From Candidatus Aegiribacteria sp. MLS_C (GTDB lineage: Bacteria > Fermentibacterota > Fermentibacteria > Fermentibacterales > JCC-6), in contig LQBI01000008.1 of assembly GCA_002030045.1 (NCBI GenBank), forward strand, positions 18,487-82,486: a stretch of 64,000 nt of DNA, read 5' to 3'. Of the stretch, positions 1-64,000 are shown piece by piece. The translations under genes and the position numbers were made by a program. The notes below the pieces were generated by a model. That model was given only the letters and a program-made list of their open reading frames with translations. It had not been told where the DNA came from and ran no database searches. How positions within the stretch are numbered: the first letter of the stretch is position 1; the number at the start of each line of letters is the position of its first letter.

Positions 1-1
1 C

Positions 2-544
2 GAGGAGGACCTTCACCAGACCGGCCAGCGTATATCCCACCTGACCTTCGGCAGCATATCCGGTTCCGGCGGCGAGGGGCTGGTATGGCAGGAGGGGGTC
101 GGCTCGAACGCCCGAATAATGGCCCTTCCGTCAGGGGCCGATGAACCGGAGCAGCTGGTGTGGTTCCAGGGTCCCGCCTGGGCGCCGGTGGTGACCGACG
201 GCGAGATCAGCTGGGCCGGGAACTCCGGCGACGGCTGGGAGGTCTATTTCCAGCGCCTGGACGAACTGGGTATCGGAGGAGGTGCCGGCCTTATGGCCGC
301 GCATCCGGAAACGGCCTCGAACCCGGTCAGGGGTAACCTGGTGCTGACCCTGCCGCAGGGAAGTCCCGCCTTCGATTCTGACATGACCGTGTACGACATG
401 GCGGGAAGGGCGATGGTCAGGGACAGGCTCTCACTGGATCCAGGCGGCTCGGCCACCGTTGACTGCTCGGGACTGCCGTCCGGTGTCTACGTGGTGGACT
501 TCCATGGTGGAGCACCCCCCGTGAGGTTCCTTCTCCTGAGGTGA
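2..544 (+). CDS. C-terminal part of a secreted protein with Por/FlgD-like sorting domain (5' partial)
   Basis: The reading frame is open from base 2, so the gene begins before the window; the ATG at 119 is internal. The visible 180 residues start with beta-rich sequence (LVWFQGP, ISWAGNSGDGWEVYF) of the kind found in beta-propellers. The last 80 or so residues form a typical C-terminal domain: NPVRGNLVLTLP, then VYDMAGRAM, then LPSGVYVVDF and a terminal FLLLR. That pattern matches type IX (Por) C-terminal sorting domains and the FlgD-like Ig fold, so the product is probably exported across the outer membrane or to the surface. The function of the N-terminal part cannot be seen. Confidence 0.75.
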   Translation, partial: EEDLHQTGQRISHLTFGSISGSGGEGLVWQEGVGSNARIMALPSGADEPEQLVWFQGPAWAPVVTDGEISWAGNSGDGWEVYFQRLDELGIGGGAGLMAAHPETASNPVRGNLVLTLPQGSPAFDSDMTVYDMAGRAMVRDRLSLDPGGSATVDCSGLPSGVYVVDFHGGAPPVRFLLLR

Positions 545-615
545 CGCAGCCCGCCCCTTGAAACCCGGCACCATCCGGAGTACACTCCTTCCGGAGGACA
601 TAGCAGGGAGGGTGT

Positions 616-2151
616 ATGCTGGCCACAACAATGAGCCTCGCGGTATTCGGGATCGATTCCTACCCGGTGGAGGTCGAGGCCGACATGTCCCTGGGCCTTC
701 CCACCTTCACCATCGTGGGGCTTCCGGACAACGCCGTCAGGGAGTCCAGGCAGAGGATAATGGCCGCCCTGTCCAACCTGGGGTTGAAGCTCCCCGGCAA
801 GAAGCTCACCATAAACATGGCTCCGGCGGGCCGGAAGAAGGAGGGCCCCGGTTTCGACCTTCCCATAGCTGTGAGCATCCTGGCCGCCAGCGGAATAGTC
901 GCTCCGGAGTCGGTCAGGGGATACTACTTCGTGGGAGAGCTTGCGCTGGACGGCTCCCTCAGGCCGGTGAACGGCGTGCTCTCCATGGCCGACAGGGCCC
1001 GGAGGGAAGAGCACCAGGGGCTGGTGGTGCCGGCGGCCAACGGGAGGGAGGCCGCGGTGGCCGGAGGGCAGAAGGTCTACCCCGCCGACAGTCTGGCTGG
1101 CGTTATAGAATTCATGAGGGATAAAAGTATCCTTGAACCGGCGGTTTATGATCTGATGGCGCCTTCCGTCCCTTCCGGTTCCGAGCCGGACTTCGCCGAC
1201 GTCCGCGGCCAGGAGTTCGCCAAGAGGGCGCTGGAGGTCGCCGCTGCAGGCGGACACAACATCCTGATGATAGGTCCCCCGGGTTCGGGGAAGACCATGC
1301 TGGCCCGGAGGCTCCCGTCGATACTGCCTCCCCTGACCCCGGAGGAGGCGGTTGAGACCACCAAGATCCACAGCGTGGCGGGGCTCCTCCGGGCAGGCGA
1401 CTCCCTGCTCGTCACCAGGCCCTTCCGTTCGCCGCACCACACGGTCTCCGATGCCGGCCTTATAGGGGGAGGTGCGATACCGGGCCCCGGAGAGGTGAGC
1501 CTGGCCCACAACGGGGTACTCTTCCTGGACGAACTCCCGGAGTTCAGGAGGAACGTCCTGGAGGTCCTCAGGCAGCCCCTGGAGGACGGAACGGTGACCA
1601 TAACCAGGGCCTCGATGACCATGACCTTCCCGGCGGACTTCACGCTGGCCGCGGCCATGAACCCCTGTCCCTGCGGCTACCTGACCGATCCCTCCCATGC
1701 GTGCAACTGCACCGGGCCGCAGATACAGAGATACCTGAACAGGATATCAGGTCCCCTGATGGACAGGATAGACATACATGTGGACGTGGCACCCGTAAGG
1801 TACCGGGAGCTATCCAGCTCGCTTCCCACCGGAGAGCCGTCGTCGGAGATAAGGGGAAGGGTCATAAGGGCCAGGGGGGCCCAGACGGAAAGGTTCTCGG
1901 TGGTGCCCGGAGTCCACTCCAACGCCGGAATGACATCCTCCCTTGTAAGGCGGTTCTGCGGACTGGATACCGAGAGCAGGAGGCTCCTCAGGTCCGCCAT
2001 GGAACTCTACGGCTTCTCCGCAAGGGCCTACGACAGGATAGTGAAGGTCTCCAGGACCATAGCGGACCTTGCAGGATCCGGCAGCATCGGTCCCGAGCAC
2101 ATAGCCGAGGCGGTGCAGTACAGGTCGATGGGAACGGACCGGGCCTGCTGA
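616..2151 (+). CDS. comM: YifB/ComM-family Mg-chelatase-like AAA+ ATPase
   Basis: The 511-residue product has the full ComM/YifB layout. An N-terminal ChlI-like domain (about 1-165, with GLPTFTIVGLPDNAVRESR) precedes a Mg-chelatase AAA+ domain with Walker A GPPGSGKT at 220-227 and Walker B VLFLDE at 301-306. A Cys cluster (CPCG at 351-354, then C363 and C365) and a C-terminal Mg_chelatase_C helical domain follow. Length matches the family (about 500). In naturally competent bacteria ComM is a hexameric helicase promoting branch migration during transformation, but the family is widespread in non-competent species. The ATG at 616 follows a GGGAGGG ribosome site. It lies about 70 bases after the preceding secreted-protein gene and stands alone functionally. 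Confidence 0.93.
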   Translation: MLATTMSLAVFGIDSYPVEVEADMSLGLPTFTIVGLPDNAVRESRQRIMAALSNLGLKLPGKKLTINMAPAGRKKEGPGFDLPIAVSILAASGIVAPESVRGYYFVGELALDGSLRPVNGVLSMADRARREEHQGLVVPAANGREAAVAGGQKVYPADSLAGVIEFMRDKSILEPAVYDLMAPSVPSGSEPDFADVRGQEFAKRALEVAAAGGHNILMIGPPGSGKTMLARRLPSILPPLTPEEAVETTKIHSVAGLLRAGDSLLVTRPFRSPHHTVSDAGLIGGGAIPGPGEVSLAHNGVLFLDELPEFRRNVLEVLRQPLEDGTVTITRASMTMTFPADFTLAAAMNPCPCGYLTDPSHACNCTGPQIQRYLNRISGPLMDRIDIHVDVAPVRYRELSSSLPTGEPSSEIRGRVIRARGAQTERFSVVPGVHSNAGMTSSLVRRFCGLDTESRRLLRSAMELYGFSARAYDRIVKVSRTIADLAGSGSIGPEHIAEAVQYRSMGTDRAC

Positions 2152-2163
2152 AAGCTCATGAAC

Positions 2164-2193
2164 TTGACTAATGCGGTTCAACTGCTCTAGTAT
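2164..2193 (+). promoter_or_regulatory. sigma70-like promoter for the 2215 gene
   Basis: TTGACT at 2164-2169 and TAGTAT at 2188-2193 are separated by 18 bases, in a short AT-rich stretch between two genes. A TATATT at 2191 overlaps the -10. The start codon at 2215 and its GGAGG lie just downstream. Seen by eye only. Confidence 0.5.
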
Positions 2194-2214
2194 ATTCATG
2201 TATGGAGGTGCATT

Positions 2215-4020
2215 ATGAAGATTTTCAGCATATTGGTGATGATTGCCACCGCTTCAGTATCAGGTGCTGATTTCTTTGATGATTTCGAGGATGATTACAT
2301 AGGCGACTGGGTGGAAAGGTGCAACCCGGCTGACTGGTATGCACAGGATGGAATGGCACATTGCGAGAGCTGGTCGGGTCCGAGCCCGAACGCGCTCATA
2401 GCTCCCGGCAGTATCTTCACCGAAGACTGCACAATCCGGGCCTCCGGATCAGCTGTTCACGTAATTGGTCTGGTAGCAAGGCTCGATGAGTCCGATACGG
2501 GAGTAATGGGTTATGTATCACCCGACCATAATGTAGCCAGAATAAGACTCGTCAGCAACGGGAACCTTGGAGAGATCCTGGCATCCATTGATGCCGACTT
2601 CCCTTCGGATGTGCAGTATAACCTGACTCTGGTATGCCAGGGCGAAGACCTGCAGTTCCTGATAGAGGCCCCTGTGCTTGATATGGAATGGCAGCTGTCT
2701 GCGACCGATCCGGATCCGGGAACCGGGCAATTCGGTCTACTGACCGGAGACGAACCTCATGCCTGCTGGGAATGGTTCCAGGCATCCCAGAACCTCGAAT
2801 CGGAGACGGGCATCTGGGCCTGCGACGTCGACGACGATTCACAGGGCGGTTCTGCGGGTGACGGCGACATGGCCTTCGAGGCCGGCGAGACCATCGAATT
2901 CGGCCTTGCTGTATGGAACGGCGAGCAGGATGAACTGGAGAACGCCTTCGCGGTCCTCCAGTCGCTGTCGCCGGAAATAGACGTCCCTGTGGCCACGGCG
3001 GAGTTCGGCACCATTCTGCCGGGTTCATTCACCTGGTCCGGGTCGGATTACGTTATCGCTGCCGATCCGGGTGCGGCGGAAGGCGTAACCTATCCCATGG
3101 TACTGAGCCTGTTCGCCGACGGCGGTTACTTCAGCCAGCATTCCTTCGACCTGCCTCTCGGGGAGGGATACTGCAGCGACTTTGAGACCGGAGGCGAAGG
3201 ATGGACATGGAGTCCTGTGGAGGCCGGCTGGAACGACCAGTGGCATGTAACGGGGCAGAGGAACCACACCCCGGGCGGTTCGGCAAGCTTCAAGTGCGGC
3301 GACGAAGGCGGCGGAGACTACGCCGACCATCTGTATTCCGGTCTTGGCTCCCCATGCTTCAATGCTGCGCTGGGTTCCACCCTTAGCTTCTGGATGTGGA
3401 TCGACGCCCAGAGCGTCAGGTCCGCCGCGGAGGCCCTTGACGGCGGCAGGCTGCAGATAGGCCAGTTCGGGCGCTGGCAGGACCTGGTCCCTCCGGGAGG
3501 CTACCCTTACGATATCGTGTCCGGTACGACGGGCCCTTTCGAACCGGGCACCGGTGTATACTCGGGCACGGAGGGATGGCAGCTGGTAACCATTGCTCTA
3601 CCCGACAGTCTCTGCGGGCCGAGACAGCTCAGATGGGTATTCGGGAGCGACGACGAGGGCAACCGGGAGGGCTGGTACATAGACGACGTCCTGGTGGTCG
3701 CCGACCAGGTTTCCACGGAGGGGGCGGACCTTCCCTCGCTCCCTTTCGGAATATCGGTATTCCCGAACCCATGCGGCGTTCTCGCAAATCTTCGATTGAC
3801 CGGAGATCCAATGGGGATTGCGGTCATCGAGGTCTACGACCTGTCCGGCAGGATGGTATGGTCACATACGGGCCAGCTTGACGCCGACGGCACACTGGAG
3901 CTGGGCTGGGACCTCACATCCTGCAGCGGGGAGAGACTGCCCGCCGGCATATACTCAGCTTTGGTCCTGGCAGGCGACCGGAGCGTGAAGTCCCGGCTGG
4001 TGATAACGGGAACACAGTAG
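2215..4020 (+). CDS. Secreted protein with LamG-like and MAM-like regions and a Por/FlgD-like C-terminal domain
   Basis: The 601-residue product starts with a signal peptide (MKIFSILVMIATASVSG) after a GGAGG site 7 bases upstream. Residues 20-190 look like a concanavalin/LamG jelly roll (FFDDFEDDYIGDW, then VIGLVARLD). Next come a CARDB-like region (GDMAFEAGETIEFGLAVWNG) and a MAM-like module around 320-490 (YCSDFETGGEGWTW and GWYIDDVLVV), as seen in secreted peptidases of the immune-inhibitor type, but no protease motif is present. The tail (VFPNPCG, VYDLSGRMVW, LPAGIYSALVLAG) is a type IX-type sorting domain. It is probably a surface or secreted binding protein; substrate unknown. It has its own promoter. 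Confidence 0.8.
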   Translation: MKIFSILVMIATASVSGADFFDDFEDDYIGDWVERCNPADWYAQDGMAHCESWSGPSPNALIAPGSIFTEDCTIRASGSAVHVIGLVARLDESDTGVMGYVSPDHNVARIRLVSNGNLGEILASIDADFPSDVQYNLTLVCQGEDLQFLIEAPVLDMEWQLSATDPDPGTGQFGLLTGDEPHACWEWFQASQNLESETGIWACDVDDDSQGGSAGDGDMAFEAGETIEFGLAVWNGEQDELENAFAVLQSLSPEIDVPVATAEFGTILPGSFTWSGSDYVIAADPGAAEGVTYPMVLSLFADGGYFSQHSFDLPLGEGYCSDFETGGEGWTWSPVEAGWNDQWHVTGQRNHTPGGSASFKCGDEGGGDYADHLYSGLGSPCFNAALGSTLSFWMWIDAQSVRSAAEALDGGRLQIGQFGRWQDLVPPGGYPYDIVSGTTGPFEPGTGVYSGTEGWQLVTIALPDSLCGPRQLRWVFGSDDEGNREGWYIDDVLVVADQVSTEGADLPSLPFGISVFPNPCGVLANLRLTGDPMGIAVIEVYDLSGRMVWSHTGQLDADGTLELGWDLTSCSGERLPAGIYSALVLAGDRSVKSRLVITGTQ

Positions 4021-4061
4021 AACGGGACATACCCGCCGGACCGCTTTGACAAGGAGTCCAT

Positions 4062-4348
4062 GTGCAGATAAGCACTCTTCTAATGATATTCCTCTCCGTA
4101 TTCATTGCCGAGCTGGGGGACAAGACGCAGCTGGCTACGATGCTCTTCTCGACCAACAGCGGCCACGGCCGTCTGGCTGTCTTCCTGGCGGCATCCGCCG
4201 CCCTGGTGTGTCCACGCTGGTGGTGGTGCTCCTCGGCGGCTCAATCTCCCGTCTGGTAAGCCGAAGGCTGATCACCGTGATAGCGGGAACGGGCTTCATG
4301 ATCATCGGTGCCTGGACGCTGGTCCAGGGTCTCAGGACTCCGGCCTGA
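4062..4348 (+). pseudogene. GDT1/TMEM165 (UPF0016) family transporter, interrupted by a frameshift
   Basis: A GTG start at 4062 with AAGGAG upstream opens a frame encoding MQISTLLMIFLSVFIAELGDKTQL, with the GDT1 signature ExGDKTQ. At about 4208-4212 the frame breaks. The family sequence resumes one frame over as STLVVVLLGGSISRLVSRR and runs to LVQGLRTPA at 4348. A single missing base after CTGGTG (restoring AALVLSTLVVVLL) would repair a single-repeat protein of about 95 residues, a normal size for half-length bacterial members that act as dimers. Known members move Mn2+ or Ca2+ with H+. It may be a real null allele or a sequencing error. Confidence 0.75.
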
Positions 4349-4365
4349 GGAATTGGGAGGATACA

Positions 4366-5421
4366 TTGAAATACCTGTCTGTTCTGTTCTTCGCCGCCAC
4401 AGTCTTCTGCGGCGGGACCACCGTTCTGACGGAGGATGCTGACACCTACTGCTGCGACATTGCGGTCACCGACTGGGGTGCGGTCATCTACGTGAACGAG
4501 GAAGGGCTGCTGAGCATACTCAATCCCGACTACACGGGTGATCCCATAACCATGACGATCGACTGGGGCCGGGAACTCGGCGAATGGGGCGAGACCGGCC
4601 GGGTATTCGACCTCTCGGCCAGCCCCGACGGAAGGAATATCTGCTTCGCGCAGATGGTGGCGGTACCAGCGGAATACGTAGAGGAGGACAGTTACGTCCC
4701 CTACCCCCTGATCGTGGCCACCTGCAGGTCCGACGGCATGGCCCCCCGACTGCTGGGACTGTCCTTCGAGGTGGGGAGCGGACCGCATTTCTGTTTCACT
4801 CAGGATTCCAGGTACGTCTACGGCGGACCCTGGCTGGAGTGCGACCCGGATCCGGCATCCTTCGTCGGCTACTTCTCAGGTGACGATTCCTGCGGGCTTA
4901 CCCCGTGGCTGATGGTCGACGCCGCGACCGGTACCAGGAGCGGCGACCCTTCTGTGATAGGCGACGGTTTTCTTGAGAACCCCTGCTCAGACCTCGTGGC
5001 CGCCGGCTGGTACCCGCCGAACACCATAGTTGACATCCTGACCCAGCAGGTGCTGCTGGAGGACACCTCCATTCACAGTCCCGCCATCATCGATACATGG
5101 GTGCTGCCCGATGCCGGACTGGCCCGGGATGCCGACGGCAACCAGCTGCTCCGGTTCGCCGACGGCACATCCATCGTGAACCCCGGGAGCCCTGTCGACG
5201 TCTACTGCAGGCTGTCAGACGGAAGGTTCCTCTTCACGGATGACGGGGGGGGGACGGTGATGCTCGGGAGCATTGCTCTTCCGGATTTCTCTTCACCCGA
5301 CGCGGTGCGCGTGCCCTGGCTGGACGGCCTCTATTCGGGAACCGCCGTCCATGAGCTGCCGGGGGATGCGGGGGTGGTGTACCTAGACGGCGGGGACCTG
5401 GTCCTGGCTGAGTTGCCCTGA
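4366..5421 (+). CDS. Secreted protein of unknown function, propeller-like
   Basis: The gene starts at TTG 4366, preceded by GGGAGG, giving a 351-residue product with a hydrophobic leader (MKYLSVLFFAATVFCGG). The frame is open further upstream but that part overlaps the GDT1 gene and reads as nonsense. The body has repeated WGAVIYVNEEGLLSI and DLSASPDGRNICFAQM-type segments, typical of TolB/WD40-like propellers, and many aspartates. No C-terminal sorting domain is visible; the chain ends GGDLVLAELP. The signal peptide suggests periplasmic or secreted location. No enzymatic motif is recognised. Confidence 0.7.
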   Translation: MKYLSVLFFAATVFCGGTTVLTEDADTYCCDIAVTDWGAVIYVNEEGLLSILNPDYTGDPITMTIDWGRELGEWGETGRVFDLSASPDGRNICFAQMVAVPAEYVEEDSYVPYPLIVATCRSDGMAPRLLGLSFEVGSGPHFCFTQDSRYVYGGPWLECDPDPASFVGYFSGDDSCGLTPWLMVDAATGTRSGDPSVIGDGFLENPCSDLVAAGWYPPNTIVDILTQQVLLEDTSIHSPAIIDTWVLPDAGLARDADGNQLLRFADGTSIVNPGSPVDVYCRLSDGRFLFTDDGGGTVMLGSIALPDFSSPDAVRVPWLDGLYSGTAVHELPGDAGVVYLDGGDLVLAELP

Positions 5422-5466
5422 ACCACTGATGATCTGTTCGATCCCTTCAGTCGGAGCTGGCGGGAC

Positions 5467-6486
5467 TCAGACCTTCCTGAGTTCCCCGGCGGCGGAGGAG
5501 TTCACGGGGCAGCTGAGGCAGTTGCCGGTGTAGTTCCCGGTCATGATGCTCTCCCTCAGGGCCGAGTAAGCAGCGCCTTTCCATATTTCCCGGAAGGATT
5601 CCTCGCGGAGGTTCCCCAGAGGCATGGAGGTGTCCCAGTAGGGGCATGGGTTCACACGCCCCTGCGGATCGATGTAGACCCAGTCGTCTATGAACCCGCA
5701 TCGATCCCCCTCTGACTCGGGAGTGGCTGTCACCAGCTTTATTCCCAGGTTCCCGGCCAGTTTCGAGGCTTTCTCGATCGTACATGCAACCCGGCTGGAG
5801 GCCATGTCGACCACCTCTCCGGACATACCCAGGCCCTCGTAGGGGACCAGGGGGACTATTCCGACGGATACCGCCCCGGTCTCCGCAGCCAGTTCCACCA
5901 CCCCGTCGAGTTCTTCAAGGTTCCCTCTCTGCAGTGTCATGCTGAAGGCGACCATGGGGAACCTCGACCCGGAGGAATCCCTGGCTCGCACCAGCTCCTT
6001 TACGGATTCGATGATCGAGTCCAGGTCGGCACCTCCCCTGATGGCGGCATGGGTCGACGGCGAGGCTCCGTCGATCGAGACGGTTAGGGATGTGGGCGGT
6101 GTGGAGAGGAGGGCGGCCGTCTCTGCGGGTCCCATGAGGGTGCCGTTGGTTACAACCTCCCGAACCGGCACGTCCGCCCTGTATAGGGCTTCGAGGTACA
6201 GGGGGAAACGGGGGTTGCAGAAGGGCTCGGCCCCGCACGACAGGCCCACCGTCACCGCCAGGGGGAAGACCTCGGTCTCCATCCTGTGGAAGAGTTCCGG
6301 GTCTATATCCTCCCAGACCCTGAGGGGGTCACGGTCCGAAAGCCTCATCGGGCACATGCTGCACCTGAGGTTGCACCTGTTCGTGGTGTCCATCCTCACG
6401 GTGAGGAAGCGCCTGCCGGTCCTGAAACGGTAGCCGGGGAAGCGGGTGGACCTCCTCAGGAACTTACCGGCCAGTGATCTCAGCAT
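5467..6486 (-). CDS. Radical SAM protein with SPASM-type C-terminal domain
   Basis: From ATG 6486 the product is 339 residues. The radical SAM cluster motif CNLRCSMC is at 38-45 (Cys38, 42, 45), followed by barrel segments such as SCGAEPFCNP, VVTNGTLM and VSIDGASPSTH. The C-terminus has a cysteine-bearing SPASM-like region: RCGFIDDWVYIDPQGRVNPC, a PLGNLREESFREIWKG segment, and a final CLSCP. Such proteins bind a [4Fe-4S] cluster and S-adenosylmethionine; SPASM members often modify peptides or proteins or act as anaerobic sulfatase maturases. No precursor peptide is obvious nearby. The frame extends 32 codons further upstream but the extra residues do not look coding. Confidence 0.85.
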   Translation of the reverse strand: MLRSLAGKFLRRSTRFPGYRFRTGRRFLTVRMDTTNRCNLRCSMCPMRLSDRDPLRVWEDIDPELFHRMETEVFPLAVTVGLSCGAEPFCNPRFPLYLEALYRADVPVREVVTNGTLMGPAETAALLSTPPTSLTVSIDGASPSTHAAIRGGADLDSIIESVKELVRARDSSGSRFPMVAFSMTLQRGNLEELDGVVELAAETGAVSVGIVPLVPYEGLGMSGEVVDMASSRVACTIEKASKLAGNLGIKLVTATPESEGDRCGFIDDWVYIDPQGRVNPCPYWDTSMPLGNLREESFREIWKGAAYSALRESIMTGNYTGNCLSCPVNSSAAGELRKV

Positions 6487-6550
6487 ACCATTCCCCTGGA
6501 CACATTCGCATTCCTCATCATGGTGATTACCCCCGACACTGTGAACCGGC

Positions 6551-7363
6551 TCATGCCCGGGCGGACCTGGCTCTGTCCACAAGGAGCGCCACAGTGTAGC
6601 AGAGGGCTGATATGAGGATTATCACCGCTCCGGGAGGAAGGTCAAGCACCGTGGCCAGAAGGAGACCTGAAACGCTGAAGACGGCGGCCAGCGCCGAGGA
6701 AAGGACCATCATCCTTCGGAGGCTTCCCGTGAACATCTCCGCTATCGCAGGTGGAATTGAGAGCATGGCTATAACCATTATCAGCCCTGTGACGCGCATC
6801 AGGAGGACAGCCGTCAGGGCTGTCAGGACCAGGAAAACTATACGGAAGAGATTCACCGGCACTCCCTGCAGCCTGCTGAACTGCCCGTCGTAGGAGACCG
6901 CAAGGAACTCCTTGTAGAAGACGGTGACTACCAGCAGGACCACTACGTCAAGCGCTCCGGCGTACAGGATGTCCCTTGAGGAGACCGCCAGGAGACTGCC
7001 GAAGAGCCAGCTCATCAGGTCCGCCGCGTAGGTCCCCGAAAGCTTTATGAAGACGAGTCCCGTCGCCATGCCGGTGGCCCACACCGCCGCCATGGCGGTG
7101 CCCGATCTCCTGCTGCTGGACGAGGATATGGCCGCGATGCCCAGGGATGACAGGACCGCGAAGCCGGTGGCCCCGGCCAGGGGGTCGAAGCCTGCCGCGT
7201 AGGCCAGACCCAGGCCTCCGAAGGAGGCGTGGGCGATGCTTCCCGCCAGGGCCGACATTCTGTTCACGGTGACCAGAGTCCCCATGATGCCGGCGGCGAT
7301 CGAGGCCAGCACCGATACCGCCAGGGCGTTCTGCATGAACGTATAGGACAGGATGCCGTTCAT
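6551..7363 (-). CDS. znuB: Zinc/manganese ABC transporter permease (ZnuB-like)
   Basis: The 270-residue membrane protein (from ATG 7363) has about eight hydrophobic segments and the features of the ABC-3 family: AGIMGTLVTVNRMSALAGSI near the start, AHASFGGLGLAYAAG, and GLIMVIAMLSIPPAIAEMF near the end. It forms the channel of the metal importer with the ATPase encoded just upstream; its ATG overlaps that gene's TGA (ATGA, 7360-7363), so the two are translationally coupled. The Fur-type regulator at the head of the operon supports zinc as the substrate, though manganese is possible. Confidence 0.9.
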   Translation of the reverse strand: MNGILSYTFMQNALAVSVLASIAAGIMGTLVTVNRMSALAGSIAHASFGGLGLAYAAGFDPLAGATGFAVLSSLGIAAISSSSSRRSGTAMAAVWATGMATGLVFIKLSGTYAADLMSWLFGSLLAVSSRDILYAGALDVVVLLVVTVFYKEFLAVSYDGQFSRLQGVPVNLFRIVFLVLTALTAVLLMRVTGLIMVIAMLSIPPAIAEMFTGSLRRMMVLSSALAAVFSVSGLLLATVLDLPPGAVIILISALCYTVALLVDRARSARA

Positions 7364-8148
7364 CGCCTGCTCCCCTCGTCGTTCCTGCCCAGCACCCTGT
7401 GTGGCACGCCGCCGTGGGAGATCAGTTCGAAGGGGCATCCGTAGGCCCGGGAGACGGTCTCCTGTGATATGGTGTCGCCGTGGCTCACCAGAAGGCGGTT
7501 GATGCAGGCTATGCTCTTGATGTGGGAGGATACCGCGCCGACATCGTGGGTGACCATGACGATTGTCATGTTCTCGTTCATGCGCGCCAGGAGATTGAAG
7601 AAGCTCTCCTGGGTCTCGTGGTCGACGCTTGCCACCGGTTCGTCCAGCATCAGTATCTCCGGGTCCCCCGCCAGGGCCCTGGCTATGAGGACACGCTGCT
7701 TCTGGCCGCCTGACAGGGAGTTCATGTCGGTGTACGCCAGGTCGGCCACATCCAGTCTTTCCAGGTCCTCCATGGCCCTTCTCCTGTCCTTCCCGCCGAA
7801 CCAGCCCGGTCTTCCGGCGGACTTGAGCCGCCCCATCAGAACCACGTCCATGACCGTGATAGGGAAGGTCTCCTCGGGCATCACCTGGGGAACGTAGCCA
7901 ACTTCACCCCATGCCTGTCCGGGAGGTCCGCCCAGGACTTCCACGGTTCCATGCCATGGTTCCAGAAGTCCCAGTATCACTTTGATAAGGGTGGACTTGC
8001 CTCCGCCGTTGGGACCTATCACGGCCAGGAAATCGTTCCTGCATACCTCCAGGTCTATTCCGTCTATGACGGGCTTCCCCCTCTGGTAGCCGGCAGTGAC
8101 ATCCTCCAGGCGGATGACCTTCTCCTGTGAAGCCGGACCTTCTTTCAT
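7360..8148 (-). CDS. znuC: Zinc/manganese ABC transporter ATPase (ZnuC-like)
   Basis: A 262-residue ABC ATPase. Walker A GPNGGGKST is at 45-53, the signature LSGGQ at 145-149 and Walker B LMLDEP at 166-171, followed by the switch-region VTHDVG. Sequence flavour (GYVPQVMPEETFPITVMDVV) is that of metal-type ABC importers. It overlaps the preceding znuA stop and the following znuB start by four bases each (ATGA). The C-terminal part carries extra residues (ISHGGVPHRVLGRN) as seen in other Znu/Mnt ATPases. It powers import of Zn2+ or Mn2+ delivered by the binding lipoprotein. Confidence 0.92.
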   Translation of the reverse strand: MKEGPASQEKVIRLEDVTAGYQRGKPVIDGIDLEVCRNDFLAVIGPNGGGKSTLIKVILGLLEPWHGTVEVLGGPPGQAWGEVGYVPQVMPEETFPITVMDVVLMGRLKSAGRPGWFGGKDRRRAMEDLERLDVADLAYTDMNSLSGGQKQRVLIARALAGDPEILMLDEPVASVDHETQESFFNLLARMNENMTIVMVTHDVGAVSSHIKSIACINRLLVSHGDTISQETVSRAYGCPFELISHGGVPHRVLGRNDEGSRR

Positions 8149-9080
8149 CTTCGAGCCCCTCCGGCAAGGACCTCCGCCACCCTGAGAAGGTTGCCGGTCC
8201 AGTCCTCCGCAAGCGGGTCCATCACGGCAACTTCACCGTCCAGCTCCGCGGCTATGGCCTCCGCCGCCGAAGTGCTGAACTGGGGGGACACGAAGACCCT
8301 CTCGATGCCGTGCTGCCTGGCGTAGTCCACCAGATCGGCCAGTTCGCCGGGTGAGGGTTCGCTGCCGCCGCTCTCAACAGGCACCTGGACCAGGTGGAAC
8401 TCGTCGGCGAAGTAGCCCCAGGCCGGGTGGAACACCATGAAGCTCCTGGATTCCAGGGTGTCCAGCGCGGAATGGATTCCGGCCTGAAGCGAGTCTATCT
8501 CCCGGAGGAAGCCCTCCAGGTTCTCCATGTAAAGATCCGAGGCGGTGGTGTCCATGGAGGCAAGGGTCTCCGCCATGATCCTGGCCTGGTGCTTCACCAG
8601 TTCCGGAGACAGCCAGACGTGTGGATCCGGCGAGCCCTCCCCGTGGCTGTGGCCGCCGTGCCCGGTATTCCGGCCCCCGCCGCCGGCTGAATGCTCGATC
8701 GAGTACCTGTCTATGGGAAGCCTTTCCAGGCCCTCGACCGTACTGACTACGATCAGGTCCGGATTCGATCCTCTGAACCTGGGGATCCAGGTCTCCTCGA
8801 ATGCCACGCCCACCGTGAACCAGAACCGGGTATCGCTCATGGTCCTCATGTCCGACGGGGCAGGCTCGTACGTGGCGGGATTCGCTCCCGGCGGCACCAC
8901 CACGGTTACACGAATCCTGTCCCCTCCCACACGTTCGAGGAAGTACTTCTGGGGCAGAACGCTTACAGCTGCACGGATCAATCCGTCCCCGGCCCCCGAA
9001 GCCCCTCCGCAGGATGAAACCGCGGCCAGCGCCATGAGCGAACAGATGGCAGTTGCGGTCAGTCTTCGGATCCTGCGCAT
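8145..9080 (-). CDS. znuA: Zinc-binding lipoprotein of the ABC transporter (ZnuA-like)
   Basis: From ATG 9080 the product has 311 residues. The leader ends in a lipobox with VSSC (Cys24), so it is an anchored lipoprotein. The body follows the ZnuA/TroA fold (AAVSVLPQKYFLERVGGDRI, PPGANPATYEPAPSDM). A histidine-rich loop around 135-155 (TGHGGHSHGEGSPDPHVWL) is typical of zinc rather than manganese binders. Downstream elements MVFHPAWGYFADEF and VFVSPQFSTSAA supply expected ligand regions. The start codon lies 22 bases inside the end of the zur gene and the stop overlaps znuC. Confidence 0.92.
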   Translation of the reverse strand: MRRIRRLTATAICSLMALAAVSSCGGASGAGDGLIRAAVSVLPQKYFLERVGGDRIRVTVVVPPGANPATYEPAPSDMRTMSDTRFWFTVGVAFEETWIPRFRGSNPDLIVVSTVEGLERLPIDRYSIEHSAGGGGRNTGHGGHSHGEGSPDPHVWLSPELVKHQARIMAETLASMDTTASDLYMENLEGFLREIDSLQAGIHSALDTLESRSFMVFHPAWGYFADEFHLVQVPVESGGSEPSPGELADLVDYARQHGIERVFVSPQFSTSAAEAIAAELDGEVAVMDPLAEDWTGNLLRVAEVLAGGARR

Positions 9081-9484
9081 TTGTTGCACTTCCCTTCGAG
9101 TATAAGGTCTGAACCCTCTATCCTGAAGCCTCCCGAACTCTCTATCTCGCGGAGAAAAGCCTCCGGCAGCCTGTAGTGCACGGGGAACCGCCTGCCGCAT
9201 CCCGCGCACCTGAAATGGCCGTGGTCGGGGTAGAACTGCCTGGAGCACCTGTACCTGTGGACTCCGTCATCGTTCCTGTCGGGTCTGAGGAAGCCGGCCT
9301 TCTCCAGGGAGGCGAGACAGCGGTGGACGGAGGATATGTGGACTCCGGTGCTAAGCCTGTCCATTATGTCCCTTGCAGTGAGGCCGCAGGCGCCGTCGAG
9401 GAAGAGGCCCACCACCTCCTTCTTGAGCGGCGTCATCCGCAGGCCCTGTTCGCGGAGCCTTTCCCATGCCCTGTTCGATTCCAC
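9059..9484 (-). CDS. zur: Fur-family metal regulator, probably Zur
   Basis: A 141-residue Fur-family repressor with a GTG start at 9484 and a strong AGGAGG five bases before it. The N-terminal winged helix (REQGLRMTPLKKEVVGLF, SSVHRCLASLEKAGFLRP) binds DNA. The C-terminal part has DHGHF plus the two Cys pairs CAGC (93-96) and CNKC (133-136) that hold structural zinc. It is the first gene of the znuA-znuC-znuB operon and sits next to a 21-base dyad that overlaps the operon's own -10 box, so autoregulated zinc-dependent repression is likely. Fur or Mur specificity cannot be excluded from sequence alone. Confidence 0.88.
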   Translation of the reverse strand: MESNRAWERLREQGLRMTPLKKEVVGLFLDGACGLTARDIMDRLSTGVHISSVHRCLASLEKAGFLRPDRNDDGVHRYRCSRQFYPDHGHFRCAGCGRRFPVHYRLPEAFLREIESSGGFRIEGSDLILEGKCNKCAGSED

Positions 9485-9530
9485 GCATGCCTCCTGAGTA
9501 CCTTCCAGGGTCCTTTCCGCGACCCGGGCT

Positions 9531-9578
9531 TATCGCAAAGCGTTTGCAATAATATAGTCGGTCGCGGTGTGACAGCAA
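9531..9578 (-). promoter_or_regulatory. zur-znu promoter and 21-bp Zur-type dyad operator
   Basis: Positions 9531-9551 hold a 21-base near-perfect dyad, TATCGCAAA on one side and TTTGCaATA on the other around GCG, with eight of ten position pairs complementary. On the minus strand TTGCTG (9573-9578) and TATTAT (9549-9554) sit 18 bases apart, so the dyad overlaps the -10 element of the zur-znuACB operon. Size and placement fit a Fur/Zur-family operator. The dyad also lies about 70 bases before yggS on the other strand. Confidence 0.75.
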
Positions 9579-9618
9579 GAGCGGTATTGGCCATATTCCA
9601 GCAACCGGGAGGTGGAAT

Positions 9619-10326
9619 TTGGACATCAGCGTAGAGAGCGTGCGAGGCAACCTGGAACTGGCCAGGGAACTTATGGATAGAGCCATCCGTTCAGCCGGGG
9701 GGGAGAACGGGACGGTGAGGGTGATGGCCGTGACCAAGACGCATCCGGCGGAAGTGGTCGGTATGGCGGTGAAGGCCGGTGCGGACATGATCGGCGAGAA
9801 CAGGGTAAGCGAGGGGGGCAGGAAGGTCCGCGCCCTGGGCCGCGACCTGGCCGAGTTCCACATGATAGGTCCCCTCCATACCGGTGAGGTGCGGCAGGCG
9901 GTCCGCGACTTCCACTGGATAGATTCCCTGGACAGGGTCGACATCGCATCCGAGATAGCCAGGAGGACAGTGGAGAAGGGTGAGGAGCAGCCGGGTCTTC
10001 TTCTGGAGGTCAACACCTCCGGCGAGGATTCCAAGTACGGATACCCTCCAGATGCGGCGGAGCTGGAGGATGTCCTGGGCGACATTGGAGGCATGGGCCT
10101 TCGCGTCTCCGGTCTCCTGACCGTCGGTCCCCTGGGAGCCTCCGACAGGGAGGTGAGAAGTGCCTTCGCGCTTCTCAGGAAGCTTCGGGACGAACTTGCC
10201 GGCAGGTGCGGGATCCCGCTGGAGGAGCTTTCCATGGGCATGAGCGACGATTTCCAGCTGGCAGCGGCGGAAGGGGCAACTACCGTACGGCTGGGCAGGT
10301 TCCTTTTCGGTCCCCGGAGGAGATGA
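9619..10326 (+). CDS. yggS: Pyridoxal-phosphate homeostasis protein (YggS/PROSC family)
   Basis: The 235-residue product has the alanine-racemase-like TIM barrel of the YggS family. The PLP-binding lysine lies in VMAVTKTHP (Lys40). Other hallmarks are IGENRVSEG, FHMIGPLHTGEVRQA, LEVNTSGEDSKYGYPP and LSMGMSDDFQLAAAEGATTVR. The start is TTG 9619 with GGGAGGTGG upstream. Family members are monomeric cytoplasmic PLP carriers that control free PLP and amino-acid pools. It is often found just before divIVA-like or cell-division genes, as here. Confidence 0.93.
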   Translation: MDISVESVRGNLELARELMDRAIRSAGGENGTVRVMAVTKTHPAEVVGMAVKAGADMIGENRVSEGGRKVRALGRDLAEFHMIGPLHTGEVRQAVRDFHWIDSLDRVDIASEIARRTVEKGEEQPGLLLEVNTSGEDSKYGYPPDAAELEDVLGDIGGMGLRVSGLLTVGPLGASDREVRSAFALLRKLRDELAGRCGIPLEELSMGMSDDFQLAAAEGATTVRLGRFLFGPRRR

Positions 10327-10331
10327 CGGAA

Positions 10332-10359
10332 TTGACTTGCCAACGGGCGGAACTAATAT
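10332..10359 (+). promoter_or_regulatory. sigma70-like promoter ahead of the divIVA-like gene and secretion block
   Basis: TTGACT at 10332-10337 and TAATAT at 10354-10359 with a 16-base spacer, in the AT-richer gap between yggS and the DivIVA-domain gene. With only 18 bases between that gene and the C25 peptidase gene, this could drive the whole secretion block. Confidence 0.5.
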
Positions 10360-10435
10360 CTGTCTGAACAGTCGCGGTGCCCGCCTTATGCACATGTCCG
10401 AGTAAAGGGGTCGAACAAGGGAATGGAGATGCACC

Positions 10436-10969
10436 TTGCGAATAACGCCGCTTGATATAAGAAGACAGAATTTCCGCAAGATAATGCGTGGATACGATGT
10501 CGACGAGGTGGAGGCCTTCCTGGAGATGGTGGCATCCGCCTGGGAGGAGCTGGTGGAGGACCTGGACAAGGCGGAAAAGGAACTCAGCGTCCTCAGGGCC
10601 AGGGCCGCCGATTTCGACCGCATGGAGGGAGCTGTGAGGGACGTCCTGGTCCAGCAGCAGCAGAGCGCCGCCCAGGCCCGCAAGGAGGCTGACCGGGAGG
10701 CGGAACTCATCATCATGGACGCGGAGGTCAAAGCCTCCAACCTCATCTCCGAGGCCAGGGAGAGGGTCCAGGTCCTGACGGAGACCATTCGGGAGCTTCA
10801 GGACAGGAGACTGTCCGTACTATCGCAGGTAAGGTCCTTCGTCGATTCCCAGAACAGGATGCTGGACATGGAGGAGGAGAGGATAAAATCCGAGATGGTT
10901 CCCGAGGAGGAGAAGCTCCCCGGGGAGGAGGACGGCGATTCACCACTGCTGGAACTCACGGAACTATAA
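10436..10969 (+). CDS. DivIVA-domain coiled-coil protein
   Basis: The 177-residue protein begins at TTG 10436. Its first 60 residues form a DivIVA domain (RITPLDIRRQNFRKIMRGYD followed by VDEVEAFLEMVASAWEEL), which in other bacteria binds membranes and polar or septal sites. The remainder is a long charged coiled coil (about 40-155) rich in E, R, A and Q, ending in an acidic tail. It is cytoplasmic. The order yggS-divIVA is common in bacteria, so the link to the downstream secretion genes could be only positional; the gap to the C25 gene is 18 bases, compatible with one transcript. Confidence 0.88.
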   Translation: MRITPLDIRRQNFRKIMRGYDVDEVEAFLEMVASAWEELVEDLDKAEKELSVLRARAADFDRMEGAVRDVLVQQQQSAAQARKEADREAELIIMDAEVKASNLISEARERVQVLTETIRELQDRRLSVLSQVRSFVDSQNRMLDMEEERIKSEMVPEEEKLPGEEDGDSPLLELTEL

Positions 10970-10987
10970 GGACATGAGGGGCGGCCT

Positions 10988-13900
10988 ATGAGTTACCTCC
11001 TGCTGATGACGGCGCTGGTTCTCCAGTACGGCGGGACCGGCAATGCCTGGGATTCCGTGCGTGAGGCTGCAGAGGCGGATGTGCGGGTGGGCGCGTCTGA
11101 GACCGTCCTCATCTGGGAGTGCCCGGAGCTGATACCTCTTGAAGTGCCCCTTGAAGGCGTCGTCGGATACATGGCGGAAGGATGCTCCTTCGCGGGTGAC
11201 GATGGCGGTATCCTGCTTCCGGCCGCCTACCTGTTCTTCGCAGTGCCTCCGGATTCGGATTGCGAGCTGGAGGTTTTCCCGGAAGGCGCCCGTAGCCTGG
11301 GCCGGCACCAGGTGGCGAATGTGGAGGTCTCCGAAGAGGGAATGGACGTCTACACCGTCGCGGAACCGGGAAGCCAGCCCTCTGAATGGGGCGGGATCGT
11401 CCACCGTGGGACCTTCAGGAGGGCCGGCTACGCAATGGTGAGGCTCAATCCGGTGATACTCGACGGCGACGGGCTCATGACCGCCCGCAGCCTGACCGTG
11501 CGGCTTTCCTACGATGGAAGGACTGCGCCATCCCCCGCCGGGGGGACCTCGGGCGCCATCTTCGACCTCCTGTTCGAGGGGGGTGACAGGGTATGGCAGT
11601 CCCCTCCCGAGAGACAGGGTCCGGGACCCTTCTGGGGTCTTCCCTGGTACCGCATGGAAGTCGATACCGCAGGGATGTACAGTGTCGAATGCTCCGAAGT
11701 CCCGCAGGCCGAGGGAGCCCCTTCCGCCAGCCTTGCCCTCTTCTGCGGCATGGGCAGGGAGATGGGCGATGCCCCCTGGGAGAACGCCTACACCCCCAGG
11801 CCAGTGCCGATACTGATGCTGGACGGAGGGGACGGAACCTTCGACCAGGGGGACAGTTTCATCTTCTTCGGCCGCGGTCTCTCCTGGTGGGAGGCCGATG
11901 GCCAGTCCATGCCGGGCCATTACGGACACCGGTTCGACGACGCCAACGTCTACTGGCTCACCTGGGGCGGCGAGAACGGACAGAGGATGGCCGAGCAGAA
12001 CGGGGAACTCACCGGGGCCCCGGCCATGCCCGATACCTTCCTGGGCAGGATCCACCGGGAGCAGAACACCGAGAGGTGCAGGGGGACCGCGGGTTTCGAG
12101 GACGACTGGGCCTGGCTCCGCTCCACCGGAGGTTCCGACAGCTGGCACTACTTCGACTTCGAGGCCCCCGGGGCCACCGGTGACGGCTACCTGAGGATGC
12201 GCCTGGCCTCCACCACGGGAATACAGCACAGGGTCAGGGTTTACCTGAATTCGGAGTTCATGGCCGATACCAGCTGGTCCGGGACCGGCTTCATGGATGT
12301 CTTCTGCGGGCTTGAGGGGATACAGCCCGGCGGCAACAGCCTGGCCCTGGAGATAGTGCGGGATTACGGCAGCGACGAGCTATTCATGGACTGGTTCCAG
12401 GTATTCCCCTGGACCGGGTGCACGTCTTCCCCCGTGGTCCAGGTTCCCCTGGAATGGTGGCCCGAGTACGAAAGGCATTCCCTTGACTGGGGTGAGGGCC
12501 TGGAGGACGCTCTGGTGTTCCTGGTGAGCGGCGATACGCTGGCCCGGAGGGTACTTCCGGACGATCCCCGGGTCTTCGAGTTCCAGGTCCCGGCCGACTG
12601 GGAGGCAAGGGAGCTCTGGATAGTGGGCGAAAACGGGCTTCTGACACCCCAGGCCATCACCTACAGGACCCCGGGACGCATAGCGGGGACCGTGACAGGG
12701 GCCGGTTGCGTCTACATCGCCGCAGACCAGTTCCTGGACGATATCGAGCCTCTCTCCGACAGGTACGGGACCCTTTCCTTCTCCGCGTCGGAGGTGTACG
12801 AGGAGTTCAACGGCGGCGTGCGTGACCCGGGAGCCATAAGGGCCCTGGTCTCACGCATGATGGCCTCCTGGGACCCGATCCCCGCCGATCTGGTCCTGGT
12901 GGGGGGTGGCACATGGGATCCCAGGAATTTCGTTTTCTCCAAACCGTCCCTTATAGACGTCCTCTACCTGGGCACCACCACCATCGTCAGCGACGACGAG
13001 TTCGCCGTCGTGGACGGGATGACCGCCCCACAGACGGCGGTATCCAGGATAGGGGTCTGCAACGCCACCGATCTCCAGAGGGTGGTGCAGAGATCCGTCG
13101 AATACAGGTCAGGCATGAACCGCGGGAGCTGGCAGACGGCGGTGATCGGAGCCGCCGACGACGAGAGGTCGCCTCTCCACGGGAGCGACGAACGCTACCA
13201 CACCCAGAGCGTTGAAAGGCTCCTTACCTCCTGGCTTCCAGAAATCCTCAGGCCCGAGAAGCTCTACATGATCTTCTACGACTGGAACAGCATCTGGAGC
13301 AAGCCCGAGGCCAGGGAGGACTACATAGACCTCTGGAGCGAGGGAGCCCTCGTCTCGTTCTACCTCGGTCACGGGTCCTTCGATCAGCTGGCCGACGAGG
13401 GGCTTCTCTACCTCGAGGACACGGATGTGCTGGAATGCGGTCCCCGCCTTCCGGTAGCCTTCTTCGGCTCCTGCGACGTGGGTCGTTTTCAGGACCCTTC
13501 GTCCGAGTGCATAGGCCAGCAGGTAACCGTCTCGCAATCGGGAGGGGCGATCATAGGCGTCGCCGCCTCGGACAAGACCTCCGGCCCGATGAACGAGACC
13601 CTGATAGCAAGCATTTTCGACCATCTCCTGGTCGAACCGGGAGTATCCGTGGGCACGGCCATACTGCTGGGAAAGCTCGACGCCGGTTATTCGACCAACA
13701 ACGCCCAGTACGTTGTATTCGGCGACGGAAGCCTGCCACTGGCCTTTCCATGGGACAGCTTCGGCATGGCTGCGGACACAATGCTGGCGGGAGAGATGAA
13801 CTCGCTCTCAGGGACCGGCCCGGAACCGGGCCTCCTGATCGTGGAGGCCTGGGAGTCCTGCATTCCCGATACCTATTACACCTTCAGGCAGTCGCTGCCC

Positions 13901-14749
13901 ATCGGCTACCTGTCCATACCGGGGAGGTACTACTACGGCACAGCCGCCGCCCAGCCGGATTATTCCCTCGAGATGTTCGTCCCCATCGATGCTGACACCG
14001 GCAGGTCGGCCAGGACGCAGATGGTTCTCCTGAGTGACGGGGGCCTCTCGACGGCCTCCTCGTATCCGGGGTGGCTGCTTCGGGGCGATCCGGGACAGGA
14101 TGCGCAGGGGCCGGATATCGAACTCTGGATCGAGGGGTACAGGTACGCCACCCGGCCTGAGGTTTCGGGTGAGATCGTCGCCAGTGCGATACTGTCTGAC
14201 AGCTCGGGCATCAACCTCCTCGGAGGGGTTGGACGGCAGCTGGTCCTCTACGTGGACGGCGCGCCGCAGGACGTCTCGTCACTTTTTCAGTACGACAGGG
14301 GATCCAGCACCACAGGCAGCCTGAGCTGCAACATAGGCGAACTTGAGCCGGGTCCCCATACCCTCGGGCTTCGAGCGGCGGACGGTCTCCTCAACATTTC
14401 CGAGGAGGAGATCGACATCACGGTTACCGAGGACAACAGCTTCATGATACTCGAGGTATTTCCCTATCCGAATCCCTGCTCCGACGGCACTTCGATAAAC
14501 TGGACCCAGACCGCTCCGGGGACCGTGGGCATATCCGTCTTCACCGTCGCGGGCAGAAGGGTGGCCGCCTTCGGGAACATCGAGGGGAGCGCAGGATATA
14601 ACCAGTGCTGGTGGGACTGCCGGGACGCTGACGGCGATGAGGTGGCCAGCGGATCGTATATTTTCGTGGTTGCCCCTGACATGCCCGGCGGCGATGCCGG
14701 ATCATCTTCGGTTACCGGGATCATCGCGGTGGTCAGAGGGCAGGACTGA
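10988..14749 (+). CDS. porU: C25-family (gingipain-like) peptidase, PorU-like sortase candidate
   Basis: A 1253-residue exported protein. A signal peptide (MSYLLLMTALVLQYGGTGNA) precedes about 550 residues of beta-rich sequence. The C25 caspase-like domain (about 570-930) has the catalytic His in FYLGHGSF (His795) and Cys in FFGSCDVGRF (Cys829). It also has the flanking AVSRIGV, GGAIIGVAASDKT and YVVFGDGSLPLAFP, which correspond to VSR, GGA and LGDP elements of PorU. A FlgD/CTD-like domain closes the chain (FPYPNPC, VFTVAGRRVA). In Bacteroidota PorU removes CTDs and attaches substrates to the surface and is encoded beside PorV, as here. It could instead be a secreted C25 protease that is itself a substrate. 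Confidence 0.8.
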   Translation: MSYLLLMTALVLQYGGTGNAWDSVREAAEADVRVGASETVLIWECPELIPLEVPLEGVVGYMAEGCSFAGDDGGILLPAAYLFFAVPPDSDCELEVFPEGARSLGRHQVANVEVSEEGMDVYTVAEPGSQPSEWGGIVHRGTFRRAGYAMVRLNPVILDGDGLMTARSLTVRLSYDGRTAPSPAGGTSGAIFDLLFEGGDRVWQSPPERQGPGPFWGLPWYRMEVDTAGMYSVECSEVPQAEGAPSASLALFCGMGREMGDAPWENAYTPRPVPILMLDGGDGTFDQGDSFIFFGRGLSWWEADGQSMPGHYGHRFDDANVYWLTWGGENGQRMAEQNGELTGAPAMPDTFLGRIHREQNTERCRGTAGFEDDWAWLRSTGGSDSWHYFDFEAPGATGDGYLRMRLASTTGIQHRVRVYLNSEFMADTSWSGTGFMDVFCGLEGIQPGGNSLALEIVRDYGSDELFMDWFQVFPWTGCTSSPVVQVPLEWWPEYERHSLDWGEGLEDALVFLVSGDTLARRVLPDDPRVFEFQVPADWEARELWIVGENGLLTPQAITYRTPGRIAGTVTGAGCVYIAADQFLDDIEPLSDRYGTLSFSASEVYEEFNGGVRDPGAIRALVSRMMASWDPIPADLVLVGGGTWDPRNFVFSKPSLIDVLYLGTTTIVSDDEFAVVDGMTAPQTAVSRIGVCNATDLQRVVQRSVEYRSGMNRGSWQTAVIGAADDERSPLHGSDERYHTQSVERLLTSWLPEILRPEKLYMIFYDWNSIWSKPEAREDYIDLWSEGALVSFYLGHGSFDQLADEGLLYLEDTDVLECGPRLPVAFFGSCDVGRFQDPSSECIGQQVTVSQSGGAIIGVAASDKTSGPMNETLIASIFDHLLVEPGVSVGTAILLGKLDAGYSTNNAQYVVFGDGSLPLAFPWDSFGMAADTMLAGEMNSLSGTGPEPGLLIVEAWESCIPDTYYTFRQSLPIGYLSIPGRYYYGTAAAQPDYSLEMFVPIDADTGRSARTQMVLLSDGGLSTASSYPGWLLRGDPGQDAQGPDIELWIEGYRYATRPEVSGEIVASAILSDSSGINLLGGVGRQLVLYVDGAPQDVSSLFQYDRGSSTTGSLSCNIGELEPGPHTLGLRAADGLLNISEEEIDITVTEDNSFMILEVFPYPNPCSDGTSINWTQTAPGTVGISVFTVAGRRVAAFGNIEGSAGYNQCWWDCRDADGDEVASGSYIFVVAPDMPGGDAGSSSVTGIIAVVRGQD

Positions 14750-14889
14750 ACCGGTCGATGAATGGGCCGGTCTGTCCGGTGAAGAGGACCGGGTGAAGGA
14801 ACCCGCACCTGTCCTGGCGTGTTACGCTCCTTGACTGGTATGGATAACTCAGGCCGAAGCAGGACTTCGGTGTATCTCAGGAGGAACCG

Positions 14890-15894
14890 ATGATCAAAGG
14901 ACTAGTTCTCTTTCTCGCAGTTCTTGCTTTGGCCGGCGTTTCCGGCGGATCCACCGCCAGCGTCATCTGGATGACCATAACCCCCGGTGCCAGGCCCAAC
15001 GGAATGGGCGAGGCCTTCACCGCCATGGCCGACGACGCCACCGCCTCGTACTGGAACCCGGCGGGGCTGGCCTTCGCGGACACCACGGGGCAGGAGATAA
15101 CCCTGCAGCACAGCAACTGGCTGCCGCAGCTGGCGGACGATCTCTACTACGAGTTCCTCGGATACTCGAACTACATCGACGGCTGGGGCGGAGTGGGCGG
15201 CAACATAACCTTCATGTCCATGGGAGAGCAGCTGGAGACCACCGAATCAGGCCAGGAACTCGGCGAGTTCTACTCATACGGCATTGCCCTGACCGGCTCC
15301 TTCGGTACCGAAGTGGCACCCGGAGTCTCCGTCGGACTGGGCCTCAAGTTCATATACGATCATCTCTACTACGAGGATTCCGGCAAGGGGACCTCCTTCG
15401 GCGCAGACCTGGGCGTCCTGTACCAGCTTCCGATGGAGCAGCTGGGCATAGGGAACATAGGCCGGATCAACCTTGGAGCCAGCCTGGCGAACCTCGGTCC
15501 CAACATGAGCTACGGTGGAAGCACCGAGAACAACCCGCTGCCCAGGACTCTCCGCGTTGGAATGGCCTACGTCCCGTTCGACAGTCACCTCACGAGGCTC
15601 AGCTGTACGGCGGACTACAGCAAGATACTGGTGAACGTCGACGACGGCATCGGTGAGGAGTTCAACGAGAACAAGTGGGGTGCCGGCGCCGAATTCTGGT
15701 ACTACGACCTGCTGGCCCTGAGGGCCGGTTACATACACGATACCGAGGGCATCTCCACCATACAGGGTCCCACCTTCGGCGCCGGTCTTCAGTACTCGGG
15801 CTTCCAGCTGGACATGGCCTTCATACCTGTAGAGGAGAACCTCCAGGGTTCAGGCAAGTACAATTCCAAGTACTCGCTGTCCGTAAGGTTCTAG
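14890..15894 (+). CDS. porV: PorV/PorQ-family outer-membrane protein
   Basis: The 334-residue product has a signal peptide (MIKGLVLFLAVLALAGVSGG) and the PorV/PorQ family opening: MTITPGARPNGMGEAFTAMA, then DDATASYWNPAGLAF, which in FadL-like barrels forms the N-terminal region inside the pore. The rest alternates short hydrophobic strands (GGNITFMSMGEQ, VSVGLGLKFIYDHLYYED, FGAGLQYSGFQLDMAF) and ends in an aromatic RF, as barrel proteins do. In type IX secretion PorV shuttles CTD substrates from the translocon to the PorU sortase. AGGAGG lies just before the ATG. The next gene begins six bases after its stop. Distinguishing PorV from PorQ is not possible here. Confidence 0.85.
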   Translation: MIKGLVLFLAVLALAGVSGGSTASVIWMTITPGARPNGMGEAFTAMADDATASYWNPAGLAFADTTGQEITLQHSNWLPQLADDLYYEFLGYSNYIDGWGGVGGNITFMSMGEQLETTESGQELGEFYSYGIALTGSFGTEVAPGVSVGLGLKFIYDHLYYEDSGKGTSFGADLGVLYQLPMEQLGIGNIGRINLGASLANLGPNMSYGGSTENNPLPRTLRVGMAYVPFDSHLTRLSCTADYSKILVNVDDGIGEEFNENKWGAGAEFWYYDLLALRAGYIHDTEGISTIQGPTFGAGLQYSGFQLDMAFIPVEENLQGSGKYNSKYSLSVRF

Positions 15895-15900
15895 GGTTCG

Positions 15901-18732
15901 ATGTCCAGTCCCTTCCGGGTACTCCTGCCCCTCCTGCTGGCGCTTCCCGCCGCGGCTGCCCCCCCGCTGGTTCACGGTGCGGTGCCTCCGCTTCATGAGA
16001 GACCCTCTGAGGGAAGGGCGATAACCGGGCCCGGCTCGAGGGACGGCACCGACGAGACCATGCGCGTATGCATGCTGAGGGTGCAGTTCCTGGAGGACTT
16101 CACGGACCTTACCACAGGCAGCGGCCTGATCGACCTGGATGCCGACCCGCCCCACGACAGGGACTATTTCCGTGGTCTGGCCGACGACCTTTCCGCTTAC
16201 TACGACGACGTAAGCGGCGGGGAGGTAGTGCTGGACATCGACATATACCCGTCGGGATTCAATGACAGCTACACCATGGACCACCAGATGCTCCACTACG
16301 GCGACGACGGCGCCTACATGGAAGGCGCCTGCCTCCTGCTCCGGGATGCCGTCCTGGCGGCCGACCAGGACCTGGACTTCAGCCAGTACGACGCGGTGAT
16401 CGTGATACATGCCGGCTCCGGCCAGGAGGCCGACATATACGGGGACAGCCCCGGCGACATAGGTTCCGTCTTCCTCACACTGACGGATCTCATCTATTAC
16501 CTCCCCGGCGCGGGGACCGGATACCAGGGCATACCCACCGGGGACGGCGTCTACGTAGCGGAAGGGATGATAGTGCCCGAACAGGAATCACAGGACGGCT
16601 TCGGCCTGGGAGTGCTGGGCACGATAGTCCACGAGTTCGGCCACCAGCTTGGTCTTCCGGACCTCTACGACACGTACACGGGCAGGGTGGGAGTTGGCGG
16701 ATGGTGCCTGATGGGCTACGGCCAGTGGATGATGAGCGGTTACTGGCCCTCGGCGCCGAGCGCCTGGTGCAGGGTATACCTGGGATGGGAGGTACCCCGG
16801 GAGGTGGAGGAGGGCACCTACACCCTGGCCGCTGACGATTCCATACTGATGGTTCCGCTGAACGGCACCGAGTACCTGCTGATCGAGAACAGGCAGGAGG
16901 ATCCCGACGGCGACGGGATGTGCGGTACGGACGAGCACGATTTCGGTCTTGCAGGCTCCGGAGTGCTGATCTGGCACATAGACAGGACCCGACTGGGGGA
17001 ATACGTGGGGGCCAACATCGTGAACGTGGATCCCGAACACAAGGGGGTGGACCTGGAGGAGGCCGACGGCATACAGGATTTCGACTACTCCCTGCCTGAC
17101 ATATACGGCTACGAGGGCAGCAGCTACGATCCATGGTTCCCGTCGGGGTACGCATGGGAATTCTCTCCCTGGTCGGAGCCCTCCAGCGACGCAAGCTGGG
17201 GAGGCAGGACCTTCGTTACGGTGGAGGTGCTGGACGATCCGGCCGATGAGATGCAGGTCAGGATATCAAGGTCCACCGTCTGCGACGGATGGCCCCTGAG
17301 TACTGCTCCCCTTGCCTTCGGTCCGGTGATCTGGCCGGAAGCCGACGAAGAGGGGGACAGAATGGTTGTCACCACCAGCACCGGAATGGCGCTGGCCTAC
17401 ACCGCCGACGGTGAGGGTCCTCTCTCCATGGGGCTTGGCGTGACCGCCCCCCCGGTGTCCGCCTGGACCGGAAGCTCCAGCAGGCTCCTGGTCTGCGAGG
17501 ACGACGGAGAGGTTCACCTTCGGGACACCCGGTGGAACGAACCGGCGGGATGGCCGGTGACGCTGCAGGGCGGGGGTTCCGGAGCGAGTGCGATGTACAT
17601 CGAGGAGGAAGGCGTCGTCGCGGTGGCATGTGACAACGACAGGCTCCATCTGTACCATGGTAACGGGGAACCGGTTGACGGATTCCCGGTCCCCCTCACG
17701 GCTCCCGTCTCCGGACTGGCTCTCTATCCCGGCCCCGATGAGCACCGGCTGCTGGCCGCCACGTTAGACGGCAGGGTCCACATGTGGGACATGACCGGAA
17801 GGGTCGTTTCCGGATGGCCCGCGACTCCGGGGGACGAGACCATAGGAGTGCCCCTTGCGGCGGACATCGACCGCGACGGAAGCACCGACGTGGTGGCCGT
17901 CAGCGGCGATTGTGTCTACGCCTGGGACGGCGGGGGAGGCCTTCTTCCGGGATTCCCGTCCACGCTTCCCGCTGAACCTCTCTCCTCGCCCTGTCTGGCC
18001 GATCCCGACGGTGACGGCAGACTGGAGACGGTGGTCCTGACATGGGAGGGGATATCCGCGGTGGGTCCCTCGGGGGCCACCGTGGAGGACTGGCCCGCAG
18101 TAATTCTTCAGGACAGCCTGACTGCTGGTTTCAGCAGCGGAAGGGCCGGGGTGGGAGGCTCAGGTTTCGTCATGGTCACCATGGACGACGGCAGGGTATG
18201 CCTCCTTGAAGGCGACGGCTCCCAGAGCGGCATCTTCCCGGTATCCGTGGGAGACAGGCCGACGGGAAGACCCCTGCTGTGGGACCCTGACGGTTCAGGG
18301 CAGTACAGGGTCGCGGCAGCGGCCGCTGACGGGACCATCTACTGCTGGAACACCGATTTCGAGCCCCGGGGATGGCACACGGGAATGGACCATTCCGGTT
18401 GCAACTGCTGGCGGACCGGCGACCTGCCGGCTCTCGAGGACACGGACCGGGTACTGGAAGACGGTTCCTTCTACGTTTATCCCAATCCCGTGACCGGAGG
18501 GTCGGGGATCGTGAGGTTCAGGCCCGGGGAAGACTGCGCCTGGGAGATACGCGTTTTCAACATGGGAGGTGACCTCGTGGCCCACATGACCGGAAGCGCC
18601 CCCGGGGGGGCGGCCTGGGAGGAGACCTGGGACACGCGGGACCTGGCGCCGGGCGTCTATTTCGTGAGCCTGAGCCTGAGGACCGGCGGAAGCTCCACAG
18701 AAGCCCTCTTCCATGCGGCGGTGATCAACTGA
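15901..18732 (+). CDS. Secreted M6-family metalloprotease with beta-propeller and C-terminal sorting domain
   Basis: The 943-residue product carries a signal peptide (first 20 residues), a prodomain-like segment and an M6/immune-inhibitor-A-type catalytic domain. The zinc motif HEFGHQLGLPDLYD starts at residue 244 and matches HExxHxxGxxD. GGWCLMGYG lies downstream as the Met-turn region, followed by LLIENRQ and GVLIWHIDR, which are typical of M6 peptidases. Residues about 450-850 are a seven- or eight-bladed propeller with DxDGDG-type calcium loops (ADIDRDGSTDVVAVSGD). The tail YPNPVTGG, NMGGDLVAHM and LAPGVYFVSLSL is a CTD. A probable substrate of the neighbouring PorU/PorV pair. Its stop overlaps the next start (TGATG). 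Confidence 0.88.
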   Translation: MSSPFRVLLPLLLALPAAAAPPLVHGAVPPLHERPSEGRAITGPGSRDGTDETMRVCMLRVQFLEDFTDLTTGSGLIDLDADPPHDRDYFRGLADDLSAYYDDVSGGEVVLDIDIYPSGFNDSYTMDHQMLHYGDDGAYMEGACLLLRDAVLAADQDLDFSQYDAVIVIHAGSGQEADIYGDSPGDIGSVFLTLTDLIYYLPGAGTGYQGIPTGDGVYVAEGMIVPEQESQDGFGLGVLGTIVHEFGHQLGLPDLYDTYTGRVGVGGWCLMGYGQWMMSGYWPSAPSAWCRVYLGWEVPREVEEGTYTLAADDSILMVPLNGTEYLLIENRQEDPDGDGMCGTDEHDFGLAGSGVLIWHIDRTRLGEYVGANIVNVDPEHKGVDLEEADGIQDFDYSLPDIYGYEGSSYDPWFPSGYAWEFSPWSEPSSDASWGGRTFVTVEVLDDPADEMQVRISRSTVCDGWPLSTAPLAFGPVIWPEADEEGDRMVVTTSTGMALAYTADGEGPLSMGLGVTAPPVSAWTGSSSRLLVCEDDGEVHLRDTRWNEPAGWPVTLQGGGSGASAMYIEEEGVVAVACDNDRLHLYHGNGEPVDGFPVPLTAPVSGLALYPGPDEHRLLAATLDGRVHMWDMTGRVVSGWPATPGDETIGVPLAADIDRDGSTDVVAVSGDCVYAWDGGGGLLPGFPSTLPAEPLSSPCLADPDGDGRLETVVLTWEGISAVGPSGATVEDWPAVILQDSLTAGFSSGRAGVGGSGFVMVTMDDGRVCLLEGDGSQSGIFPVSVGDRPTGRPLLWDPDGSGQYRVAAAAADGTIYCWNTDFEPRGWHTGMDHSGCNCWRTGDLPALEDTDRVLEDGSFYVYPNPVTGGSGIVRFRPGEDCAWEIRVFNMGGDLVAHMTGSAPGGAAWEETWDTRDLAPGVYFVSLSLRTGGSSTEALFHAAVIN

Positions 18733-19394
18733 TGAGAAAAACCACCCTGCTGACAGTCTTTGCGGTGCTGCTGGCGGCTGCGGGACCATCGGGAGCGGTC
18801 AACCCCAGGGCCGGGGCCATGCTCCGTTCCGCCGTCCTGCCCGGATGGGGCCAGATGCACCTGGGCCACGGGACCAGGGGAATAGTGTTCATGAGCCTGG
18901 ACCTTGTCACCTGGGCCGGCGTGGGCCTCTCCTACCTCGAGGGAACGTTCAGGCGTGACGACTACACGTGGCTTGCTGTGTCCGAGGCTGGTATATCGGT
19001 GGACGGAAGGCCCGGGGATTTCCTGGACGACATATCCGACTTCGACTCCAGCATGGAGTACAACGACTACATCCACAGGCTGGCCCGGTACTACTACCCC
19101 GACGATCCCGACGCCCAGCGCCAGTACTACGAGTCCCACGCAAGGTACGGCGACGATTCCTGGGACTGGTCCTCCGAGGAGGCGAGGGCGATGTTCGGAA
19201 GCCGACTCCGGGACAGCAGGGAGTGGTTCAGGCGGAGCCTCTACATAGCCGCCTTCGCCCTGGTCAACAGGGCCGTGAGCGTCATCGACGCATCACTGCT
19301 GGACGAGAACCGACCGGGGATGTACACTTCGCTCTCGTTCCCCGAGAAGCGTGATTTCTCCTCCTTCAGGTTCTCCGTGGGGGCACGGTTCTGA
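18732..19394 (+). CDS. DUF5683-type membrane-associated protein
   Basis: The 220-residue product has a signal peptide (MRKTTLLTVFAVLLAAAGPSGA) and the DUF5683 signature SAVLPGWGQMHLGHGTRG followed by a hydrophobic stretch (IVFMSLDLVTWAGVGLSYLE). A later segment (RRSLYIAAFALVNRAVSVIDA) is a second hydrophobic region. The end SFRFSVGARF resembles a strand plus terminal Phe. Members of this family are common in FCB genomes and are often near outer-membrane or secretion genes; their function is unknown. It overlaps its neighbours by TGATG at both ends, so it is translated as part of the secretion block. Confidence 0.75.
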   Translation: MRKTTLLTVFAVLLAAAGPSGAVNPRAGAMLRSAVLPGWGQMHLGHGTRGIVFMSLDLVTWAGVGLSYLEGTFRRDDYTWLAVSEAGISVDGRPGDFLDDISDFDSSMEYNDYIHRLARYYYPDDPDAQRQYYESHARYGDDSWDWSSEEARAMFGSRLRDSREWFRRSLYIAAFALVNRAVSVIDASLLDENRPGMYTSLSFPEKRDFSSFRFSVGARF

Positions 19395-21055
19395 TGGCGC
19401 CGCTACTGCTCGCCCTGTTGCTGGGCACGGCTCCCCGGGCGTACTGGACCGACGGCACGCTCCAGGTGCCGGGGCTGATGGAGATCGACAGGCGCCACGA
19501 CCCGGCATTCGAGCCCACCGGACCGCTGGCAGGCGCAAAGGGCCACGAGATAGGCGATACGATCAATTTCTGGTCCATCGACTACAGCGAGGACATTCCG
19601 AGGTTCTACCTGACGCCGGCGACCTGCAGGTACGTGGGCAACCACACCTACATCTTCGTGGAGGATTCCCAGTGGGGTGTCCACTACGACCAGGATGCGG
19701 TCAGCGCACTGGCGACGGCGCTGGAGACCGAGACCCCCTCGGGTCCGGGAGGGATCATGGACAAGGACATAGAAGTCTTCGGGCAGCCTCCCGACGCCAT
19801 AGACGGTGACCCCAGGGTCTATTTCCTGGTACTGAACATAAGGGACGGCTTCGATCCCCAGCAGGGCGGAGTCTACATCGCCGGCTTCTTCAGTCCCTAC
19901 AACCAGTTCACCGAGACCGAGGCCTACCTCTACTACGGGGGGCATTCCAACGAGGTGGAGATGCTCTACATAGACTGTTTCCCCTCGGACCAGTACGATG
20001 CGGCCTACACCGCCTCCCACGAGCTGGTCCACCTGATACAGTGGGGCATCGAGCCCTTCAGCTCCGAGGAGCTGTGGGTCATAGAGAACCAGGCCCAGTC
20101 GGGAACCTTCGTGTGCGGATACCCGGCCTTCCAGGTGGAGACATTCCTTGAGGTGGGCGGCATCACCCCCATCAAGTGGACCAGCCTCACCGACGACATA
20201 GAGTACGTGGCAGGCTACGGAGCCGGGTTCCTGTTCTTCTCCTACCTCTACGAGAACTACGGCGGCGACGATTTCCTGCACAGCTCGCTCAGGGTATCCG
20301 ACAGGGGAGTGTCAGGAGTGAGCGAGGCCATAAGGAACGCCACCGGTGAGACGCCCGACATGGACCAGGTGCTGGCCGATTGGATGCTGGCATGCTGGAT
20401 CGACGATCCCGGTTTCGGCGACGGAAGGTACGGCTGGGACGCTTTCCGCATCGCAGACTACGACACAGTGTCACCGGGGAACCGCGCCGGTCTCGACTAC
20501 TCCCGCATCATCGAATCGGACCCCTTCATCGATACCGGCCGACGCATGTCCTCCTACCAGGGAAGCTACTACCGGGTCGACCAGGGCGTCGGCGGCAGTT
20601 TCAGGGCCGACGGGTCGGGCCTGGGCGACATGAGGGCGTACCTCTTCGACGGCTCCGCGGGTATTCTGGAAGTACTGGACACGGGATCCTCCAACGACGT
20701 GGCCCTTTCACTTCCCCAGACCGGCGACGTTCTTCTCATGTGCAGCTCCTTCAGCGGCCTCGACCTGGATGTGGCGGCAGGTTCCGTCGCGTCCGCCTCC
20801 GATGATTTCGCCGTCTACCCGCAGCCCTGCCAGGGCACCCTCTACATGCAGTTCCTCTCGGACGGCGGGAGCGCCGAACTCTCGGTCTTCTCCGTCACCG
20901 GAGGGCTGGTGGGGACGGTGGAGTTCCCCTCAGTTGCAGGCGGTGAAGCCACTCTCGCCTACCCGGGAGCCTCAGAGCTCGCCTCGGGCACCTACTTCTA
21001 CAGGTTCACCCAGGGAGGAAGAGTGGAGACCGGTTCGTTCGCAGTTGTGCGCTAG
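19394..21055 (+). CDS. Secreted M30-like zinc metalloprotease with C-terminal sorting domain
   Basis: A 553-residue protein. The leader MAPLLLALLLGTAPRA is a short signal peptide. A zincin motif HELVH lies at 209-213 in AAYTASHELVHLIQWGIE, with WVIENQAQ about 25 residues on offering the third ligand (Glu), the arrangement seen in M30/hyicolysin-like peptidases. The segment GFLFFSYLYENYGGDDFLH is also typical of these gluzincins. The C-terminus (VYPQPCQGTLYMQFL, VFSVTGGLVGTV, LASGTYFYRFTQGG) is a Por-type sorting domain. It is therefore likely a secreted or surface protease exported by the same system as the M6 protease. Family placement below zincin level is uncertain. Confidence 0.82.
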   Translation: MAPLLLALLLGTAPRAYWTDGTLQVPGLMEIDRRHDPAFEPTGPLAGAKGHEIGDTINFWSIDYSEDIPRFYLTPATCRYVGNHTYIFVEDSQWGVHYDQDAVSALATALETETPSGPGGIMDKDIEVFGQPPDAIDGDPRVYFLVLNIRDGFDPQQGGVYIAGFFSPYNQFTETEAYLYYGGHSNEVEMLYIDCFPSDQYDAAYTASHELVHLIQWGIEPFSSEELWVIENQAQSGTFVCGYPAFQVETFLEVGGITPIKWTSLTDDIEYVAGYGAGFLFFSYLYENYGGDDFLHSSLRVSDRGVSGVSEAIRNATGETPDMDQVLADWMLACWIDDPGFGDGRYGWDAFRIADYDTVSPGNRAGLDYSRIIESDPFIDTGRRMSSYQGSYYRVDQGVGGSFRADGSGLGDMRAYLFDGSAGILEVLDTGSSNDVALSLPQTGDVLLMCSSFSGLDLDVAAGSVASASDDFAVYPQPCQGTLYMQFLSDGGSAELSVFSVTGGLVGTVEFPSVAGGEATLAYPGASELASGTYFYRFTQGGRVETGSFAVVR

Positions 21056-21803
21056 GAGGATCCTCTCCGCGCTGTCACTGCTGGTCGCCCTGCAGCCGCT
21101 CCATTCAGCACCTGTATCCGCCTTTGCCGAATCCCGCCGGGTGACCTTCCCTCCGGACCTTGTGGACGCCTCCATCGATGGAAGCGGAGACATCTACCTC
21201 CTCCTGAGGGGGATGCCCCACCTGGTGGTCCTCAGAGCCGACGGCTCGAGCGAGGAGTACGATCTCCGGGAGATAACCGTTCCGGGAGGTCTGCACCTGG
21301 ACCAGGGCTGGGGATGGTACGCCACCGGGGAACTGTCGGGAACCCTGTACCGCTACGACAGGAACGGAGTGATGACGGGATCCTGGGATGCCCCCGGTCT
21401 TCCCGGGGATGTCTGCGTGGCAGGGCTGTCCGTACTGTACGTTTCCCGTACCGACGGGACCGTGAGGTCCGTCAGGGACCCGGAGGAGGAACTTCTCGGT
21501 CTGGAGGGGTCGGGGGACGGCCAGCTGACTCCGATGGGGAGAAGGTTCGTCTACTCCTCCCCGGACGAGTCCATGGTGCTCGACGAGTACAACTCCCCCC
21601 TGCCCCTGCCCGCCTCGGGAATATGGACTGCCGCCGGAGAGGAACTGGTGCTGCTGACCGATTCGTGCGTATGCACCCGGGAGGGCCTGGAACTCTTCAG
21701 GCTGCCTCCCGGGGAGACCTTCGGAAGGATCTCCCTCGCGGGAGGAGGGGCCTTCTGCCTCCTCTGGTCGCCGGGAGAGGAGAAGGCTCTGGTACTGAGG
21801 TGA
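21045..21803 (+). CDS. Small exported beta-propeller-like protein of the secretion block
   Basis: The frame overlapping the end of the M30-like gene encodes a 252-residue protein if it starts at TTG 21045, the choice that gives a basic n-region and hydrophobic leader (ARRILSALSLLVALQPLHSA). An AGGAGG at 21054-21059 would suit a start a little downstream, but no ATG, GTG or TTG is available there. Repeats such as GSGDIYLLLRGMPHLVVLRA, GLHLDQGWGWYATGELSGTL and GLSVLYVSRTDGTVRSV resemble NHL/six-bladed propeller blades. Its stop overlaps the next gene (GTGA). It may be a periplasmic partner of the large outer-membrane protein; that is inference from position. Confidence 0.7.
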   Translation: MCARRILSALSLLVALQPLHSAPVSAFAESRRVTFPPDLVDASIDGSGDIYLLLRGMPHLVVLRADGSSEEYDLREITVPGGLHLDQGWGWYATGELSGTLYRYDRNGVMTGSWDAPGLPGDVCVAGLSVLYVSRTDGTVRSVRDPEEELLGLEGSGDGQLTPMGRRFVYSSPDESMVLDEYNSPLPLPASGIWTAAGEELVLLTDSCVCTREGLELFRLPPGETFGRISLAGGGAFCLLWSPGEEKALVLR

Positions 21804-24800
21804 TCCAGGGAGCCGTCCTCATGATGGCCATTTCCGCGATGACCCTGGAGTTCAGGGGCGACGGAGGGGAGTTCTTTCAGGTCCCCGACTCGTTGTGGAT
21901 CGAACCGGGCACCCTCACGGCAACGGTAGACGGCGATACCGTAGAGGTCACGGCTGGAGCCTCCGGTTCCAGGACCGGTGTATTCCTCTCTCCGGCTCCT
22001 CCCACCGACAGCAGGGTGATCGTCTCCTTCGACACGCTCCCTCTGGGTGTGCCCTCCACCGTTGTTCTGGACGTTGGTTTCGCCGGCGGAAGGACTATCG
22101 AGCAGCTTCCCGTCCATTCCTCCGACCCGTTCATGGAGAGAGGCCTGTACATCTCGGGTTCGAAGAGGATAGGCTTCTCCGTGGGCGACGGAGGCGGACT
22201 GGACCAGGGGACGAGGATATCGGTGGAGGGTACGGCGGCTCCGGGAATAACCGTCTCCGGAAGCGTCACCGACCAGAACCTGGCATCGGGGCAGTACTCG
22301 TCGGAACTGGTATCCCAGCTGGACAGGGTGTTCTTCCTCGTTGACGGCGGAAAGTGGCGGGCCAGGCTGGGCGACATGGAATGGACCAGCGGCGGGGGGG
22401 AGACCGGTCCGCTCTCCTGGAGACGCGAGGTGAGCGGCATCGACGGGTTCGGTCAGCTCTCGGACCGGTATTCGGCGTCGGCCGGGTACGGCACTTCCGG
22501 CGATTCACGGCAGAGGACCGTTTTCTACACGCAGGAAGGCGTCCAGGGACCCTATCAGGTTACTTCCGGATGGGAGGTGGTCCCCGGGAGCGAGAGGGTC
22601 TGGCTGGACGGGGAACTCATGACCAGGGGCGCCACCGGGGATTACGTCATGGAATACTCGGCCGGCCTGGTCACCTTCACCTCCTCGAGGCTCATCAGGA
22701 ACGACCAGAGGGTGGAGATAACCTTCTTCCAGAGGGGGGACGGGTTCAGGAAGGACCTGGTGACTGCGGCCGGTTCCTACGGCAGCGGTCCCCTCACCAT
22801 AGAGGTGAAAGGTCTCCTCGCCGAGGACGACAGGGGTTCTCCCCTTGGCTTCGTGCTGACCGAGGAGGCCGTGGAGGTGCTTTCCCGGGCCGGAGAGGAC
22901 CCTTCGGAAGCCTGGGTGGACGGGGCCGAGTACGTCGGGGAGGGCCAGGGCAACTACACGCTCGATTCCCTGGGACATTTCGTCTACATGGGACCCGACC
23001 AGGGGGACTGGACGGTGGTCTTCGGCCGTCCGCCGGAGGACCCGGGCGACTACATATACGACAGTTCCCTGGGAGGCTACCTCTGGGTGGGAGAGGGTAT
23101 GGGGACCCATCTTCCCAGGCAGTACGTGCAGATACCATCGGGTTACAGGACCGGCGGGGCGGTCATGGCCCTGGACGGGGACCTGCTTCACCTCGGAATG
23201 GAACTGGCCGTCTCCCGGAGGACCGGGAACATGTTCAATCCCGGCGCAACCACCAGGGAGGGGGTATTCCTGAAAGCCTCCGGGCTCATGGACTTCTGGG
23301 AGGACGGTCCCGGACTGGGGCTGGGAGGCAGGCTGGTATCCGAGGGCTACAGGCCTCCGGGGGAGCTGGAGTCCGACAGCTCCCTTGCGGCATGGTCACT
23401 GCCCCCCGGGCATTCGGGCAACGACCAGCTGGTGGAGATGAGCATCGGCGGTGAGGCGCTCCTTCTCTCCAGCGGCGGCAGGTTCCTGGAGACCGGGGGC
23501 ATCATCGAGAGCTACAGGGTGGTCTCGAGACCCGTACTGGCAGGCGTCGGGCTCACCGCCACCTGCGGCTGGCTTGGCAGAACGGGCACCGACAGCCTGT
23601 CCGAGGGGAAAAACTCCCGGTACGGGGTCTCGGGAATGCCGGTCCATGGAACGCTCAGGCCCTTCGCGGGCCTCGATCTCTACAGCGAGGCCTGGACGGA
23701 CAGCCTCTCGGGAAGGGTGGGGACCGGCCACGCCGGTATGCTCCTGGATGCCGGGAGCACAACGGGTCTACTCCGCATGGAGGTCCAGAGGGACGACCGG
23801 ACCGGCGGGACCTCCGAAGGCCCGTTCACAGTATGGAGAGGCAGGATAGAGGGTTCCGGTCCCGCGGGAAGCCTCAGGCTGAAGGGAAGCGCGGAACACT
23901 CCTCCACCTACTACGACACGGGAGGAAATCTGCAGGCCGACGCGGTGAGGGTGACCCTCTCCGGCACCGCGGGGGGCGTATGGTCCGAGACCGTGTACAG
24001 CGGCTCCGGAACCGTCAGCAGTTCACTGGACGTAGTGTACGTGTACGCAGGAGAGGGTGAGGGGGACTACAGCTACGACCCGGAGAGCGGGGAGTACTAC
24101 CCTGATCCCGACGGGGACTATCTGATAAGCTACCAGCCGGGAACACAGGGAGGCAAGGTGACGTCCGCCTCCATCGAGAACACCGTCACCTGGGCCGAGG
24201 CGTCGCACGGCTTCAGTTCCAGGGCCACCGTCTCCTCCACAAGCGCGGAGGACCGGTCCAGCGCCCTGCTTCTCTACGGAGCCTTCGACAGCGGACAGGA
24301 AGGGGGCTACAGCCTGGAGTCATCCCCATGGCTCCGCTGGGAGGATGAATTCCTGGCCAGGCTCGGCTTCACCGGGGCGCTCAGCGACCAGAGGGTGGCC
24401 TACAGCGGCGCCGGATTGCGGCGGAAGAGGGCATGGTCACTTCGGGCGGCCCCTCAGCTCATCCCCTTCGAGGAACTGGTGGTGGACCTGTCCGCCAGGA
24501 TCTGGAGGGAGGAGGACGAACTCTACAGCCCAAGGGACGTCAGAGGGACGAGGCTGGAGGTTGACCCTGCCCTGGAGGTGCTTGCCGGGCTCAGACCCGG
24601 TTTGCTGGGGGCCTGGGAGACCCGCAGGGAGGTCGTATCGGGGCTTTCCGAATACATGCTGGAGGCGGGGCCTCACGTATCCTGGACCGGAGGAGGATGG
24701 ACCGCCACCGCCAGGTTGACCGCAGGATACATACCCGGCGAAGGGGACCTTCCCGCATGGTTCTTCGACGGAAACGACTTCGGGGTTTCCTGGAGGGCGT

Positions 24801-24922
24801 CTGCAAGAGTGGGCAGGAGCCTCGCGTCCGGTCTGGACATGAGCGTCTTCTACTGGGGGAGGAGACCGGCAGGGGGCGAGCTGAGCCAGAGGGCCGGCCT
24901 GGAGGGGACGGTGAACTTCTGA
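21800..24922 (+). CDS. Large outer-membrane beta-barrel candidate (1040 residues), possible type IX translocon-like protein
   Basis: The start GTG 21800 overlaps the preceding TGA; an ATG at 21821 is an alternative. After a short leader come Ig-like beta domains (about 20-170), then a long run of alternating strands (LSWRREVSGIDGFGQL, SAGYGTSGDS, ARVGRSLASGLDMSVFYWG) ending GLEGTVNF, consistent with a large barrel with terminal Phe. Segments like GDYVMEYSAGLVTFTSSR resemble strands in SprA/Sov-type proteins. A motif of the form GEGxGxYxYDxxxGxY followed by xGDY recurs at about residues 377-404, 416-435 and 744-776. At 1040 residues it is about half the size of SprA, so identity with the type IX pore is a hypothesis. 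TGATG couples it to the Omp85 gene. Confidence 0.65.
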   Translation: MIQGAVLMMAISAMTLEFRGDGGEFFQVPDSLWIEPGTLTATVDGDTVEVTAGASGSRTGVFLSPAPPTDSRVIVSFDTLPLGVPSTVVLDVGFAGGRTIEQLPVHSSDPFMERGLYISGSKRIGFSVGDGGGLDQGTRISVEGTAAPGITVSGSVTDQNLASGQYSSELVSQLDRVFFLVDGGKWRARLGDMEWTSGGGETGPLSWRREVSGIDGFGQLSDRYSASAGYGTSGDSRQRTVFYTQEGVQGPYQVTSGWEVVPGSERVWLDGELMTRGATGDYVMEYSAGLVTFTSSRLIRNDQRVEITFFQRGDGFRKDLVTAAGSYGSGPLTIEVKGLLAEDDRGSPLGFVLTEEAVEVLSRAGEDPSEAWVDGAEYVGEGQGNYTLDSLGHFVYMGPDQGDWTVVFGRPPEDPGDYIYDSSLGGYLWVGEGMGTHLPRQYVQIPSGYRTGGAVMALDGDLLHLGMELAVSRRTGNMFNPGATTREGVFLKASGLMDFWEDGPGLGLGGRLVSEGYRPPGELESDSSLAAWSLPPGHSGNDQLVEMSIGGEALLLSSGGRFLETGGIIESYRVVSRPVLAGVGLTATCGWLGRTGTDSLSEGKNSRYGVSGMPVHGTLRPFAGLDLYSEAWTDSLSGRVGTGHAGMLLDAGSTTGLLRMEVQRDDRTGGTSEGPFTVWRGRIEGSGPAGSLRLKGSAEHSSTYYDTGGNLQADAVRVTLSGTAGGVWSETVYSGSGTVSSSLDVVYVYAGEGEGDYSYDPESGEYYPDPDGDYLISYQPGTQGGKVTSASIENTVTWAEASHGFSSRATVSSTSAEDRSSALLLYGAFDSGQEGGYSLESSPWLRWEDEFLARLGFTGALSDQRVAYSGAGLRRKRAWSLRAAPQLIPFEELVVDLSARIWREEDELYSPRDVRGTRLEVDPALEVLAGLRPGLLGAWETRREVVSGLSEYMLEAGPHVSWTGGGWTATARLTAGYIPGEGDLPAWFFDGNDFGVSWRASARVGRSLASGLDMSVFYWGRRPAGGELSQRAGLEGTVNF

Positions 24923-26280
24923 TGCCGCACCTGGTCTGGCTGCTCCTCGTGATGACCCCCTCCGCCGGGGATATGCTGTCGGTGGAGATGGGGGGCAGTC
25001 CGCCGGTCCCGGAACTCTACCAGCTGGACCTGGATTCTGTGGTCCTCTCAGACTCCTCAATAGCACTTCTTCAGGAAAGGCTGCTGCAGTGGTACCTGGA
25101 GGAGGGCTATCCCTTCGCCTCGGCGGGTCTCTACCTGTCCTCGCCGGGGACCCTGGCGGTGAACGCCGTGCCGGGAAGGAGGGCCCTCCTTGAAGAGGTG
25201 CGGATATCGGGAATGCCCGGCACCAGGCCCGAGGTGTTCGTCAGGCTCCTTCCCATGAAGCCCGGCGACCCCTACAGCAGGGAGGCGGTGGAGGAGTGGG
25301 TATCCAGGCTGGAGAACCTGAGTTTCGTCGGATCGGTGGGACAGACCCGGCTCCTTCTGGGCAGACTGGGTAACCTGGTCCTGGAGCAGGACCTGGAGAA
25401 GGGCAGCTCGGGTTATTTCTCGGCCTCCATGGACTGGCAGGGCGATTACCTTGAAGGCATGGGAGAGGTCCTCTTCCTCAACCTGGCTGGTACCGCCAGG
25501 GAACTTGAGATAACCGGACGGACCACCGAATGGGGAGGGTTCAACGCTTACCTGAGGTACCGCGAGCCGTGGATATTCGGAATTCCCCTCTCTCTCCAGC
25601 TTGAGCTGTCCCAGGACACTCCGGAGAGCGCCTGGGTCAACAGGGAGGGGAGCCTCACAGGCATATGGAGCTTCGGCGGTATCGAACTCATGGGCGGCGC
25701 CGGACTGTGGAGGGGCTATCCACCGGACGGGGACGAGGAGCGGTACGACTTCGGGCTTGCCGGCATCTCCTACTCAACCAGGCGGCGGGTTTCCCAGGGA
25801 TTCCGGGGCCTGGTCCTGGAAATGGAGGGCAGGACCGGCAACAGGACCGGAGGGGATTCCACCGGCATCCTCACCATGGCCGAAATGACGGTTCGGTACG
25901 ACCGTTACAGTGGACCCCTCGGTTACGGCGGAAGCCTCCTGGCAGGCGGAGTGATGCAGGGGGACTGGTTCACCGGTCTTCTTCAGCGGCTTGGAGGACA
26001 GTCCACCCTGAGGGGATATCCCGAGGATGCCTTCAGGGGCGTCAGGTATGCCGTAGCAAGGCCGGAGGTCTCGCTGGGAGAGACTGAGACCAGGGTCTAC
26101 GTGTTCACCGACCTGGCCGCAGTGCTGACCGACGGGGACGAGACCCGGTATCCTGCGGGTGCCGGAGCGGGGATAAGGGGCAGGAGCGGCGCCTTCAAGG
26201 CCGACGCCGCAGTGGGTTTCCCCCTGGGGGAAGGCGTGGGGAGCGCAAGGGTATACCTGCGTCTCACGGCTTCGATGTGA
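24922..26280 (+). CDS. Omp85-superfamily outer-membrane protein (POTRA plus surface-antigen barrel)
   Basis: A 452-residue protein starting at the ATG of a TGATG overlap. After a signal peptide (MPHLVWLLLVMTPSAG) a POTRA-like segment appears (LLQWYLEEGYPFASAGLYL, then LLEEVRISGMPGTRPEVFV, then MKPGDPYSREAVEEWVSRLE). A barrel of about 300 residues follows with the Omp85 hallmark GGQSTLRGYPEDAFRG near residue 360, then YAVARPEVSL and a final RVYLRLTASM. Family members insert or secrete outer-membrane proteins (BamA, TamA, TpsB). One or two POTRA domains make it closer to TamA or a Bacteroidota-style accessory Omp85 than to BamA. It is the last gene of the secretion block. Confidence 0.82.
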   Translation: MPHLVWLLLVMTPSAGDMLSVEMGGSPPVPELYQLDLDSVVLSDSSIALLQERLLQWYLEEGYPFASAGLYLSSPGTLAVNAVPGRRALLEEVRISGMPGTRPEVFVRLLPMKPGDPYSREAVEEWVSRLENLSFVGSVGQTRLLLGRLGNLVLEQDLEKGSSGYFSASMDWQGDYLEGMGEVLFLNLAGTARELEITGRTTEWGGFNAYLRYREPWIFGIPLSLQLELSQDTPESAWVNREGSLTGIWSFGGIELMGGAGLWRGYPPDGDEERYDFGLAGISYSTRRRVSQGFRGLVLEMEGRTGNRTGGDSTGILTMAEMTVRYDRYSGPLGYGGSLLAGGVMQGDWFTGLLQRLGGQSTLRGYPEDAFRGVRYAVARPEVSLGETETRVYVFTDLAAVLTDGDETRYPAGAGAGIRGRSGAFKADAAVGFPLGEGVGSARVYLRLTASM

Positions 26281-26359
26281 CGGAGTTATTATTCTTGCTG
26301 AAGGACAGTCTTCGCGGGCAGTGCGGAAGACCCCCGCACCGGAAATGCAGAAAGGCGAC

Positions 26360-27592
26360 ATGATGGCAGCCAGAAAACAGGTGGTCATATCAGCGGAGAT
26401 CCTCTACGACGGACGGGGTAGCAGGGAGAACTGCACCGTGGTGGTGGAGGACGGCGCAGTTGCAGATATCACCGGCAGGAAGATGAAGGCCGACTTCACC
26501 GGTTTCGTCACCCCTGCTTTCATAGACGCCCATTCACACATCGGCATGGACAGGGAGGGTGAACCCTGGACCGAGTCGGAGACCAACGACGTCCTGAACC
26601 AGATCCTTCCCGTGAACGATCCCCTGAACAGCATCTATTTCGACGACAGGGCCTTTGCTGACGCGGTGGACTTCGGCGTACTCTACAGCTGCGTGGTACC
26701 CGGCAGCGGCAACCTGCTGGGAGGAAGGGCCAGGGTCATCAGGAACTTCGTGCCCCACCGCAAGGAGGCTCTGGTAAGCGACTACGGGTTCAAGATGGCC
26801 CTGGGGTACAACCCCCGCTCCACCACCGACTGGAAGGGGGACAGGCCCAGCACCAGGATGGGCGTCTACGCCATGCTGGAGCAGAAGTTCGATGACGTCC
26901 TCCTGAAGAGGAAGAAGGCTCTCCTGAAGAAGGAGAGGGAACACCACAAGCTGGAGCAGGACACCAGGGAGAAGGACCTGCCGAAGAAGGAGAGGAAGTT
27001 CCTGGAGGAGGCGATCGAAACCGAATACCGGCAGACCTTCTCTCCGGCGGACAACGCCCTTCTGGAGCTTCTTGACGGCAGCAAGACCGCCAAGGTACAC
27101 GTCCACAAGGAGGACGACGTCCTCTACCTCATCGACCTGGCAAGGAGGTACTCCCTCAGGGTGACCGCCGACCACACCTGCGACGTCTTCCACAGGGAGG
27201 TATTCGACGAGCTGGGGAAGGCGGACATTCCGGTCGTGTACGGGCCCATGGGTTCCCTGAACTACAAGGTCGAGCTGAAGCACGCGTACTACCAGAACGC
27301 CGCGCTGCTGATGAAATCCAGGGCCTTCTTCGGGCTGATGACCGATCACCCGGTGATAATGTCGCCCGCGCTGCGGGACAGCCTGAAGTTCTTCCTCATC
27401 GCCGGCATGAAGCCCGAGGAGGCGATATCCCTGATAACGTGGAGGAACGCGAGAATCCTGGGTATCGACGACAGGCTCGGCACCGTCGAGAAGGGCAGGA
27501 CCGCCAGCCTGCTGGTCTGGGACCGCCATCCGCTGGACCTGGCGGCCTTCCCGCGGATGGTCATGGCGGAGGGAAAGATCATAAGGAAGTGA
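26360..27592 (+). CDS. Amidohydrolase-family metal-dependent hydrolase
   Basis: A 410-residue cytoplasmic enzyme from ATG 26360 (AAAGG four bases upstream; 26363 is a second ATG). The amidohydrolase hallmarks are FIDAHSHIGM (HxH metal ligands), KVHVHKEDD, RVTADHTCD and MTDHPVIMS, plus the terminal composite-domain pattern DDRLGTVEKGRTASLLVWD. It is imidazolonepropionase/dihydroorotase-like in organisation; substrate unknown. An unusual lysine/glutamate-rich insert (about 180-225, KRKKALLKKEREHHKLEQD) forms a predicted helical arm. No signal peptide. Confidence 0.85.
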   Translation: MMAARKQVVISAEILYDGRGSRENCTVVVEDGAVADITGRKMKADFTGFVTPAFIDAHSHIGMDREGEPWTESETNDVLNQILPVNDPLNSIYFDDRAFADAVDFGVLYSCVVPGSGNLLGGRARVIRNFVPHRKEALVSDYGFKMALGYNPRSTTDWKGDRPSTRMGVYAMLEQKFDDVLLKRKKALLKKEREHHKLEQDTREKDLPKKERKFLEEAIETEYRQTFSPADNALLELLDGSKTAKVHVHKEDDVLYLIDLARRYSLRVTADHTCDVFHREVFDELGKADIPVVYGPMGSLNYKVELKHAYYQNAALLMKSRAFFGLMTDHPVIMSPALRDSLKFFLIAGMKPEEAISLITWRNARILGIDDRLGTVEKGRTASLLVWDRHPLDLAAFPRMVMAEGKIIRK

Positions 27593-27614
27593 AGAGAGGG
27601 AGAGAAGGGATGAT

Positions 27615-28076
27615 ATGAGGCTTGCGGCCGTTCCCGGAGTGGTTCTTGTTTCCGTTCTGAGCGCCGGCCAGGTTTTCTACATGGACCTGGAACAGGCGGC
27701 GGGAATGGCGGAGAACATCTTCGTAGCGGAGATGGGCGAGTCCGCGGTGATAGCGATGGACTACCTGATACGGGTGGAATACGAGATGGACGTGCTTCAG
27801 GTGCTCCGGGGGACGGGGGTGAACGCGGGGGGCCTCTTCGTGTTCTACACCTTCGACGTTCCCAGGTCCTACGTCGACGAAGACGGGATGGAGGTCTGGG
27901 AATCGCCGATGGTTACAGGCTCGGGCATAGAGACGGCAGTGGAGGAGGGCGATACGGTGATCGTGTTCGCCTACGGCCTTCACAGCGACCTCCCCGCAGG
28001 GATCGAGGTGCTCAGGATGGAGCCTCTGGACAGCCTGGCGGTGGTAATGGCCATGCTCGATGGATCGGAGCCCTGA
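27615..28076 (+). CDS. Small exported protein of unknown function
   Basis: A 153-residue product 22 bases after the amidohydrolase, with a leader MRLAAVPGVVLVSVLSAGQV. The mature part has beta-type segments: NIFVAEMGESAVIAMDYLIR, YEMDVLQVLRGTG, GGLFVFYTFDVPRSYVDEDG and EEGDTVIVFAYGLHSDLP. The pattern of a strand plus DTVIVFAYG resembles domains described for secreted metalloprotease inhibitors or tissue-inhibitor-like OB folds, but I cannot confirm this. Probably co-transcribed with the amidohydrolase and ending 27 bases before a convergent gene. Confidence 0.65.
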   Translation: MRLAAVPGVVLVSVLSAGQVFYMDLEQAAGMAENIFVAEMGESAVIAMDYLIRVEYEMDVLQVLRGTGVNAGGLFVFYTFDVPRSYVDEDGMEVWESPMVTGSGIETAVEEGDTVIVFAYGLHSDLPAGIEVLRMEPLDSLAVVMAMLDGSEP

Positions 28077-28103
28077 CGGCTGTCTTTCGAATTCGATTAC
28101 CCG

Positions 28104-29957
28104 TCACCGTTCGGATATGACCACCACCCTGAGGGTGCCGTCCTCCGGCAGGGGTTCATGGCGGGAGGGATTGAGGGTCGCCCTGGCATCGGTGCCGGTG
28201 CCGGTCAGCCATCCCAGCACCACTTCCCTTCTGGAGATACCCTTGAGGACCAGGTCGTCGAAGGTGGCGCAGCCGTAGAGTTCCGGGCACCTGAGCTGTA
28301 TCTCGCAGCCGGTGGGATCGAATATCTCCTCGTAGAGCGGGCTGAGGTCCGGCTGTATGACCAGCTGTGCCATTATCATGCTGCACACCTCGTTGGAGAT
28401 CACGAAATCATCTATTCCCGCCGCCGAGGCCAACCGCCTGTTCCTGGGATTCCTGATCTCGGACACGACCGTCGACTTCCAGGCGTCTCCCAGCCTGTCC
28501 GCCATGTCCCTCAGTATCAGAAGCGATACTATGCACTCGGAGTCAGCCTCCTCGTCGGTCATGTGCCTGTTCCTGCCCGATACCACCATGATGCTGTCGA
28601 ATTCCTCGGGATGGAGAGCTTCCATGCATTCCGGGTCTGTCCTGTCGACCTTCCTGTAGGACACGGTGCTGGTTGTGATCTCCACGCCGGCCAGCAGTTC
28701 CTCGCCTTCCTCCGCAGGCAGGGACCCCGCCACAACTATCTCCGCTCCTTCCATGGAGTACCGGTCCAGCAGCCTCATCATCAGTCTGAACTTCCGGCTC
28801 TGGCCCGACAGGACCAGCATCCTGAGGGGCTGCCTGCAGGTCTCGCCGGGGGATGCCGTCAGCAGCTCAGGATAGGTTTCCTCGTCGGACAGTCCCGGAA
28901 GCCTGGAGTTCTCCGACAGGAACACCAGTCTGTCCCCGTCCGCGATCGGGCTCTCCGGCGGCGGATTGAGTTCCATGCCCGCATCGGACATCACGCCCAC
29001 CGCAACCGCGCCGCGGATCCTGCACGCCGCCTCTCCGAAGGTGAGCCCGCGGGTACCCGGCACACGCTCTATGTAGAACTCGTTCCCGGCGAAGCTGAGA
29101 AGTTCGCTGTAGACAGCGCTCAGTCCCGGCTGTCTGCAGACCTGTACTATGAGGCGCATCACCATCTCCCTGACGGGGACGGAGTGAATGCCATGGAATG
29201 CCATTCCGGCTATCCTGTCCCTGGAAGGGTCCCTCAGCTCGCAGACCCCGACAGGGCGGTTGCCTTCCAGCAGTGCCCGTATGCCGACCAGTGTCTTTAT
29301 TATCCTGTCGTCGTCGTCCCCCACTATCACGAATCCCCTGCAGCGATGGAAGCAGGGCAGCTGAAGGGCGTCCACGTCGGAGGTGTCGCCGGACCTGCAG
29401 ATGATCTTCCTGACGCTCTTCCTGCCGAGTCTCTGGATCAGTATTGACTCGACGGTCTCCCTCGAACTACCTGAGAAGATCACTATCCCGCCCTTCAGGC
29501 TGTGATCCCTTCGGGCCCGCAGCAGTTCCCTGGCAACCTCGAAAAGCCTGTCACCCTCGCCGCAGACTATGTAGTGTCCCTTTTCAAGTACAGGTGACCT
29601 CCCCTTCTTGAGCGCATCCAGCTGGGAGATGATCTTGGAGGAGAAGATACCTATCAGGAGCGAGAGGACAATAATTCCGCCAAGTGTGATCATCACACCC
29701 ACGGCGGTCATTCCCGGCTGGTACTGGTTGTCCCTTATGAAGGTTCCCTGGTCCAGGAGCCTGGTGAAGGTCCACCAGAACCCCCCCTCTTCCGGACTTC
29801 CCACAAGCAGCATGCCGACAGCGATTATCACCGCGGAGATGACAACCAGGACAAGCATCTGCCAGGCGGGGTTCCTTATGAGGAGGTTGTTGAAGAAGTA
29901 CCTTATCCTGCTGCCGGGGCCTGTCCTTTTTCGGTCGTCACCCCCGCCGAAGCTCAT
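28104..29957 (-). CDS. CASTOR/POLLUX-like ion channel with two RCK/TrkA_N-type domains
   Basis: A 617-residue inner-membrane protein. Two transmembrane helices (about 32-53 and 84-106) flank a pore-loop region (FWWTFTRLLDQGTF). Two cytoplasmic regulatory modules follow, the first beginning KGHYIVCGEGDRLFEVAREL near 126, the second around 370 (RMLVLSGQSRKFRLMMRLLD). This layout is that of the CASTOR/POLLUX/SYM8 family, first known from plant nuclear-envelope channels in root symbiosis and present in scattered bacteria. Ca2+ or K+ selectivity cannot be decided. Its ATG overlaps the stop of the small LapA-like gene upstream (ATGA), so the two form an operon. Confidence 0.85.
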   Translation of the reverse strand: MSFGGGDDRKRTGPGSRIRYFFNNLLIRNPAWQMLVLVVISAVIIAVGMLLVGSPEEGGFWWTFTRLLDQGTFIRDNQYQPGMTAVGVMITLGGIIVLSLLIGIFSSKIISQLDALKKGRSPVLEKGHYIVCGEGDRLFEVARELLRARRDHSLKGGIVIFSGSSRETVESILIQRLGRKSVRKIICRSGDTSDVDALQLPCFHRCRGFVIVGDDDDRIIKTLVGIRALLEGNRPVGVCELRDPSRDRIAGMAFHGIHSVPVREMVMRLIVQVCRQPGLSAVYSELLSFAGNEFYIERVPGTRGLTFGEAACRIRGAVAVGVMSDAGMELNPPPESPIADGDRLVFLSENSRLPGLSDEETYPELLTASPGETCRQPLRMLVLSGQSRKFRLMMRLLDRYSMEGAEIVVAGSLPAEEGEELLAGVEITTSTVSYRKVDRTDPECMEALHPEEFDSIMVVSGRNRHMTDEEADSECIVSLLILRDMADRLGDAWKSTVVSEIRNPRNRRLASAAGIDDFVISNEVCSMIMAQLVIQPDLSPLYEEIFDPTGCEIQLRCPELYGCATFDDLVLKGISRREVVLGWLTGTGTDARATLNPSRHEPLPEDGTLRVVVISER

Positions 29958-30160
29958 CTATCCTTCTTCTTGCCGTCTGCACGGTGGCGGATAAGACATC
30001 CTATGGCAAAACCGATGAGTGCCGCCAGGAAGATTATGACGATCATGGACATGCTGATCGTCCAGAAGAGAAGCTTGACAGCGGCTATCGAAGAGTTCTG
30101 TACTATTATCACGGCCAGCAGGAGCGTCAGCAGAAGAGCGGCGATCTGCTTGCTTTTCAT
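29954..30160 (-). CDS. LapA-domain (DUF1049) small membrane protein
   Basis: 68 residues with two transmembrane helices (IAALLLTLLLAVIIVQNSS and MSMIVIIFLAALIGFAIGCL) and a basic tail. The QNS between helices and the IGFxIG motif in the second are typical of LapA/DUF1049 proteins, which in enterobacteria help regulate LPS assembly. Here it is translationally coupled to the CASTOR/POLLUX-like channel, suggesting a membrane partner role rather than LPS; that is inference. Confidence 0.8.
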   Translation of the reverse strand: MKSKQIAALLLTLLLAVIIVQNSSIAAVKLLFWTISMSMIVIIFLAALIGFAIGCLIRHRADGKKKDR

Positions 30161-30272
30161 CGGATCCCCCCGTCGAAGGTTAGTGTTACGGAAGGAACAT
30201 ATCCGGGGTGTTCTTCATCGTAAAGAACGGAAGGATCAGCGGCATGCCCGGCGCGTTCCCGTAGTGCCCTCA

Positions 30273-30301
30273 TTGCCGCAGACCCGCAACAGGCGTATTA
30301 T
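30273..30301 (+). promoter_or_regulatory. sigma70-like promoter for the 30331 lipoprotein gene
   Basis: TTGCCG at 30273-30278 and TATTAT at 30296-30301 with a 17-base spacer, in the divergent gap between the LapA-like gene and the lipoprotein gene. Confidence 0.5.
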
Positions 30302-30330
30302 CTATCAGCAAGCATCCAGGAGGTGACGGA

Positions 30331-30912
30331 ATGCCGAGGATTCTCAGAGTGACGGCCTGCCTGCTGGCTTCAGGCCTGATTGTTGCGGGCTGCGGCGACG
30401 ACGCCACCGGTCCAGGGGGTATACTGCCCGACGACTACAGCCTGGGCTGGGGCCGGGAAATAGCGGACGGCGTGAGGGACAGCGAGTACCCGGAAGGTTA
30501 CCTGTACATGATATCCTGCATAGACGTGAACGACAGCGGCGAGCCTGAGACCGCGATATCCTGGCAGTTCAACTACGGCGCCCCCGGCGACTCGAACAAC
30601 GTGCTCATAGTGATCGTGCAGTACATCGGTACAACGAACACCCTGTGGGAGTCGGACCCCACCGTACCCGACGGCGAGCTGCCCGACTACGACGACGCCG
30701 GGCCCTGGGTGGAGGCGGCAAGGGAGCAGCTCGGGAGCCAGTACGGCGACTGGGAGGAGTACGCCCTTCTGGTCAAGGGCAACGATTATTCACAGTTCCC
30801 GTGGGTGCTGAACGTGGCGGTGCTGCAGTTCATGCTGCCGGACACCACGGAGCAGATGACGGCCGTCATAGACGCCGACACCGACTCGGTACTGGTGGTA
30901 TTCAACTACTGA
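30331..30912 (+). CDS. Lipoprotein of unknown function
   Basis: The 193-residue product has a clean lipobox (LIVAGC, Cys21) after MPRILRVTACLLASG. The mature part is acidic and beta-rich, with VNDSGEPETAISWQFNYG, NVLIVIVQYIGTTNTLWESD and a tail FMLPDTTEQMTAVIDADTDS. The aspartate/glycine pattern after the Cys (GDDATGP) is common in FCB lipoproteins. No family is recognised. GGAGGTGACGG precedes the ATG. A tandem repeat array begins two bases after its stop. Confidence 0.75.
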   Translation: MPRILRVTACLLASGLIVAGCGDDATGPGGILPDDYSLGWGREIADGVRDSEYPEGYLYMISCIDVNDSGEPETAISWQFNYGAPGDSNNVLIVIVQYIGTTNTLWESDPTVPDGELPDYDDAGPWVEAAREQLGSQYGDWEEYALLVKGNDYSQFPWVLNVAVLQFMLPDTTEQMTAVIDADTDSVLVVFNY

Positions 30913-30913
30913 T

Positions 30914-30993
30914 AGTCCAGATCAACACCAGTCCAGATCAACACCAGTCCAGATCAACACCAGTCCAGATCAACGTCAGTCCCGATCAACGTC
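30914..30993. repeat. Five tandem 16-bp repeats between convergent genes
   Basis: Units of AGTCCAGATCAACACC start at 30914, 30930 and 30946 (identical). Unit four at 30962 ends ACGTC and unit five at 30978 reads AGTCCCGATCAACGTC. The array fills the gap between the lipoprotein stop and the convergent LigD polymerase gene and touches that gene's stop codon at 30992-30994. No spacers, so it is not CRISPR. It contains no long inverted repeat. Confidence 0.9.
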
Positions 30994-31909
30994 AATCAGT
31001 CCCGTTCAGCAGACGGTCCAGTGCTTCCCGCCTGGACCCGATGCTGATCCCGTGGCGGCGGATACCATGCCACGGATCCTCTGTCTGCGCAAACCTGCGT
31101 GGTATGCTCCCGATGTCCCAGTCGCCGGGGGCAGCCCCCTCCTCCAGCTCCCTCCAGGACAGGGGAGTGGCCACCGGGGCTCCCGGAAGCGCCCTGACCG
31201 CGTAGGGGGCCACCGCCGTCGCTCCGTAGGAATTCCTTAGCGTGTCGAGGAACACCCTGCCTTTGCGCTTCTCCTTCCGGTGCTCCAGCGTGTAACTGTC
31301 CGGATGCCTTCCTGCCAGTACACGGGCCACCCCCCGTGCGAAATCCCTCACATCATCGAATCCCGGCCCCCGCTTGAGTGGAACCACCAGATGGTATCCC
31401 TTCGAACCGGTGGTATTGACGAAGGCGGTGATGTCCAGTTCCGACAGCATCTCCCTCAGGTCAAGGGCGGCTCTCCTCACGGCGCTGAAGTCCTCCGTCC
31501 TCTCAGGCGGGTCCAGGTCGAAGACCATCCTGTCGGGATGCGACAGGTCGTCTATTCGGGAGAGGTAGAGGTGCGGCGTGACCACCGCCTGGTCCGCAAG
31601 GTAAACCAGGGAAGCCACGCCGTCCACAACGGGTGCGCTGTAACTCCCGCCCTCCTTCCCGGGTATCCTCACCGTCTTCAGCCATTCCGGAAAGTAGTCC
31701 CCCGCATCCTTCTGGTAGAAGCCCTCTCCCCGAATACCGTCGGGGTACCGGTGCATGCTTACGCCGTAGTATCGCATGTGCTGCACCATGGTGCCGGCCA
31801 CACCGCGGTAGTAGTCCACCAGGTCGCCCTTGGTGATGCCGCTCTCCGGGAAGAAGACCTTGTCCCTGTTGGAAAGGTCGATCTCCCTTCCTCCTATTCT
31901 AACCCTCAT
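30992..31909 (-). CDS. ligD-pol: Stand-alone LigD polymerase/primase domain (NHEJ POL)
   Basis: 305 residues from ATG 31909. Archaeo-eukaryotic-primase type LigD polymerase features: SNRDKVFFPESGITKGDLVD at the start, MHRYPDGIRGEGFYQKDAG, the metal-binding DLDPPE with paired aspartates (MVFDLDPPER), GSKGYHLVVPLKRG and the late TLRNSYGATAVAPYAVRA. In bacterial end joining this domain fills gaps and adds (ribo)nucleotides at breaks. It is the third gene of a three-gene set, overlapping the ligase gene by ATGA. Its stop abuts the 16-bp repeats. Confidence 0.93.
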   Translation of the reverse strand: MRVRIGGREIDLSNRDKVFFPESGITKGDLVDYYRGVAGTMVQHMRYYGVSMHRYPDGIRGEGFYQKDAGDYFPEWLKTVRIPGKEGGSYSAPVVDGVASLVYLADQAVVTPHLYLSRIDDLSHPDRMVFDLDPPERTEDFSAVRRAALDLREMLSELDITAFVNTTGSKGYHLVVPLKRGPGFDDVRDFARGVARVLAGRHPDSYTLEHRKEKRKGRVFLDTLRNSYGATAVAPYAVRALPGAPVATPLSWRELEEGAAPGDWDIGSIPRRFAQTEDPWHGIRRHGISIGSRREALDRLLNGTD

Positions 31910-32949
31910 CCGCCGGTCCTTCCCGACGGCGGTTCGGCCACGGCCTCCGCGTCTTCCCTCACTACGTCCCCGGGATCCTTGTCCCTCCTGAGTCCCCTGT
32001 AGGCGGGATGTCTCAGCTTGTGGCCGGAGGTCCACCCGGTGAAAGCCACCTGGCATACCAGTTCGGGGGTCACGAAATGCACCCCGTCTTCCCGGACCTC
32101 ACCGGCGAAGGGGGAGGTCTTCCTGCGGATGTCCCCGAGGGTTCTGCCAAGGTTTTCCAGGGTCTCGTCGTCGAAGCCGGTGCCTACCTTTCCAGCGTAT
32201 ACGAGTCTGCCGTCACTGTGGAAGCCGATAAGGAGTGCTCCGAAACCTCTGCGCTCCCCGCCCGGGTCCGTGTAGCCGCCTATGACGAACTCCTGCCGGA
32301 GGACGCACTTGAACTTCAGCCAATTTGCCGAACGGCCGTGTACGTACTGCGCGTCGGCCTTCTTGGCGATGACGCCCTCCCATCCCTTCCCGCATGCCTC
32401 GCGGTAGTACTCCAAGCCGCTGCCGTTGCGGTGGGGTGTGAATCGGAGGGGATCCGACCAGTCCAGGGCCATCCTGAGCAGTCTCTTCCGTCCCCTCAGG
32501 CTGCAGCCGGTTATGTCGCTGCCGTCGATGTAGAGAAGGTCGAAGATGTAGTAGTACACTCTGACCGCTTCCTTCCCGGCCGCTTCCCGGGAGGATGCCT
32601 GCATCCTGGGCTGCAGCTTCTGAAAATCGCTGGTCCCGTCGCTTCCGAAGGCCACCATCTCCCCGTCTACTATGCAGTCCTTTGGAGCCTGGATTCCCAG
32701 GACCCTCTCAATCTCGGGATAGCTGTCGTTGGTCCTCTTCCCGTTGCGGGACATGATACGGGTGCTTCCGTCGCGCTCGAGGTAGCACAGAGCCCTCTCA
32801 CCGTCCAGTTTCCGCTCGTATACCCAGCTGTCGTCGGAGAAGGGGTCGTGGGTGAGCTTCGCCAGCATCGGCTCCATCCATTCGGGCATTCTCCGTTCCT
32901 CGGCCCGTTCCATGTCTTCCCTGGAGAGTGCTTCCAGGATATCACCCAT
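31906..32949 (-). CDS. ligD-lig: Stand-alone ATP-dependent DNA ligase (LigD LIG domain)
   Basis: 347 residues with the nucleotidyltransferase plus OB fold of LigD-type ligases. The adenylated lysine is Lys47 in YERKLDGERAL (KxDGxR). Other motifs are IVDGEMVAF, YYIFDLLYIDG, EGVIAKKADAQYVHGRS and NWLKFKC. The OB part has GFGALLIGFHSDGRLVYAGK and a terminal EDGVHFVTPELVCQVAF. It seals nicks and double-strand breaks. It overlaps the phosphoesterase gene by eight bases and the polymerase gene by four, so the three LigD activities are made as separate, coupled polypeptides. Confidence 0.94.
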   Translation of the reverse strand: MGDILEALSREDMERAEERRMPEWMEPMLAKLTHDPFSDDSWVYERKLDGERALCYLERDGSTRIMSRNGKRTNDSYPEIERVLGIQAPKDCIVDGEMVAFGSDGTSDFQKLQPRMQASSREAAGKEAVRVYYYIFDLLYIDGSDITGCSLRGRKRLLRMALDWSDPLRFTPHRNGSGLEYYREACGKGWEGVIAKKADAQYVHGRSANWLKFKCVLRQEFVIGGYTDPGGERRGFGALLIGFHSDGRLVYAGKVGTGFDDETLENLGRTLGDIRRKTSPFAGEVREDGVHFVTPELVCQVAFTGWTSGHKLRHPAYRGLRRDKDPGDVVREDAEAVAEPPSGRTGG

Positions 32950-33562
32950 CCTGACCCTTCACCTTCCCCTCGCCGGCTATCTCCTCCATGGTCCTGCCCG
33001 ATTTCACCGAGTCCGGTTCCGTGGAAACGGGATTGCGCCTGGCGTCGGCCCTGTCGTCCTTCATCTTGACCAGCAGCCATCCGGGTTTCTTCCCGCCGCC
33101 GGTCCTTATAAGGACGTAGCCGCCGGATATCTTCTCCCCCTCCAGCCAGACGGCTGCAAGACCGTCCTCCAGCTGCTCGGCCACGGACGGCACGTTTCCG
33201 TCGTCATCCACTCCCTTGTTGTTCCTGTACCAGCCCCTGTCCCATACCATAACCGTACCGCCGCCGTACTGGTCCTCGGGTATGGTCCCCTCGAAATCGG
33301 CGTAGGGAAGGGGGTGATCCTCGGTGGGAACCGCAAGCCTCTTCACCGAGGGATCCGTGGACGGACCCTTCGGAACCGCCCATGATCTGAGCACCCCGTC
33401 CACCTCGAGCCGGAAGTCGTAGTGCAGGCTGGAGGCGTCGTGCTTCTGTATCACGAACACCGGTCTCTTCTCCGCCCAATCGAAGTCGGCCTCGCCCTCT
33501 CCCGGCTCCGGCGTCTTCCTGAGATCCCTTTTGCCTGAATATTCGCTCAACCTGCTGGACAT
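32942..33562 (-). CDS. ligD-pe: Stand-alone LigD 3'-phosphoesterase (PE) domain
   Basis: 206 residues from ATG 33562, which has GGAGGAG upstream. PE hallmarks are FVIQKHDASSLHYDFRLEVD (with catalytic His and Asp), SWAVPKGPSTDP, PTEDHPLPYADFEGTIPEDQ and YGGGTVMVWDRG. The domain removes 3'-ribonucleosides and phosphates to leave ligatable ends. It leads the PE-LIG-POL operon. An additional in-frame upstream extension exists but lacks similarity to the family. Confidence 0.93.
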   Translation of the reverse strand: MSSRLSEYSGKRDLRKTPEPGEGEADFDWAEKRPVFVIQKHDASSLHYDFRLEVDGVLRSWAVPKGPSTDPSVKRLAVPTEDHPLPYADFEGTIPEDQYGGGTVMVWDRGWYRNNKGVDDDGNVPSVAEQLEDGLAAVWLEGEKISGGYVLIRTGGGKKPGWLLVKMKDDRADARRNPVSTEPDSVKSGRTMEEIAGEGKVKGQDG

Positions 33563-33699
33563 GGGGTTCTCCTCCGCAAGTCGCTGTTGATCCCTGCTTC
33601 TTTTTACAGTATACGGATACAAGATGCCGTGACCAACCCCCGAAAACGGGAACGGGCCCTCCCCGAACGGGGAAGGACCTCCCATGGCTGCCGCCGCGG

Positions 33700-34347
33700 C
33701 TATTCCAGGGGCTTGTGGCAGAACCACCAGTCGAAGCAGTCGTGCTTGCCCTTGCGCTCATTCGCGGTTTTCTCGTCCGATGGCGGCGGGACTATTATCC
33801 TGTCGCCGATCAGCTCGTTGTTCGGCCATCCGGCGGGTACCGCGCCCTGCCTGTCGGCTATCTGGAGAACCTTCACGGCGCGGACCACCTCGTCCATGTT
33901 CCTGCCCACTTCCTGCGGGTAGTACATGATAAGCCTGACCACACCCTTGCCGTCCACTATGAAGACCGCCCTGACGGTGTTAGTACCCTTGCCGGGGTGC
34001 AGCATTCCCAGCTTCAGGGCTATGGCGTCGTTGGCGGCTATGATGGGGAACTTGATGTCCACCTTCAGCTCGTCCCTTATCCACTCCACCCACTTGATGT
34101 GCGAGAACACCTGGTCCACGGACATGCCGATGAGCTTGCAGCCCAGCTCCTCGAACTGCTCGAACCTCTTCTGGAAAGCCACGAACTCGGTGGTGCAGAC
34201 CGGCGTGAAGTCCGCCGGGTGGCTGAACAGGACGAACCAGCTTCCCTTCAGGTCGTCGGGGATGGTCATGGGGCCGTGGGTTGTCTTGACCTCCATCCTG
34301 GGGAACTGGTCTCCGAGAAGGGGCATGTTCAACTCCTGACCTTCCAT
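33700..34347 (-). CDS. Prx6-type peroxiredoxin
   Basis: 215 residues, AhpC/TSA fold. The peroxidatic Cys51 is in [13 protein letters not shown]. Further signs are [38 protein letters not shown] and [20 protein letters not shown], diagnostic of the Prx6 subgroup. C-terminal cysteines 204 and 210 ([11 protein letters not shown]) match the archaeal/anaerobe branch, in which they form disulfides. It reduces H2O2 and organic peroxides. Start ATG 34347 has AAAGGAG seven bases upstream. It lies about 140 bases before the LigD PE gene on the same strand. Confidence 0.94.
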
Positions 34348-34731
34348 GATTCAGCTCCTTTCATTGTGTGTTGCAGGATTGGAACGATTCATAACATGTC
34401 ACTTGCGTTGCCGACAGGCAATGGGAATGAAACCGGCGATCGAATAGTCTGACAAACCCGATCATTCCAGGGTCGCCTTCCCCCTGGAGCATGTTCCGGT
34501 CGTCTTCCTCAGGCGAAAGATGCCGGGTGCGGCAGTGCGGAGGTACCTTCGTGAAGGAGCGGCACCGGGAAGGCGGGTCGTGACCTGACGCTGGCCGACC
34601 GGCTGCCGTCCACGAGGAATCCCGAGGACAGGGAAGCGGTACCGGGATGCTTGGAACGGGCCGGGAAGAGGATCCCGGAATATCTCGGTCCGGCGCGACC
34701 GCCGTGAGCACATTCCGCTGAATGGGAGCGG
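34348..34731. other. 384-base gap without a convincing gene
   Basis: Between the ABC permease stop and the peroxiredoxin start. The peroxiredoxin promoter must lie here but no clear -35/-10 pair stands out. A stop-free plus-strand run of about 50 codons ending at the TGA at 34705 (containing LTLADRLPSTRNPEDREA) has coding-like composition and could be debris of a gene, but it is too short to name. No tRNA, terminator or repeat seen. Confidence 0.4.
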
Positions 34732-35496
34732 CTAGTACTGCCCCAGCTTGTTCAGCTTCCTGGCCCTCTTCTCGAAGAGCCTGAACACCAGTATTCCCAC
34801 ACCCAGGTAGAAGCCGCTGTTGGCCGCTATGTAGAGGTACCACCAGAGGGGGAACGAGGCGTTCCCCGTTATCTGCGAGTTGATGGTCCTGGCCCCGGCC
34901 AGGAAAGGTAGGAGGGAGTAGGGGGTGAAGGGATACACCGGAAGGAGCATCAGGCCGATCATGCCGAAGGAAAGGATACCGTAGACAGCGTTTATACGCT
35001 TGTGTATCAGCCCTATGCCCCCCAGCATGAAGCCTATTCCGTTCAGTGAGAGAAGCGAGAGCAGCAGCATTCCGTAGAAGTAAGGCAGGTTGACCGAATG
35101 GTACCTGCCTGTCGTCAGCATCGCCGAGTAGAGGAGCACGGTGATGAAGAAGAAGTTGAACAGGGTGGCAAGTATCGCCTTGCTCAGGAATATCGGCTCC
35201 GAGCCCAGTGGGGAGAGGTAGAGCTGCTCAAGGGTCCCCCTCTGAGATTCCTCCAGGACTATGCCCCCGGTTCCCTGCAGGGCGAACATGGCGCTCATCC
35301 ACAGGACGTAGCCCACCACCATGGAGTCAAGCGAGCCCTCCTGCATTCCCGGGCCGGCTATGGACTTCACCCCCCAGAACATCCCGATGAAGATGACGTA
35401 CATCACCACCACCATGGACACCGTGTTGAACATGTACCTCTTCATGCTCCACCAGGTCATCATGGCTTCCGCGGCCAGAAGGCTGACTATTCCCAT
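34732..35496 (-). CDS. ABC-2 type transporter permease
   Basis: 254 residues with six predicted transmembrane helices, the pattern of ABC-2 exporters: an N-terminal helix pair (MVVVMYVIFIGMFWGV), the conserved cytosolic GTLEQLYLSPLGSEP and the helix-rich remainder. A basic C-terminal tail (RLFEKRARKLNKLGQY) lies in the cytoplasm. The partner ATPase gene overlaps its start by ten bases. Substrate unknown; such pairs export lipids, drugs or polysaccharides. Confidence 0.88.
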   Translation of the reverse strand: MGIVSLLAAEAMMTWWSMKRYMFNTVSMVVVMYVIFIGMFWGVKSIAGPGMQEGSLDSMVVGYVLWMSAMFALQGTGGIVLEESQRGTLEQLYLSPLGSEPIFLSKAILATLFNFFFITVLLYSAMLTTGRYHSVNLPYFYGMLLLSLLSLNGIGFMLGGIGLIHKRINAVYGILSFGMIGLMLLPVYPFTPYSLLPFLAGARTINSQITGNASFPLWWYLYIAANSGFYLGVGILVFRLFEKRARKLNKLGQY

Positions 35497-36428
35497 ATCT
35501 TTCCCATCAGGTCGAGGAAGATGTCCTCCAGGCTGGATTCCACAACCCTGAGGTCCAGCAGGGACAGTCCGTCCCGCTCGAGGTCCCTCAGTATCCCGAG
35601 GAGCTGCATCGGCTCCTCCAGCCTCATGCTGAGCTGAACGGAACCGTCCTCGGAGGGCTCGACCGCCGCCTGACGGGAGTTCCCGATGGAGACTGCGAAG
35701 GAATCGGCTCCGGTACCGGCTATTCTAAGCGAGTAGATCTTGTTGGAGAACTTGTTCCGAAGGCTGGCGATGGTCTCGTGGGACACTATCCTGCCCTGCC
35801 TTATGATGAGCACCCTGTCGCAGACCGATTCCACGAAGGACATGTCATGGGACGTTATGAGTATGGTCTTGCCGTCATTGCGAACCAGGGACCTGAGCAT
35901 CTTCCTGACGGAGGCCGAGGTCTCCACGTCCAGGCCCAGGGTCGGCTCGTCCAGGAGCAGCACCTCGGGATCGTGGACCAGGGCGCAGGCCAGGGCCGTC
36001 TTCTGCTTCATCCCGCTGGAGAACTCCCTGACCTCCTTGTCCCTGACCCCCTCCAGGTCCAGGGTCTCGAGCAGCTGGTCGATCCTGCGGGAGACCGACC
36101 TCCTTGAACGGCCCTTGATACCGGCGAAGTATATGAGGTTCTCTTCCGGGGAGAGGTACCAGTAGATGTTCCTGGCGCCTTCCAGAATGGCTCCCGCGTA
36201 CCTTACCGCGCCGGTCCTGTTCCTTGCGACGTCGATGCCCTTCAGTCTCACGTTACCGGCATCGAAGGTGATTAGACCCAGTAGGGACTTGAGCGTGGTG
36301 GTCTTGCCCGAGCCGTTGGGACCCAGTATTCCGAGTATCTCGCCGTGCGCTACCTCGAAGGAGATACCGTCCACGGCTACCAGGTTCCCGTATGTCTTTC
36401 GGAGCCCCTCGACTTCGATGATTCCCAA
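35487..36428 (-). CDS. ABC transporter ATPase for the ABC-2 exporter
   Basis: 313 residues. Walker A GPNGSGKTT at 36-44, a SSGMKQK signature, Walker B VLLLDEPTLGLD and switch TSHDMSF. The C-terminal about 100 residues (IYSLRIAGTGADSF onward, ending LEDIFLDLMGKIWE) is the DrrA/CcmA-type tail common to ABC-2 ATPases. It lies upstream of the permease and overlaps it by ten bases, so the pair is one transcriptional and translational unit. Confidence 0.92.
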   Translation of the reverse strand: MGIIEVEGLRKTYGNLVAVDGISFEVAHGEILGILGPNGSGKTTTLKSLLGLITFDAGNVRLKGIDVARNRTGAVRYAGAILEGARNIYWYLSPEENLIYFAGIKGRSRRSVSRRIDQLLETLDLEGVRDKEVREFSSGMKQKTALACALVHDPEVLLLDEPTLGLDVETSASVRKMLRSLVRNDGKTILITSHDMSFVESVCDRVLIIRQGRIVSHETIASLRNKFSNKIYSLRIAGTGADSFAVSIGNSRQAAVEPSEDGSVQLSMRLEEPMQLLGILRDLERDGLSLLDLRVVESSLEDIFLDLMGKIWE

Positions 36429-36539
36429 GGATACCCCCTCCGGGACGCATGCCGGTGGAACACGATGAAGCTGTGAATATAATCACCAACGGGACGGGAC
36501 CGTCACGCGGGCGGTCGCCGCCGAGAAGCAGTTCGGGTA

Positions 36540-37412
36540 TCAGCCCTCGGTTATCATCTCCTCCAGCACTCCGGTGACCGCCCGGTCCACATCGTCCAGG
36601 AGCGCTATGGTCTCGAGATCGCTGGACCTCTCAAGCCGCAGGATCACTTCGTGTCCCAGGTAGTGGCCGCAGTGCTTCCGGCCCTCTATCTCGTACCATG
36701 AGCCGAAGAAGGGCCTCACATCCTCTCCCTGCGCCACCGCCTGGAGGAACTTGCCCGCCAGCCAGACCCTGTTGTCCTCGCACCAGTCCAGCCAGTCCGG
36801 CGGGTTCACCGCAAGGCCCGCGTGCCAGGTTTCGCTTTCCATGATCATGTGCTCGCACCTCTGGGCGAATCCCTCGGCGTAGAGCTGCCAGAGGGGACCT
36901 TTCCCGCGGCTGAGGTCGGGTTCCCCGCGGAGGAGAGCATGGACGGCGTGGCCCAGTTCGTGGGCCAGCAGCCCCCTCAGGGAGTCCTCTTCGGTCCATC
37001 CGTTCTCCACTATCATCTCCAGTCCCAGCAGTATGGCCGTCCCTCCCTCGAGTTCCGTGAGCCATCCCGCACCGCAGCCCAGGCCCGCGTAGATCACATA
37101 GGTGATGTCCAGATCCCTTGCGAAGGTCTCCTCGGCGGAAGCATGCACCTGGTCGATGAGCACCGAGAGCAGCGCCCTTGCCCTGCTCATCCTCTCCAGA
37201 CGCTCTCCAAGGTATGGGAAAACCCGGTCCTCCGCCACGGACTTCCAGTCCATGCCCATATCCTCGTAGTCACCGACCTGCTTCCGAAGCAGTTCCGGCC
37301 AGGCGGACATGTACTCCTTCTCCCAGCCGTCGATCTTCTCGGTGGTGCTCCGACCACCGTATTTTTCCCAGAATGAAAGGAACGCTGAATAGGTATCGAC
37401 TATCCTGTTCAT
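36540..37412 (-). CDS. Putative zinc metallopeptidase (HELGH, gluzincin-like)
   Basis: 290 residues from ATG 37412 (AGGAGG upstream). The active-site motif is LAHELGHAVHAL near residue 165. LYAEGFAQRCEHM about 35 residues later offers a downstream glutamate in an EGF context, as in gluzincins such as M1-like and DUF2268-type peptidases. A preceding TYVIYAGLGCGAGWLTE and GTAILLGLEMIV fits the DUF2268-like predicted Zn peptidases. No signal peptide; cytosolic. Substrate unknown. ATGA overlap with the upstream membrane-protein fragment suggests an operon. Confidence 0.75.
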   Translation of the reverse strand: MNRIVDTYSAFLSFWEKYGGRSTTEKIDGWEKEYMSAWPELLRKQVGDYEDMGMDWKSVAEDRVFPYLGERLERMSRARALLSVLIDQVHASAEETFARDLDITYVIYAGLGCGAGWLTELEGGTAILLGLEMIVENGWTEEDSLRGLLAHELGHAVHALLRGEPDLSRGKGPLWQLYAEGFAQRCEHMIMESETWHAGLAVNPPDWLDWCEDNRVWLAGKFLQAVAQGEDVRPFFGSWYEIEGRKHCGHYLGHEVILRLERSSDLETIALLDDVDRAVTGVLEEMITEG

Positions 37413-37844
37413 GGATCGTTCCTCCTGCCGGAAACCGCTGCGGCGGTCGCGAAGGCCGAAACCTGGACCAGTGCCAGTAATACAAGCAGCCAGCAGCCGG
37501 CCGTCGCGCCGGCGGGATCCATTATGTAGTACCATCCCGGCTTCCAGTGCAGCAGGAACTGCCAGAGAGCCAGGGCGATCCTGGCGGCAGCCGCCAGAAG
37601 GGAAGGCATCCTTCCCGCCCGGCGGCCGGACAGCATCAGGAAGGCGGCCGCCACAGCGAAGGACACCGATATCAGAGCCTCTCCTGTGATGAGGTTGGAT
37701 TCATGGACCCTGGCCGCGCTGACATCGGCCGTTCCCTGCAGGGGTCACCGATAAGGACAGGTACACAACCGACAGCAGAGCGCCGACAAGTGACGCCGCG
37801 AAGGCTGCCTTAAGAGCTTTTCCGTAAGAACCGGAATCATCCAT
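37409..37844 (-). pseudogene. Small multi-helix membrane protein split by a frameshift
   Basis: One frame starts at ATG 37844 (MDDSGSYGKALKAAF) and encodes a first helix (FAASLVGALLSVVYLSLSVT), stopping at 37701. The adjacent frame carries on with TADVSAARVHESNLITGEAL, then further helices (ISVSFAVAAAFLMLSG, IALALWQFLLHW, WLLVLLALVQVSAFATAAAV) to 37409. One indel near the CCCC run at about 37735-37745 would join them into a protein of about 140 residues with four helices. The downstream fragment alone could start at GTG 37666. Its end overlaps the metallopeptidase start. Real frameshift or base-calling error cannot be told apart here. Confidence 0.55.
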
Positions 37845-37998
37845 TTCCCACCTGCCAATCCATTGATTCAGTCTGGCGGTCAAGGACTCGACCCGCTCGC
37901 TTCCTGTAGGGGAAGCCGCTCACTTCTGGTTCTTCAGCCCCGTATCCAACGCATGTTCTCCGAGGACGCCCATGATTCGATGAGGTCGCCCATCGGTC

Positions 37999-38187
37999 TC
38001 AACGCCTGTCGAAGAGCAGCACACCGCCTATACCGACGTTTTCCGGGGTGTACTCCCTTATGAGAACGACATAAGCCTCCCGTGGAATGCCGTATGCTTT
38101 CTCGGCGGCGTCGGTGATATCCCGTACAAGCTCCCTCTTAATGGCGGTGTCGGCTATCGGTGGGCCGTCTATGGTGATCGTAGGCAT
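37999..38187 (-). CDS. 4-oxalocrotonate tautomerase-family protein
   Basis: 62 residues, starting MPTITIDGPPIADTAIKREL at ATG 38187 with AAAGGAG upstream; the earlier in-frame codon at 38205 is unlikely because removal of Met here exposes the catalytic Pro1 of the family. The remainder (VRDITDAAEKAYGIPREAYV then VLIREYTPENVGIGGVLLFD) fits the beta-alpha-beta tautomerase fold. Known members catalyse keto-enol tautomerisation as hexamers; substrate here unknown. Confidence 0.88.
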   Translation of the reverse strand: MPTITIDGPPIADTAIKRELVRDITDAAEKAYGIPREAYVVLIREYTPENVGIGGVLLFDRR

Positions 38188-38379
38188 GGTTCTCCTTTCT
38201 CGCACGGCACTCCATTTCCTGGTGCGTTCGCAGCTGCATTATACATCAAATGCGAGCCACGTGAGAAATGACGGCTGAACGACCGGGACCGCATCAGGTG
38301 CGGTATTAGGGTCTGTCACAATTAAAACACTGTATAAAGAGCAATAAATACTCAGTTATTCAACAACCAGTCCAGGGTA

Positions 38380-38410
38380 TTGACTTTTTTTTTGGATTTA
38401 TTCGTATATT
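38380..38410 (+). promoter_or_regulatory. AT-rich promoter for the microgene
   Basis: TTGACT at 38380-38385 and TATATT at 38405-38410 with a 19-base spacer containing a T tract, an AT-rich island in a GC-rich region. The T tract resembles an UP-like or bent element. Spacing is slightly long, so the exact hexamers are provisional. Confidence 0.55.
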
Positions 38411-38416
38411 ACTTTT

Positions 38417-38434
38417 GCACCCAATGGTGGGTGC
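38417..38434 (+). promoter_or_regulatory. 5' UTR stem-loop ahead of the microgene
   Basis: GCACCCA at 38417-38423 and TGGGTGC at 38428-38434 form a perfect 7-bp stem with a four-base loop. It lies just downstream of the -10 box and ends about four bases before the AAAGGGAG ribosome site, the arrangement of 5' hairpins that protect stable mRNAs. Confidence 0.65.
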
Positions 38435-38450
38435 ATGAAAGGGAGTCGAA

Positions 38451-38531
38451 ATGGTTGCGAAGAAGGCCCCGGAGAAAAAGGCAAAGCCCGCAAAGACCGA
38501 GAAGCCTGCCAAGAAGACCAAGAAGAAGTAA
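38451..38531 (+). CDS. 26-residue Lys/Ala/Pro-rich microprotein (histone-H1-tail-like)
   Basis: ATG 38451 follows AAAGGGAG (38438-38445) and opens a 26-codon frame ending TAA at 38529-38531. It starts MVAKKAPEKKAKPAKTEK and ends with PAKK and a KTKKK run: 13 Lys, five Ala, three Pro, and no hydrophobic core. The composition is that of H1-type C-terminal tails and the basic extensions of bacterial HU-like or AlgP proteins, so nucleic-acid binding is the obvious guess, not shown. It has its own promoter, a 5' hairpin and a strong terminator, making a short transcript of about 230 bases. It lies beside a transposase remnant. The 75-base 3' UTR might alternatively make the transcript mainly an RNA. 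Confidence 0.65.
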   Translation: MVAKKAPEKKAKPAKTEKPAKKTKKK

Positions 38532-38606
38532 GACCTGCACATTAGCAGGGTCGCAGGGGAGCGCAGGCCTGAACGGCACATGCTTCCGCGGTTCTGAAGC
38601 ACTGAA

Positions 38607-38650
38607 GGTCAGGGCCGGGACTGGAAACGATCCCGGCCCTGACCCTTTTT
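38607..38650 (+). terminator. Strong rho-independent terminator of the microgene
   Basis: GGTCAGGGCCGGGA at 38607-38620 pairs perfectly with TCCCGGCCCTGACC at 38631-38644 (14 bp, ten-base loop), followed at once by CTTTTTAT. It is the clearest intrinsic terminator in the window. Confidence 0.93.
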
Positions 38651-38674
38651 ATCAATCTATCCTTACAGACTTCC

Positions 38675-39025
38675 ATGACACACTTCCGGAAGAGATTCAC
38701 AGCGGAATCGCTGCAGGAGATCAACCGGAGGATATTCCCCGATGAAGATGCTCCGCAGGATGATGATGATCCTCCAGAAGAAGATGATGATGATAAGAAG
38801 CGCCGGAACCGGGGCAGTCTCATTCTTGATGCAACGGTATCACCTGCCGACATGACATTCACTGCGGACTCGAAGCTTCTCAACGGCTCACGGGAATGTC
38901 TCGAAGGGATAATGGATGCCCTTCGGGAACTTCGACCACCTGGCAGCACGAAGCCCGGGACCTACAGGGAGAACGTCCGGCGTGATTACCTGAGAGTACG
39001 GACTGACCCCGGCGTTCGAAAATGA
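38675..39025 (+). pseudogene. Remnant of an IS5/IS1182-like transposase
   Basis: A 116-residue frame matches the interior of long IS5/IS1182-type transposases: MTHFRKRFTAESLQEINRRI corresponds to the segment after the N-terminal domain, and GSLILDATVSPADMTFTADS with LLNGSRECLEGIMDAL is the well-known LILDAT(x)APADI...LLN region. RENVRRDYLRV is also expected. Both the N-terminal third and the catalytic C-terminal half are missing, so it is a fragment. An acidic PDEDAPQDDDDPPEEDDDDK linker lies between. No intact terminal inverted repeats found; GGGTCTGTCACAATT at about 38309 has the look of an IS end but no partner. Confidence 0.7.
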
Positions 39026-39164
39026 AACCCGAGCTGGTCCGTCGCATAGTGTGGATATTCAAGGTATCGGCAACCGCTGAAGAACCGTCCTACTGGAACA
39101 AGATGACCTCAATGATTCTATATGTGCATGATCGCACTTTTGAACGATCTCGAAAGGAGCCGGT

Positions 39165-39740
39165 TTGAAGGAATTCTTCACTTTGACGATTTCGTCCGCT
39201 GTCCTGGCGGCAGTCGTGGCGGGATGCGGGACCGCGGGCCAGATGGCATCCATGGGGCTTCCGGCCGACTACGCCAGGTCCCCGGTCCTTGATACCAGGG
39301 ATTACTGGAGGACGGCGGTGCTGCCCATGGCGTCCCCGGTCCCCGTAAGCGGCATCGATCTCGGCATGCTTTCCGACTACGCGGGAATGGCCCTTCTGCG
39401 GACGGGGAAGTTCACCGTTGTCGACCGGTCCGTGCTCGACGAGATACTGGAGGAGCAGGAGCTGTCCTACTCCGGAATAGTGGACCAGTCCACCGCGGTG
39501 GAACTGGGAAGGGTAATGGGGGCCGAGGCCGTGATGACGGTGCGGGTGGGTTCCATTTCCCACGATGATTTCTGGTCCGACGAGCCGGGCCAGAGGGATG
39601 CCAGTATCCACGTCAGAATAGTATCGGTGGAGACCTCGGAGGTGCTGTATACCGCAACAGGTCAGGGCAACAGCTTCGAGGGGGCGGAGGACGCTCTGAA
39701 GATGGCTGTGGAAGTGGCCCTCATAGGCCTGTTCAGATAG
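39165..39740 (+). CDS. CsgG/FlgO-like lipoprotein
   Basis: 191 residues from TTG 39165, preceded by AAAGGAG. A lipobox (VVAGC, Cys21) marks it as a lipoprotein. The body follows the CsgG/FlgO fold: TAVLPMASPVPVSGIDLGML, then GMALLRTGKFTVVDRSVLDE, then ELGRVMGAEAVMTVRVGSIS and a C-terminal EGAEDALKMAVEVALIGLF. In Vibrio, FlgO is an outer-membrane lipoprotein of the flagellar H-ring; CsgG relatives form periplasmic or outer-membrane channels. It is the first of three similar lipoproteins in line, 11 bases before the next. Confidence 0.78.
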   Translation: MKEFFTLTISSAVLAAVVAGCGTAGQMASMGLPADYARSPVLDTRDYWRTAVLPMASPVPVSGIDLGMLSDYAGMALLRTGKFTVVDRSVLDEILEEQELSYSGIVDQSTAVELGRVMGAEAVMTVRVGSISHDDFWSDEPGQRDASIHVRIVSVETSEVLYTATGQGNSFEGAEDALKMAVEVALIGLFR

Positions 39741-39751
39741 GGAAGGTAAGA

Positions 39752-40744
39752 ATGAGGTTATACATTGTCTGCCTGATGACGCTCTCTTTCCTGCTTGCCG
39801 GATGCGGCACTACCTTGTCGGGCTCGGGGAGCGAATCCTCGTCAGTACGTCCGGAGACGGTCCCCATGCTTGCGGAGACTTCGGATGAGCAGGAACAGGT
39901 ACCCTCCGGCGTCGAAGTCGAACTCTTCCCCGAACTGCTGGAACCGGTCCATGCGGCGGTTCCCGGTGAGGTCGTGGAAACTGTGCCGGGCGGCGAGATA
40001 GACTGGTCGGGCAACAGCATAAGGGCCACCGGGACCGGCGTGGTGGATACCGGTAACCCGAACCTCGCCCAGGCCAGGCTCATGGCGGAAAGGGCGGCGG
40101 TGGTGGTCGCCCAGCGGAACCTCCTGGAGGCCGTCCAGGGTGTGACCGTGGACTCGGAGACAAGGGTAGAGAACTTCATGACCGATTACGACGTGATATA
40201 CACGAGGGTGGAGGGCGTGGTCAGGAACGCCCGGCAGCCGGGCCCCGCCGTCTACGATTCCGTCGCCGGGACAGTGGCGGTGGAGCTGGAGATGGAGATC
40301 TACGGGTCCCGGGGCCTGGCCGGTGCGCTGAGCACGGCCTTTGCCGGAACGGACCCGGGTCAGGTATCCATGTCGGATCAGACCAGGGACTTCCTCCAGC
40401 AGTACTCAGCGTTGGTCCTTGACGGGAGCCAGGCGGGGCTGCAGCCGTCCCTGTACCCCAAGATATACGATGCCGACGGCAACCTTCTGCTGGATACCTC
40501 CCTGTACGCCTCCTACCTCGGTTCCGGAGGCAGTGCTGCGCTGCAGTTCGTATCGGACCTGGACAGGGTGCTCTCCCTTCCCGCGTTCTCCGGTTCGCCC
40601 CTGGTGCTGAGCGTGAGACAGGTAACCGGGCAGCTTGGCACGGATATCATCCTCGGCAGGGAGGAATCGGACGCGATGGGCTGGCTGGGATCCGCCCTTC
40701 CGTTCCTGCTCAGCGCCGGCAAGTTCCTCCTGGGGGTTATCTAG
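39752..40744 (+). CDS. LPP20/FlgP-like lipoprotein
   Basis: 330 residues with lipobox LLAGC (Cys18). The middle part contains the LPP20-type segment: ATGTGVVDTGNPNLAQARLM followed by ERAAVVVAQRNLLEAVQGVT and DSETRVENFMTDYDVIYTRV, which resembles FlgP and LPP20 family members. An acidic low-complexity stretch (ETSDEQEQVP) follows the lipid anchor. The C-terminal half (SLYPKIYDADGNLLLDTSLY and a final hydrophobic LPFLLSAGKFLLGVI) is unlike classical FlgP, so it is longer than the family. Stop is one base before the next start. Confidence 0.72.
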   Translation: MRLYIVCLMTLSFLLAGCGTTLSGSGSESSSVRPETVPMLAETSDEQEQVPSGVEVELFPELLEPVHAAVPGEVVETVPGGEIDWSGNSIRATGTGVVDTGNPNLAQARLMAERAAVVVAQRNLLEAVQGVTVDSETRVENFMTDYDVIYTRVEGVVRNARQPGPAVYDSVAGTVAVELEMEIYGSRGLAGALSTAFAGTDPGQVSMSDQTRDFLQQYSALVLDGSQAGLQPSLYPKIYDADGNLLLDTSLYASYLGSGGSAALQFVSDLDRVLSLPAFSGSPLVLSVRQVTGQLGTDIILGREESDAMGWLGSALPFLLSAGKFLLGVI

Positions 40745-40745
40745 C

Positions 40746-41939
40746 ATGACCTACCTCAAGCGTGCGGCCGGCATCGCGCTGATGCTGTCCATCTTTGCCA
40801 TGACAGCATGCACCGCGGCGACCTCCACAGTTGGCGGGGGAGCGCTGCAGGCAGGCGCGGTGCAGGAGATCCCAGCAACCGCGGCCGGAGAGACCGAAGT
40901 GCTGGCAGAGGGTGTCGCCTCCGTATCGGGGAGCGCGGTGGACATGGCCAGGGACAGCGCCCTGGACGACGCTCTGAGGAAGGCCGTGGAGCAGGGCGTG
41001 GGCGCCTTCATCGACTCCGAGACACGGGTCAGCAGCTTCCAGCTGATCTCGGACGAGATCTACTCAAGGACCTCGGGTTACGTATCATCGTACCGGATCA
41101 TAGAAGAGGGCGTATACGGCGACCTTTACCGGGTGGTCCTGAGGGCGGTGGTGAAGACCGACCGGATCCAGGACGACCTTGCCGCTATCGGTCTTCTGCT
41201 CCGGCAGCAGGGAAGACCCAGGGTGATGGCGGTGATAAGGGAGTACTCCGCGCCTTCAGCATCTGAGTCGGATTCCGGAGGGTCGGACCTCTTCGAGACG
41301 GCGGTGCTTGAGCATTTCAGGAACAGGGGATTCCCGGTGGTGGATGCCGCCGCGGTAAGGGAACTGATGGACGATGACAGGACAAGGCTTTTACTGGCCG
41401 GCGATGAGGAGACCGCCGTGCTCCTGGGGCTCGAAACCGGGGCCGAGATAGTGGTGAGCGGCACCGTGGACCACAGCAGGATATCAAGGGACATCGGCGG
41501 CACTCGAAGGGAGGTTCACGAATACAGCGTAAGCGCCCGTGCGATAAACACCCGTACGGGAAGCATGCTGGCCGGCGCCTCGCTTACAGTGGCGCTGCCC
41601 TTCAGCAGGGCGGAGGCCCGCTCCAGGGCCGCGGACAGCACAGCCGCCCGACTGGAGTCGGCAATCCTGGAGGGATGGACGGAAAGCGTTAACACAACGG
41701 TCATAGTCGCCTCGGGAGCGGATTTCCAGAAGGTGCAGGAACTCAGGACAGAGATTATGGAAGGGGTCAGGGGCGTCACAGACGTGGTGATAAGGGAGCT
41801 GACCGGTTCCATGGCGACTCTGGAGGTCGTATCGGAGACATCCGGCATTGAGGTCATGGACGACCTCTACGGGCTGGGTACCGGTTTCGTCATCACGAGG
41901 ATGGGGAGTAACAGGATAGACATCGAGTTCGTCGACTGA
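40746..41939 (+). CDS. FlgT-like lipoprotein
   Basis: 397 residues from ATG 40746, one base after the previous stop. A lipoprotein leader ends MTAC. The N-terminal domain (SVSGSAVDMARDSALDDALR, then KAVEQGVGAFIDSETRVSSF and GYVSSYRIIEEGVYGDLYRV) is FlgT-N-like, closely parallel to the LPP20 segment of the preceding gene. The middle (RPRVMAVIREY, GFPVVDAAAVRELMDDDRTR, GLETGAEIVVSGTVDHSRIS) is CsgG/FlgT-middle-like. The end (VRGVTDVVIRELTGSMATLE) is a ferredoxin-like C-domain. FlgT builds the H-ring of Vibrio flagella; no flagellar structural gene is present in this window. Confidence 0.75.
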   Translation: MTYLKRAAGIALMLSIFAMTACTAATSTVGGGALQAGAVQEIPATAAGETEVLAEGVASVSGSAVDMARDSALDDALRKAVEQGVGAFIDSETRVSSFQLISDEIYSRTSGYVSSYRIIEEGVYGDLYRVVLRAVVKTDRIQDDLAAIGLLLRQQGRPRVMAVIREYSAPSASESDSGGSDLFETAVLEHFRNRGFPVVDAAAVRELMDDDRTRLLLAGDEETAVLLGLETGAEIVVSGTVDHSRISRDIGGTRREVHEYSVSARAINTRTGSMLAGASLTVALPFSRAEARSRAADSTAARLESAILEGWTESVNTTVIVASGADFQKVQELRTEIMEGVRGVTDVVIRELTGSMATLEVVSETSGIEVMDDLYGLGTGFVITRMGSNRIDIEFVD

Positions 41940-41950
41940 AGCCGAATCCC

Positions 41951-42169
41951 CTAGTCCCGGTCCATAGGTTTCTCCTTGACCGTTGAAATCCCGAAGGGGA
42001 CGTAGAAGGAGCAGAAACCCGTAACGCTGGTGAAAAGAAGTGCCAGGGCCACCACGCCGAGTACGATTGCAGGTGTTCCCTCGATGACGCCTGCCAGGTA
42101 CAGTATTCCGACGAGGACCGCTAACGACGCCCTGACGATCCTGTCCGTTCTACCGACGTTCTTCTTCAT
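41951..42169 (-). CDS. DUF2892 membrane protein
   Basis: 72 residues beginning MKKNVGRTDRIVRASLAVLV, the DUF2892 signature, with two short helices (LAVLVGILYLAGVIEGTPAI and VLGVVALALLFTSVTGFC) and a PFGIST tail. AAAGGAG lies upstream. Such small inner-membrane proteins occur with rhodanese or sulfur genes in other bacteria, but none is near here. Cys in GFCSFYVPFG is conserved in the family. Confidence 0.85.
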   Translation of the reverse strand: MKKNVGRTDRIVRASLAVLVGILYLAGVIEGTPAIVLGVVALALLFTSVTGFCSFYVPFGISTVKEKPMDRD

Positions 42170-42629
42170 TGCCGGACCGCTCCTTTCGCTGGTGTGAACT
42201 CCATTATCAACATACCACTAAGCGTTCAGGTTGCAAGTGTGAAGAAACGGCCCTCCTTCAGCGGCGTGTTGAGCGCAGCTTCCGGGAACGGGGAGGAGGG
42301 GTCGTTCGACTTCCCATGGATGGGCCGGAAGCCGGTTTCAGGATTCGGGTACCTCAGTTAACGCAACTGTTTCATGATCCCGTACGTTTCTCGATAGGTG
42401 AATTGAAAAAAACACGGGGCTCCATATCACGACCCCGAATTGTGGAAGCAGGCAGGCATGGACCGTCAGGAATTCATTTCAGAGTGCTGTCAGGAGTTCT
42501 ATGAGATCGATGACCCGTGAACTCCCTGATCGCCCGCGACCCTTCCGAGCAGGTGGATCGGCCGGCAGGGGGATAATGCAGGAATCCGTGGATTCGGATT
42601 CACACCGGTACAGGACAGGGCAATGGTGT
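42170..42629. other. 460-base gap without a convincing gene
   Basis: Lower-GC, divergent-convergent spacer. A 20-codon frame with ATG 42457 (MDRQEFISECCQEFYEIDDP) ends at a TGA and looks like the start of a lost gene. Otherwise no hairpin terminator, tRNA or repeat is apparent. Confidence 0.35.
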
Positions 42630-42893
42630 TTACGCGATATGTGTTAACGCCAAGTGGTGTTCATGATTCAGGACCTGGTTCCACCTGATCTGGAATTCGA
42701 TCTCCTCCCCGGTCTTCCCGCGCTCATGTTCTATGTTTATGACAGCATCGGGAGGTACCGTAACCCTTTCACCGGCCACCTGGATCCGGAACCTCGTTCC
42801 TTTCTCGATACAGTCGGCAAGTCGGCGGAGCTTCCTCACCATATCCTTCTTCGAATAGTCCTTCTCGATATCCCTGGGGACCCTTTCGCTCAT
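42630..42893 (-). CDS. Amphi-Trp domain small protein
   Basis: 87 residues from ATG 42893 (AGGAGG eight bases upstream). It matches amphi-Trp domain proteins: an amphipathic N-terminal helix region (YSKKDMVRKLRRLADCIEKG), then RFRIQVAGERVTVPPDAV, then INIEHERGKTGEEIEFQIRW with the terminal aromatic W. The family is small and of unknown role, common in anaerobes and archaea. It overlaps no neighbour, with the STAS-like gene ending five bases upstream. Confidence 0.8.
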   Translation of the reverse strand: MSERVPRDIEKDYSKKDMVRKLRRLADCIEKGTRFRIQVAGERVTVPPDAVINIEHERGKTGEEIEFQIRWNQVLNHEHHLALTHIA

Positions 42894-42897
42894 CCTC

Positions 42898-43311
42898 TCA
42901 TACCTCCTCGACAACATCAGGTGCCGGCGCTGCGCGATCGCCGCCGAAGAGCCAGTCCTCCGCCTCTTCCATCGTTCCGAACACCTCTATTGTCATGGGT
43001 ATCCTGTTGAGCAGGACGGCCAGCATCCTCATCATGCCTACGGATGCTGGTTTGTGTGTCACCACGGCCCATCGGCAGCCCGACATCACTTCCCTGAGGC
43101 TCTCCATCCTTGACACCATCGCTTGGACCTGAGGTGTCGTAAGAGGTTCCCCGACGGCCCTGTGGTCGGAGAGTATGCTGAATCCCGGCTCTGCATCCGG
43201 ATCACTTACGGCGTCGTCTATTGAGTCCAGTATGTCCTCGGTTGTGGAATCCCCCTCTATCTCTATCCTGACGAGTCTCCGTTCCGGCTCGATCCAGACC
43301 CGAATGGGCAT
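42898..43311 (-). CDS. SpoIIAA/STAS-like protein
   Basis: 137 residues from ATG 43311 (GGAGG before it; an alternative ATG at 43323). The sequence MPIRVWIEPERRLVRIEIEG followed by TTEDILDSIDDAVSDPD and FSILSDHRAVGEPLTTPQVQ, then CRWAVVTHKPASVGMMRMLA, fits the SpoIIAA-like/STAS fold used for partner switching or lipid binding. The C-terminal tail is acidic. Likely co-transcribed with the amphi-Trp gene. Confidence 0.65.
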   Translation of the reverse strand: MPIRVWIEPERRLVRIEIEGDSTTEDILDSIDDAVSDPDAEPGFSILSDHRAVGEPLTTPQVQAMVSRMESLREVMSGCRWAVVTHKPASVGMMRMLAVLLNRIPMTIEVFGTMEEAEDWLFGGDRAAPAPDVVEEV

Positions 43312-43403
43312 GGCCCCCTCCATCCACACTTCAGAATTGCTGATCCAGTTTCCTCGAACACTACCCCTGCTGTCCAGGCGATGTATGTAACATGATGATG
43401 ATG

Positions 43404-43781
43404 TCAATTCCGATGCCGGTTGCCAAGTGTCTCGGACGGCACCCAGCCCGAAGCGCCAAGGGAATTGCGTACCAGGGACCAGCCTCCGGTCTCCTCGAGC
43501 AGGAATACGGTCTCTCCCCTGCAGGTGTCCAGTTCATTGGAATCGTAGTCTCGAAGAGCGGTTCCCTCGCTGCCATTTCGCGCAATGAAGGTTTCCGGGG
43601 CCCAACCCTCTTTTCCTTCGGAGGTGACCACCCATAACCATTCGGGGTATTCGTCGTCGTTCCCGCCGATGCTCAGGCTGTCGCCGGTGCTGAAGGCAAC
43701 AGGTTCCGGATAGCAGGCTGAATGGCCCCTCGCCACGACCCTCGGTCCGGTGGCCTGTCGCGGCCCTGTCTTTCTGTTCAC
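43404..43781 (-). CDS. SH3-domain protein
   Basis: 125 residues with a GTG start that overlaps the stop of the methyltransferase gene (GTGA). Two SH3-like modules are visible: FSTGDSLSIGGNDDEYPEWL with WVVTSEGKEGWAPETFI, and ALRDYDSNELDTCRGETVFL with WSLVRNSLGASGWVPSETL. No signal peptide. Such tandem SH3 proteins are common in bacteria; the ligand is unknown. Confidence 0.75.
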   Translation of the reverse strand: MNRKTGPRQATGPRVVARGHSACYPEPVAFSTGDSLSIGGNDDEYPEWLWVVTSEGKEGWAPETFIARNGSEGTALRDYDSNELDTCRGETVFLLEETGGWSLVRNSLGASGWVPSETLGNRHRN

Positions 43782-44548
43782 TCCGCAGGCTTCCCGGCGA
43801 GGACCATCAGTGCAACAGCATCGCTCCCGTAAGGCGTTCCGTCCAGCCTGCCCATGGTCCTGGCACCGGTGAAGCCGCAGCCTTCGAGCAGATCGACGAT
43901 CTCATCCTTTCCGTAGATCCTCATGCCGTACTGCCATTCCGTCCTGGATGAACCATCGATAACCTTCCAACTGGTGGTCATCCAGTCCCATTCATCGTTC
44001 ACTTCGATCTCCTCCAGCACGATGCGGCCTTTCTCCTCTCTCCAGGACCTGTTCCTGCCTGTTCTCAGGTGCCGTCCGAGTATCTCCCTTCCGGTGATAG
44101 AGATCAGCAGGCTGCCTCCCGGAACAAGGGATCCGCAGCAGTTCTCGAGGACCCTGACGTCGTCCCCGGGATCATGGAAGTATCCGAAGGAGTTGAACAT
44201 CATTATGATATGATCGTAGCTTTCCGGTTCCCGGAAATCCCTCATGTCCCGCTGTACGAATCTGGTGTCCAGTCCCATGGATCGGGCGGTCTCAGAGGCT
44301 TCTTCGATGAGGGGTCCGTTGATATCTACCCCTGTCACCCTCAGACCCAGCCTGGAGAATTCCACTGAATGCCTTCCGAAGCCGCAGGCGAGGTCGAGGA
44401 GCGACTGACCCCGTTTCATTCCCAGCAGGGAGAACACCTTTTCCGCTGCCCTTGCTGAGGAGTCCACCAGACTCTCGCTCCATATGAGTTCCCTGTTGAA
44501 GGTCCAGTAATCCTCGACTCCGTACCAGTCGGTGTCGCCGATAGCCAT
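43778..44548 (-). CDS. Class I SAM-dependent methyltransferase
   Basis: 256 residues from ATG 44548 (GAGGAG upstream). Methyltransferase motif I LLDLACGFGRHSVEFSRLG is at about 49-67, followed by VTGVDINGPLIEEA, RFVQRDMRDF, and HIIMMFNSFGYFHDP. A C-terminal beta region (IVDLLEGCGFTGARTMGRLD) completes the Rossmann core. It closely resembles UbiE/YcgJ-type small-molecule methyltransferases. Substrate unknown. Overlaps the SH3 gene by GTGA. Confidence 0.88.
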   Translation of the reverse strand: MAIGDTDWYGVEDYWTFNRELIWSESLVDSSARAAEKVFSLLGMKRGQSLLDLACGFGRHSVEFSRLGLRVTGVDINGPLIEEASETARSMGLDTRFVQRDMRDFREPESYDHIIMMFNSFGYFHDPGDDVRVLENCCGSLVPGGSLLISITGREILGRHLRTGRNRSWREEKGRIVLEEIEVNDEWDWMTTSWKVIDGSSRTEWQYGMRIYGKDEIVDLLEGCGFTGARTMGRLDGTPYGSDAVALMVLAGKPAE

Positions 44549-44656
44549 TTTTTCTCCTCGGAGGTGAACTGCTGCGTGGAATATTCTGCTATCATGCCGG
44601 ATCCTGCAAGATGGGGACCATGCGATCGTTCCTCGTCCCGGCGTGATGTGATGACC

Positions 44657-44686
44657 ATTGACCGGTTCGAATTCTGTATTGTATTA
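44657..44686 (+). promoter_or_regulatory. sigma70-like promoter for the 44796 gene
   Basis: TTGACC at 44657-44662 and TATTAT at 44681-44686, 18-base spacer, in the divergent gap after the methyltransferase start. About 110 bases of leader would separate it from the ATG at 44796. Confidence 0.5.
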
Positions 44687-44795
44687 TCGTTCCACTAGGA
44701 AATAGGTGCCCGGCAGCCAGAAAGAGGTTGCTGGAAACGTGACTCCGATGCCACCCGCGCCGGGTGCACGGTGCAAGCTGCAGAAAGGGAACCGG

Positions 44796-45791
44796 ATGAT
44801 GAGACTAGCGCCTCTGATACTGTTCATTCCAGCACTCGCTACGGGAGCATCGGTGGTTAACAGCTTCGATGCCCCGGACACCGGCATCTCGGCCCTGGCA
44901 TGGGACGGGACCGGCCTATGGGCGGTGGACGGGACCACGCAGTACGTCTACCAGCTCGATCCCTCCGACGGGACGGTCCTCTCCAGCTTCTACATCGTAG
45001 ACAACACGACCGCCTACGACCCTGTGCCGGGGGGAGCCACCTTCCTTAACGGTACGCTTTACGTGGCCATGCACTACTCCACTAATTACGGCAAGGTCTA
45101 CAAGTACGACACCGGTGGCGGTTACCTGGGCGAGTTCGACGTATACTGTTGAGGCAGCTACATGTACTCGTCGGTGACGGGTATGGCGAACGACGGCACC
45201 TACCTCCTTGTTCACGGAAACGACTACTACGGCGACCCCGTGATACAGAAATTCAGTTCGACCGGTTCCACGGGCAGCCTCTACATGGATGATTTTCCAG
45301 GCATCGGGAGCACCAGGTACGATACGGCCTGGATGAGCGGCGGTATCTGGATAGCAAGGGACGATCCGGACAGTCCCATCCTGGGATACGACACAACAGG
45401 TCTGCTGGTGGGTTATGTTGACGGTTCTACGGTCAGCGCTGCCATGGGTCTAACCATGGACGGTGAGGGTTACCTCTGGGCATCCAACCCCGACGACGAC
45501 AGGATCTACCAGATCGAGGTCTTGACAGGTATCGGGGAGTTGCCCGAGGTCCGGGACCACAGGGAGATAACCCTCAGCCTCAATCCCTTCAGTTCATCTG
45601 TTGTCATCACAGCCGGGGGATTCGCTGACGCCACTCTTGAGATATTCGACCTCGCCGGCAGGAGGGTCCACGAAAGTGTCTTCACCGGCGTCCACACATG
45701 GAACGCCCCGGGTGTTCCTGCCGGAACGTACTTTGCTGTCGTAAGAGACCGGGAGGGCACCAGTTCAGCCGGGCTCACCAGGATCGACTAG
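44796..45791 (+). pseudogene. Secreted beta-propeller with C-terminal sorting domain, interrupted by in-frame TGA
   Basis: A signal peptide MMRLAPLILFIPALATGAS opens the gene at ATG 44796, followed by propeller blades (TGISALAWDGTGLWAVDGTT, GATFLNGTLYVAMHYS). At 45150-45152 the frame reads TGT TGA GGC. The same frame then continues without shift through SSVTGMANDGTYLLVHGND, TMDGEGYLWASNPDDDRIYQ and a full CTD (IFDLAGRRVHESV, VPAGTYFAVVRDREG) to 45791. The expected residue is probably Trp (TGG to TGA). Readthrough, pseudogenisation and sequencing error are all possible. About 330 codons in total. Confidence 0.75.
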
Positions 45792-45813
45792 CGAAGACCA
45801 CAGTGAGGGAACC

Positions 45814-45839
45814 GGGCGGCCGTCGAAAGGCGACCGCCC
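45814..45839. terminator. GNRA-loop hairpin between convergent genes
   Basis: GGGCGG and CCGCCC at the ends with CGTC/GGCG inside enclose GAAA; one C-A mismatch in an 11-step stem. It lies between the propeller gene and the convergent CAP gene and may terminate from both sides, though no T tract follows. Confidence 0.5.
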
Positions 45840-45849
45840 GCCTGAGCGG

Positions 45850-46593
45850 TCACTCTTCCACGAAATCTCCCGCGAACTCTATGACGCAGACGTTGCCGAA
45901 GGCCTCGTGTTCCTCCACTGCCAGGCCCGCCAGGCGGAAGGCGGGATTGAGAAGATTTCTCCTGTGGCTGTCGTCGCTTACGCCGTCGTCTATGAGCAGG
46001 CCCAGCACTATCTCCCGACCTGTCTCGGGCCCGTAGGAGATGACCTCGCCGACAGTGGCGAGCCAGCGGCCGTGTTTCTCGATCCTCTGGGAGAAAATCG
46101 AACCGTCGCTGCCCACATGACCGGTGAGCCCCGTAGAGGAAAGGTCCTGGGCATGGTCAGATGCCGCCATGGTCAGGCCCGGGGAAGGGGTCAGAGGCTC
46201 CATGGGCCGTGTTCCCTCCATGTCCTCGATGCATTCAACAAGGGCATCGGGTCCCTCCGCAGTGATGAGCGTGGGTCTTCCGGGCTCCCTGTAGAAGTAA
46301 TCCGAGAAGTACTGGAGCCTGGGCTCGATGAAATCCTCCGCGTACCCGGCGGGATTCGCACGGGCCATGTTTATATGGAGCAGGACATCCTTCTCCAGCT
46401 GGTCCAGATAGTCCGCTCCCGCGGCGGTGGCAAGCCTCAGAAGGTCCCATTCATCGAGAACCCACATGACATACTCCGAAGAATCGAGATTGCTTACATA
46501 CAGGTCTGCCGAGGCCGTACCGGCGGAGGATACGCAGCAGCATAGAGGGATGACGGACACGAACGACGCCGGGGTTGAGAATGGTGTCATCAT
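45850..46593 (-). CDS. Secreted CAP/SCP-domain protein
   Basis: 247 residues from ATG 46593 (ATGATG pair; AGAGGCAC upstream). A signal peptide (FSTPASFVSVIPLCCCVSSA) precedes the CAP domain: VLLHINMARANPAGYAEDFI, then MAASDHAQDLSSTGLTGHVG, then IFSQRIEKHGRWLATVGEVI, then DDSHRRNLLNPAFRLAGLAV. The HxxxHR/GE-type cavity residues of bacterial CAP proteins (YkwD-like) are present. Such proteins are secreted and may bind lipids or act as proteases; function here unknown. Confidence 0.82.
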   Translation of the reverse strand: MMTPFSTPASFVSVIPLCCCVSSAGTASADLYVSNLDSSEYVMWVLDEWDLLRLATAAGADYLDQLEKDVLLHINMARANPAGYAEDFIEPRLQYFSDYFYREPGRPTLITAEGPDALVECIEDMEGTRPMEPLTPSPGLTMAASDHAQDLSSTGLTGHVGSDGSIFSQRIEKHGRWLATVGEVISYGPETGREIVLGLLIDDGVSDDSHRRNLLNPAFRLAGLAVEEHEAFGNVCVIEFAGDFVEE

Positions 46594-47172
46594 ATTTTTT
46601 CGTGCCTCTATGCATGGATCAATAAAGTTATCCATTGACCGATAATGTAAGATAATGGTTTTCGAATTCCCGAAAAAGTGCATCCCTTACGACAAGGCGG
46701 GCAGGACGGCTGCAGATCCTTTCGTTCCGAGTGCATATCATGTTTCACAGCCGTATGTCGAAACAGTTAACTCAGAAACCGTGCCGAAGTCCATGAGCTT
46801 TTGCGATTCAGGACGCCGGTGCCGGAAGGTTACTTCGGGAGCTTCCGGCAGGCCGGGGATACCTGCGGTACAGTGGACTGAAACGCCGTCGCGGAAGCGC
46901 AACCGGACCTGTATCAAACCGTATCGACAGAAGGTGAGGCCTGTTTCGACACACTGCGGGAACAGGGGCGTGCACCTCATGGTTCCTTATCTGATGCGGT
47001 TTATTACTGTTAAGCGGGGGTTTGCGGGATCATACCAGACGAGGTGTGTTAACTAAGTTAACATATCAGAAAGCTAACTCTGGAAGTCATCGATTGCAGT
47101 GAATCATACGGTTTTTGGTCCCTGGTTTTGCAGGCCGGGCTGACTTCGGGCATACCAGCGGTTTTCGAACCC
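46594..47172. other. Lower-GC gap with no convincing gene
   Basis: About 580 bases. Frames present have no family signals. A GTTAAC-taa-GTTAAC dyad lies at 47048-47062. TGTCGAAACA and TGTTTCGACA occur at about 46757 and 46927. These are noted without assigning a role. The CAP gene's promoter should be in its left part. Confidence 0.35.
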
Positions 47173-47235
47173 TGACTGTGATCACACGAACCATGACTGT
47201 GATCACACGAAGCCTGACTGTGATCACAGTATTCC
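47173..47235. repeat. Three 21-bp tandem units each holding the palindrome TGTGATCACA
   Basis: TGTGATCACA occurs at 47177, 47198 and 47219, each within a 21-base unit of TGACTGTGATCACACGAA plus three variable bases. The 21-base period equals two helical turns, placing all palindromes on one face. The third copy overlaps the stop codon of the decayed aminopeptidase gene. CRP-type half sites (TGTGA/TCACA) are joined without the usual six-base spacer. Confidence 0.9.
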
Positions 47236-47759
47236 CTTTCCGGCAGGCCTTCGAGTATCTATCAGGAACTCCCCGTCACGGCAGAGGGTCTCCCCGTCCA
47301 CCGTTATTACGCCTCCGTCCCTCTGGTCGCAGACCATGTCCCGGTGGATGGCGGACCTGTTGTTTCCGCCGGTCTACGGAAGCCCCGCAACGAGGGCAGG
47401 CCGGAAACTCCGGTCCATCTTCTAGTCGAAGAGGATCGACCCGGTGGACTTCCGGATACCACTGCTGGTTCCGATCATGATGGTTGCCCCCGCCTCGTAG
47501 GTCTCCATGGCAAGCTTGAGCGGTTCCGGTATGAACTCAAGCTGGCGGTCCGATGCGAGCCTGAAGCAGGTTTCGCTGTTTCCCGGGAGCTGCAGGAGGA
47601 GGAGCGCGTGTCCACCGGCTCTCAGGATCGGGGCGTATATCTCCCTGATGAGAGGCTCGGCAACGGTGCTTCCCTGCACCGGTACCTGTCACCCTCCTGC
47701 ACGGCGATGGAGTACTCCACCAGGACCTGCACCAGTTTCTAGACCCCTGTATCCGACAT
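47224..47759 (-). pseudogene. Decayed M29-family aminopeptidase
   Basis: ATG 47759 opens MSDTGV, then an in-frame TAG, then KLVQVLVEYSIAVQEGDR, the usual N-terminus of M29 (AmpS/PepS-type) aminopeptidases. A frameshift at about 47683 leads into VQGSTVAEPLIREIYAPILR, then YEAGATIMIGTSSGIRKSTG to a stop at 47422. The C-terminal end of the family reappears at 47370-47227: NNRSAIHRDMVCDQRDGGVI with TVDGETLCRDGEFL. Most of the catalytic middle (roughly 270 residues) is gone. Nonsense, frameshift and deletion together make this a true pseudogene. Confidence 0.78.
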
Positions 47760-47785
47760 CCTGCCATTTCCTTCCCCTGACCGGA

Positions 47786-48643
47786 TCAGTCGAGGTCCCC
47801 GGCGGTGATTACCCTTCCCGCTCCGAGCCCCGTGAAACTGCCGCCGTACTCCTCCCTGAAAAGCTCTATCTGCCTTCGGCCCGTGCAGTGGCCGGGCCCC
47901 GCGTGAGCAACCCCCAGCTCCCGGAACCTTCGAATGACGGACAGCGTCTCCTCGTCGGAGAAGCTCTTCAGATGGAATCCCCCCATCACGAGGAGGATAT
48001 CCTGTCCGGTCATCGAACCTGCCTGTTCCACTATTTCAACCACTCCCGGGTGTGCGCAGCCGGTTATGACCACTGTTCCCCGGTCAGTCGCCATAACGAG
48101 TGCCTGCTCCTCGGGGTCCGAACCCAGCGGACCGGTAGTGTAGACCCCGGTGCATATCTTCCCGGGAGCTTCCACGTCCACGACTTCGGCCCCGTATCCG
48201 GCGACGGTCCCGTGGATCTCTTCCGAGAAGGACTCGAGCATGAGGACCCGTACCTCCGGATTGAGGCGAAGGAATCCATCGATGCCGTCCACGTGGTCCC
48301 AGTGTTCGTGGGAGAGCACCACGGTGGATACCGCTCCGGGATCGCATCCCAGGGTCCGCATGTTGGTCTCCAGCAGCGCTCCGTCGGAGCCTGTATCGAA
48401 CAGGATGACCTCTTCCGCGCCCTCGATCAGGCAGGAGAAACCCCAGCTCGGTTCGACCCCCTCCACGATGGAGGTGTTGTCGTATATGACAGTTATCGAG
48501 ATGTCCGCCAGGGGAACCGTTCCGATCTCGTTCCTTTCCATGATTATCACCTCGTTCGGGTTTGAGGATGCTTCGGCAAACAGTATGGACGATGCGGTGA
48601 TGAATGCGATTCCGCAGGCGGCGGAGGAGAGGGGGGATATCAT
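47786..48643 (-). CDS. MBL-fold metal-dependent hydrolase (COG1237-like)
   Basis: 285 residues from ATG 48643. The metallo-beta-lactamase motif SHEHWDHVDG gives His112, His114, Asp116, His117; VEPSWGFSCLIEG and ILFDTGSDGALLETN precede it, and VITGCAHPGVVEIVEQAGSM and VMGGFHLKSFSDEETLSVIR follow, as in the COG1237 subgroup related to dihydropterin-type phosphate synthases. An N-terminal hydrophobic stretch may be an uncleaved anchor or start artefact. It overlaps the SnoaL-like gene by ATGA. Confidence 0.85.
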   Translation of the reverse strand: MISPLSSAACGIAFITASSILFAEASSNPNEVIIMERNEIGTVPLADISITVIYDNTSIVEGVEPSWGFSCLIEGAEEVILFDTGSDGALLETNMRTLGCDPGAVSTVVLSHEHWDHVDGIDGFLRLNPEVRVLMLESFSEEIHGTVAGYGAEVVDVEAPGKICTGVYTTGPLGSDPEEQALVMATDRGTVVITGCAHPGVVEIVEQAGSMTGQDILLVMGGFHLKSFSDEETLSVIRRFRELGVAHAGPGHCTGRRQIELFREEYGGSFTGLGAGRVITAGDLD

Positions 48644-49056
48644 TCGTCGATCTCCCCGATCTGCCTGAGAAAGCCCAGAAAATCCTCCTCTCCGGTCTCC
48701 CTCACTATCCTGCCGTCCCGGAAATGGTAGATGGTCATACCCGTCCAGGTAACCTTCACGCCGCTGGCCCGGTACTTGAGGAGCGGACCGCTGTGAGTGC
48801 CTGTGAAGGTCCACCTCACGGCCACGCTGTCTCCCTCTGCCACCGTTTCCTCCAGCCTGACCTTGGAATCCGGAAAGGACGACCTGAAACCCTCCATTAT
48901 CCTCCTGAAAAGCCTGCTGCCCCTGACCTTCCTTGGAAGGATCGGGTACGTGACCTCTATTCCCGGGTCCGCCAGATCGTCTATGATGGATAGGTCCCCA
49001 TCTCCCCAGATCTGGAGGAACCGCTTCGCCTTTTCGCGGTTTTCATCTGTTTTCAT
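48640..49056 (-). CDS. SnoaL-like / ester-cyclase-type protein
   Basis: 138 residues of the NTF2-like SnoaL family: KRFLQIWGDGDLSIIDDLAD, then GSRLFRRIMEGFRSSFPDSK, then EGDSVAVRWTFTGTHSGPLL and the final MTIYHFRDGRIVRETGEEDF. These proteins are small cone-shaped barrels that act as cyclases, isomerases or binding proteins. Translationally coupled to the MBL hydrolase; shared pathway unknown. Confidence 0.85.
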   Translation of the reverse strand: MKTDENREKAKRFLQIWGDGDLSIIDDLADPGIEVTYPILPRKVRGSRLFRRIMEGFRSSFPDSKVRLEETVAEGDSVAVRWTFTGTHSGPLLKYRASGVKVTWTGMTIYHFRDGRIVRETGEEDFLGFLRQIGEIDE

Positions 49057-49084
49057 GGGATACTCCCTCCCTGTCGGCAGCCGA

Positions 49085-49666
49085 TCAGGAACCCACCGTC
49101 CTGACCACTTCGGAGACGCGTTTCCGCGGACTTGCCTCGGGGCTTTCCGCCGGGTATCCGAAGGAAACGGCGGCGACCATCTGGCAGTCTTCCCCGAGCC
49201 AGGCCGCCAGCCCCTCGTAGGCGTAGAATACGTCGCATATCCACAGTGAACCGATGCCCATGTCCGTGGCAGCCAGCAGCATGTTCTGTATGGCGGCCCC
49301 GACTGACTGGATGTTGACCAGGTCCTGGAAGTTCTGGTCTATGGAATGGGCAAGCCATGGATGCGTGCCTTCGGGATTGAACACGAAGACCGTGACCGGG
49401 GCCTGCTCCATTATGGCAGCGGTCCACTCGCTGCTCCCAGTGTCCCATTCCATGGACTTCTTCTCCTCTATGCCGGCGCGCATTATGCCCACCATCTCGC
49501 TTCGCCGGTCACCCTTCACCACCACGAAGCGCCAGGGCTGGCTGTTCTTGCCCGACGGCGCCCGTGTCGCGGCGGTGAGGATCCTCTCCATGTCCTCCTC
49601 CAGGACCGGTTCGTCCCTGAACTTCCTTATGCTTCGCCTGGCTGTCATGGCCTCGAAGGTATTCAC
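49085..49666 (-). CDS. Nitroreductase-family flavoprotein
   Basis: 193 residues from GTG 49666, which has GAGGAGA upstream; the in-frame ATG at 49699 lacks a ribosome site. FMN-binding nitroreductase features: MTARRSIRKFRDEPV at the start, RAPSGKNSQPWRFVVV, DLVNIQSVGAAIQNMLLAAT and GIGSLWICDVF, then AAVSFGYPAESP. It uses NAD(P)H to reduce nitro, quinone or related groups; substrate unknown. It overlaps neither neighbour. Confidence 0.9.
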   Translation of the reverse strand: MNTFEAMTARRSIRKFRDEPVLEEDMERILTAATRAPSGKNSQPWRFVVVKGDRRSEMVGIMRAGIEEKKSMEWDTGSSEWTAAIMEQAPVTVFVFNPEGTHPWLAHSIDQNFQDLVNIQSVGAAIQNMLLAATDMGIGSLWICDVFYAYEGLAAWLGEDCQMVAAVSFGYPAESPEASPRKRVSEVVRTVGS

Positions 49667-49700
49667 GGTCGGTCTCCTCTCGATGATACGGTCGGTCATA

Positions 49701-50810
49701 TCATAAATGCTCAGGGGGCGCAGTGCTTTCCCGTCGTCCACTTCCTCTTTGTCTGCGGATCTCCAGAAGCACAATGACCGCCATGGTTACGATGGTCAGG
49801 GGGATCACGAAGTACAGCATCACCGAGCTGAATCCGCCCAGCGCGTCGTGGTGGGAGGCCGCCATTACAAGATAGGCCGCGTAGGCGAAGTAGTATCCGA
49901 GGAGGAGAAGTGCCTCGGGTCTGCTTATCCTGCCGCCTGTGAAGAATATCGGAAGACACGCGACGGCCGCCGCCGCCATGACCGGCATATCGAAGCCCAG
50001 CACTGCGGGGGGGACCGGTATGGAGCGGGGCGAGAGGACGGCGGAGGCCCCCAGCACTCCCATGATGTTGAAGATGTTGCTGCCTATTACGTTACCCACG
50101 GCGATGTCCCTTTCTCCCCTGACAGCCGCCACCACTGACGTGAACAATTCCGGAAGGGAGGTGCCGACCGCGACCACCGTCAGCCCGATGACCATGCCGC
50201 TGACCCGGAGGGAGACCGCGATGGAGACCGCACCCCTGACCAGCCAGTCTGAGCCGAGGACGAGCAGGGCGAAGCCCAGGACTATCATCAGCGCATCGAT
50301 GACCGGTCGGGATCCGCGTCTCCTAGCCCGCCGCCCTCCGGTTCCGTCTTCCGGTGGCAATGTCTTCTCGCTGAGGCCCTGCCGGATCAGGAAGAAGATG
50401 TAGGCTGCCAGGCACAGGAGCAGGACCACTCCTTCGGAACGGGAGAGTTCCCCGTCAAGCGAGAGTATCAGAAGGAACAGGGACACGGCGATCATCACCG
50501 GGACATCCAGCCTGACCAGTTTGCGCGAGACCGTGACGGGAATGATCAGGGCGGACAGGCCGAGTATGAAGAGTATGTTGAAGATGTTACTGCCGAGCAC
50601 GTTGCCCAGGGAGATGCCCGATTCGCCCGAGAGGGCGGAATCTATGCTGACGGCCAGTTCGGGCGAGCTGGTCCCGAAGGCCACCACGGTCAGGCCGACC
50701 AGGAGAGGCGGGACCCGGAAAACGCCTGCCAGTCTCGAGGCTCCGGCCACGAGGGATTCCGCGCCTGTTACGAGGGATACCAGACCTGCGGCGAAGAGTA
50801 GAATGCTCAC
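49701..50810 (-). CDS. CaCA-family Na+/Ca2+ exchanger (YrbG-like)
   Basis: 369 residues, ten or so transmembrane helices in two inverted halves. The alpha repeats are GTSSPELAVS with GNVLGSNIFNILFILG in the first half and GTSLPELFTS with GNVIGSNIFNIMGVLG in the second. The start is GTG 50810. A charged loop (GTGGRRARRRGSR) links the halves. Exchanges Ca2+ for Na+ or H+ at the inner membrane. Confidence 0.92.
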   Translation of the reverse strand: MSILLFAAGLVSLVTGAESLVAGASRLAGVFRVPPLLVGLTVVAFGTSSPELAVSIDSALSGESGISLGNVLGSNIFNILFILGLSALIIPVTVSRKLVRLDVPVMIAVSLFLLILSLDGELSRSEGVVLLLCLAAYIFFLIRQGLSEKTLPPEDGTGGRRARRRGSRPVIDALMIVLGFALLVLGSDWLVRGAVSIAVSLRVSGMVIGLTVVAVGTSLPELFTSVVAAVRGERDIAVGNVIGSNIFNIMGVLGASAVLSPRSIPVPPAVLGFDMPVMAAAAVACLPIFFTGGRISRPEALLLLGYYFAYAAYLVMAASHHDALGGFSSVMLYFVIPLTIVTMAVIVLLEIRRQRGSGRRESTAPPEHL

Positions 50811-51026
50811 GGTGTTACTTTCCTGTCATTCGATGGACACGGCTGCTGCTCCCATATCCCGAATCCTGGGGAGCGGCGGACAGCCCTCGTTCTGCTCCCG
50901 GCATCTCTTCAGGATGCTTCCGTCAAGGGTGCCGGACGGCTCACAGGATGAATATGCACGATCGGTAGTTCAGGGGTGATGTCGGAGAGTTCTCGTCACG
51001 GTGTCCCGATGGCCGGGACCTTGACA

Positions 51027-51281
51027 TCACCGACGCAACAGGACGAACCGGCAGGGGACGGTGCCGGTGCCCGGCGATACCACCGAATAGACGCCGTCAG
51101 GGAGATGATGTACGTCCATCCGTGAGCTATCCGATCCGTCGAAGCCGCCCATCGCCACGACCCTTCCATAGAGATCGATCATGATCCATTCGGATGCTCC
51201 TTTACTGCTTGAACATACCGGATCGCTGAGGAATACAGCGGATCGTGCGGGACCGTCCGACGGTCGACCGTTCCGGTACAC
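51027..51281 (-). pseudogene. Orphan C-terminal sorting domain fragment
   Basis: The 84-residue frame contains WIMIDLYGRVVAMGGFDGSD, then HHLPDGVYSVVSPGTG and a terminal CRFVLLRR, exactly the last 60 residues of a Por/FlgD-type C-terminal domain (compare FLLLR at the end of the gene at the window start). There is no upstream effector domain or signal peptide, so it is most likely the stranded tail of a deleted secreted-protein gene. Confidence 0.6.
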
Positions 51282-51325
51282 TCATGCAGAACATCGTTGT
51301 CACCGATAAAGTGCCATCCTTGCGT

Positions 51326-51353
51326 AAAGGCCCGGAGCAAAGCGCTCCGGGCC
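51326..51353 (-). terminator. Intrinsic terminator after the 51379 gene
   Basis: GGCCCGGAGC (51329-51338) and GCTCCGGGCC (51344-51353) form a 10-bp perfect stem with a five-base loop. Read on the minus strand it is followed by TTTA, just downstream of the stop of the 96-residue gene. Confidence 0.8.
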
Positions 51354-51378
51354 CGATATCGATGACCGGCAGGCGGTA

Positions 51379-51669
51379 TCAGTAATCGTCTTCGGGGTAG
51401 AAGTCCAGGTCCTCCTCCTCGGTGTCCTCGGAGTAGCCGAAGAAGTCGTTCAGCATGTCCATTGCAGCCTCGTACTCCGAGGATTCGACCCACATCAGGT
51501 AGCCTCCGTCCTCCGGTATCATCCAGTCCAGCTGTTCAGATTCCGGAAGTTCCCCGAAGGGGGTCACCCTGGTCCTGTAGCCATGCCTGCCGAGGTACTC
51601 CTGAGCCTCCTCAAGGGCGTCAAGATCGCTCAGCTGAAGAACGGGTGTCATATTCGAACCTTCGTGCAT
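51379..51669 (-). CDS. Small acidic protein of unknown function
   Basis: 96 residues, ATG 51669 with AAAGGAGG eight bases upstream and a strong terminator downstream, so a single-gene unit. Sequence features: LDALEEAQEYLGRHGYRTRV with PFGELPESEQLDWMIPEDGG, an alpha-beta pattern reminiscent of DUF2007-type putative signal-transducing proteins, then an acidic tail (SEDTEEEDLDFYPEDDY). Function unknown. Confidence 0.72.
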   Translation of the reverse strand: MHEGSNMTPVLQLSDLDALEEAQEYLGRHGYRTRVTPFGELPESEQLDWMIPEDGGYLMWVESSEYEAAMDMLNDFFGYSEDTEEEDLDFYPEDDY

Positions 51670-51724
51670 ATCTCTTCCTCCTTTGTGAATGCTGCGGGAA
51701 TATGCTACAACCCCATCGGCACTG

Positions 51725-52429
51725 TCAGCAACCCCGTCCTCGGGAGGAATTATCCGGGACCGCCACGCTGTAGAGGTTCGATCTCCCCCTCCTGCCTACC
51801 TGAACGATGATATCAGACATCCGCATGCAGTATGCCATCTTCTGTGCGAGCCCGCGTCTCATCCGCAGCTTCGCGGCCAGGTCTTCGGTCGTGAACTCCG
51901 CTGTTCCTTCAGGGAGAAGGGAAAGCCACTGGGAGGGATGGGTGAAGAGCCTGCTGTCAACGACTTCGAGCAGCCTCCTTTCCTCCACAAGCCATCCTCT
52001 TCTCCTCCAACCCCTCGCTCCGTCGTACCGCAGGATCTCCTCCTCCCTGGTAAGCAGTACCTCCACCGAGAGGTTCCGGTCGAGGAGGAGGTCCGGGAAG
52101 CTCACCATTTCAGAGAAGAGGTCCTCTACCCTGCCTTTTTTCGGCGACTTCCTCCTGGACGGTTCTCCTCCGTCCTGCGGGACCTTCACTATCCATTTCT
52201 CCTGCGGTACGGGGTGTACAAGCCTTATCTCATGCATCGGCAGCAGCTTCCGTAGCTTGGACCTGATGGAGTGGAACCCCCCGGTCTGTATCTCGATGAG
52301 GCTGGTCCCTCTTACGATATCGACCACGAAACCATCAACGGGTACTTCCAGCAGGTCTCCCGGGCAGCTGTACCATTCCTTCAGCGAGGAGTGGAGGGGT
52401 TTTTCGTTGAGAAGGCCGATGGCGGACAA
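51725..52429 (-). CDS. Conserved protein with nuclease-like N-terminal region
   Basis: 234 residues from TTG 52429 (GAGGAGG upstream). The N-terminus (MSAIGLLNEKPLHSSLKEWY, then EVPVDGFVVDIVRGTSLIEI, then QTGGFHSIRSKLRKLLPMHE and RLVHPVPQEKWIVKV) has a PD-(D/E)XK-like order: Asp in VDGFVVDIVRG followed by ExQ in LIEIQTG. A DNA-binding-like winged-helix region lies near the end (FTTEDLAAKLRMRRGLAQKM). I recognise it as a widespread conserved hypothetical family but not its function; the nuclease idea is inference. Confidence 0.65.
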   Translation of the reverse strand: MSAIGLLNEKPLHSSLKEWYSCPGDLLEVPVDGFVVDIVRGTSLIEIQTGGFHSIRSKLRKLLPMHEIRLVHPVPQEKWIVKVPQDGGEPSRRKSPKKGRVEDLFSEMVSFPDLLLDRNLSVEVLLTREEEILRYDGARGWRRRGWLVEERRLLEVVDSRLFTHPSQWLSLLPEGTAEFTTEDLAAKLRMRRGLAQKMAYCMRMSDIIVQVGRRGRSNLYSVAVPDNSSRGRGC

Positions 52430-52449
52430 CCTGAAGGTACCTCCTCATA

Positions 52450-53160
52450 TCACGGATCGGTACGCGAGTAACTAATGGGACCGGCGTCGTTCTCGTCATC
52501 CGTACCGGTCATCCAGAGCGAGGTCCCGGTATTCGTTGCGATTGTCTTCGATGTGCTTCCCGCGAACATCAGCACGGTCCCCTGCTCTTCCATGACACTG
52601 AAGCATTCTGTCACGGAGCCCTCCGGGTAGTACCTGGAAGAGGAAGACCCCCCGGTATGCACTCCGCTGCAGTTCCGGGCACCGATTCCATTGCCGAAGG
52701 TCCATATCACCTCGCCGGTGCGGAGGTCAACACAGACCAGGCAGCCACCCGCGTAGAAATAGAGCCTGCCGTCCTTCTCTGTGATGGAGCCGTAATCAAA
52801 TCCGGTCCCGGTGATAACCCAGAGTACATCCCCGGTGGAAGTGTCCATGGCGAGGATGGAATCGATGCCCTGGTGACCGGGACCGTGAAGTCCAGGATCA
52901 CCGTCCGGTTCGGACGACCAGACATTCCTCATCCTGTTCTCCTCCCGGTTTCCGGGAGTCGAGAACTGGCTTCCGGAAACGGCCGAGGATAGGTCGTGGC
53001 TCTGTACCCTTTGTACAGGCTCATCCGCGAACGAAGACATCTCCACGAGGTCCCCGGGCAGCCGTCCGCCGTATGTATCCTGCTCGCGAACCGCCGTGCC
53101 TGGATGTCCGGCCGAGATACCGGTCAGAAGGATAACACCAAGAAGCACTCCGGTCTTCAT
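52450..53160 (-). CDS. Secreted PQQ-like beta-propeller protein (short)
   Basis: 236 residues from ATG 53160. A signal peptide (MKTGVLLGVILLTGISAGHP) is followed by a linker and two or three PQQ/YncE-like blades: IDSILAMDTSTGDVLWVITG, then GRLYFYAGGCLVCVDLRTGE, then VIWTFGNGIGARNC and GTVLMFAGSTSKTIATNTGT. It is too short for a full propeller and ends in SYSRTDP with no sorting domain, so it may be truncated or may associate with another propeller. Confidence 0.65.
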   Translation of the reverse strand: MKTGVLLGVILLTGISAGHPGTAVREQDTYGGRLPGDLVEMSSFADEPVQRVQSHDLSSAVSGSQFSTPGNREENRMRNVWSSEPDGDPGLHGPGHQGIDSILAMDTSTGDVLWVITGTGFDYGSITEKDGRLYFYAGGCLVCVDLRTGEVIWTFGNGIGARNCSGVHTGGSSSSRYYPEGSVTECFSVMEEQGTVLMFAGSTSKTIATNTGTSLWMTGTDDENDAGPISYSRTDP

Positions 53161-53389
53161 TCCTCCACTTCCCTCCAGATGGTGGATGACAGTACGGCAC
53201 ATGCCAGTACTCCTGATGGAAACTCTCATCGACGGAAATCCGTGTCAACCCGGAACAGAATCCTGGCAGGCCTTCGCCCGAGGTGACCGTACGGGCCCCC
53301 GAAAGCGATAAGGGCTGCGGACCGTGCACGTACATACGGTGATATACAAATGATTCAATCGTGTGATGTAGTTATTATATATGGATATA

Positions 53390-53737
53390 TCATATCTCGC
53401 TCCTGAATACGAAGAACACGGCTCCCATCAGACACAGCGAAGCCCACAGGTAGTCCAGTTTCAGAGGTTCCTTCATGTAGAAAAGGGAGAAGGGAACGAA
53501 CACGCTGAGGGTTATGACCTCCTGGATCATCTTCAGCTGACCGACTGAAAGGACCGTGTAGCCTATACGGTTTGCCGGGACCTGGATCAGGTACTCGAAA
53601 AGCGCGATGCCCCAGCTGAAAACCGCGGCCACTACCCAGAGCCTGGCGCTCATCTCCTTCAGGTGCGCGTACCATGCGAAGGTCATGAAGACATTGCTGC
53701 AGACCAGTAACATTACAGTCTTGACTACCGGACTCAA
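53390..53737 (-). CDS. DUF486 (DMT-type) membrane protein
   Basis: 115 residues, four transmembrane helices, TTG start with AAGGA upstream. The family signature is clear: VFMTFAWYAHLKEMSARLWV, then SWGIALFEYLIQVPANRIGY, then LSVGQLKMIQEVITLSVFVP and SLFYMKEPLKLDYLWASLCL. DUF486 proteins are compact members of the drug/metabolite transporter superfamily. Substrate unknown. Confidence 0.9.
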   Translation of the reverse strand: MSPVVKTVMLLVCSNVFMTFAWYAHLKEMSARLWVVAAVFSWGIALFEYLIQVPANRIGYTVLSVGQLKMIQEVITLSVFVPFSLFYMKEPLKLDYLWASLCLMGAVFFVFRSEI

Positions 53738-53838
53738 TTCGGGTTCCTTTCAGTGGACCAAGTGCATTTATGGAGTTGATGATGCATGACCCGATACTAT
53801 TATCGGTATCGAGGGGAAAGTACCACTTATCCCCCTGG

Positions 53839-54213
53839 TCAGGTCCCGTTCACACCGTCCCTGTGGACATGTTCAGGACTGAATGCGGGAAGGCACACGG
53901 CGATGTAGTCGGCGCCACCGGGATAGGGAGTGCTGTAGCGGACCCAGCTTCCCCTGTCCGCGATGAATACTTCTCCGGGATGTATATCGTAGTCCCCATC
54001 CTCCGTGCTGACGCTCAGTGTCCCCTCCAGTACAAGCGTGTACTCGTCGAACCCGGGTCTCTGACCCGGCTCGGCCCATCCCTCGGGGCTCCTCATCCTG
54101 GTGATGCTGACCCCTTCGGTGCCTGAGTTGACCCTGCCCACGTACTCCTCGATGAGCTTCGGCTTGCTGCCGTGAGCCTGTATCACCGAGGGCTGCTCTA
54201 TCTTTCCGGACAT
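53839..54213 (-). CDS. Cupin-domain protein
   Basis: 124 residues from ATG 54213 (an alternative GTG at 54222 has a closer GGAGG). The single cupin barrel has GTEGVSITRMRSPEGWAEPG, then GFDEYTLVLEGTLSVSTEDG with DYDIHPGEVFIADRGSWVRY, then YPGGADYIAVCLPAFSPEHV. Metal ligands are partly replaced (E in DEY, no HxH), so it may be a non-metal or sensory cupin. Confidence 0.82.
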   Translation of the reverse strand: MSGKIEQPSVIQAHGSKPKLIEEYVGRVNSGTEGVSITRMRSPEGWAEPGQRPGFDEYTLVLEGTLSVSTEDGDYDIHPGEVFIADRGSWVRYSTPYPGGADYIAVCLPAFSPEHVHRDGVNGT

Positions 54214-54262
54214 CTCCTTCACCCTCCTTCCGGCGTCGTCGTCATCAGCTCCGCGCCCGACT

Positions 54263-55957
54263 CTACCTGAGCAGGCACAGACCGGTATTCTCGGTTACGG
54301 AACCCGCTGTTATCCTGCACAGGTATATCCCCGCTCCGACTTCCCTGCCACCCTCGTCTGTGCCGTCCCAGGCGAAGATGTGTTCCCCTGAGGCAAATCC
54401 ACCATCGGCCAGGACCCTCACCAGCCTTCCCGAGAGATCGTAGACCTCCAGCGAGGCGACGCCGGGTTCCGGCAGGACGAAGGAGACCGCGGTGGAGGAA
54501 CGGAAAGGATTGGGGAAGGCCTGAAGTGCCAGTCTGGTCGAGGGATCGAGGGTGATACCCTCCTGCGTCACGGTGAAGCTGACGGTATCCGCCGCAACGG
54601 CGGTACCCCCGTCGAAGGAAGTCACGATGAGCTGGTTTGGACCCACGTCGGCATATAAGTACTCATCCCTGTACGTGTATTTCAGGCCCGTTCCGAAGGC
54701 GTACAGGTTCCAGTCGGTGGCGGCAATGTACATCACTCCATCGGTTATGGCAGGGCAGGACACTATCCCGTACGGTCCCGATGTGGTGGTGTAGCTCCAT
54801 ACGGTCTGCCCGTCGTCCCAGTCTATGGCCATTACCCGTGCAGTTGCGTCGTAGTAGTTGCTGCCCTCGCCGTAGAATGCTATACCGTCGGCCAGCCCCG
54901 ACGATCCGTGATGGACCCCGGGCACCCACCACAGGCTGCTTCCGTCGGAAGCGTCAAGGCAGTGGTAGGTGTCCACCTGGTCGGCGAAGTAGAGCTTGCC
55001 GTCGCGGTAGGCCAGGGTTGCCGATATGTAGGTGCCCGGGGTTATATCCACCTCCCATATCGTATTGCCGCTGGAGGTGTTGACGGCCCTGACCCTGCTG
55101 TCGATCCCGGCTATGTAGATGATGCCGTTAACCACGGTGGGGGAGGAGTCCCAGTAGCCGCCGTAGCTGTCGGAGTTCTGCCAGATTATGGAGCCGTCCA
55201 AGGCGTTAAGGGCGTACAGGTTGCCATCGTAGGTGGGCACGAAGACCATTCCGTCCCACACCGTCAGGCAGCTTGCGGTGTACCCGGGGAGGGTCCGCGT
55301 CCATTCGATGTCACCGGTCAGGGCGTCGAACCTGCATACCTGTGATTCGGTGGGGTTGAAATCAGCCGTTCCAGCGAAGACCCCGCCTTCCCAGACCGCC
55401 GGAGTGCTTCCGTTGGCGTCGGCCTCCGCCGAGGCCCACACCCTTGCTCCGGTGGACGAGTCCAGGCACCAGAGCGAGTCGCTGGCGGTGTAGAGGAGAC
55501 CGTCCTTCACGGTCACGGCGTCGTCGGTGTAGCCGGTGGGGTACCGCCAGAGAACTTCACCGGTGGCGGCATCCAGGGCGTAGAGGGAGTCCTTGCCGTA
55601 GTTGGAGGGGTAGTAGACCACGCCTTCAACTATCACCGGCGTCGGGAACTCGTGGTAGTCCCCGGTGACCGGGGCTGCCCACAGTATCGTGTCGTCGTGG
55701 GGGGCCGGGGATTCGGAGTACCCGTGATGCAGGTCGTCCTGCATGTATGTGTACCAGTCGGTCACCAGCCGTTCCACCGGGACAGGCGCCTGCCCGTTCA
55801 GAACGTACAGTACCGAGTCCGGCAACTCGTCGTCGTTCTCCACTATCGCCCTGAGCATCAGCCAGTCGCCGTCGTAGGTCCCGCCGTCCGACGGGAAGGT
55901 GATGGTCACGCCTGTGGCCGATAGGATATACGCCAGCAGGGATGCTGCAATGTTCAT
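54263..55957 (-). CDS. Secreted PQQ-type beta-propeller with C-terminal sorting domain
   Basis: 564 residues. A short leader (MNIAASLLAYILSATGVTIT) is followed by an Ig-like segment and eight or so blades: LYALDAATGEVLWRYPTGYT, LWCLDSSTGARVWASAEADA, LYALNALDGSIIWQNSDSYG, VRAVNTSSGNTIWEVDITPG and further copies. The tail (FPNPFRSSTAVSFVLPEPG, VYDLSGRLVRVLADGGF, VGAGIYLCRITAGS) is a textbook Por-type CTD. Expected to be exported; function unknown, perhaps surface display or binding. Confidence 0.85.
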   Translation of the reverse strand: MNIAASLLAYILSATGVTITFPSDGGTYDGDWLMLRAIVENDDELPDSVLYVLNGQAPVPVERLVTDWYTYMQDDLHHGYSESPAPHDDTILWAAPVTGDYHEFPTPVIVEGVVYYPSNYGKDSLYALDAATGEVLWRYPTGYTDDAVTVKDGLLYTASDSLWCLDSSTGARVWASAEADANGSTPAVWEGGVFAGTADFNPTESQVCRFDALTGDIEWTRTLPGYTASCLTVWDGMVFVPTYDGNLYALNALDGSIIWQNSDSYGGYWDSSPTVVNGIIYIAGIDSRVRAVNTSSGNTIWEVDITPGTYISATLAYRDGKLYFADQVDTYHCLDASDGSSLWWVPGVHHGSSGLADGIAFYGEGSNYYDATARVMAIDWDDGQTVWSYTTTSGPYGIVSCPAITDGVMYIAATDWNLYAFGTGLKYTYRDEYLYADVGPNQLIVTSFDGGTAVAADTVSFTVTQEGITLDPSTRLALQAFPNPFRSSTAVSFVLPEPGVASLEVYDLSGRLVRVLADGGFASGEHIFAWDGTDEGGREVGAGIYLCRITAGSVTENTGLCLLR

Positions 55958-55974
55958 CTGTTCTCCTTCTCCGG

Positions 55975-56622
55975 TCAGGCCATCAGGTCCTCCGCGGCGG
56001 TCATTGCCTCGTGGGCCGCCTTCTCGGCCCTGCGAGCCGATTCGCCAGCCGCCTCCGCCGCTCGCTGCACCGTCTCCAGCTGCGAGGCCAGGTCGGTCTC
56101 TACCCGCTTCAGTTCAGCAAGCAGCTCTTTGCCCGCGTGCTTGAACCTCTCGACGAACTCGTCCACCTCCGACTTCAGTATGATCGCCTTCATCAGCGGA
56201 GGATCGATGGCCACGTTCCTTCCCTCGGAGCGGATCTTGTAGGTGCCCGAGGCCGTGCAGTATGGTTTCGTACGGCCCTCCGGTATGTCCACCCTGAGTA
56301 TGGGTCTTCCCGCTGTGGTGTTCTCCACCTGTATACTTATGTCCACCGAGGGTCTGCAGCTGCTGGCCCTGCCCATGACGGCCTGCCTGATCCCGTCGTT
56401 CACCTCGCAGCCCTCTATCCTGCCCCTCTGCAGGCCGCTCCCGCCTGAGATCTCGGACACTCCCGCCAGTATGGTCCCGCCGCCTGCGTTGGCGAAAGCC
56501 ACTATGTCCTCAGCGTCTATCGCCCTGGGATCGAGCTTGAAGTCAACGTTCCTGCCCTCCTGGCCTTCCAGCAGTCTCCCGGTGGATTCGGTTATCCCCT
56601 CGAACTCGTTACTGTGCGTCAT
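55975..56622 (-). CDS. AlbA_2 (Schlafen-like) putative DNA-binding protein with coiled-coil tail
   Basis: 215 residues. The AlbA_2/Schlafen domain (about 1-140) is recognised from GQEGRNVDFKLDPRAIDAED, FANAGGGTILAGVSEI, RPILRVDIPEGRTKPYCTA and TYKIRSEGRNVAIDP. The remaining about 70 residues form an alanine/glutamate coiled coil (ELKRVETDLASQLETVQRAA and on). No helicase domain follows as in larger AlbA_2 regulators. Could act in DNA binding or regulation; neighbours give no hint. Confidence 0.75.
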   Translation of the reverse strand: MTHSNEFEGITESTGRLLEGQEGRNVDFKLDPRAIDAEDIVAFANAGGGTILAGVSEISGGSGLQRGRIEGCEVNDGIRQAVMGRASSCRPSVDISIQVENTTAGRPILRVDIPEGRTKPYCTASGTYKIRSEGRNVAIDPPLMKAIILKSEVDEFVERFKHAGKELLAELKRVETDLASQLETVQRAAEAAGESARRAEKAAHEAMTAAEDLMA

Positions 56623-56676
56623 GCTCTTCCGATCCGCCCCGTCAAAGTCTCCCCATGTGCCGAACCTTGCCGTAAC

Positions 56677-56988
56677 CTAATATGCAACGATGTGCAGCGG
56701 GTCGCCGCAGGAGTAGTCAGCGGTCCAGTAATGAGGGTCGCCCGGTTCGTTGTAGCGAAGCGGTCCCGCTCTGTCGTACCCCGTCCGGAAGGGTCCGCTC
56801 ATGGTAAGGAATATGGAGCCTTCGTCGGGCCAGTCCCTGGATGCGTCCGTCACCCTGTTCCCCGCCTCCAGCTCCGCGTCCAGGAGCTTCCTCAGCTCCG
56901 GATGGAGGTCCCTCATGCATTCCAGGATCTCCTTCGCCGCTTCCGCTCCGATCCGGAGCGGCCTGACATGGTCTAGAGTGTATTCCAT
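56677..56988 (-). CDS. Small protein of unknown function
   Basis: 103 residues, ATG 56988 with AAGGAG upstream. Starts MEYTLDHVRPLRIGAEAAKE and contains CMRDLHPELRKLLDAELEAG and SGPFRTGYDRAGPLRYNEPG, with no signal peptide or transmembrane helix. I recognise no family. Confidence 0.6.
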   Translation of the reverse strand: MEYTLDHVRPLRIGAEAAKEILECMRDLHPELRKLLDAELEAGNRVTDASRDWPDEGSIFLTMSGPFRTGYDRAGPLRYNEPGDPHYWTADYSCGDPLHIVAY

Positions 56989-57550
56989 CTCACTCCTTGC
57001 CCGTTTTCGGTTCCAGTATACGTAAGAGTACTTACCGGGGCGTGTTTCCGTGAAGCTCCCGGTAAGCCCGCTGTCCCGGATTACGGAATGGCCTTATTCC
57101 AAATGCTCCCGGCCGGGCTTTCCGGCAGTCTGGAATGATACGATCCAGACTCACGGCATGAATATAAGGGTTTCCGGCGGTGAATATCCTTCTTTCGACC
57201 GAAGGGGATGAAATGGGATTCCGAGCCACATCTTGACTTTAGGATGGAAGTGCGCACCTCTGTCCGAACTGACGGCCTTTCGTCCTGTACACCGGTTCCG
57301 GATGGCCGTTGTATTGATCGACTGACGGGGAACTGTACAGCCGATGAGAGGGAGTCCCCGGTATGCAGTGGTCCGGACAGCCGGTGTCAGTGCCCGGTTA
57401 CCGCCAGCCTGCGGGTTGTCGAGGTATCGCCTGACACTGCGCGGACGATGTAGGTCCAGGTGTTCCGTATGAGTCGGTAAAGGTCCGGAACTCCGAGGGA
57501 GGAGCCTTTCCACAGACAACGGGCCAGGTACAGGAACTGATGCTCCCCGA
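56989..57550. other. 560-base gap without a convincing gene
   Basis: Frames here are unlike the neighbouring coding sequence and carry no family signal. No hairpin terminator, tRNA or tandem repeat is evident. Confidence 0.35.
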
Positions 57551-57870
57551 TCAGGAGTCGATGCTCACGCCGGGCGTATCGGCAGTGTGAATGTCACCGG
57601 CGGCGTCACAGGCGAGCCCGGCCGATATCACGTTGCACTCCATGCCGCCGCTCATGGGCAGATAGGCATCCGCGGAAGTGCAGATGGCGTCGTTATCGTT
57701 CTGATGCCCTGCCGCCCTGAGCTGACCTTTTCAATGCCCGGCATGCTGAGCCGGCAGAGGTCGGTGGAGGCTGTTCCCCTGAATGAGACCCCCGAGGGAC
57801 AGCCCGCGATGTCCACGGATCCGTAAGCGATACCGGTACATACTACGGCAATGATCAACCTGCTAATGAT
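57551..57870 (-). pseudogene. Small secreted protein, frameshifted, with ATC-like start context
   Basis: GGAGG at 57875-57879 is followed by ATC ATT and a signal-peptide-like run (SRLIIAVVCTGIAYGSVDIA), then GCPSGVSFRGTASTDLCRLS. The frame stops at 57652. In the neighbouring frame coding-like sequence continues from about 57690: NDNDAICTSADAYLPMSGGM, then ECNVISAGLACDAAGDIHTA to a TGA at 57551. One indel would give a protein of about 105 residues. No standard start codon is suitably placed. Low-confidence gene. Confidence 0.4.
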
Positions 57871-57950
57871 GCCACGCCTCCTTATCGGTTTACCTGCAAG
57901 CATTATGTTCAAAGGGAGGCGCATGTACAACCGGGCGCGGGGGTTAGAAC

Positions 57951-58718
57951 TCACCTGCCGGGAACGAGGTCCTCCACCCGCTTCGTCCTGGGGATTCGGG
58001 CCGGCAGCACCGAGTCCAGCAGCTCCCGGAACCTGCAGGAGTGGTCCCTGTGCCGAAGATGGCACATCTCGTGGGCCACAACGTACTCGGTCGCATCCGG
58101 GTGCAGGTGTACCAGCCTGAGGTTGAAGGTCAGCCTTCCGGTGCTCCCGCAGCTGCCCCACCTGGTCTTCATCTTCCGGACCCGAATACCTGCAGGCCTG
58201 ACCCCCAGCAGCGCCGAGTACTTCTCCACCAGCGGAGCGAGTTCCTCGAGGAGCCTCCCCTTCAGCCAGGACTCCAGTGCTTCCAGCATTTCATCGTCCG
58301 AGGTTCCGACAGGCCGCCTTACCCTGATGTCTTCATTCTGAATGAACTGCACGGGTCCCTCCTCCGAGTCCTCGATCCTGAGGGAGAATCGCTCTCCGCG
58401 ATAGTGTACCGAGCCCCCATCCGACGGCCGCAGGTCCACGAGGTTTTCGACCGCGGAGGTCCTTGCCTCCAGTTCGGCCTTCTTCCTCATTATCCAGTGT
58501 CTCTTCTTCCAGATTATGCCGCGGAGTTCTTCGGGCCTGTCGCCTGCCGGAGCGACCAACTCCACGCCTTCCGGCCGAACCACGATCCTGCGGTGTCTGG
58601 CCCTGTCGCTGAACCTGATGGAGCAGACTATCCTCGCACCATCGATGTCGAGGAAGAAGCTATTGTCCTTCGAACCCTTGCAGCGCGAACGGGAACGGAC
58701 GATACGGGCCCCTATGAT
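57951..58718 (-). CDS. YgjP-like M48-type metallopeptidase, non-standard start likely
   Basis: YgjP/DUF45 family: SVHYRGERFSLRI, then VRKMKTRWGSCGSTGRLTFN, the zincin motif YVVAHEMCHLRHRDHS and a final FRELLDSVLP. The first standard in-frame start is GTG 58583. However, the 45 codons upstream read as family sequence (SFFLDIDGARIVCSIRFSDR then ARHRRIVVRPEGVEL), so the true start lies further up. There, GGAGGGG is followed by TCAGT ATC ATA at 58718-58713 with no ATG, GTG or TTG available. I give the longer extent and note 58583 as the conservative choice. It overlaps the TPR-like gene's end. Confidence 0.75.
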   Translation of the reverse strand: MIGARIVRSRSRCKGSKDNSFFLDIDGARIVCSIRFSDRARHRRIVVRPEGVELVAPAGDRPEELRGIIWKKRHWIMRKKAELEARTSAVENLVDLRPSDGGSVHYRGERFSLRIEDSEEGPVQFIQNEDIRVRRPVGTSDDEMLEALESWLKGRLLEELAPLVEKYSALLGVRPAGIRVRKMKTRWGSCGSTGRLTFNLRLVHLHPDATEYVVAHEMCHLRHRDHSCRFRELLDSVLPARIPRTKRVEDLVPGR

Positions 58719-59209
58719 ACTGACCCCTCCAGTGAGGCGATGTCGGCTTCCAGCATCTCCCTCTCCTGACGGTCCTTCACCTTCGCCAGTTCCCTGCGGG
58801 CCTTTTTCAGGAACCTGCGGGTTTCGCCTTCCTCCTCCGAAAGGCTCTCGGACCTTGCCAGAGCCTCGTAGGCGTATCCTTTGTAGAAGGGGGGAAGGTC
58901 CTCATCCAGGCTGATCCTCAGGCACCTGTCCGCATGTTCGCGTGCCATATCGCAGTGTCCGGCAAGCGCGTGGACCCTGGAGGCCAGCCAGTATCCTATG
59001 GACAGGTTCAGCGGCAGGCAGTCCGTCCTCTGTTTCCAGTGCCAGAGCGAGGCTTCAGCAAGGAGGACCATCTCCTCGTCCTCTTCTTCTGACCTTTCGC
59101 CCTTGTCTATCAGTGTCCAGCAGCTGTTGAAGCAGCCGGCGGAGAAGGCCTGGTGAACCTGCAGCTTCATTCCCGGATCTGTCAGCAGATCCCTTACATT
59201 GTCGTCCAT
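58712..59209 (-). CDS. TPR-like protein of unknown function
   Basis: 165 residues, ATG 59209 with GGGAG upstream. Helical repeats resembling TPR: MVLLAEASLWHWKQRTDC, then LSIGYWLASRVHALAGHCDM, then AREHADRCLRISLDEDLPPF and GYAYEALARSESLSEEEGE. The C-terminus is a charged helix (RRFLKKARRELAKVKDRQER). Cytoplasmic. Its last bases overlap the proposed start region of the YgjP-like gene. Confidence 0.7.
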   Translation of the reverse strand: MDDNVRDLLTDPGMKLQVHQAFSAGCFNSCWTLIDKGERSEEEDEEMVLLAEASLWHWKQRTDCLPLNLSIGYWLASRVHALAGHCDMAREHADRCLRISLDEDLPPFYKGYAYEALARSESLSEEEGETRRFLKKARRELAKVKDRQEREMLEADIASLEGSVS

Positions 59210-59332
59210 GGTCCGGTCTCCCTTCGCCGGGCGCCGTCGAGATCGAGGTGAGGTATCATATGGCGGATTTTTCCGCCTGTCCGCGGCAACGTCGAACCAC
59301 GGCAGTCCAAACTTATCGGATGGATCCCCTGA

Positions 59333-59746
59333 TCAGTCCCAGACGAAGGTGATCCTCCCCGGTTCGATGGTTATGGTGTCGGCCCTGCCCGTCTCCGTCC
59401 GGGCCATGTTCTTCATTCCGGTGTTGAGCCAGATGTTCCAGAGTTCGATCCTGTTCTCGTTCATGGGATTGCCGTTGGCGGTGGCGTTCCTCACGGTCCA
59501 GGTGTTCTCGTCCGCCCCGGGATCGAGCCAGAGCTCGATCTCGATGTCCACATCCTGGTCGAGGACCCGCCTCACTGCGGTCAGCGAGATGTAACCTTCC
59601 AGGATGTTCACCTCGACCGAGGATATCCTTGTATCCTGAATGGCTGCCTCCAGGGCATCCTGCAGCTGCTCCTCGGTTATCACAAGCTCTACTGCCGCGG
59701 CTGTTCCAAGGAATGCCAGCACCAGGACCGCTGCACATGCCTTCAC
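59333..59746 (-). CDS. Small exported protein of unknown function
   Basis: 137 residues with a GTG start at 59746 and GGGAGG upstream. Signal peptide MKACAAVLVLAFLGTAAAVE. The mature part (LVITEEQLQDALEAAIQDTR then ISSVEVNILEGYISLTAVRR then DVDIEIELWLDPGADENTWT) is alternating helix and strand and resembles a BON- or LPS-binding-type small beta domain. No family is named. Confidence 0.65.
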   Translation of the reverse strand: MKACAAVLVLAFLGTAAAVELVITEEQLQDALEAAIQDTRISSVEVNILEGYISLTAVRRVLDQDVDIEIELWLDPGADENTWTVRNATANGNPMNENRIELWNIWLNTGMKNMARTETGRADTITIEPGRITFVWD

Positions 59747-59864
59747 AGTGCCCTCCCTTCACTTTTCGTATCGACTGTGACCGTTCCGCATCTTCATTCC
59801 GATGACGGTACGAAAATACTCCCATGAACCTCCCCGGTACATGGCATGTTCCTCTGCCAGGTCT

Positions 59865-60059
59865 CCCCCTTCCTGGACGATGCTCTGGGTATGCTTGCAT
59901 GATGGGATTCCATGCTCCTCCTGTACTCATCGTGCCGTAAGGAAGCTCATAATGAACGCGTATGTCCTCTGATCCCTCCGCGATCTCATCCCATGCCTCG
60001 AAGATGAAACCTTGATGCAGGAACTCCATGGTCTCCTGCACGAACTCCCCGTCCCTCAT
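59865..60059 (-). other. Possible gene remnant after the alpha/beta hydrolase
   Basis: ATG 60059 opens about 65 coding-like codons (MRDGEFVQETMEFLHQGFIF then EAWDEIAEGSEDIRVHYELP), after which the frame becomes arbitrary and overlaps other genes. It could be the start of a decayed gene. Kept only as a low-confidence note. Confidence 0.2.
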
Positions 60060-60068
60060 CCTGTGCCG

Positions 60069-61067
60069 TCATTTCCACCGCCAGGAGTCGTCCGGCTCAA
60101 GGACCGAGGAGGGACCTCCGCCCCGGAGCCATTCCAGAGCTGCCGGGTCGTCGCGAAGGTACGCGTCCCAGAAGGCCGTGCTGATGGCTATAATAACAAT
60201 GTGGTGATTGGGATTGCGGGTTTCCCTGTCGCCGGGAAGGGCCCTCTCAGTGAAGGCCGAGTGCTCGGCGCCGTACAGGACCAGTTCGTACTTGTCACCC
60301 TCGGGCAGCGCAGGGAAGACCTCAAGGCGGGAATCCGCGTCCGCGCCGCCGATCACGGCATCGTCCATGGTGCCCGTCATGAGAAGCCAGGGCATCTCCA
60401 CCTGTCCGAAGGCCTGTTCGGCGGTTCCCATGCGGGGGCTGCTGGGGCTCATTATCACGGCAGCATCCAGACGTTCGTCGGAGAAGATGCTTCTTCCGCC
60501 GGCGGTCCTCTGTCCGCAGAGCGCCTGGGTGGTCACCGCTCCGAACGAATGGCCCGACATGCCCGTGGCGTTCAGGTCCATCCGGCCTTCAAGCTCGTGT
60601 CCATCCTCCGCGTTAAGCTCCTCCAGTCTGTCGAGCACAACCGAGACGTCCCCTACCCTCTCCAGGAAACTCTCCAGGCCGGCTGCGGCGACGAGGGAGT
60701 CCATGCGTTCCGAGACCGGGACCTCCGACCATACAGACTCATCGCTTCCCGGATGCTGCACGAAAACGGCAACGTAACCGCGGGAAGCCCAGTGCTCCCC
60801 CAGGTAGCCGCAGGTCTCGCGAGAACCTCCCAGTCCGTGGCTGAACAGCACAACCGGTGAAGCTGATACTTCATGTGGAAGGTAGATCCTCAGAGGAATA
60901 TCCCGATGCCTGCGCTGGTCTGTGATCGTCAGGTCCAGGAACAGGGGAGATTCTTCGAACAGGGGTGCCAGAGGATCGTACGCCGCCGGATCCACAACGG
61001 ATGGAGATGCGGCCAGTGCCGGTAAGAGGATGGACAGTATCGCTGTCGATATAAGACTGAGGTGCAT
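60069..61067 (-). CDS. Exported alpha/beta hydrolase (PAF-acetylhydrolase/dienelactone-hydrolase-like)
   Basis: 332 residues. Signal peptide (MHLSLISTAILSILLPALAA), then the hydrolase fold: VVLFSHGLGGSRETCGYLGE (oxyanion), MSGHSFGAVTTQALCG with nucleophile Ser in GHSFG, LLMTGTMDDAVIG for the acid region and GAEHSAFTERA for the catalytic His. A platelet-activating-factor-acetylhydrolase-like subgroup is likely. Probably periplasmic or secreted esterase; substrate unknown. Confidence 0.88.
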   Translation of the reverse strand: MHLSLISTAILSILLPALAASPSVVDPAAYDPLAPLFEESPLFLDLTITDQRRHRDIPLRIYLPHEVSASPVVLFSHGLGGSRETCGYLGEHWASRGYVAVFVQHPGSDESVWSEVPVSERMDSLVAAAGLESFLERVGDVSVVLDRLEELNAEDGHELEGRMDLNATGMSGHSFGAVTTQALCGQRTAGGRSIFSDERLDAAVIMSPSSPRMGTAEQAFGQVEMPWLLMTGTMDDAVIGGADADSRLEVFPALPEGDKYELVLYGAEHSAFTERALPGDRETRNPNHHIVIIAISTAFWDAYLRDDPAALEWLRGGGPSSVLEPDDSWRWK

Positions 61068-61105
61068 CGCGCCCTTCCCTTCGGGACCGGTGGTTCCGGA
61101 ACGGC

Positions 61106-61594
61106 CTATCCTTTCCTGCGGAGCCCGGCGCTGGACCGCCGGCCCTTACCGGTCCTGCCTTCCTCCTCCAGCCATCCGGCGCGTATTTCATCGCCGTCGT
61201 TGAACTCCGGCACCCAGGGCTTGATGTCAAGCAGAGGCGACCCGTCCAGCATGTCCACGTCCCTTATGTGCAGCAGCCCTTGCTCGATGCCGTCCAGGCG
61301 CACCACCGAAACCCCTATGGGGTTCGGCCTGTTCGGGGACCTGGTGGCGAAGAGCCCCCTGATCTCGCTGTGCCTGTGGGGAACCACCTGCAGGGTGTAG
61401 CCATCGCTCCTGTGCAGCACCCAGATCAGCATTATGTGGGAGAACCCGTCCAGGTCCTTGAGCGCCGGACGGTACTCCTCGAACACTTCCACCGTGCCCT
61501 GTATGCCGGCACCTCCGGCCGGCTGGACGGGAGTGTCCCCGCGTTCGGTGAAGGGGGTATGTATTATGCCGATCGGCTCGAACTCGAATTCCAT
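61106..61594 (-). CDS. trmO: tRNA (N6-threonylcarbamoyladenosine37-N6) methyltransferase TrmO
   Basis: 162 residues from ATG 61594 (GGAGG before it; 61597 is an adjacent ATG too close to the site). TsaA/TrmO family features: FEPIGIIHTPFTERGDTPVQ, then GTVEVFEEYRPALKDLDGFS, then VVPHRHSEIRGLFATRSPNR with PNPIGVSVVRL, then VDMLDGSPLLDIKPWVPEF. It adds a methyl group to t6A37 of tRNA using SAM. Confidence 0.93.
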   Translation of the reverse strand: MEFEFEPIGIIHTPFTERGDTPVQPAGGAGIQGTVEVFEEYRPALKDLDGFSHIMLIWVLHRSDGYTLQVVPHRHSEIRGLFATRSPNRPNPIGVSVVRLDGIEQGLLHIRDVDMLDGSPLLDIKPWVPEFNDGDEIRAGWLEEEGRTGKGRRSSAGLRRKG

Positions 61595-61790
61595 CATGCC
61601 TCCTTCAGGGCCATGTCTGACACGGCTCCAGGCGCGAGGGCCCTGCAAATGGGAGCGGCCGCCGGGAGTTTGCTCCCGGCGGATTCCATCATTTTTATCC
61701 ATGAACCTGCGGCCGGGGCGGCGATCACGCTCCCTCCTGTGTTCGATACAGCTGGCAGCAGATGGCCCCGTGTGTTCCGGAACATATGGT

Positions 61791-64000
61791 TCAGGGAGCC
61801 GATATGTCGTCCCCCTTCAGGTGGATGTCGAACCATCTCAGCTGTTCCCACAGCACGTGTTCCACGCTTTCCCGGGCGCTGTAGCCGTGGTCCTCGAATG
61901 GCAGCATGACCAGACGGGTTGTCCCGCCGGTGCCGCGTACCGCCTCGTACAGGATCTCCGACTGGTAGGGACGGGTGCCGGGATTGGAGTCATCCCCGCC
62001 GTGGATGATGAGCAGGGGTTCGTCTATCCCGTCGGCGAAGAAGAGAGGGGAGACCTGTATGTACACTTCCCTGGCCTGGAAGAGAGACCGGCGCTCCGAC
62101 TGGAATCCGAAGGGCTGGTTGGTCTTGTTGTAGGAGCCGCTCCGTGCGATGCCGGCTGCGAACAGGTCGGTGTGGGCCAGGAGATTTGCCACCATAAGCG
62201 CACCGTGGCTGTGGCCGATGATGCCTATCCTGTCAGGATCGGCGACACCCATCTCCACGGCCTTCCCCACAGCAGCTTCGGCATCCATGACCAGCTGCTG
62301 GACGAAGGTGTCGTAGGTGGTCTCAGGGTCGCCCACCATGGGCATGGAGGTCCTGGCAAGGACAGCATAGCCCCGAAGGAGGAAGAAAAGGGATGAGGAT
62401 CCGTACAGCCGCAGAAAACGCTGGGCCGAGCCTCGCACCTGCCCTGCGGTGGTGGAGCCTGAGAACTCCAGGGGATAGGCGTCTATTACCGTGGGGAGCC
62501 GAGTTCCCTCCTGGTAACCGGGAGGGAGGTAGAGCTGGAAGCTCAGAGGCACTCCGTCCTCCCGCTCGTAATGAACCAGCCGCGTCTCTATCTCCCGGAG
62601 CTGCGGCGTGGGATCCTCGAATCCCGTGACCGGCTCCATAGAGATCTCCCTGGCCGCTTCACCCTCCGCGGCTTCGACCTCGTCTTCCATGGTGGCAAGG
62701 TAGTAGTTCGGAACGTCCGAAGGCGACTCGGACCTGATGATGAACCGGTCATCGTTCCCAGCGAAGGCCTCGAAGTACTCGAAGCGGTCGGGGGCGCAGC
62801 GGAAGAGCCGTCGTGTCTCTCCCGTGTTCATGTCCCTGAGGTCCAGGAAGGGCCTGTCGCCCTGGGGAGTGCCGCCGCTCCCGGTGAAATAGACCGAGTC
62901 CCCGAGCTGGTGCATCACCCATCCGCCATCGGGGAGCTGCCGGAATACCGGGTTGCCGGGAGCGCCGTACCGGTCGTCCTCGTCGTAGTCGTACCATAAC
63001 CTCGAGGTGCCCTCTTCGACGTCCAGGAGCCAGTAGTAACGCCAGCGGCGCATCCTCTCCCACTGGCCGAGAAGGAGGGTGCCGGCCCCGTTGCCCCATG
63101 CTTCCATCCATGCGCGGTGCTCCGCCCGGTAGACCTCTTCCGGTTCTCCGGTGAAGGGCGCAGTTAGCCTCATCAGCCGGTCGCGGAAGGGAGCCTCCGC
63201 CGCCGGGTCGCCGCCGTCCAGCGCTTCGATCCAGAACAGCTCGTGGGGTGAGGTGGGGCGCCATGATACACCTCTGGGCCCCTCGGGAACCCCGTGGATG
63301 GGAACCTGGTCAGCCAGGGGCAGGTTGGCGACATCAGCTACAGGTTCTCCCAGGGCATCCAGTACCTCGATGTTCCTTGCGAACCTCCACCATGCCACCT
63401 CGTGGGACCAGGGTCCGACCAGGTACTCGACCAGGATGTACTGGCCGTCGGGGGAGAAGGATGCGTTAAAGTAGTGGGCCGGTCCGCCGATGATCATTGT
63501 CCGGCCGTCCGCGGGATCGACTACGGCTATCTCGGAACTGCAGTAGTAATCGAAAAGCATGTCGTCGTAGGCGGTCTCCAGGAGGTTCCTTGCCTCGTAG
63601 GTGGAACGGGCCGAAGCGCCGGTCCCCTCCATTATCCCCGGACCCGCCGGGATCGCCGGAGGCTCGGGGACTGGTCCTCGGTCCGGGACCTTCAGAACCA
63701 CCAGGCGCCGCTGGTCCGGGTGCCAGCTCACGGCATCTCCCAGAAGGGGGTTAAGGGCGATCCCCTCCATCTCCTCCAGGCCTCCGTCCTGTGATCCCAC
63801 CCAGAGTCCCAGATGGTCGGTCCGGGCCACTGTCAGGGCGAAATGTCCGCCATCGGCAGAGAAATCTACATCGAGGACTTCGCAGTCCGAAGGAAGGGAA
63901 AGTGGAGTGACTTCTCCTGTCTCGACATCCACAAGCCGGGGATAAAGACCGCCGTAACTGCCGTGCATGCAATTCAGGACCGGGTTCACCCGAATTCCCG
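61791..64000 (-). CDS. S9-family (glutamyl-endopeptidase-like) serine peptidase, 5' partial
   Basis: The frame runs to the window edge, so the N-terminus is missing; the GTG at 63989 is internal. Over 730 residues are visible. An N-terminal propeller-like region (VLDVDFSADGGHFALTVART, SPDGQYILVEYLVGPWSHEV) leads to the S9 hydrolase domain: nucleophile Ser in IIGHSHGALMVANLLAHT, acid Asp in HGGDDSNPG and the catalytic His in FEDHGYSARES. The C-terminal WFDIHLKG is standard. GHSHGA rather than the usual GGSYGG-type fits the glutamyl-endopeptidase/GGS-like branch. Exported status unknown because the leader is outside. Confidence 0.88.
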   Translation of the reverse strand, partial: GIRVNPVLNCMHGSYGGLYPRLVDVETGEVTPLSLPSDCEVLDVDFSADGGHFALTVARTDHLGLWVGSQDGGLEEMEGIALNPLLGDAVSWHPDQRRLVVLKVPDRGPVPEPPAIPAGPGIMEGTGASARSTYEARNLLETAYDDMLFDYYCSSEIAVVDPADGRTMIIGGPAHYFNASFSPDGQYILVEYLVGPWSHEVAWWRFARNIEVLDALGEPVADVANLPLADQVPIHGVPEGPRGVSWRPTSPHELFWIEALDGGDPAAEAPFRDRLMRLTAPFTGEPEEVYRAEHRAWMEAWGNGAGTLLLGQWERMRRWRYYWLLDVEEGTSRLWYDYDEDDRYGAPGNPVFRQLPDGGWVMHQLGDSVYFTGSGGTPQGDRPFLDLRDMNTGETRRLFRCAPDRFEYFEAFAGNDDRFIIRSESPSDVPNYYLATMEDEVEAAEGEAAREISMEPVTGFEDPTPQLREIETRLVHYEREDGVPLSFQLYLPPGYQEGTRLPTVIDAYPLEFSGSTTAGQVRGSAQRFLRLYGSSSLFFLLRGYAVLARTSMPMVGDPETTYDTFVQQLVMDAEAAVGKAVEMGVADPDRIGIIGHSHGALMVANLLAHTDLFAAGIARSGSYNKTNQPFGFQSERRSLFQAREVYIQVSPLFFADGIDEPLLIIHGGDDSNPGTRPYQSEILYEAVRGTGGTTRLVMLPFEDHGYSARESVEHVLWEQLRWFDIHLKGDDISAP

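Follow-up and report, generated by a model that had tools for sequence, protein, structure and literature searches.

An operon of Candidatus Aegiribacteria (Fermentibacterota) that probably encodes the outer-membrane and cargo-maturing side of type IX secretion, probably without the canonical PorLMN motor

Introduction

Which parts of a type IX secretion system (T9SS) does a bacterium outside the Bacteroidota encode when a PorU-like peptidase gene is found beside a porV gene, and is the motor among them? The locus that raises this question lies in a stretch of 64,000 nucleotides of Candidatus Aegiribacteria sp. MLS_C (contig LQBI01000008.1), hereafter the window. The T9SS has been described as restricted to the Bacteroidetes under a model that includes GldK-N (PMC4793230), and has also been assigned to the FCB superphylum (PMC11205867; PMC8754138). 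C-terminal sorting domains (CTDs) are already known in other FCB lineages (PMC4737851, PMC4814513, PMC3534657), and SprA, described as 36-stranded, is already known as an FCB-specific protein found across most FCB phyla (PMC12611786). In Flavobacterium johnsoniae, the energy-requiring step has been deduced to be the motor-driven release of the carrier-substrate complex (PMC10994853).

A sequence-only reading of the window had proposed a type IX (Por) branch in a phylum of the FCB type other than the Bacteroidota. This much has held, as PorU, PorV and CTD-bearing proteases are encoded in one operon and SprA elsewhere in the genome. We suggest that the operon probably supplies a type IX system with its outer-membrane, cargo-maturing half, together with a companion module, and that the canonical PorLMN motor is absent.

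Results

An operon of eight genes

Between window positions 10988 and 26280, eight tightly ordered genes run on the plus strand from PorU through Omp85, preceded by a DivIVA-like gene:

10436..10969 (+): DivIVA-like gene, named by reading of the sequence
10988..14749 (+): PorU-like C25 sortase, 1253 aa, with His795/Cys829 and C-terminal Ig/CTD-type domains
14890..15894 (+): PorV-family outer-membrane shuttle or carrier, 334 aa
15901..18732 (+): M6-family metalloprotease, 943 aa, with HEFGH and a type IX sorting domain at 859-926
18732..19394 (+): DUF5683-like protein, 220 aa, with a signal-peptide-like start and a C-terminal Phe
19394..21055 (+): MXAN_6640/M30-like metalloprotease, 553 aa, with HELVH and a type IX sorting domain at 474-546
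21045..21803 (+): NHL-type beta-propeller, 252 aa, with a TTG start and an 11-base overlap with the preceding gene
21800..24922 (+): large outer-membrane beta-barrel, 1040 aa, with a GTG start and a SprA-type domain at about 258-345
24922..26280 (+): short Omp85-family protein, ATG at 24922, 453 aa or slightly less depending on the choice of start

All named genes are single open frames on the plus strand; in comparison, 200 mononucleotide shuffles of the region gave open reading frames of up to 513 aa. The genes that the sequence-only reading had listed are thus present as open frames and in an order conserved across the phylum, to which we add the propeller gene at 21045 (TTG)-21803, which it had left unnamed, and an Omp85 start corrected to ATG 24922. 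Its stop/start overlaps from 18732 onward are also present, with sizes of 1, 1, 11, 4 and 1 bases rather than 4-11. Promoter and terminator scans of the region gave no excess over shuffles.

In Fermentibacterota loci long enough to show it, representing three families, the order YggS-DivIVA-PorU-PorV-M6-DUF5683-M30-propeller-barrel-Omp85 is kept, the propeller being too diverged for BLAST in some of them. The DivIVA-like gene lies upstream in every such locus and is not considered part of the machine, only a conserved neighbour. Outside the phylum, a profile search recovered PorU-PorV-M6-DUF5683-propeller-barrel-Omp85, with order and strand unchanged, in loci L202-L211 and L219 (with the propeller undetected in L204 and barely detected in L203, and the Omp85 gene past the contig end in L208), and a partial operon in L222 and L227. 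Across the loci compared inside and outside the phylum, the M30-like gene was seen in Fermentibacterota only. The gene context had at first seemed unusual; the same order, minus the M30-like gene, in fact recurs in about ten other families, and the operon is old and widely shared.

PorU and PorV

The C25 peptidase domain with its His795/Cys829 dyad was confirmed (PF01364, E 2.9e-49). Against the PorU model NF033707 the protein scores 292 bits (E 7e-87), below the 420-bit equivalog cut-off, which some other PorU-like proteins of the Fermentibacterota exceed. PorU (6za2) is its only significant match in the PDB (E 1.5e-18, in two stretches), and N- and C-terminal stretches both align, as expected from the PorU-like flanks noted earlier; residues 1045-1243 align with 6za2 residues 942-1150, so that the C-terminal part is homologous as well. 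The adjoining PorV-family barrel, also named as such from sequence, matches PF19572 with 70 bits (cut-off 27; E 2e-19), NF033709 with 234 bits (cut-off 90) and solved PorV (PDB 6h3i_F) with E 8e-26, and is 66-91% identical across the Fermentibacterota. Both window proteins fall short of the NCBI equivalog cut-offs but exceed those of Pfam or of the subfamily models.

The operon encodes three proteases and the same genome has further PorU-like proteins, which might suggest that the C25 protein is a secreted digestive enzyme and the cluster merely a group of exported proteases. We regard this as highly improbable, given a PDB match to PorU alone that includes the C-terminal part, and a C25 gene that adjoins porV throughout. 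The further copies themselves, two proteins of 1277 and 1257 aa encoded in tandem (L199:4827-13191; G000:C1), form one Fermentibacterota group with the operon PorU, beside the operon PorU of G251 and G380 (support 80), in a tree that includes PorU-type operon proteins of other lineages and leaves out a gingipain outgroup. The tree and the 6za2 match place the C25 protein on the side of PorU rather than of secreted proteases, and we continue to treat it as a PorU-like sortase. A Sir2/CobB deacylase gene lies between the tandem genes, genes for a TPR protein and for a CTD protein follow downstream, and similar tandem matches occur in other Fermentibacterota.

Proteases with sorting domains, and cargo across the genome

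Both metalloproteases carry TIGR04183/PF18962 sorting domains at their extreme C-termini, as the earlier reading had it. The M6 protein is above cut-off for TIGR03296 (117.5 bits) and TIGR04183 (24.6 bits), and HExxH is present in 29 of its 31 relatives. It shares its M6 domain and type IX CTD with NF052323, a family of T9SS-dependent M6-like inactivated metalloproteases (E 2.5e-85), but differs in keeping HExxH and in scoring under that model's cut-off. The M30-like label proved looser: the second protein matches the MXAN_6640 HExxH family NF045524 weakly (E 0.0026) and TIGR04183 with E 5e-4, while HExxH is kept in all 20 relatives. Judging by their CTDs and active-site motifs, the two proteins would most simply be cargo; the M6 gene, however, holds the same place in the operon of different lineages, a hint that its product is more than cargo and perhaps also a conserved partner.

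Spread over the genome are about 96 TIGR04183 matches (E <= 0.1), most of them above cut-off; in control genomes a match above cut-off was found in only 1 of 14. Other window frames with type IX CTD or FlgD_ig matches lie at 54263-55957 (-), which has a PQQ/BamB-like propeller, 2215-4020 (+) and 45162-45791 (+). Close upstream of the operon with its two putative zinc metalloprotease genes, and divergent from it, the window also holds a zinc-uptake cluster at 5467-9484 (-), consisting of an ABC-3 permease, an ATPase, ZnuA, a Fur/Zur-like regulator (ATPase and regulator named by reading of translations) and a radical SAM/SPASM gene.

SprA and the search for a motor

The sequence-only reading had noted that a full-length SprA was missing from this locus. 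A full-length SprA of 1870 aa is encoded on another contig (C13; L002:6308-11920:-), with 422.9 bits against TIGR04189 (cut-off 200) and E 7e-29 against PDB SprA 6h3j. Its gene lies between genes for a GspE/PilB-like ATPase and for LptF/LptG-like proteins, all named by reading translations. Across 21 SprA loci (L002, L239-L258), no operon gene was found beside SprA except for three weak PorU/M6-type matches. Because SprA is on another contig and CTD matches number about 96 genome-wide, the type IX system is distributed rather than self-contained. The proposal of a self-contained cargo-plus-machine operon therefore fails: SprA and some 90 other CTD matches lie elsewhere.

The motor proteins, likewise noted as missing from the locus, were looked for by profile in 80 genomes, nearly all bearing SprA: 18 Fermentibacterota (of which one, G013, is without a SprA_N match), 60 from other lineages, and two, G244 and G374, that we call Bacteroidota-like from their very high SprA_N scores. 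PorU matches occur in 75 of the 80, in 52 of them above cut-off. GldL, GldM and GldN reach their cut-offs only in G244 and G374, where the three genes stand side by side (E 1e-42 to 1e-118). With these as strong controls, GldL and GldM (PorL and PorM) gave no profile match in the Aegiribacteria genome or in 17 other Fermentibacterota, and GldN (PorN) none in the Fermentibacterota genomes searched; by profile, the three proteins were not found in this phylum. The main domain of GldK is also common to many other proteins.

An ordinary type IX system, with a PorKLMN motor too diverged for the profiles, would fit the presence of all the other core parts (SprA, PorU, PorV and the CTD); the GldL, GldM and GldN profiles were built from Bacteroidota sequences and might overlook strongly diverged versions, and two GldL matches in other lineages (G166 and G185) lie far under the cut-off. 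Yet all three proteins are missed jointly in 18 genomes of the Fermentibacterota and in 60 SprA genomes of other lineages, they are strongly detected in the two Bacteroidota-like genomes, and neither the operon nor the sequence read on either side of SprA showed a motor-like gene. Profiles for PorU, PorV and SprA from the same source do work here. We consider a hidden motor of the known kind rather unlikely, and we infer instead that there is probably no motor at all.

A large barrel with a SprA-type domain

The 1040-residue protein, singled out from sequence as a barrel candidate, is predicted by AlphaFold to be a very large barrel (pLDDT 85, pTM 0.72) in a model built from 56 sequences, which replaced an earlier one from 27 sequences of the phylum only (pLDDT 69). 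From residue 115 on, the model has about 39 strands of at least 8 residues, of which some may be part of inserted domains. Profile searches of Pfam and NCBIfam left the family unnamed. TIGR04189 gives the window barrel 18.3 bits (short of the equivalog cut-off of 200) and gives 18-26 bits in four of the five family members tested, and by HHalign the family has a domain of 85 columns in common with SprA (97.5%, E 7e-12; six control profiles all below 1%). Once residues 1-345 are removed, the kinship to SprA is not significant (16%), and we have dropped sequence kinship for the barrel part. Of the solved structures, SprA 8gl6_A aligns over the greatest length by a wide margin (630 residues, rmsd 10.3), with a Z score of 15.1 that is tied with ordinary porins, a loose fold match. 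Foldseek returned mostly generic barrels (TonB receptors and porins; TM about 0.2, rmsd above 16), and we set these matches aside as a guide to function. The protein resembles the SprA/Sov translocon (PDB 8gl6, 6h3i) in its 85-residue domain and its very large predicted barrel, and differs from it in size (1040 residues against 1870 in the SprA of this genome and 2403 in solved SprA) and in sequence outside the shared domain. We therefore describe it as a large barrel that carries a domain of SprA type; to call it a second translocon would be a guess.

A pattern search of contigs gave 34 barrel loci, in Aegiribacteria, Fermentibacter, Sabulitectum and other Fermentibacteria (Hyd24-12). Its confinement to the Fermentibacterota reflects a limit of that method, as a profile search reached other lineages. 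The barrel is present in 38 of 42 Fermentibacterota genomes, and in the Bacteroidota-like G244 and G374 its homologue is a protein of 1080-1200 aa. Of 343 genomes from outside the phylum, 87 have a SprA match, 69 a barrel match and 67 both, which is to say that the barrel occurs in 67 of 87 SprA genomes and in 2 of 256 others (Fisher p 2e-50, uncorrected for shared ancestry). Only two genomes (G080:C164 and G357:C25) have a strong barrel match without a SprA_N match; either SprA was missed in them or the module can stand alone.

The neighbouring proteins

The DUF5683 assignment is weak for the window copy (PF18935, E 0.006, under cut-off) and above cut-off in one operon relative. The last residue is Phe or Tyr in nearly all copies, mostly Phe, with a last strand like that of outer-membrane proteins, which hints at an outer-membrane location. 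A C-terminal Phe is typical of outer-membrane proteins, and nearly all copies of PorV, the DUF5683-like protein and the barrel have one. The window propeller has no family match in a Pfam search; a profile of the propellers of the phylum matches the NHL propeller of L216 (E 6.6e-12), itself a member of PF01436 (E 7e-43). The Omp85 protein resembles BamA and TamA of the Omp85 superfamily in having POTRA and an Omp85-type barrel, and differs in having one detected POTRA (PF07244, 27.8 bits, above cut-off; TIGR03303, 39 bits), in its 453 aa and in standing regularly beside a SprA-domain barrel; its relatives in other lineages have one to three POTRA and an Omp85 domain above cut-off.

Propeller, barrel and Omp85 might instead be an independent system for outer-membrane transport or assembly (e.g., of polysaccharide or lipid) that is merely co-transcribed with porU-porV. 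The three genes do stand apart from porU-porV in L215, L216, L218, L221 and L228, and the polysaccharide exporter AlgE ranks among the best matches of the barrel model by Z score, although such matches are those of generic barrels. The domain in common with SprA, the near-exclusive co-occurrence with it and the linkage to porU-porV in about ten families all speak for a tie to type IX secretion, and we find an independent system unlikely.

Discussion

On our best reading of these results, the operon provides the surface-maturing half of a type IX system that runs without the known PorLMN motor, or with a replacement that has gone unrecognised. The resemblance to the T9SS of Porphyromonas gingivalis and F. 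johnsoniae extends to PorU, PorV, SprA/Sov, C-terminal sorting domains and many cargo proteins. In contrast to those systems, GldL, GldM and GldN (PorL, PorM and PorN) were not found, and porU-porV share their operon with genes for an M6 protease, a DUF5683 protein, a propeller, an Omp85 protein and a barrel of an unnamed family. In the literature covered, which took in neither most subscription papers nor any preprints, we found no report of a motor missing outside the Bacteroidota and no published description of the operon.

By homology to the characterised system, cargo would be exported by Sec and recognised by its CTD, pass SprA on PorV, and have the CTD cleaved by PorU; the M6 and MXAN_6640/M30-like proteases would be cargo of this route. 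A conserved companion module would consist of propeller, SprA-domain barrel, DUF5683 protein and Omp85. The most likely task of Omp85 in it is assembly of the barrel, perhaps also of SprA, and it may assemble PorV and the DUF5683-like proteins as well. If the canonical PorLMN motor is absent, substrate release would be driven in some other way. We would go further only tentatively: it is possible, though we hold it to be somewhat less than an even chance, that most type IX systems outside the Bacteroidota are motorless, that SprA, PorV and PorU with the barrel, NHL propeller, DUF5683 and Omp85 module are the ancestral machine, with release driven by a force other than PorLMN, and that the Bacteroidota added the motor later.

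The many genomes with SprA, PorU and CTDs in which GldL, GldM and GldN are not recognisable would imply either a motor that most lineages can do without or a power source, not yet recognised, in its place, and the operon offers a concrete gene set in which to seek such an alternative. Its large barrel, unnamed in Pfam and NCBIfam and found in Bacteroidota-like genomes as well, is a candidate for a family associated with the T9SS.
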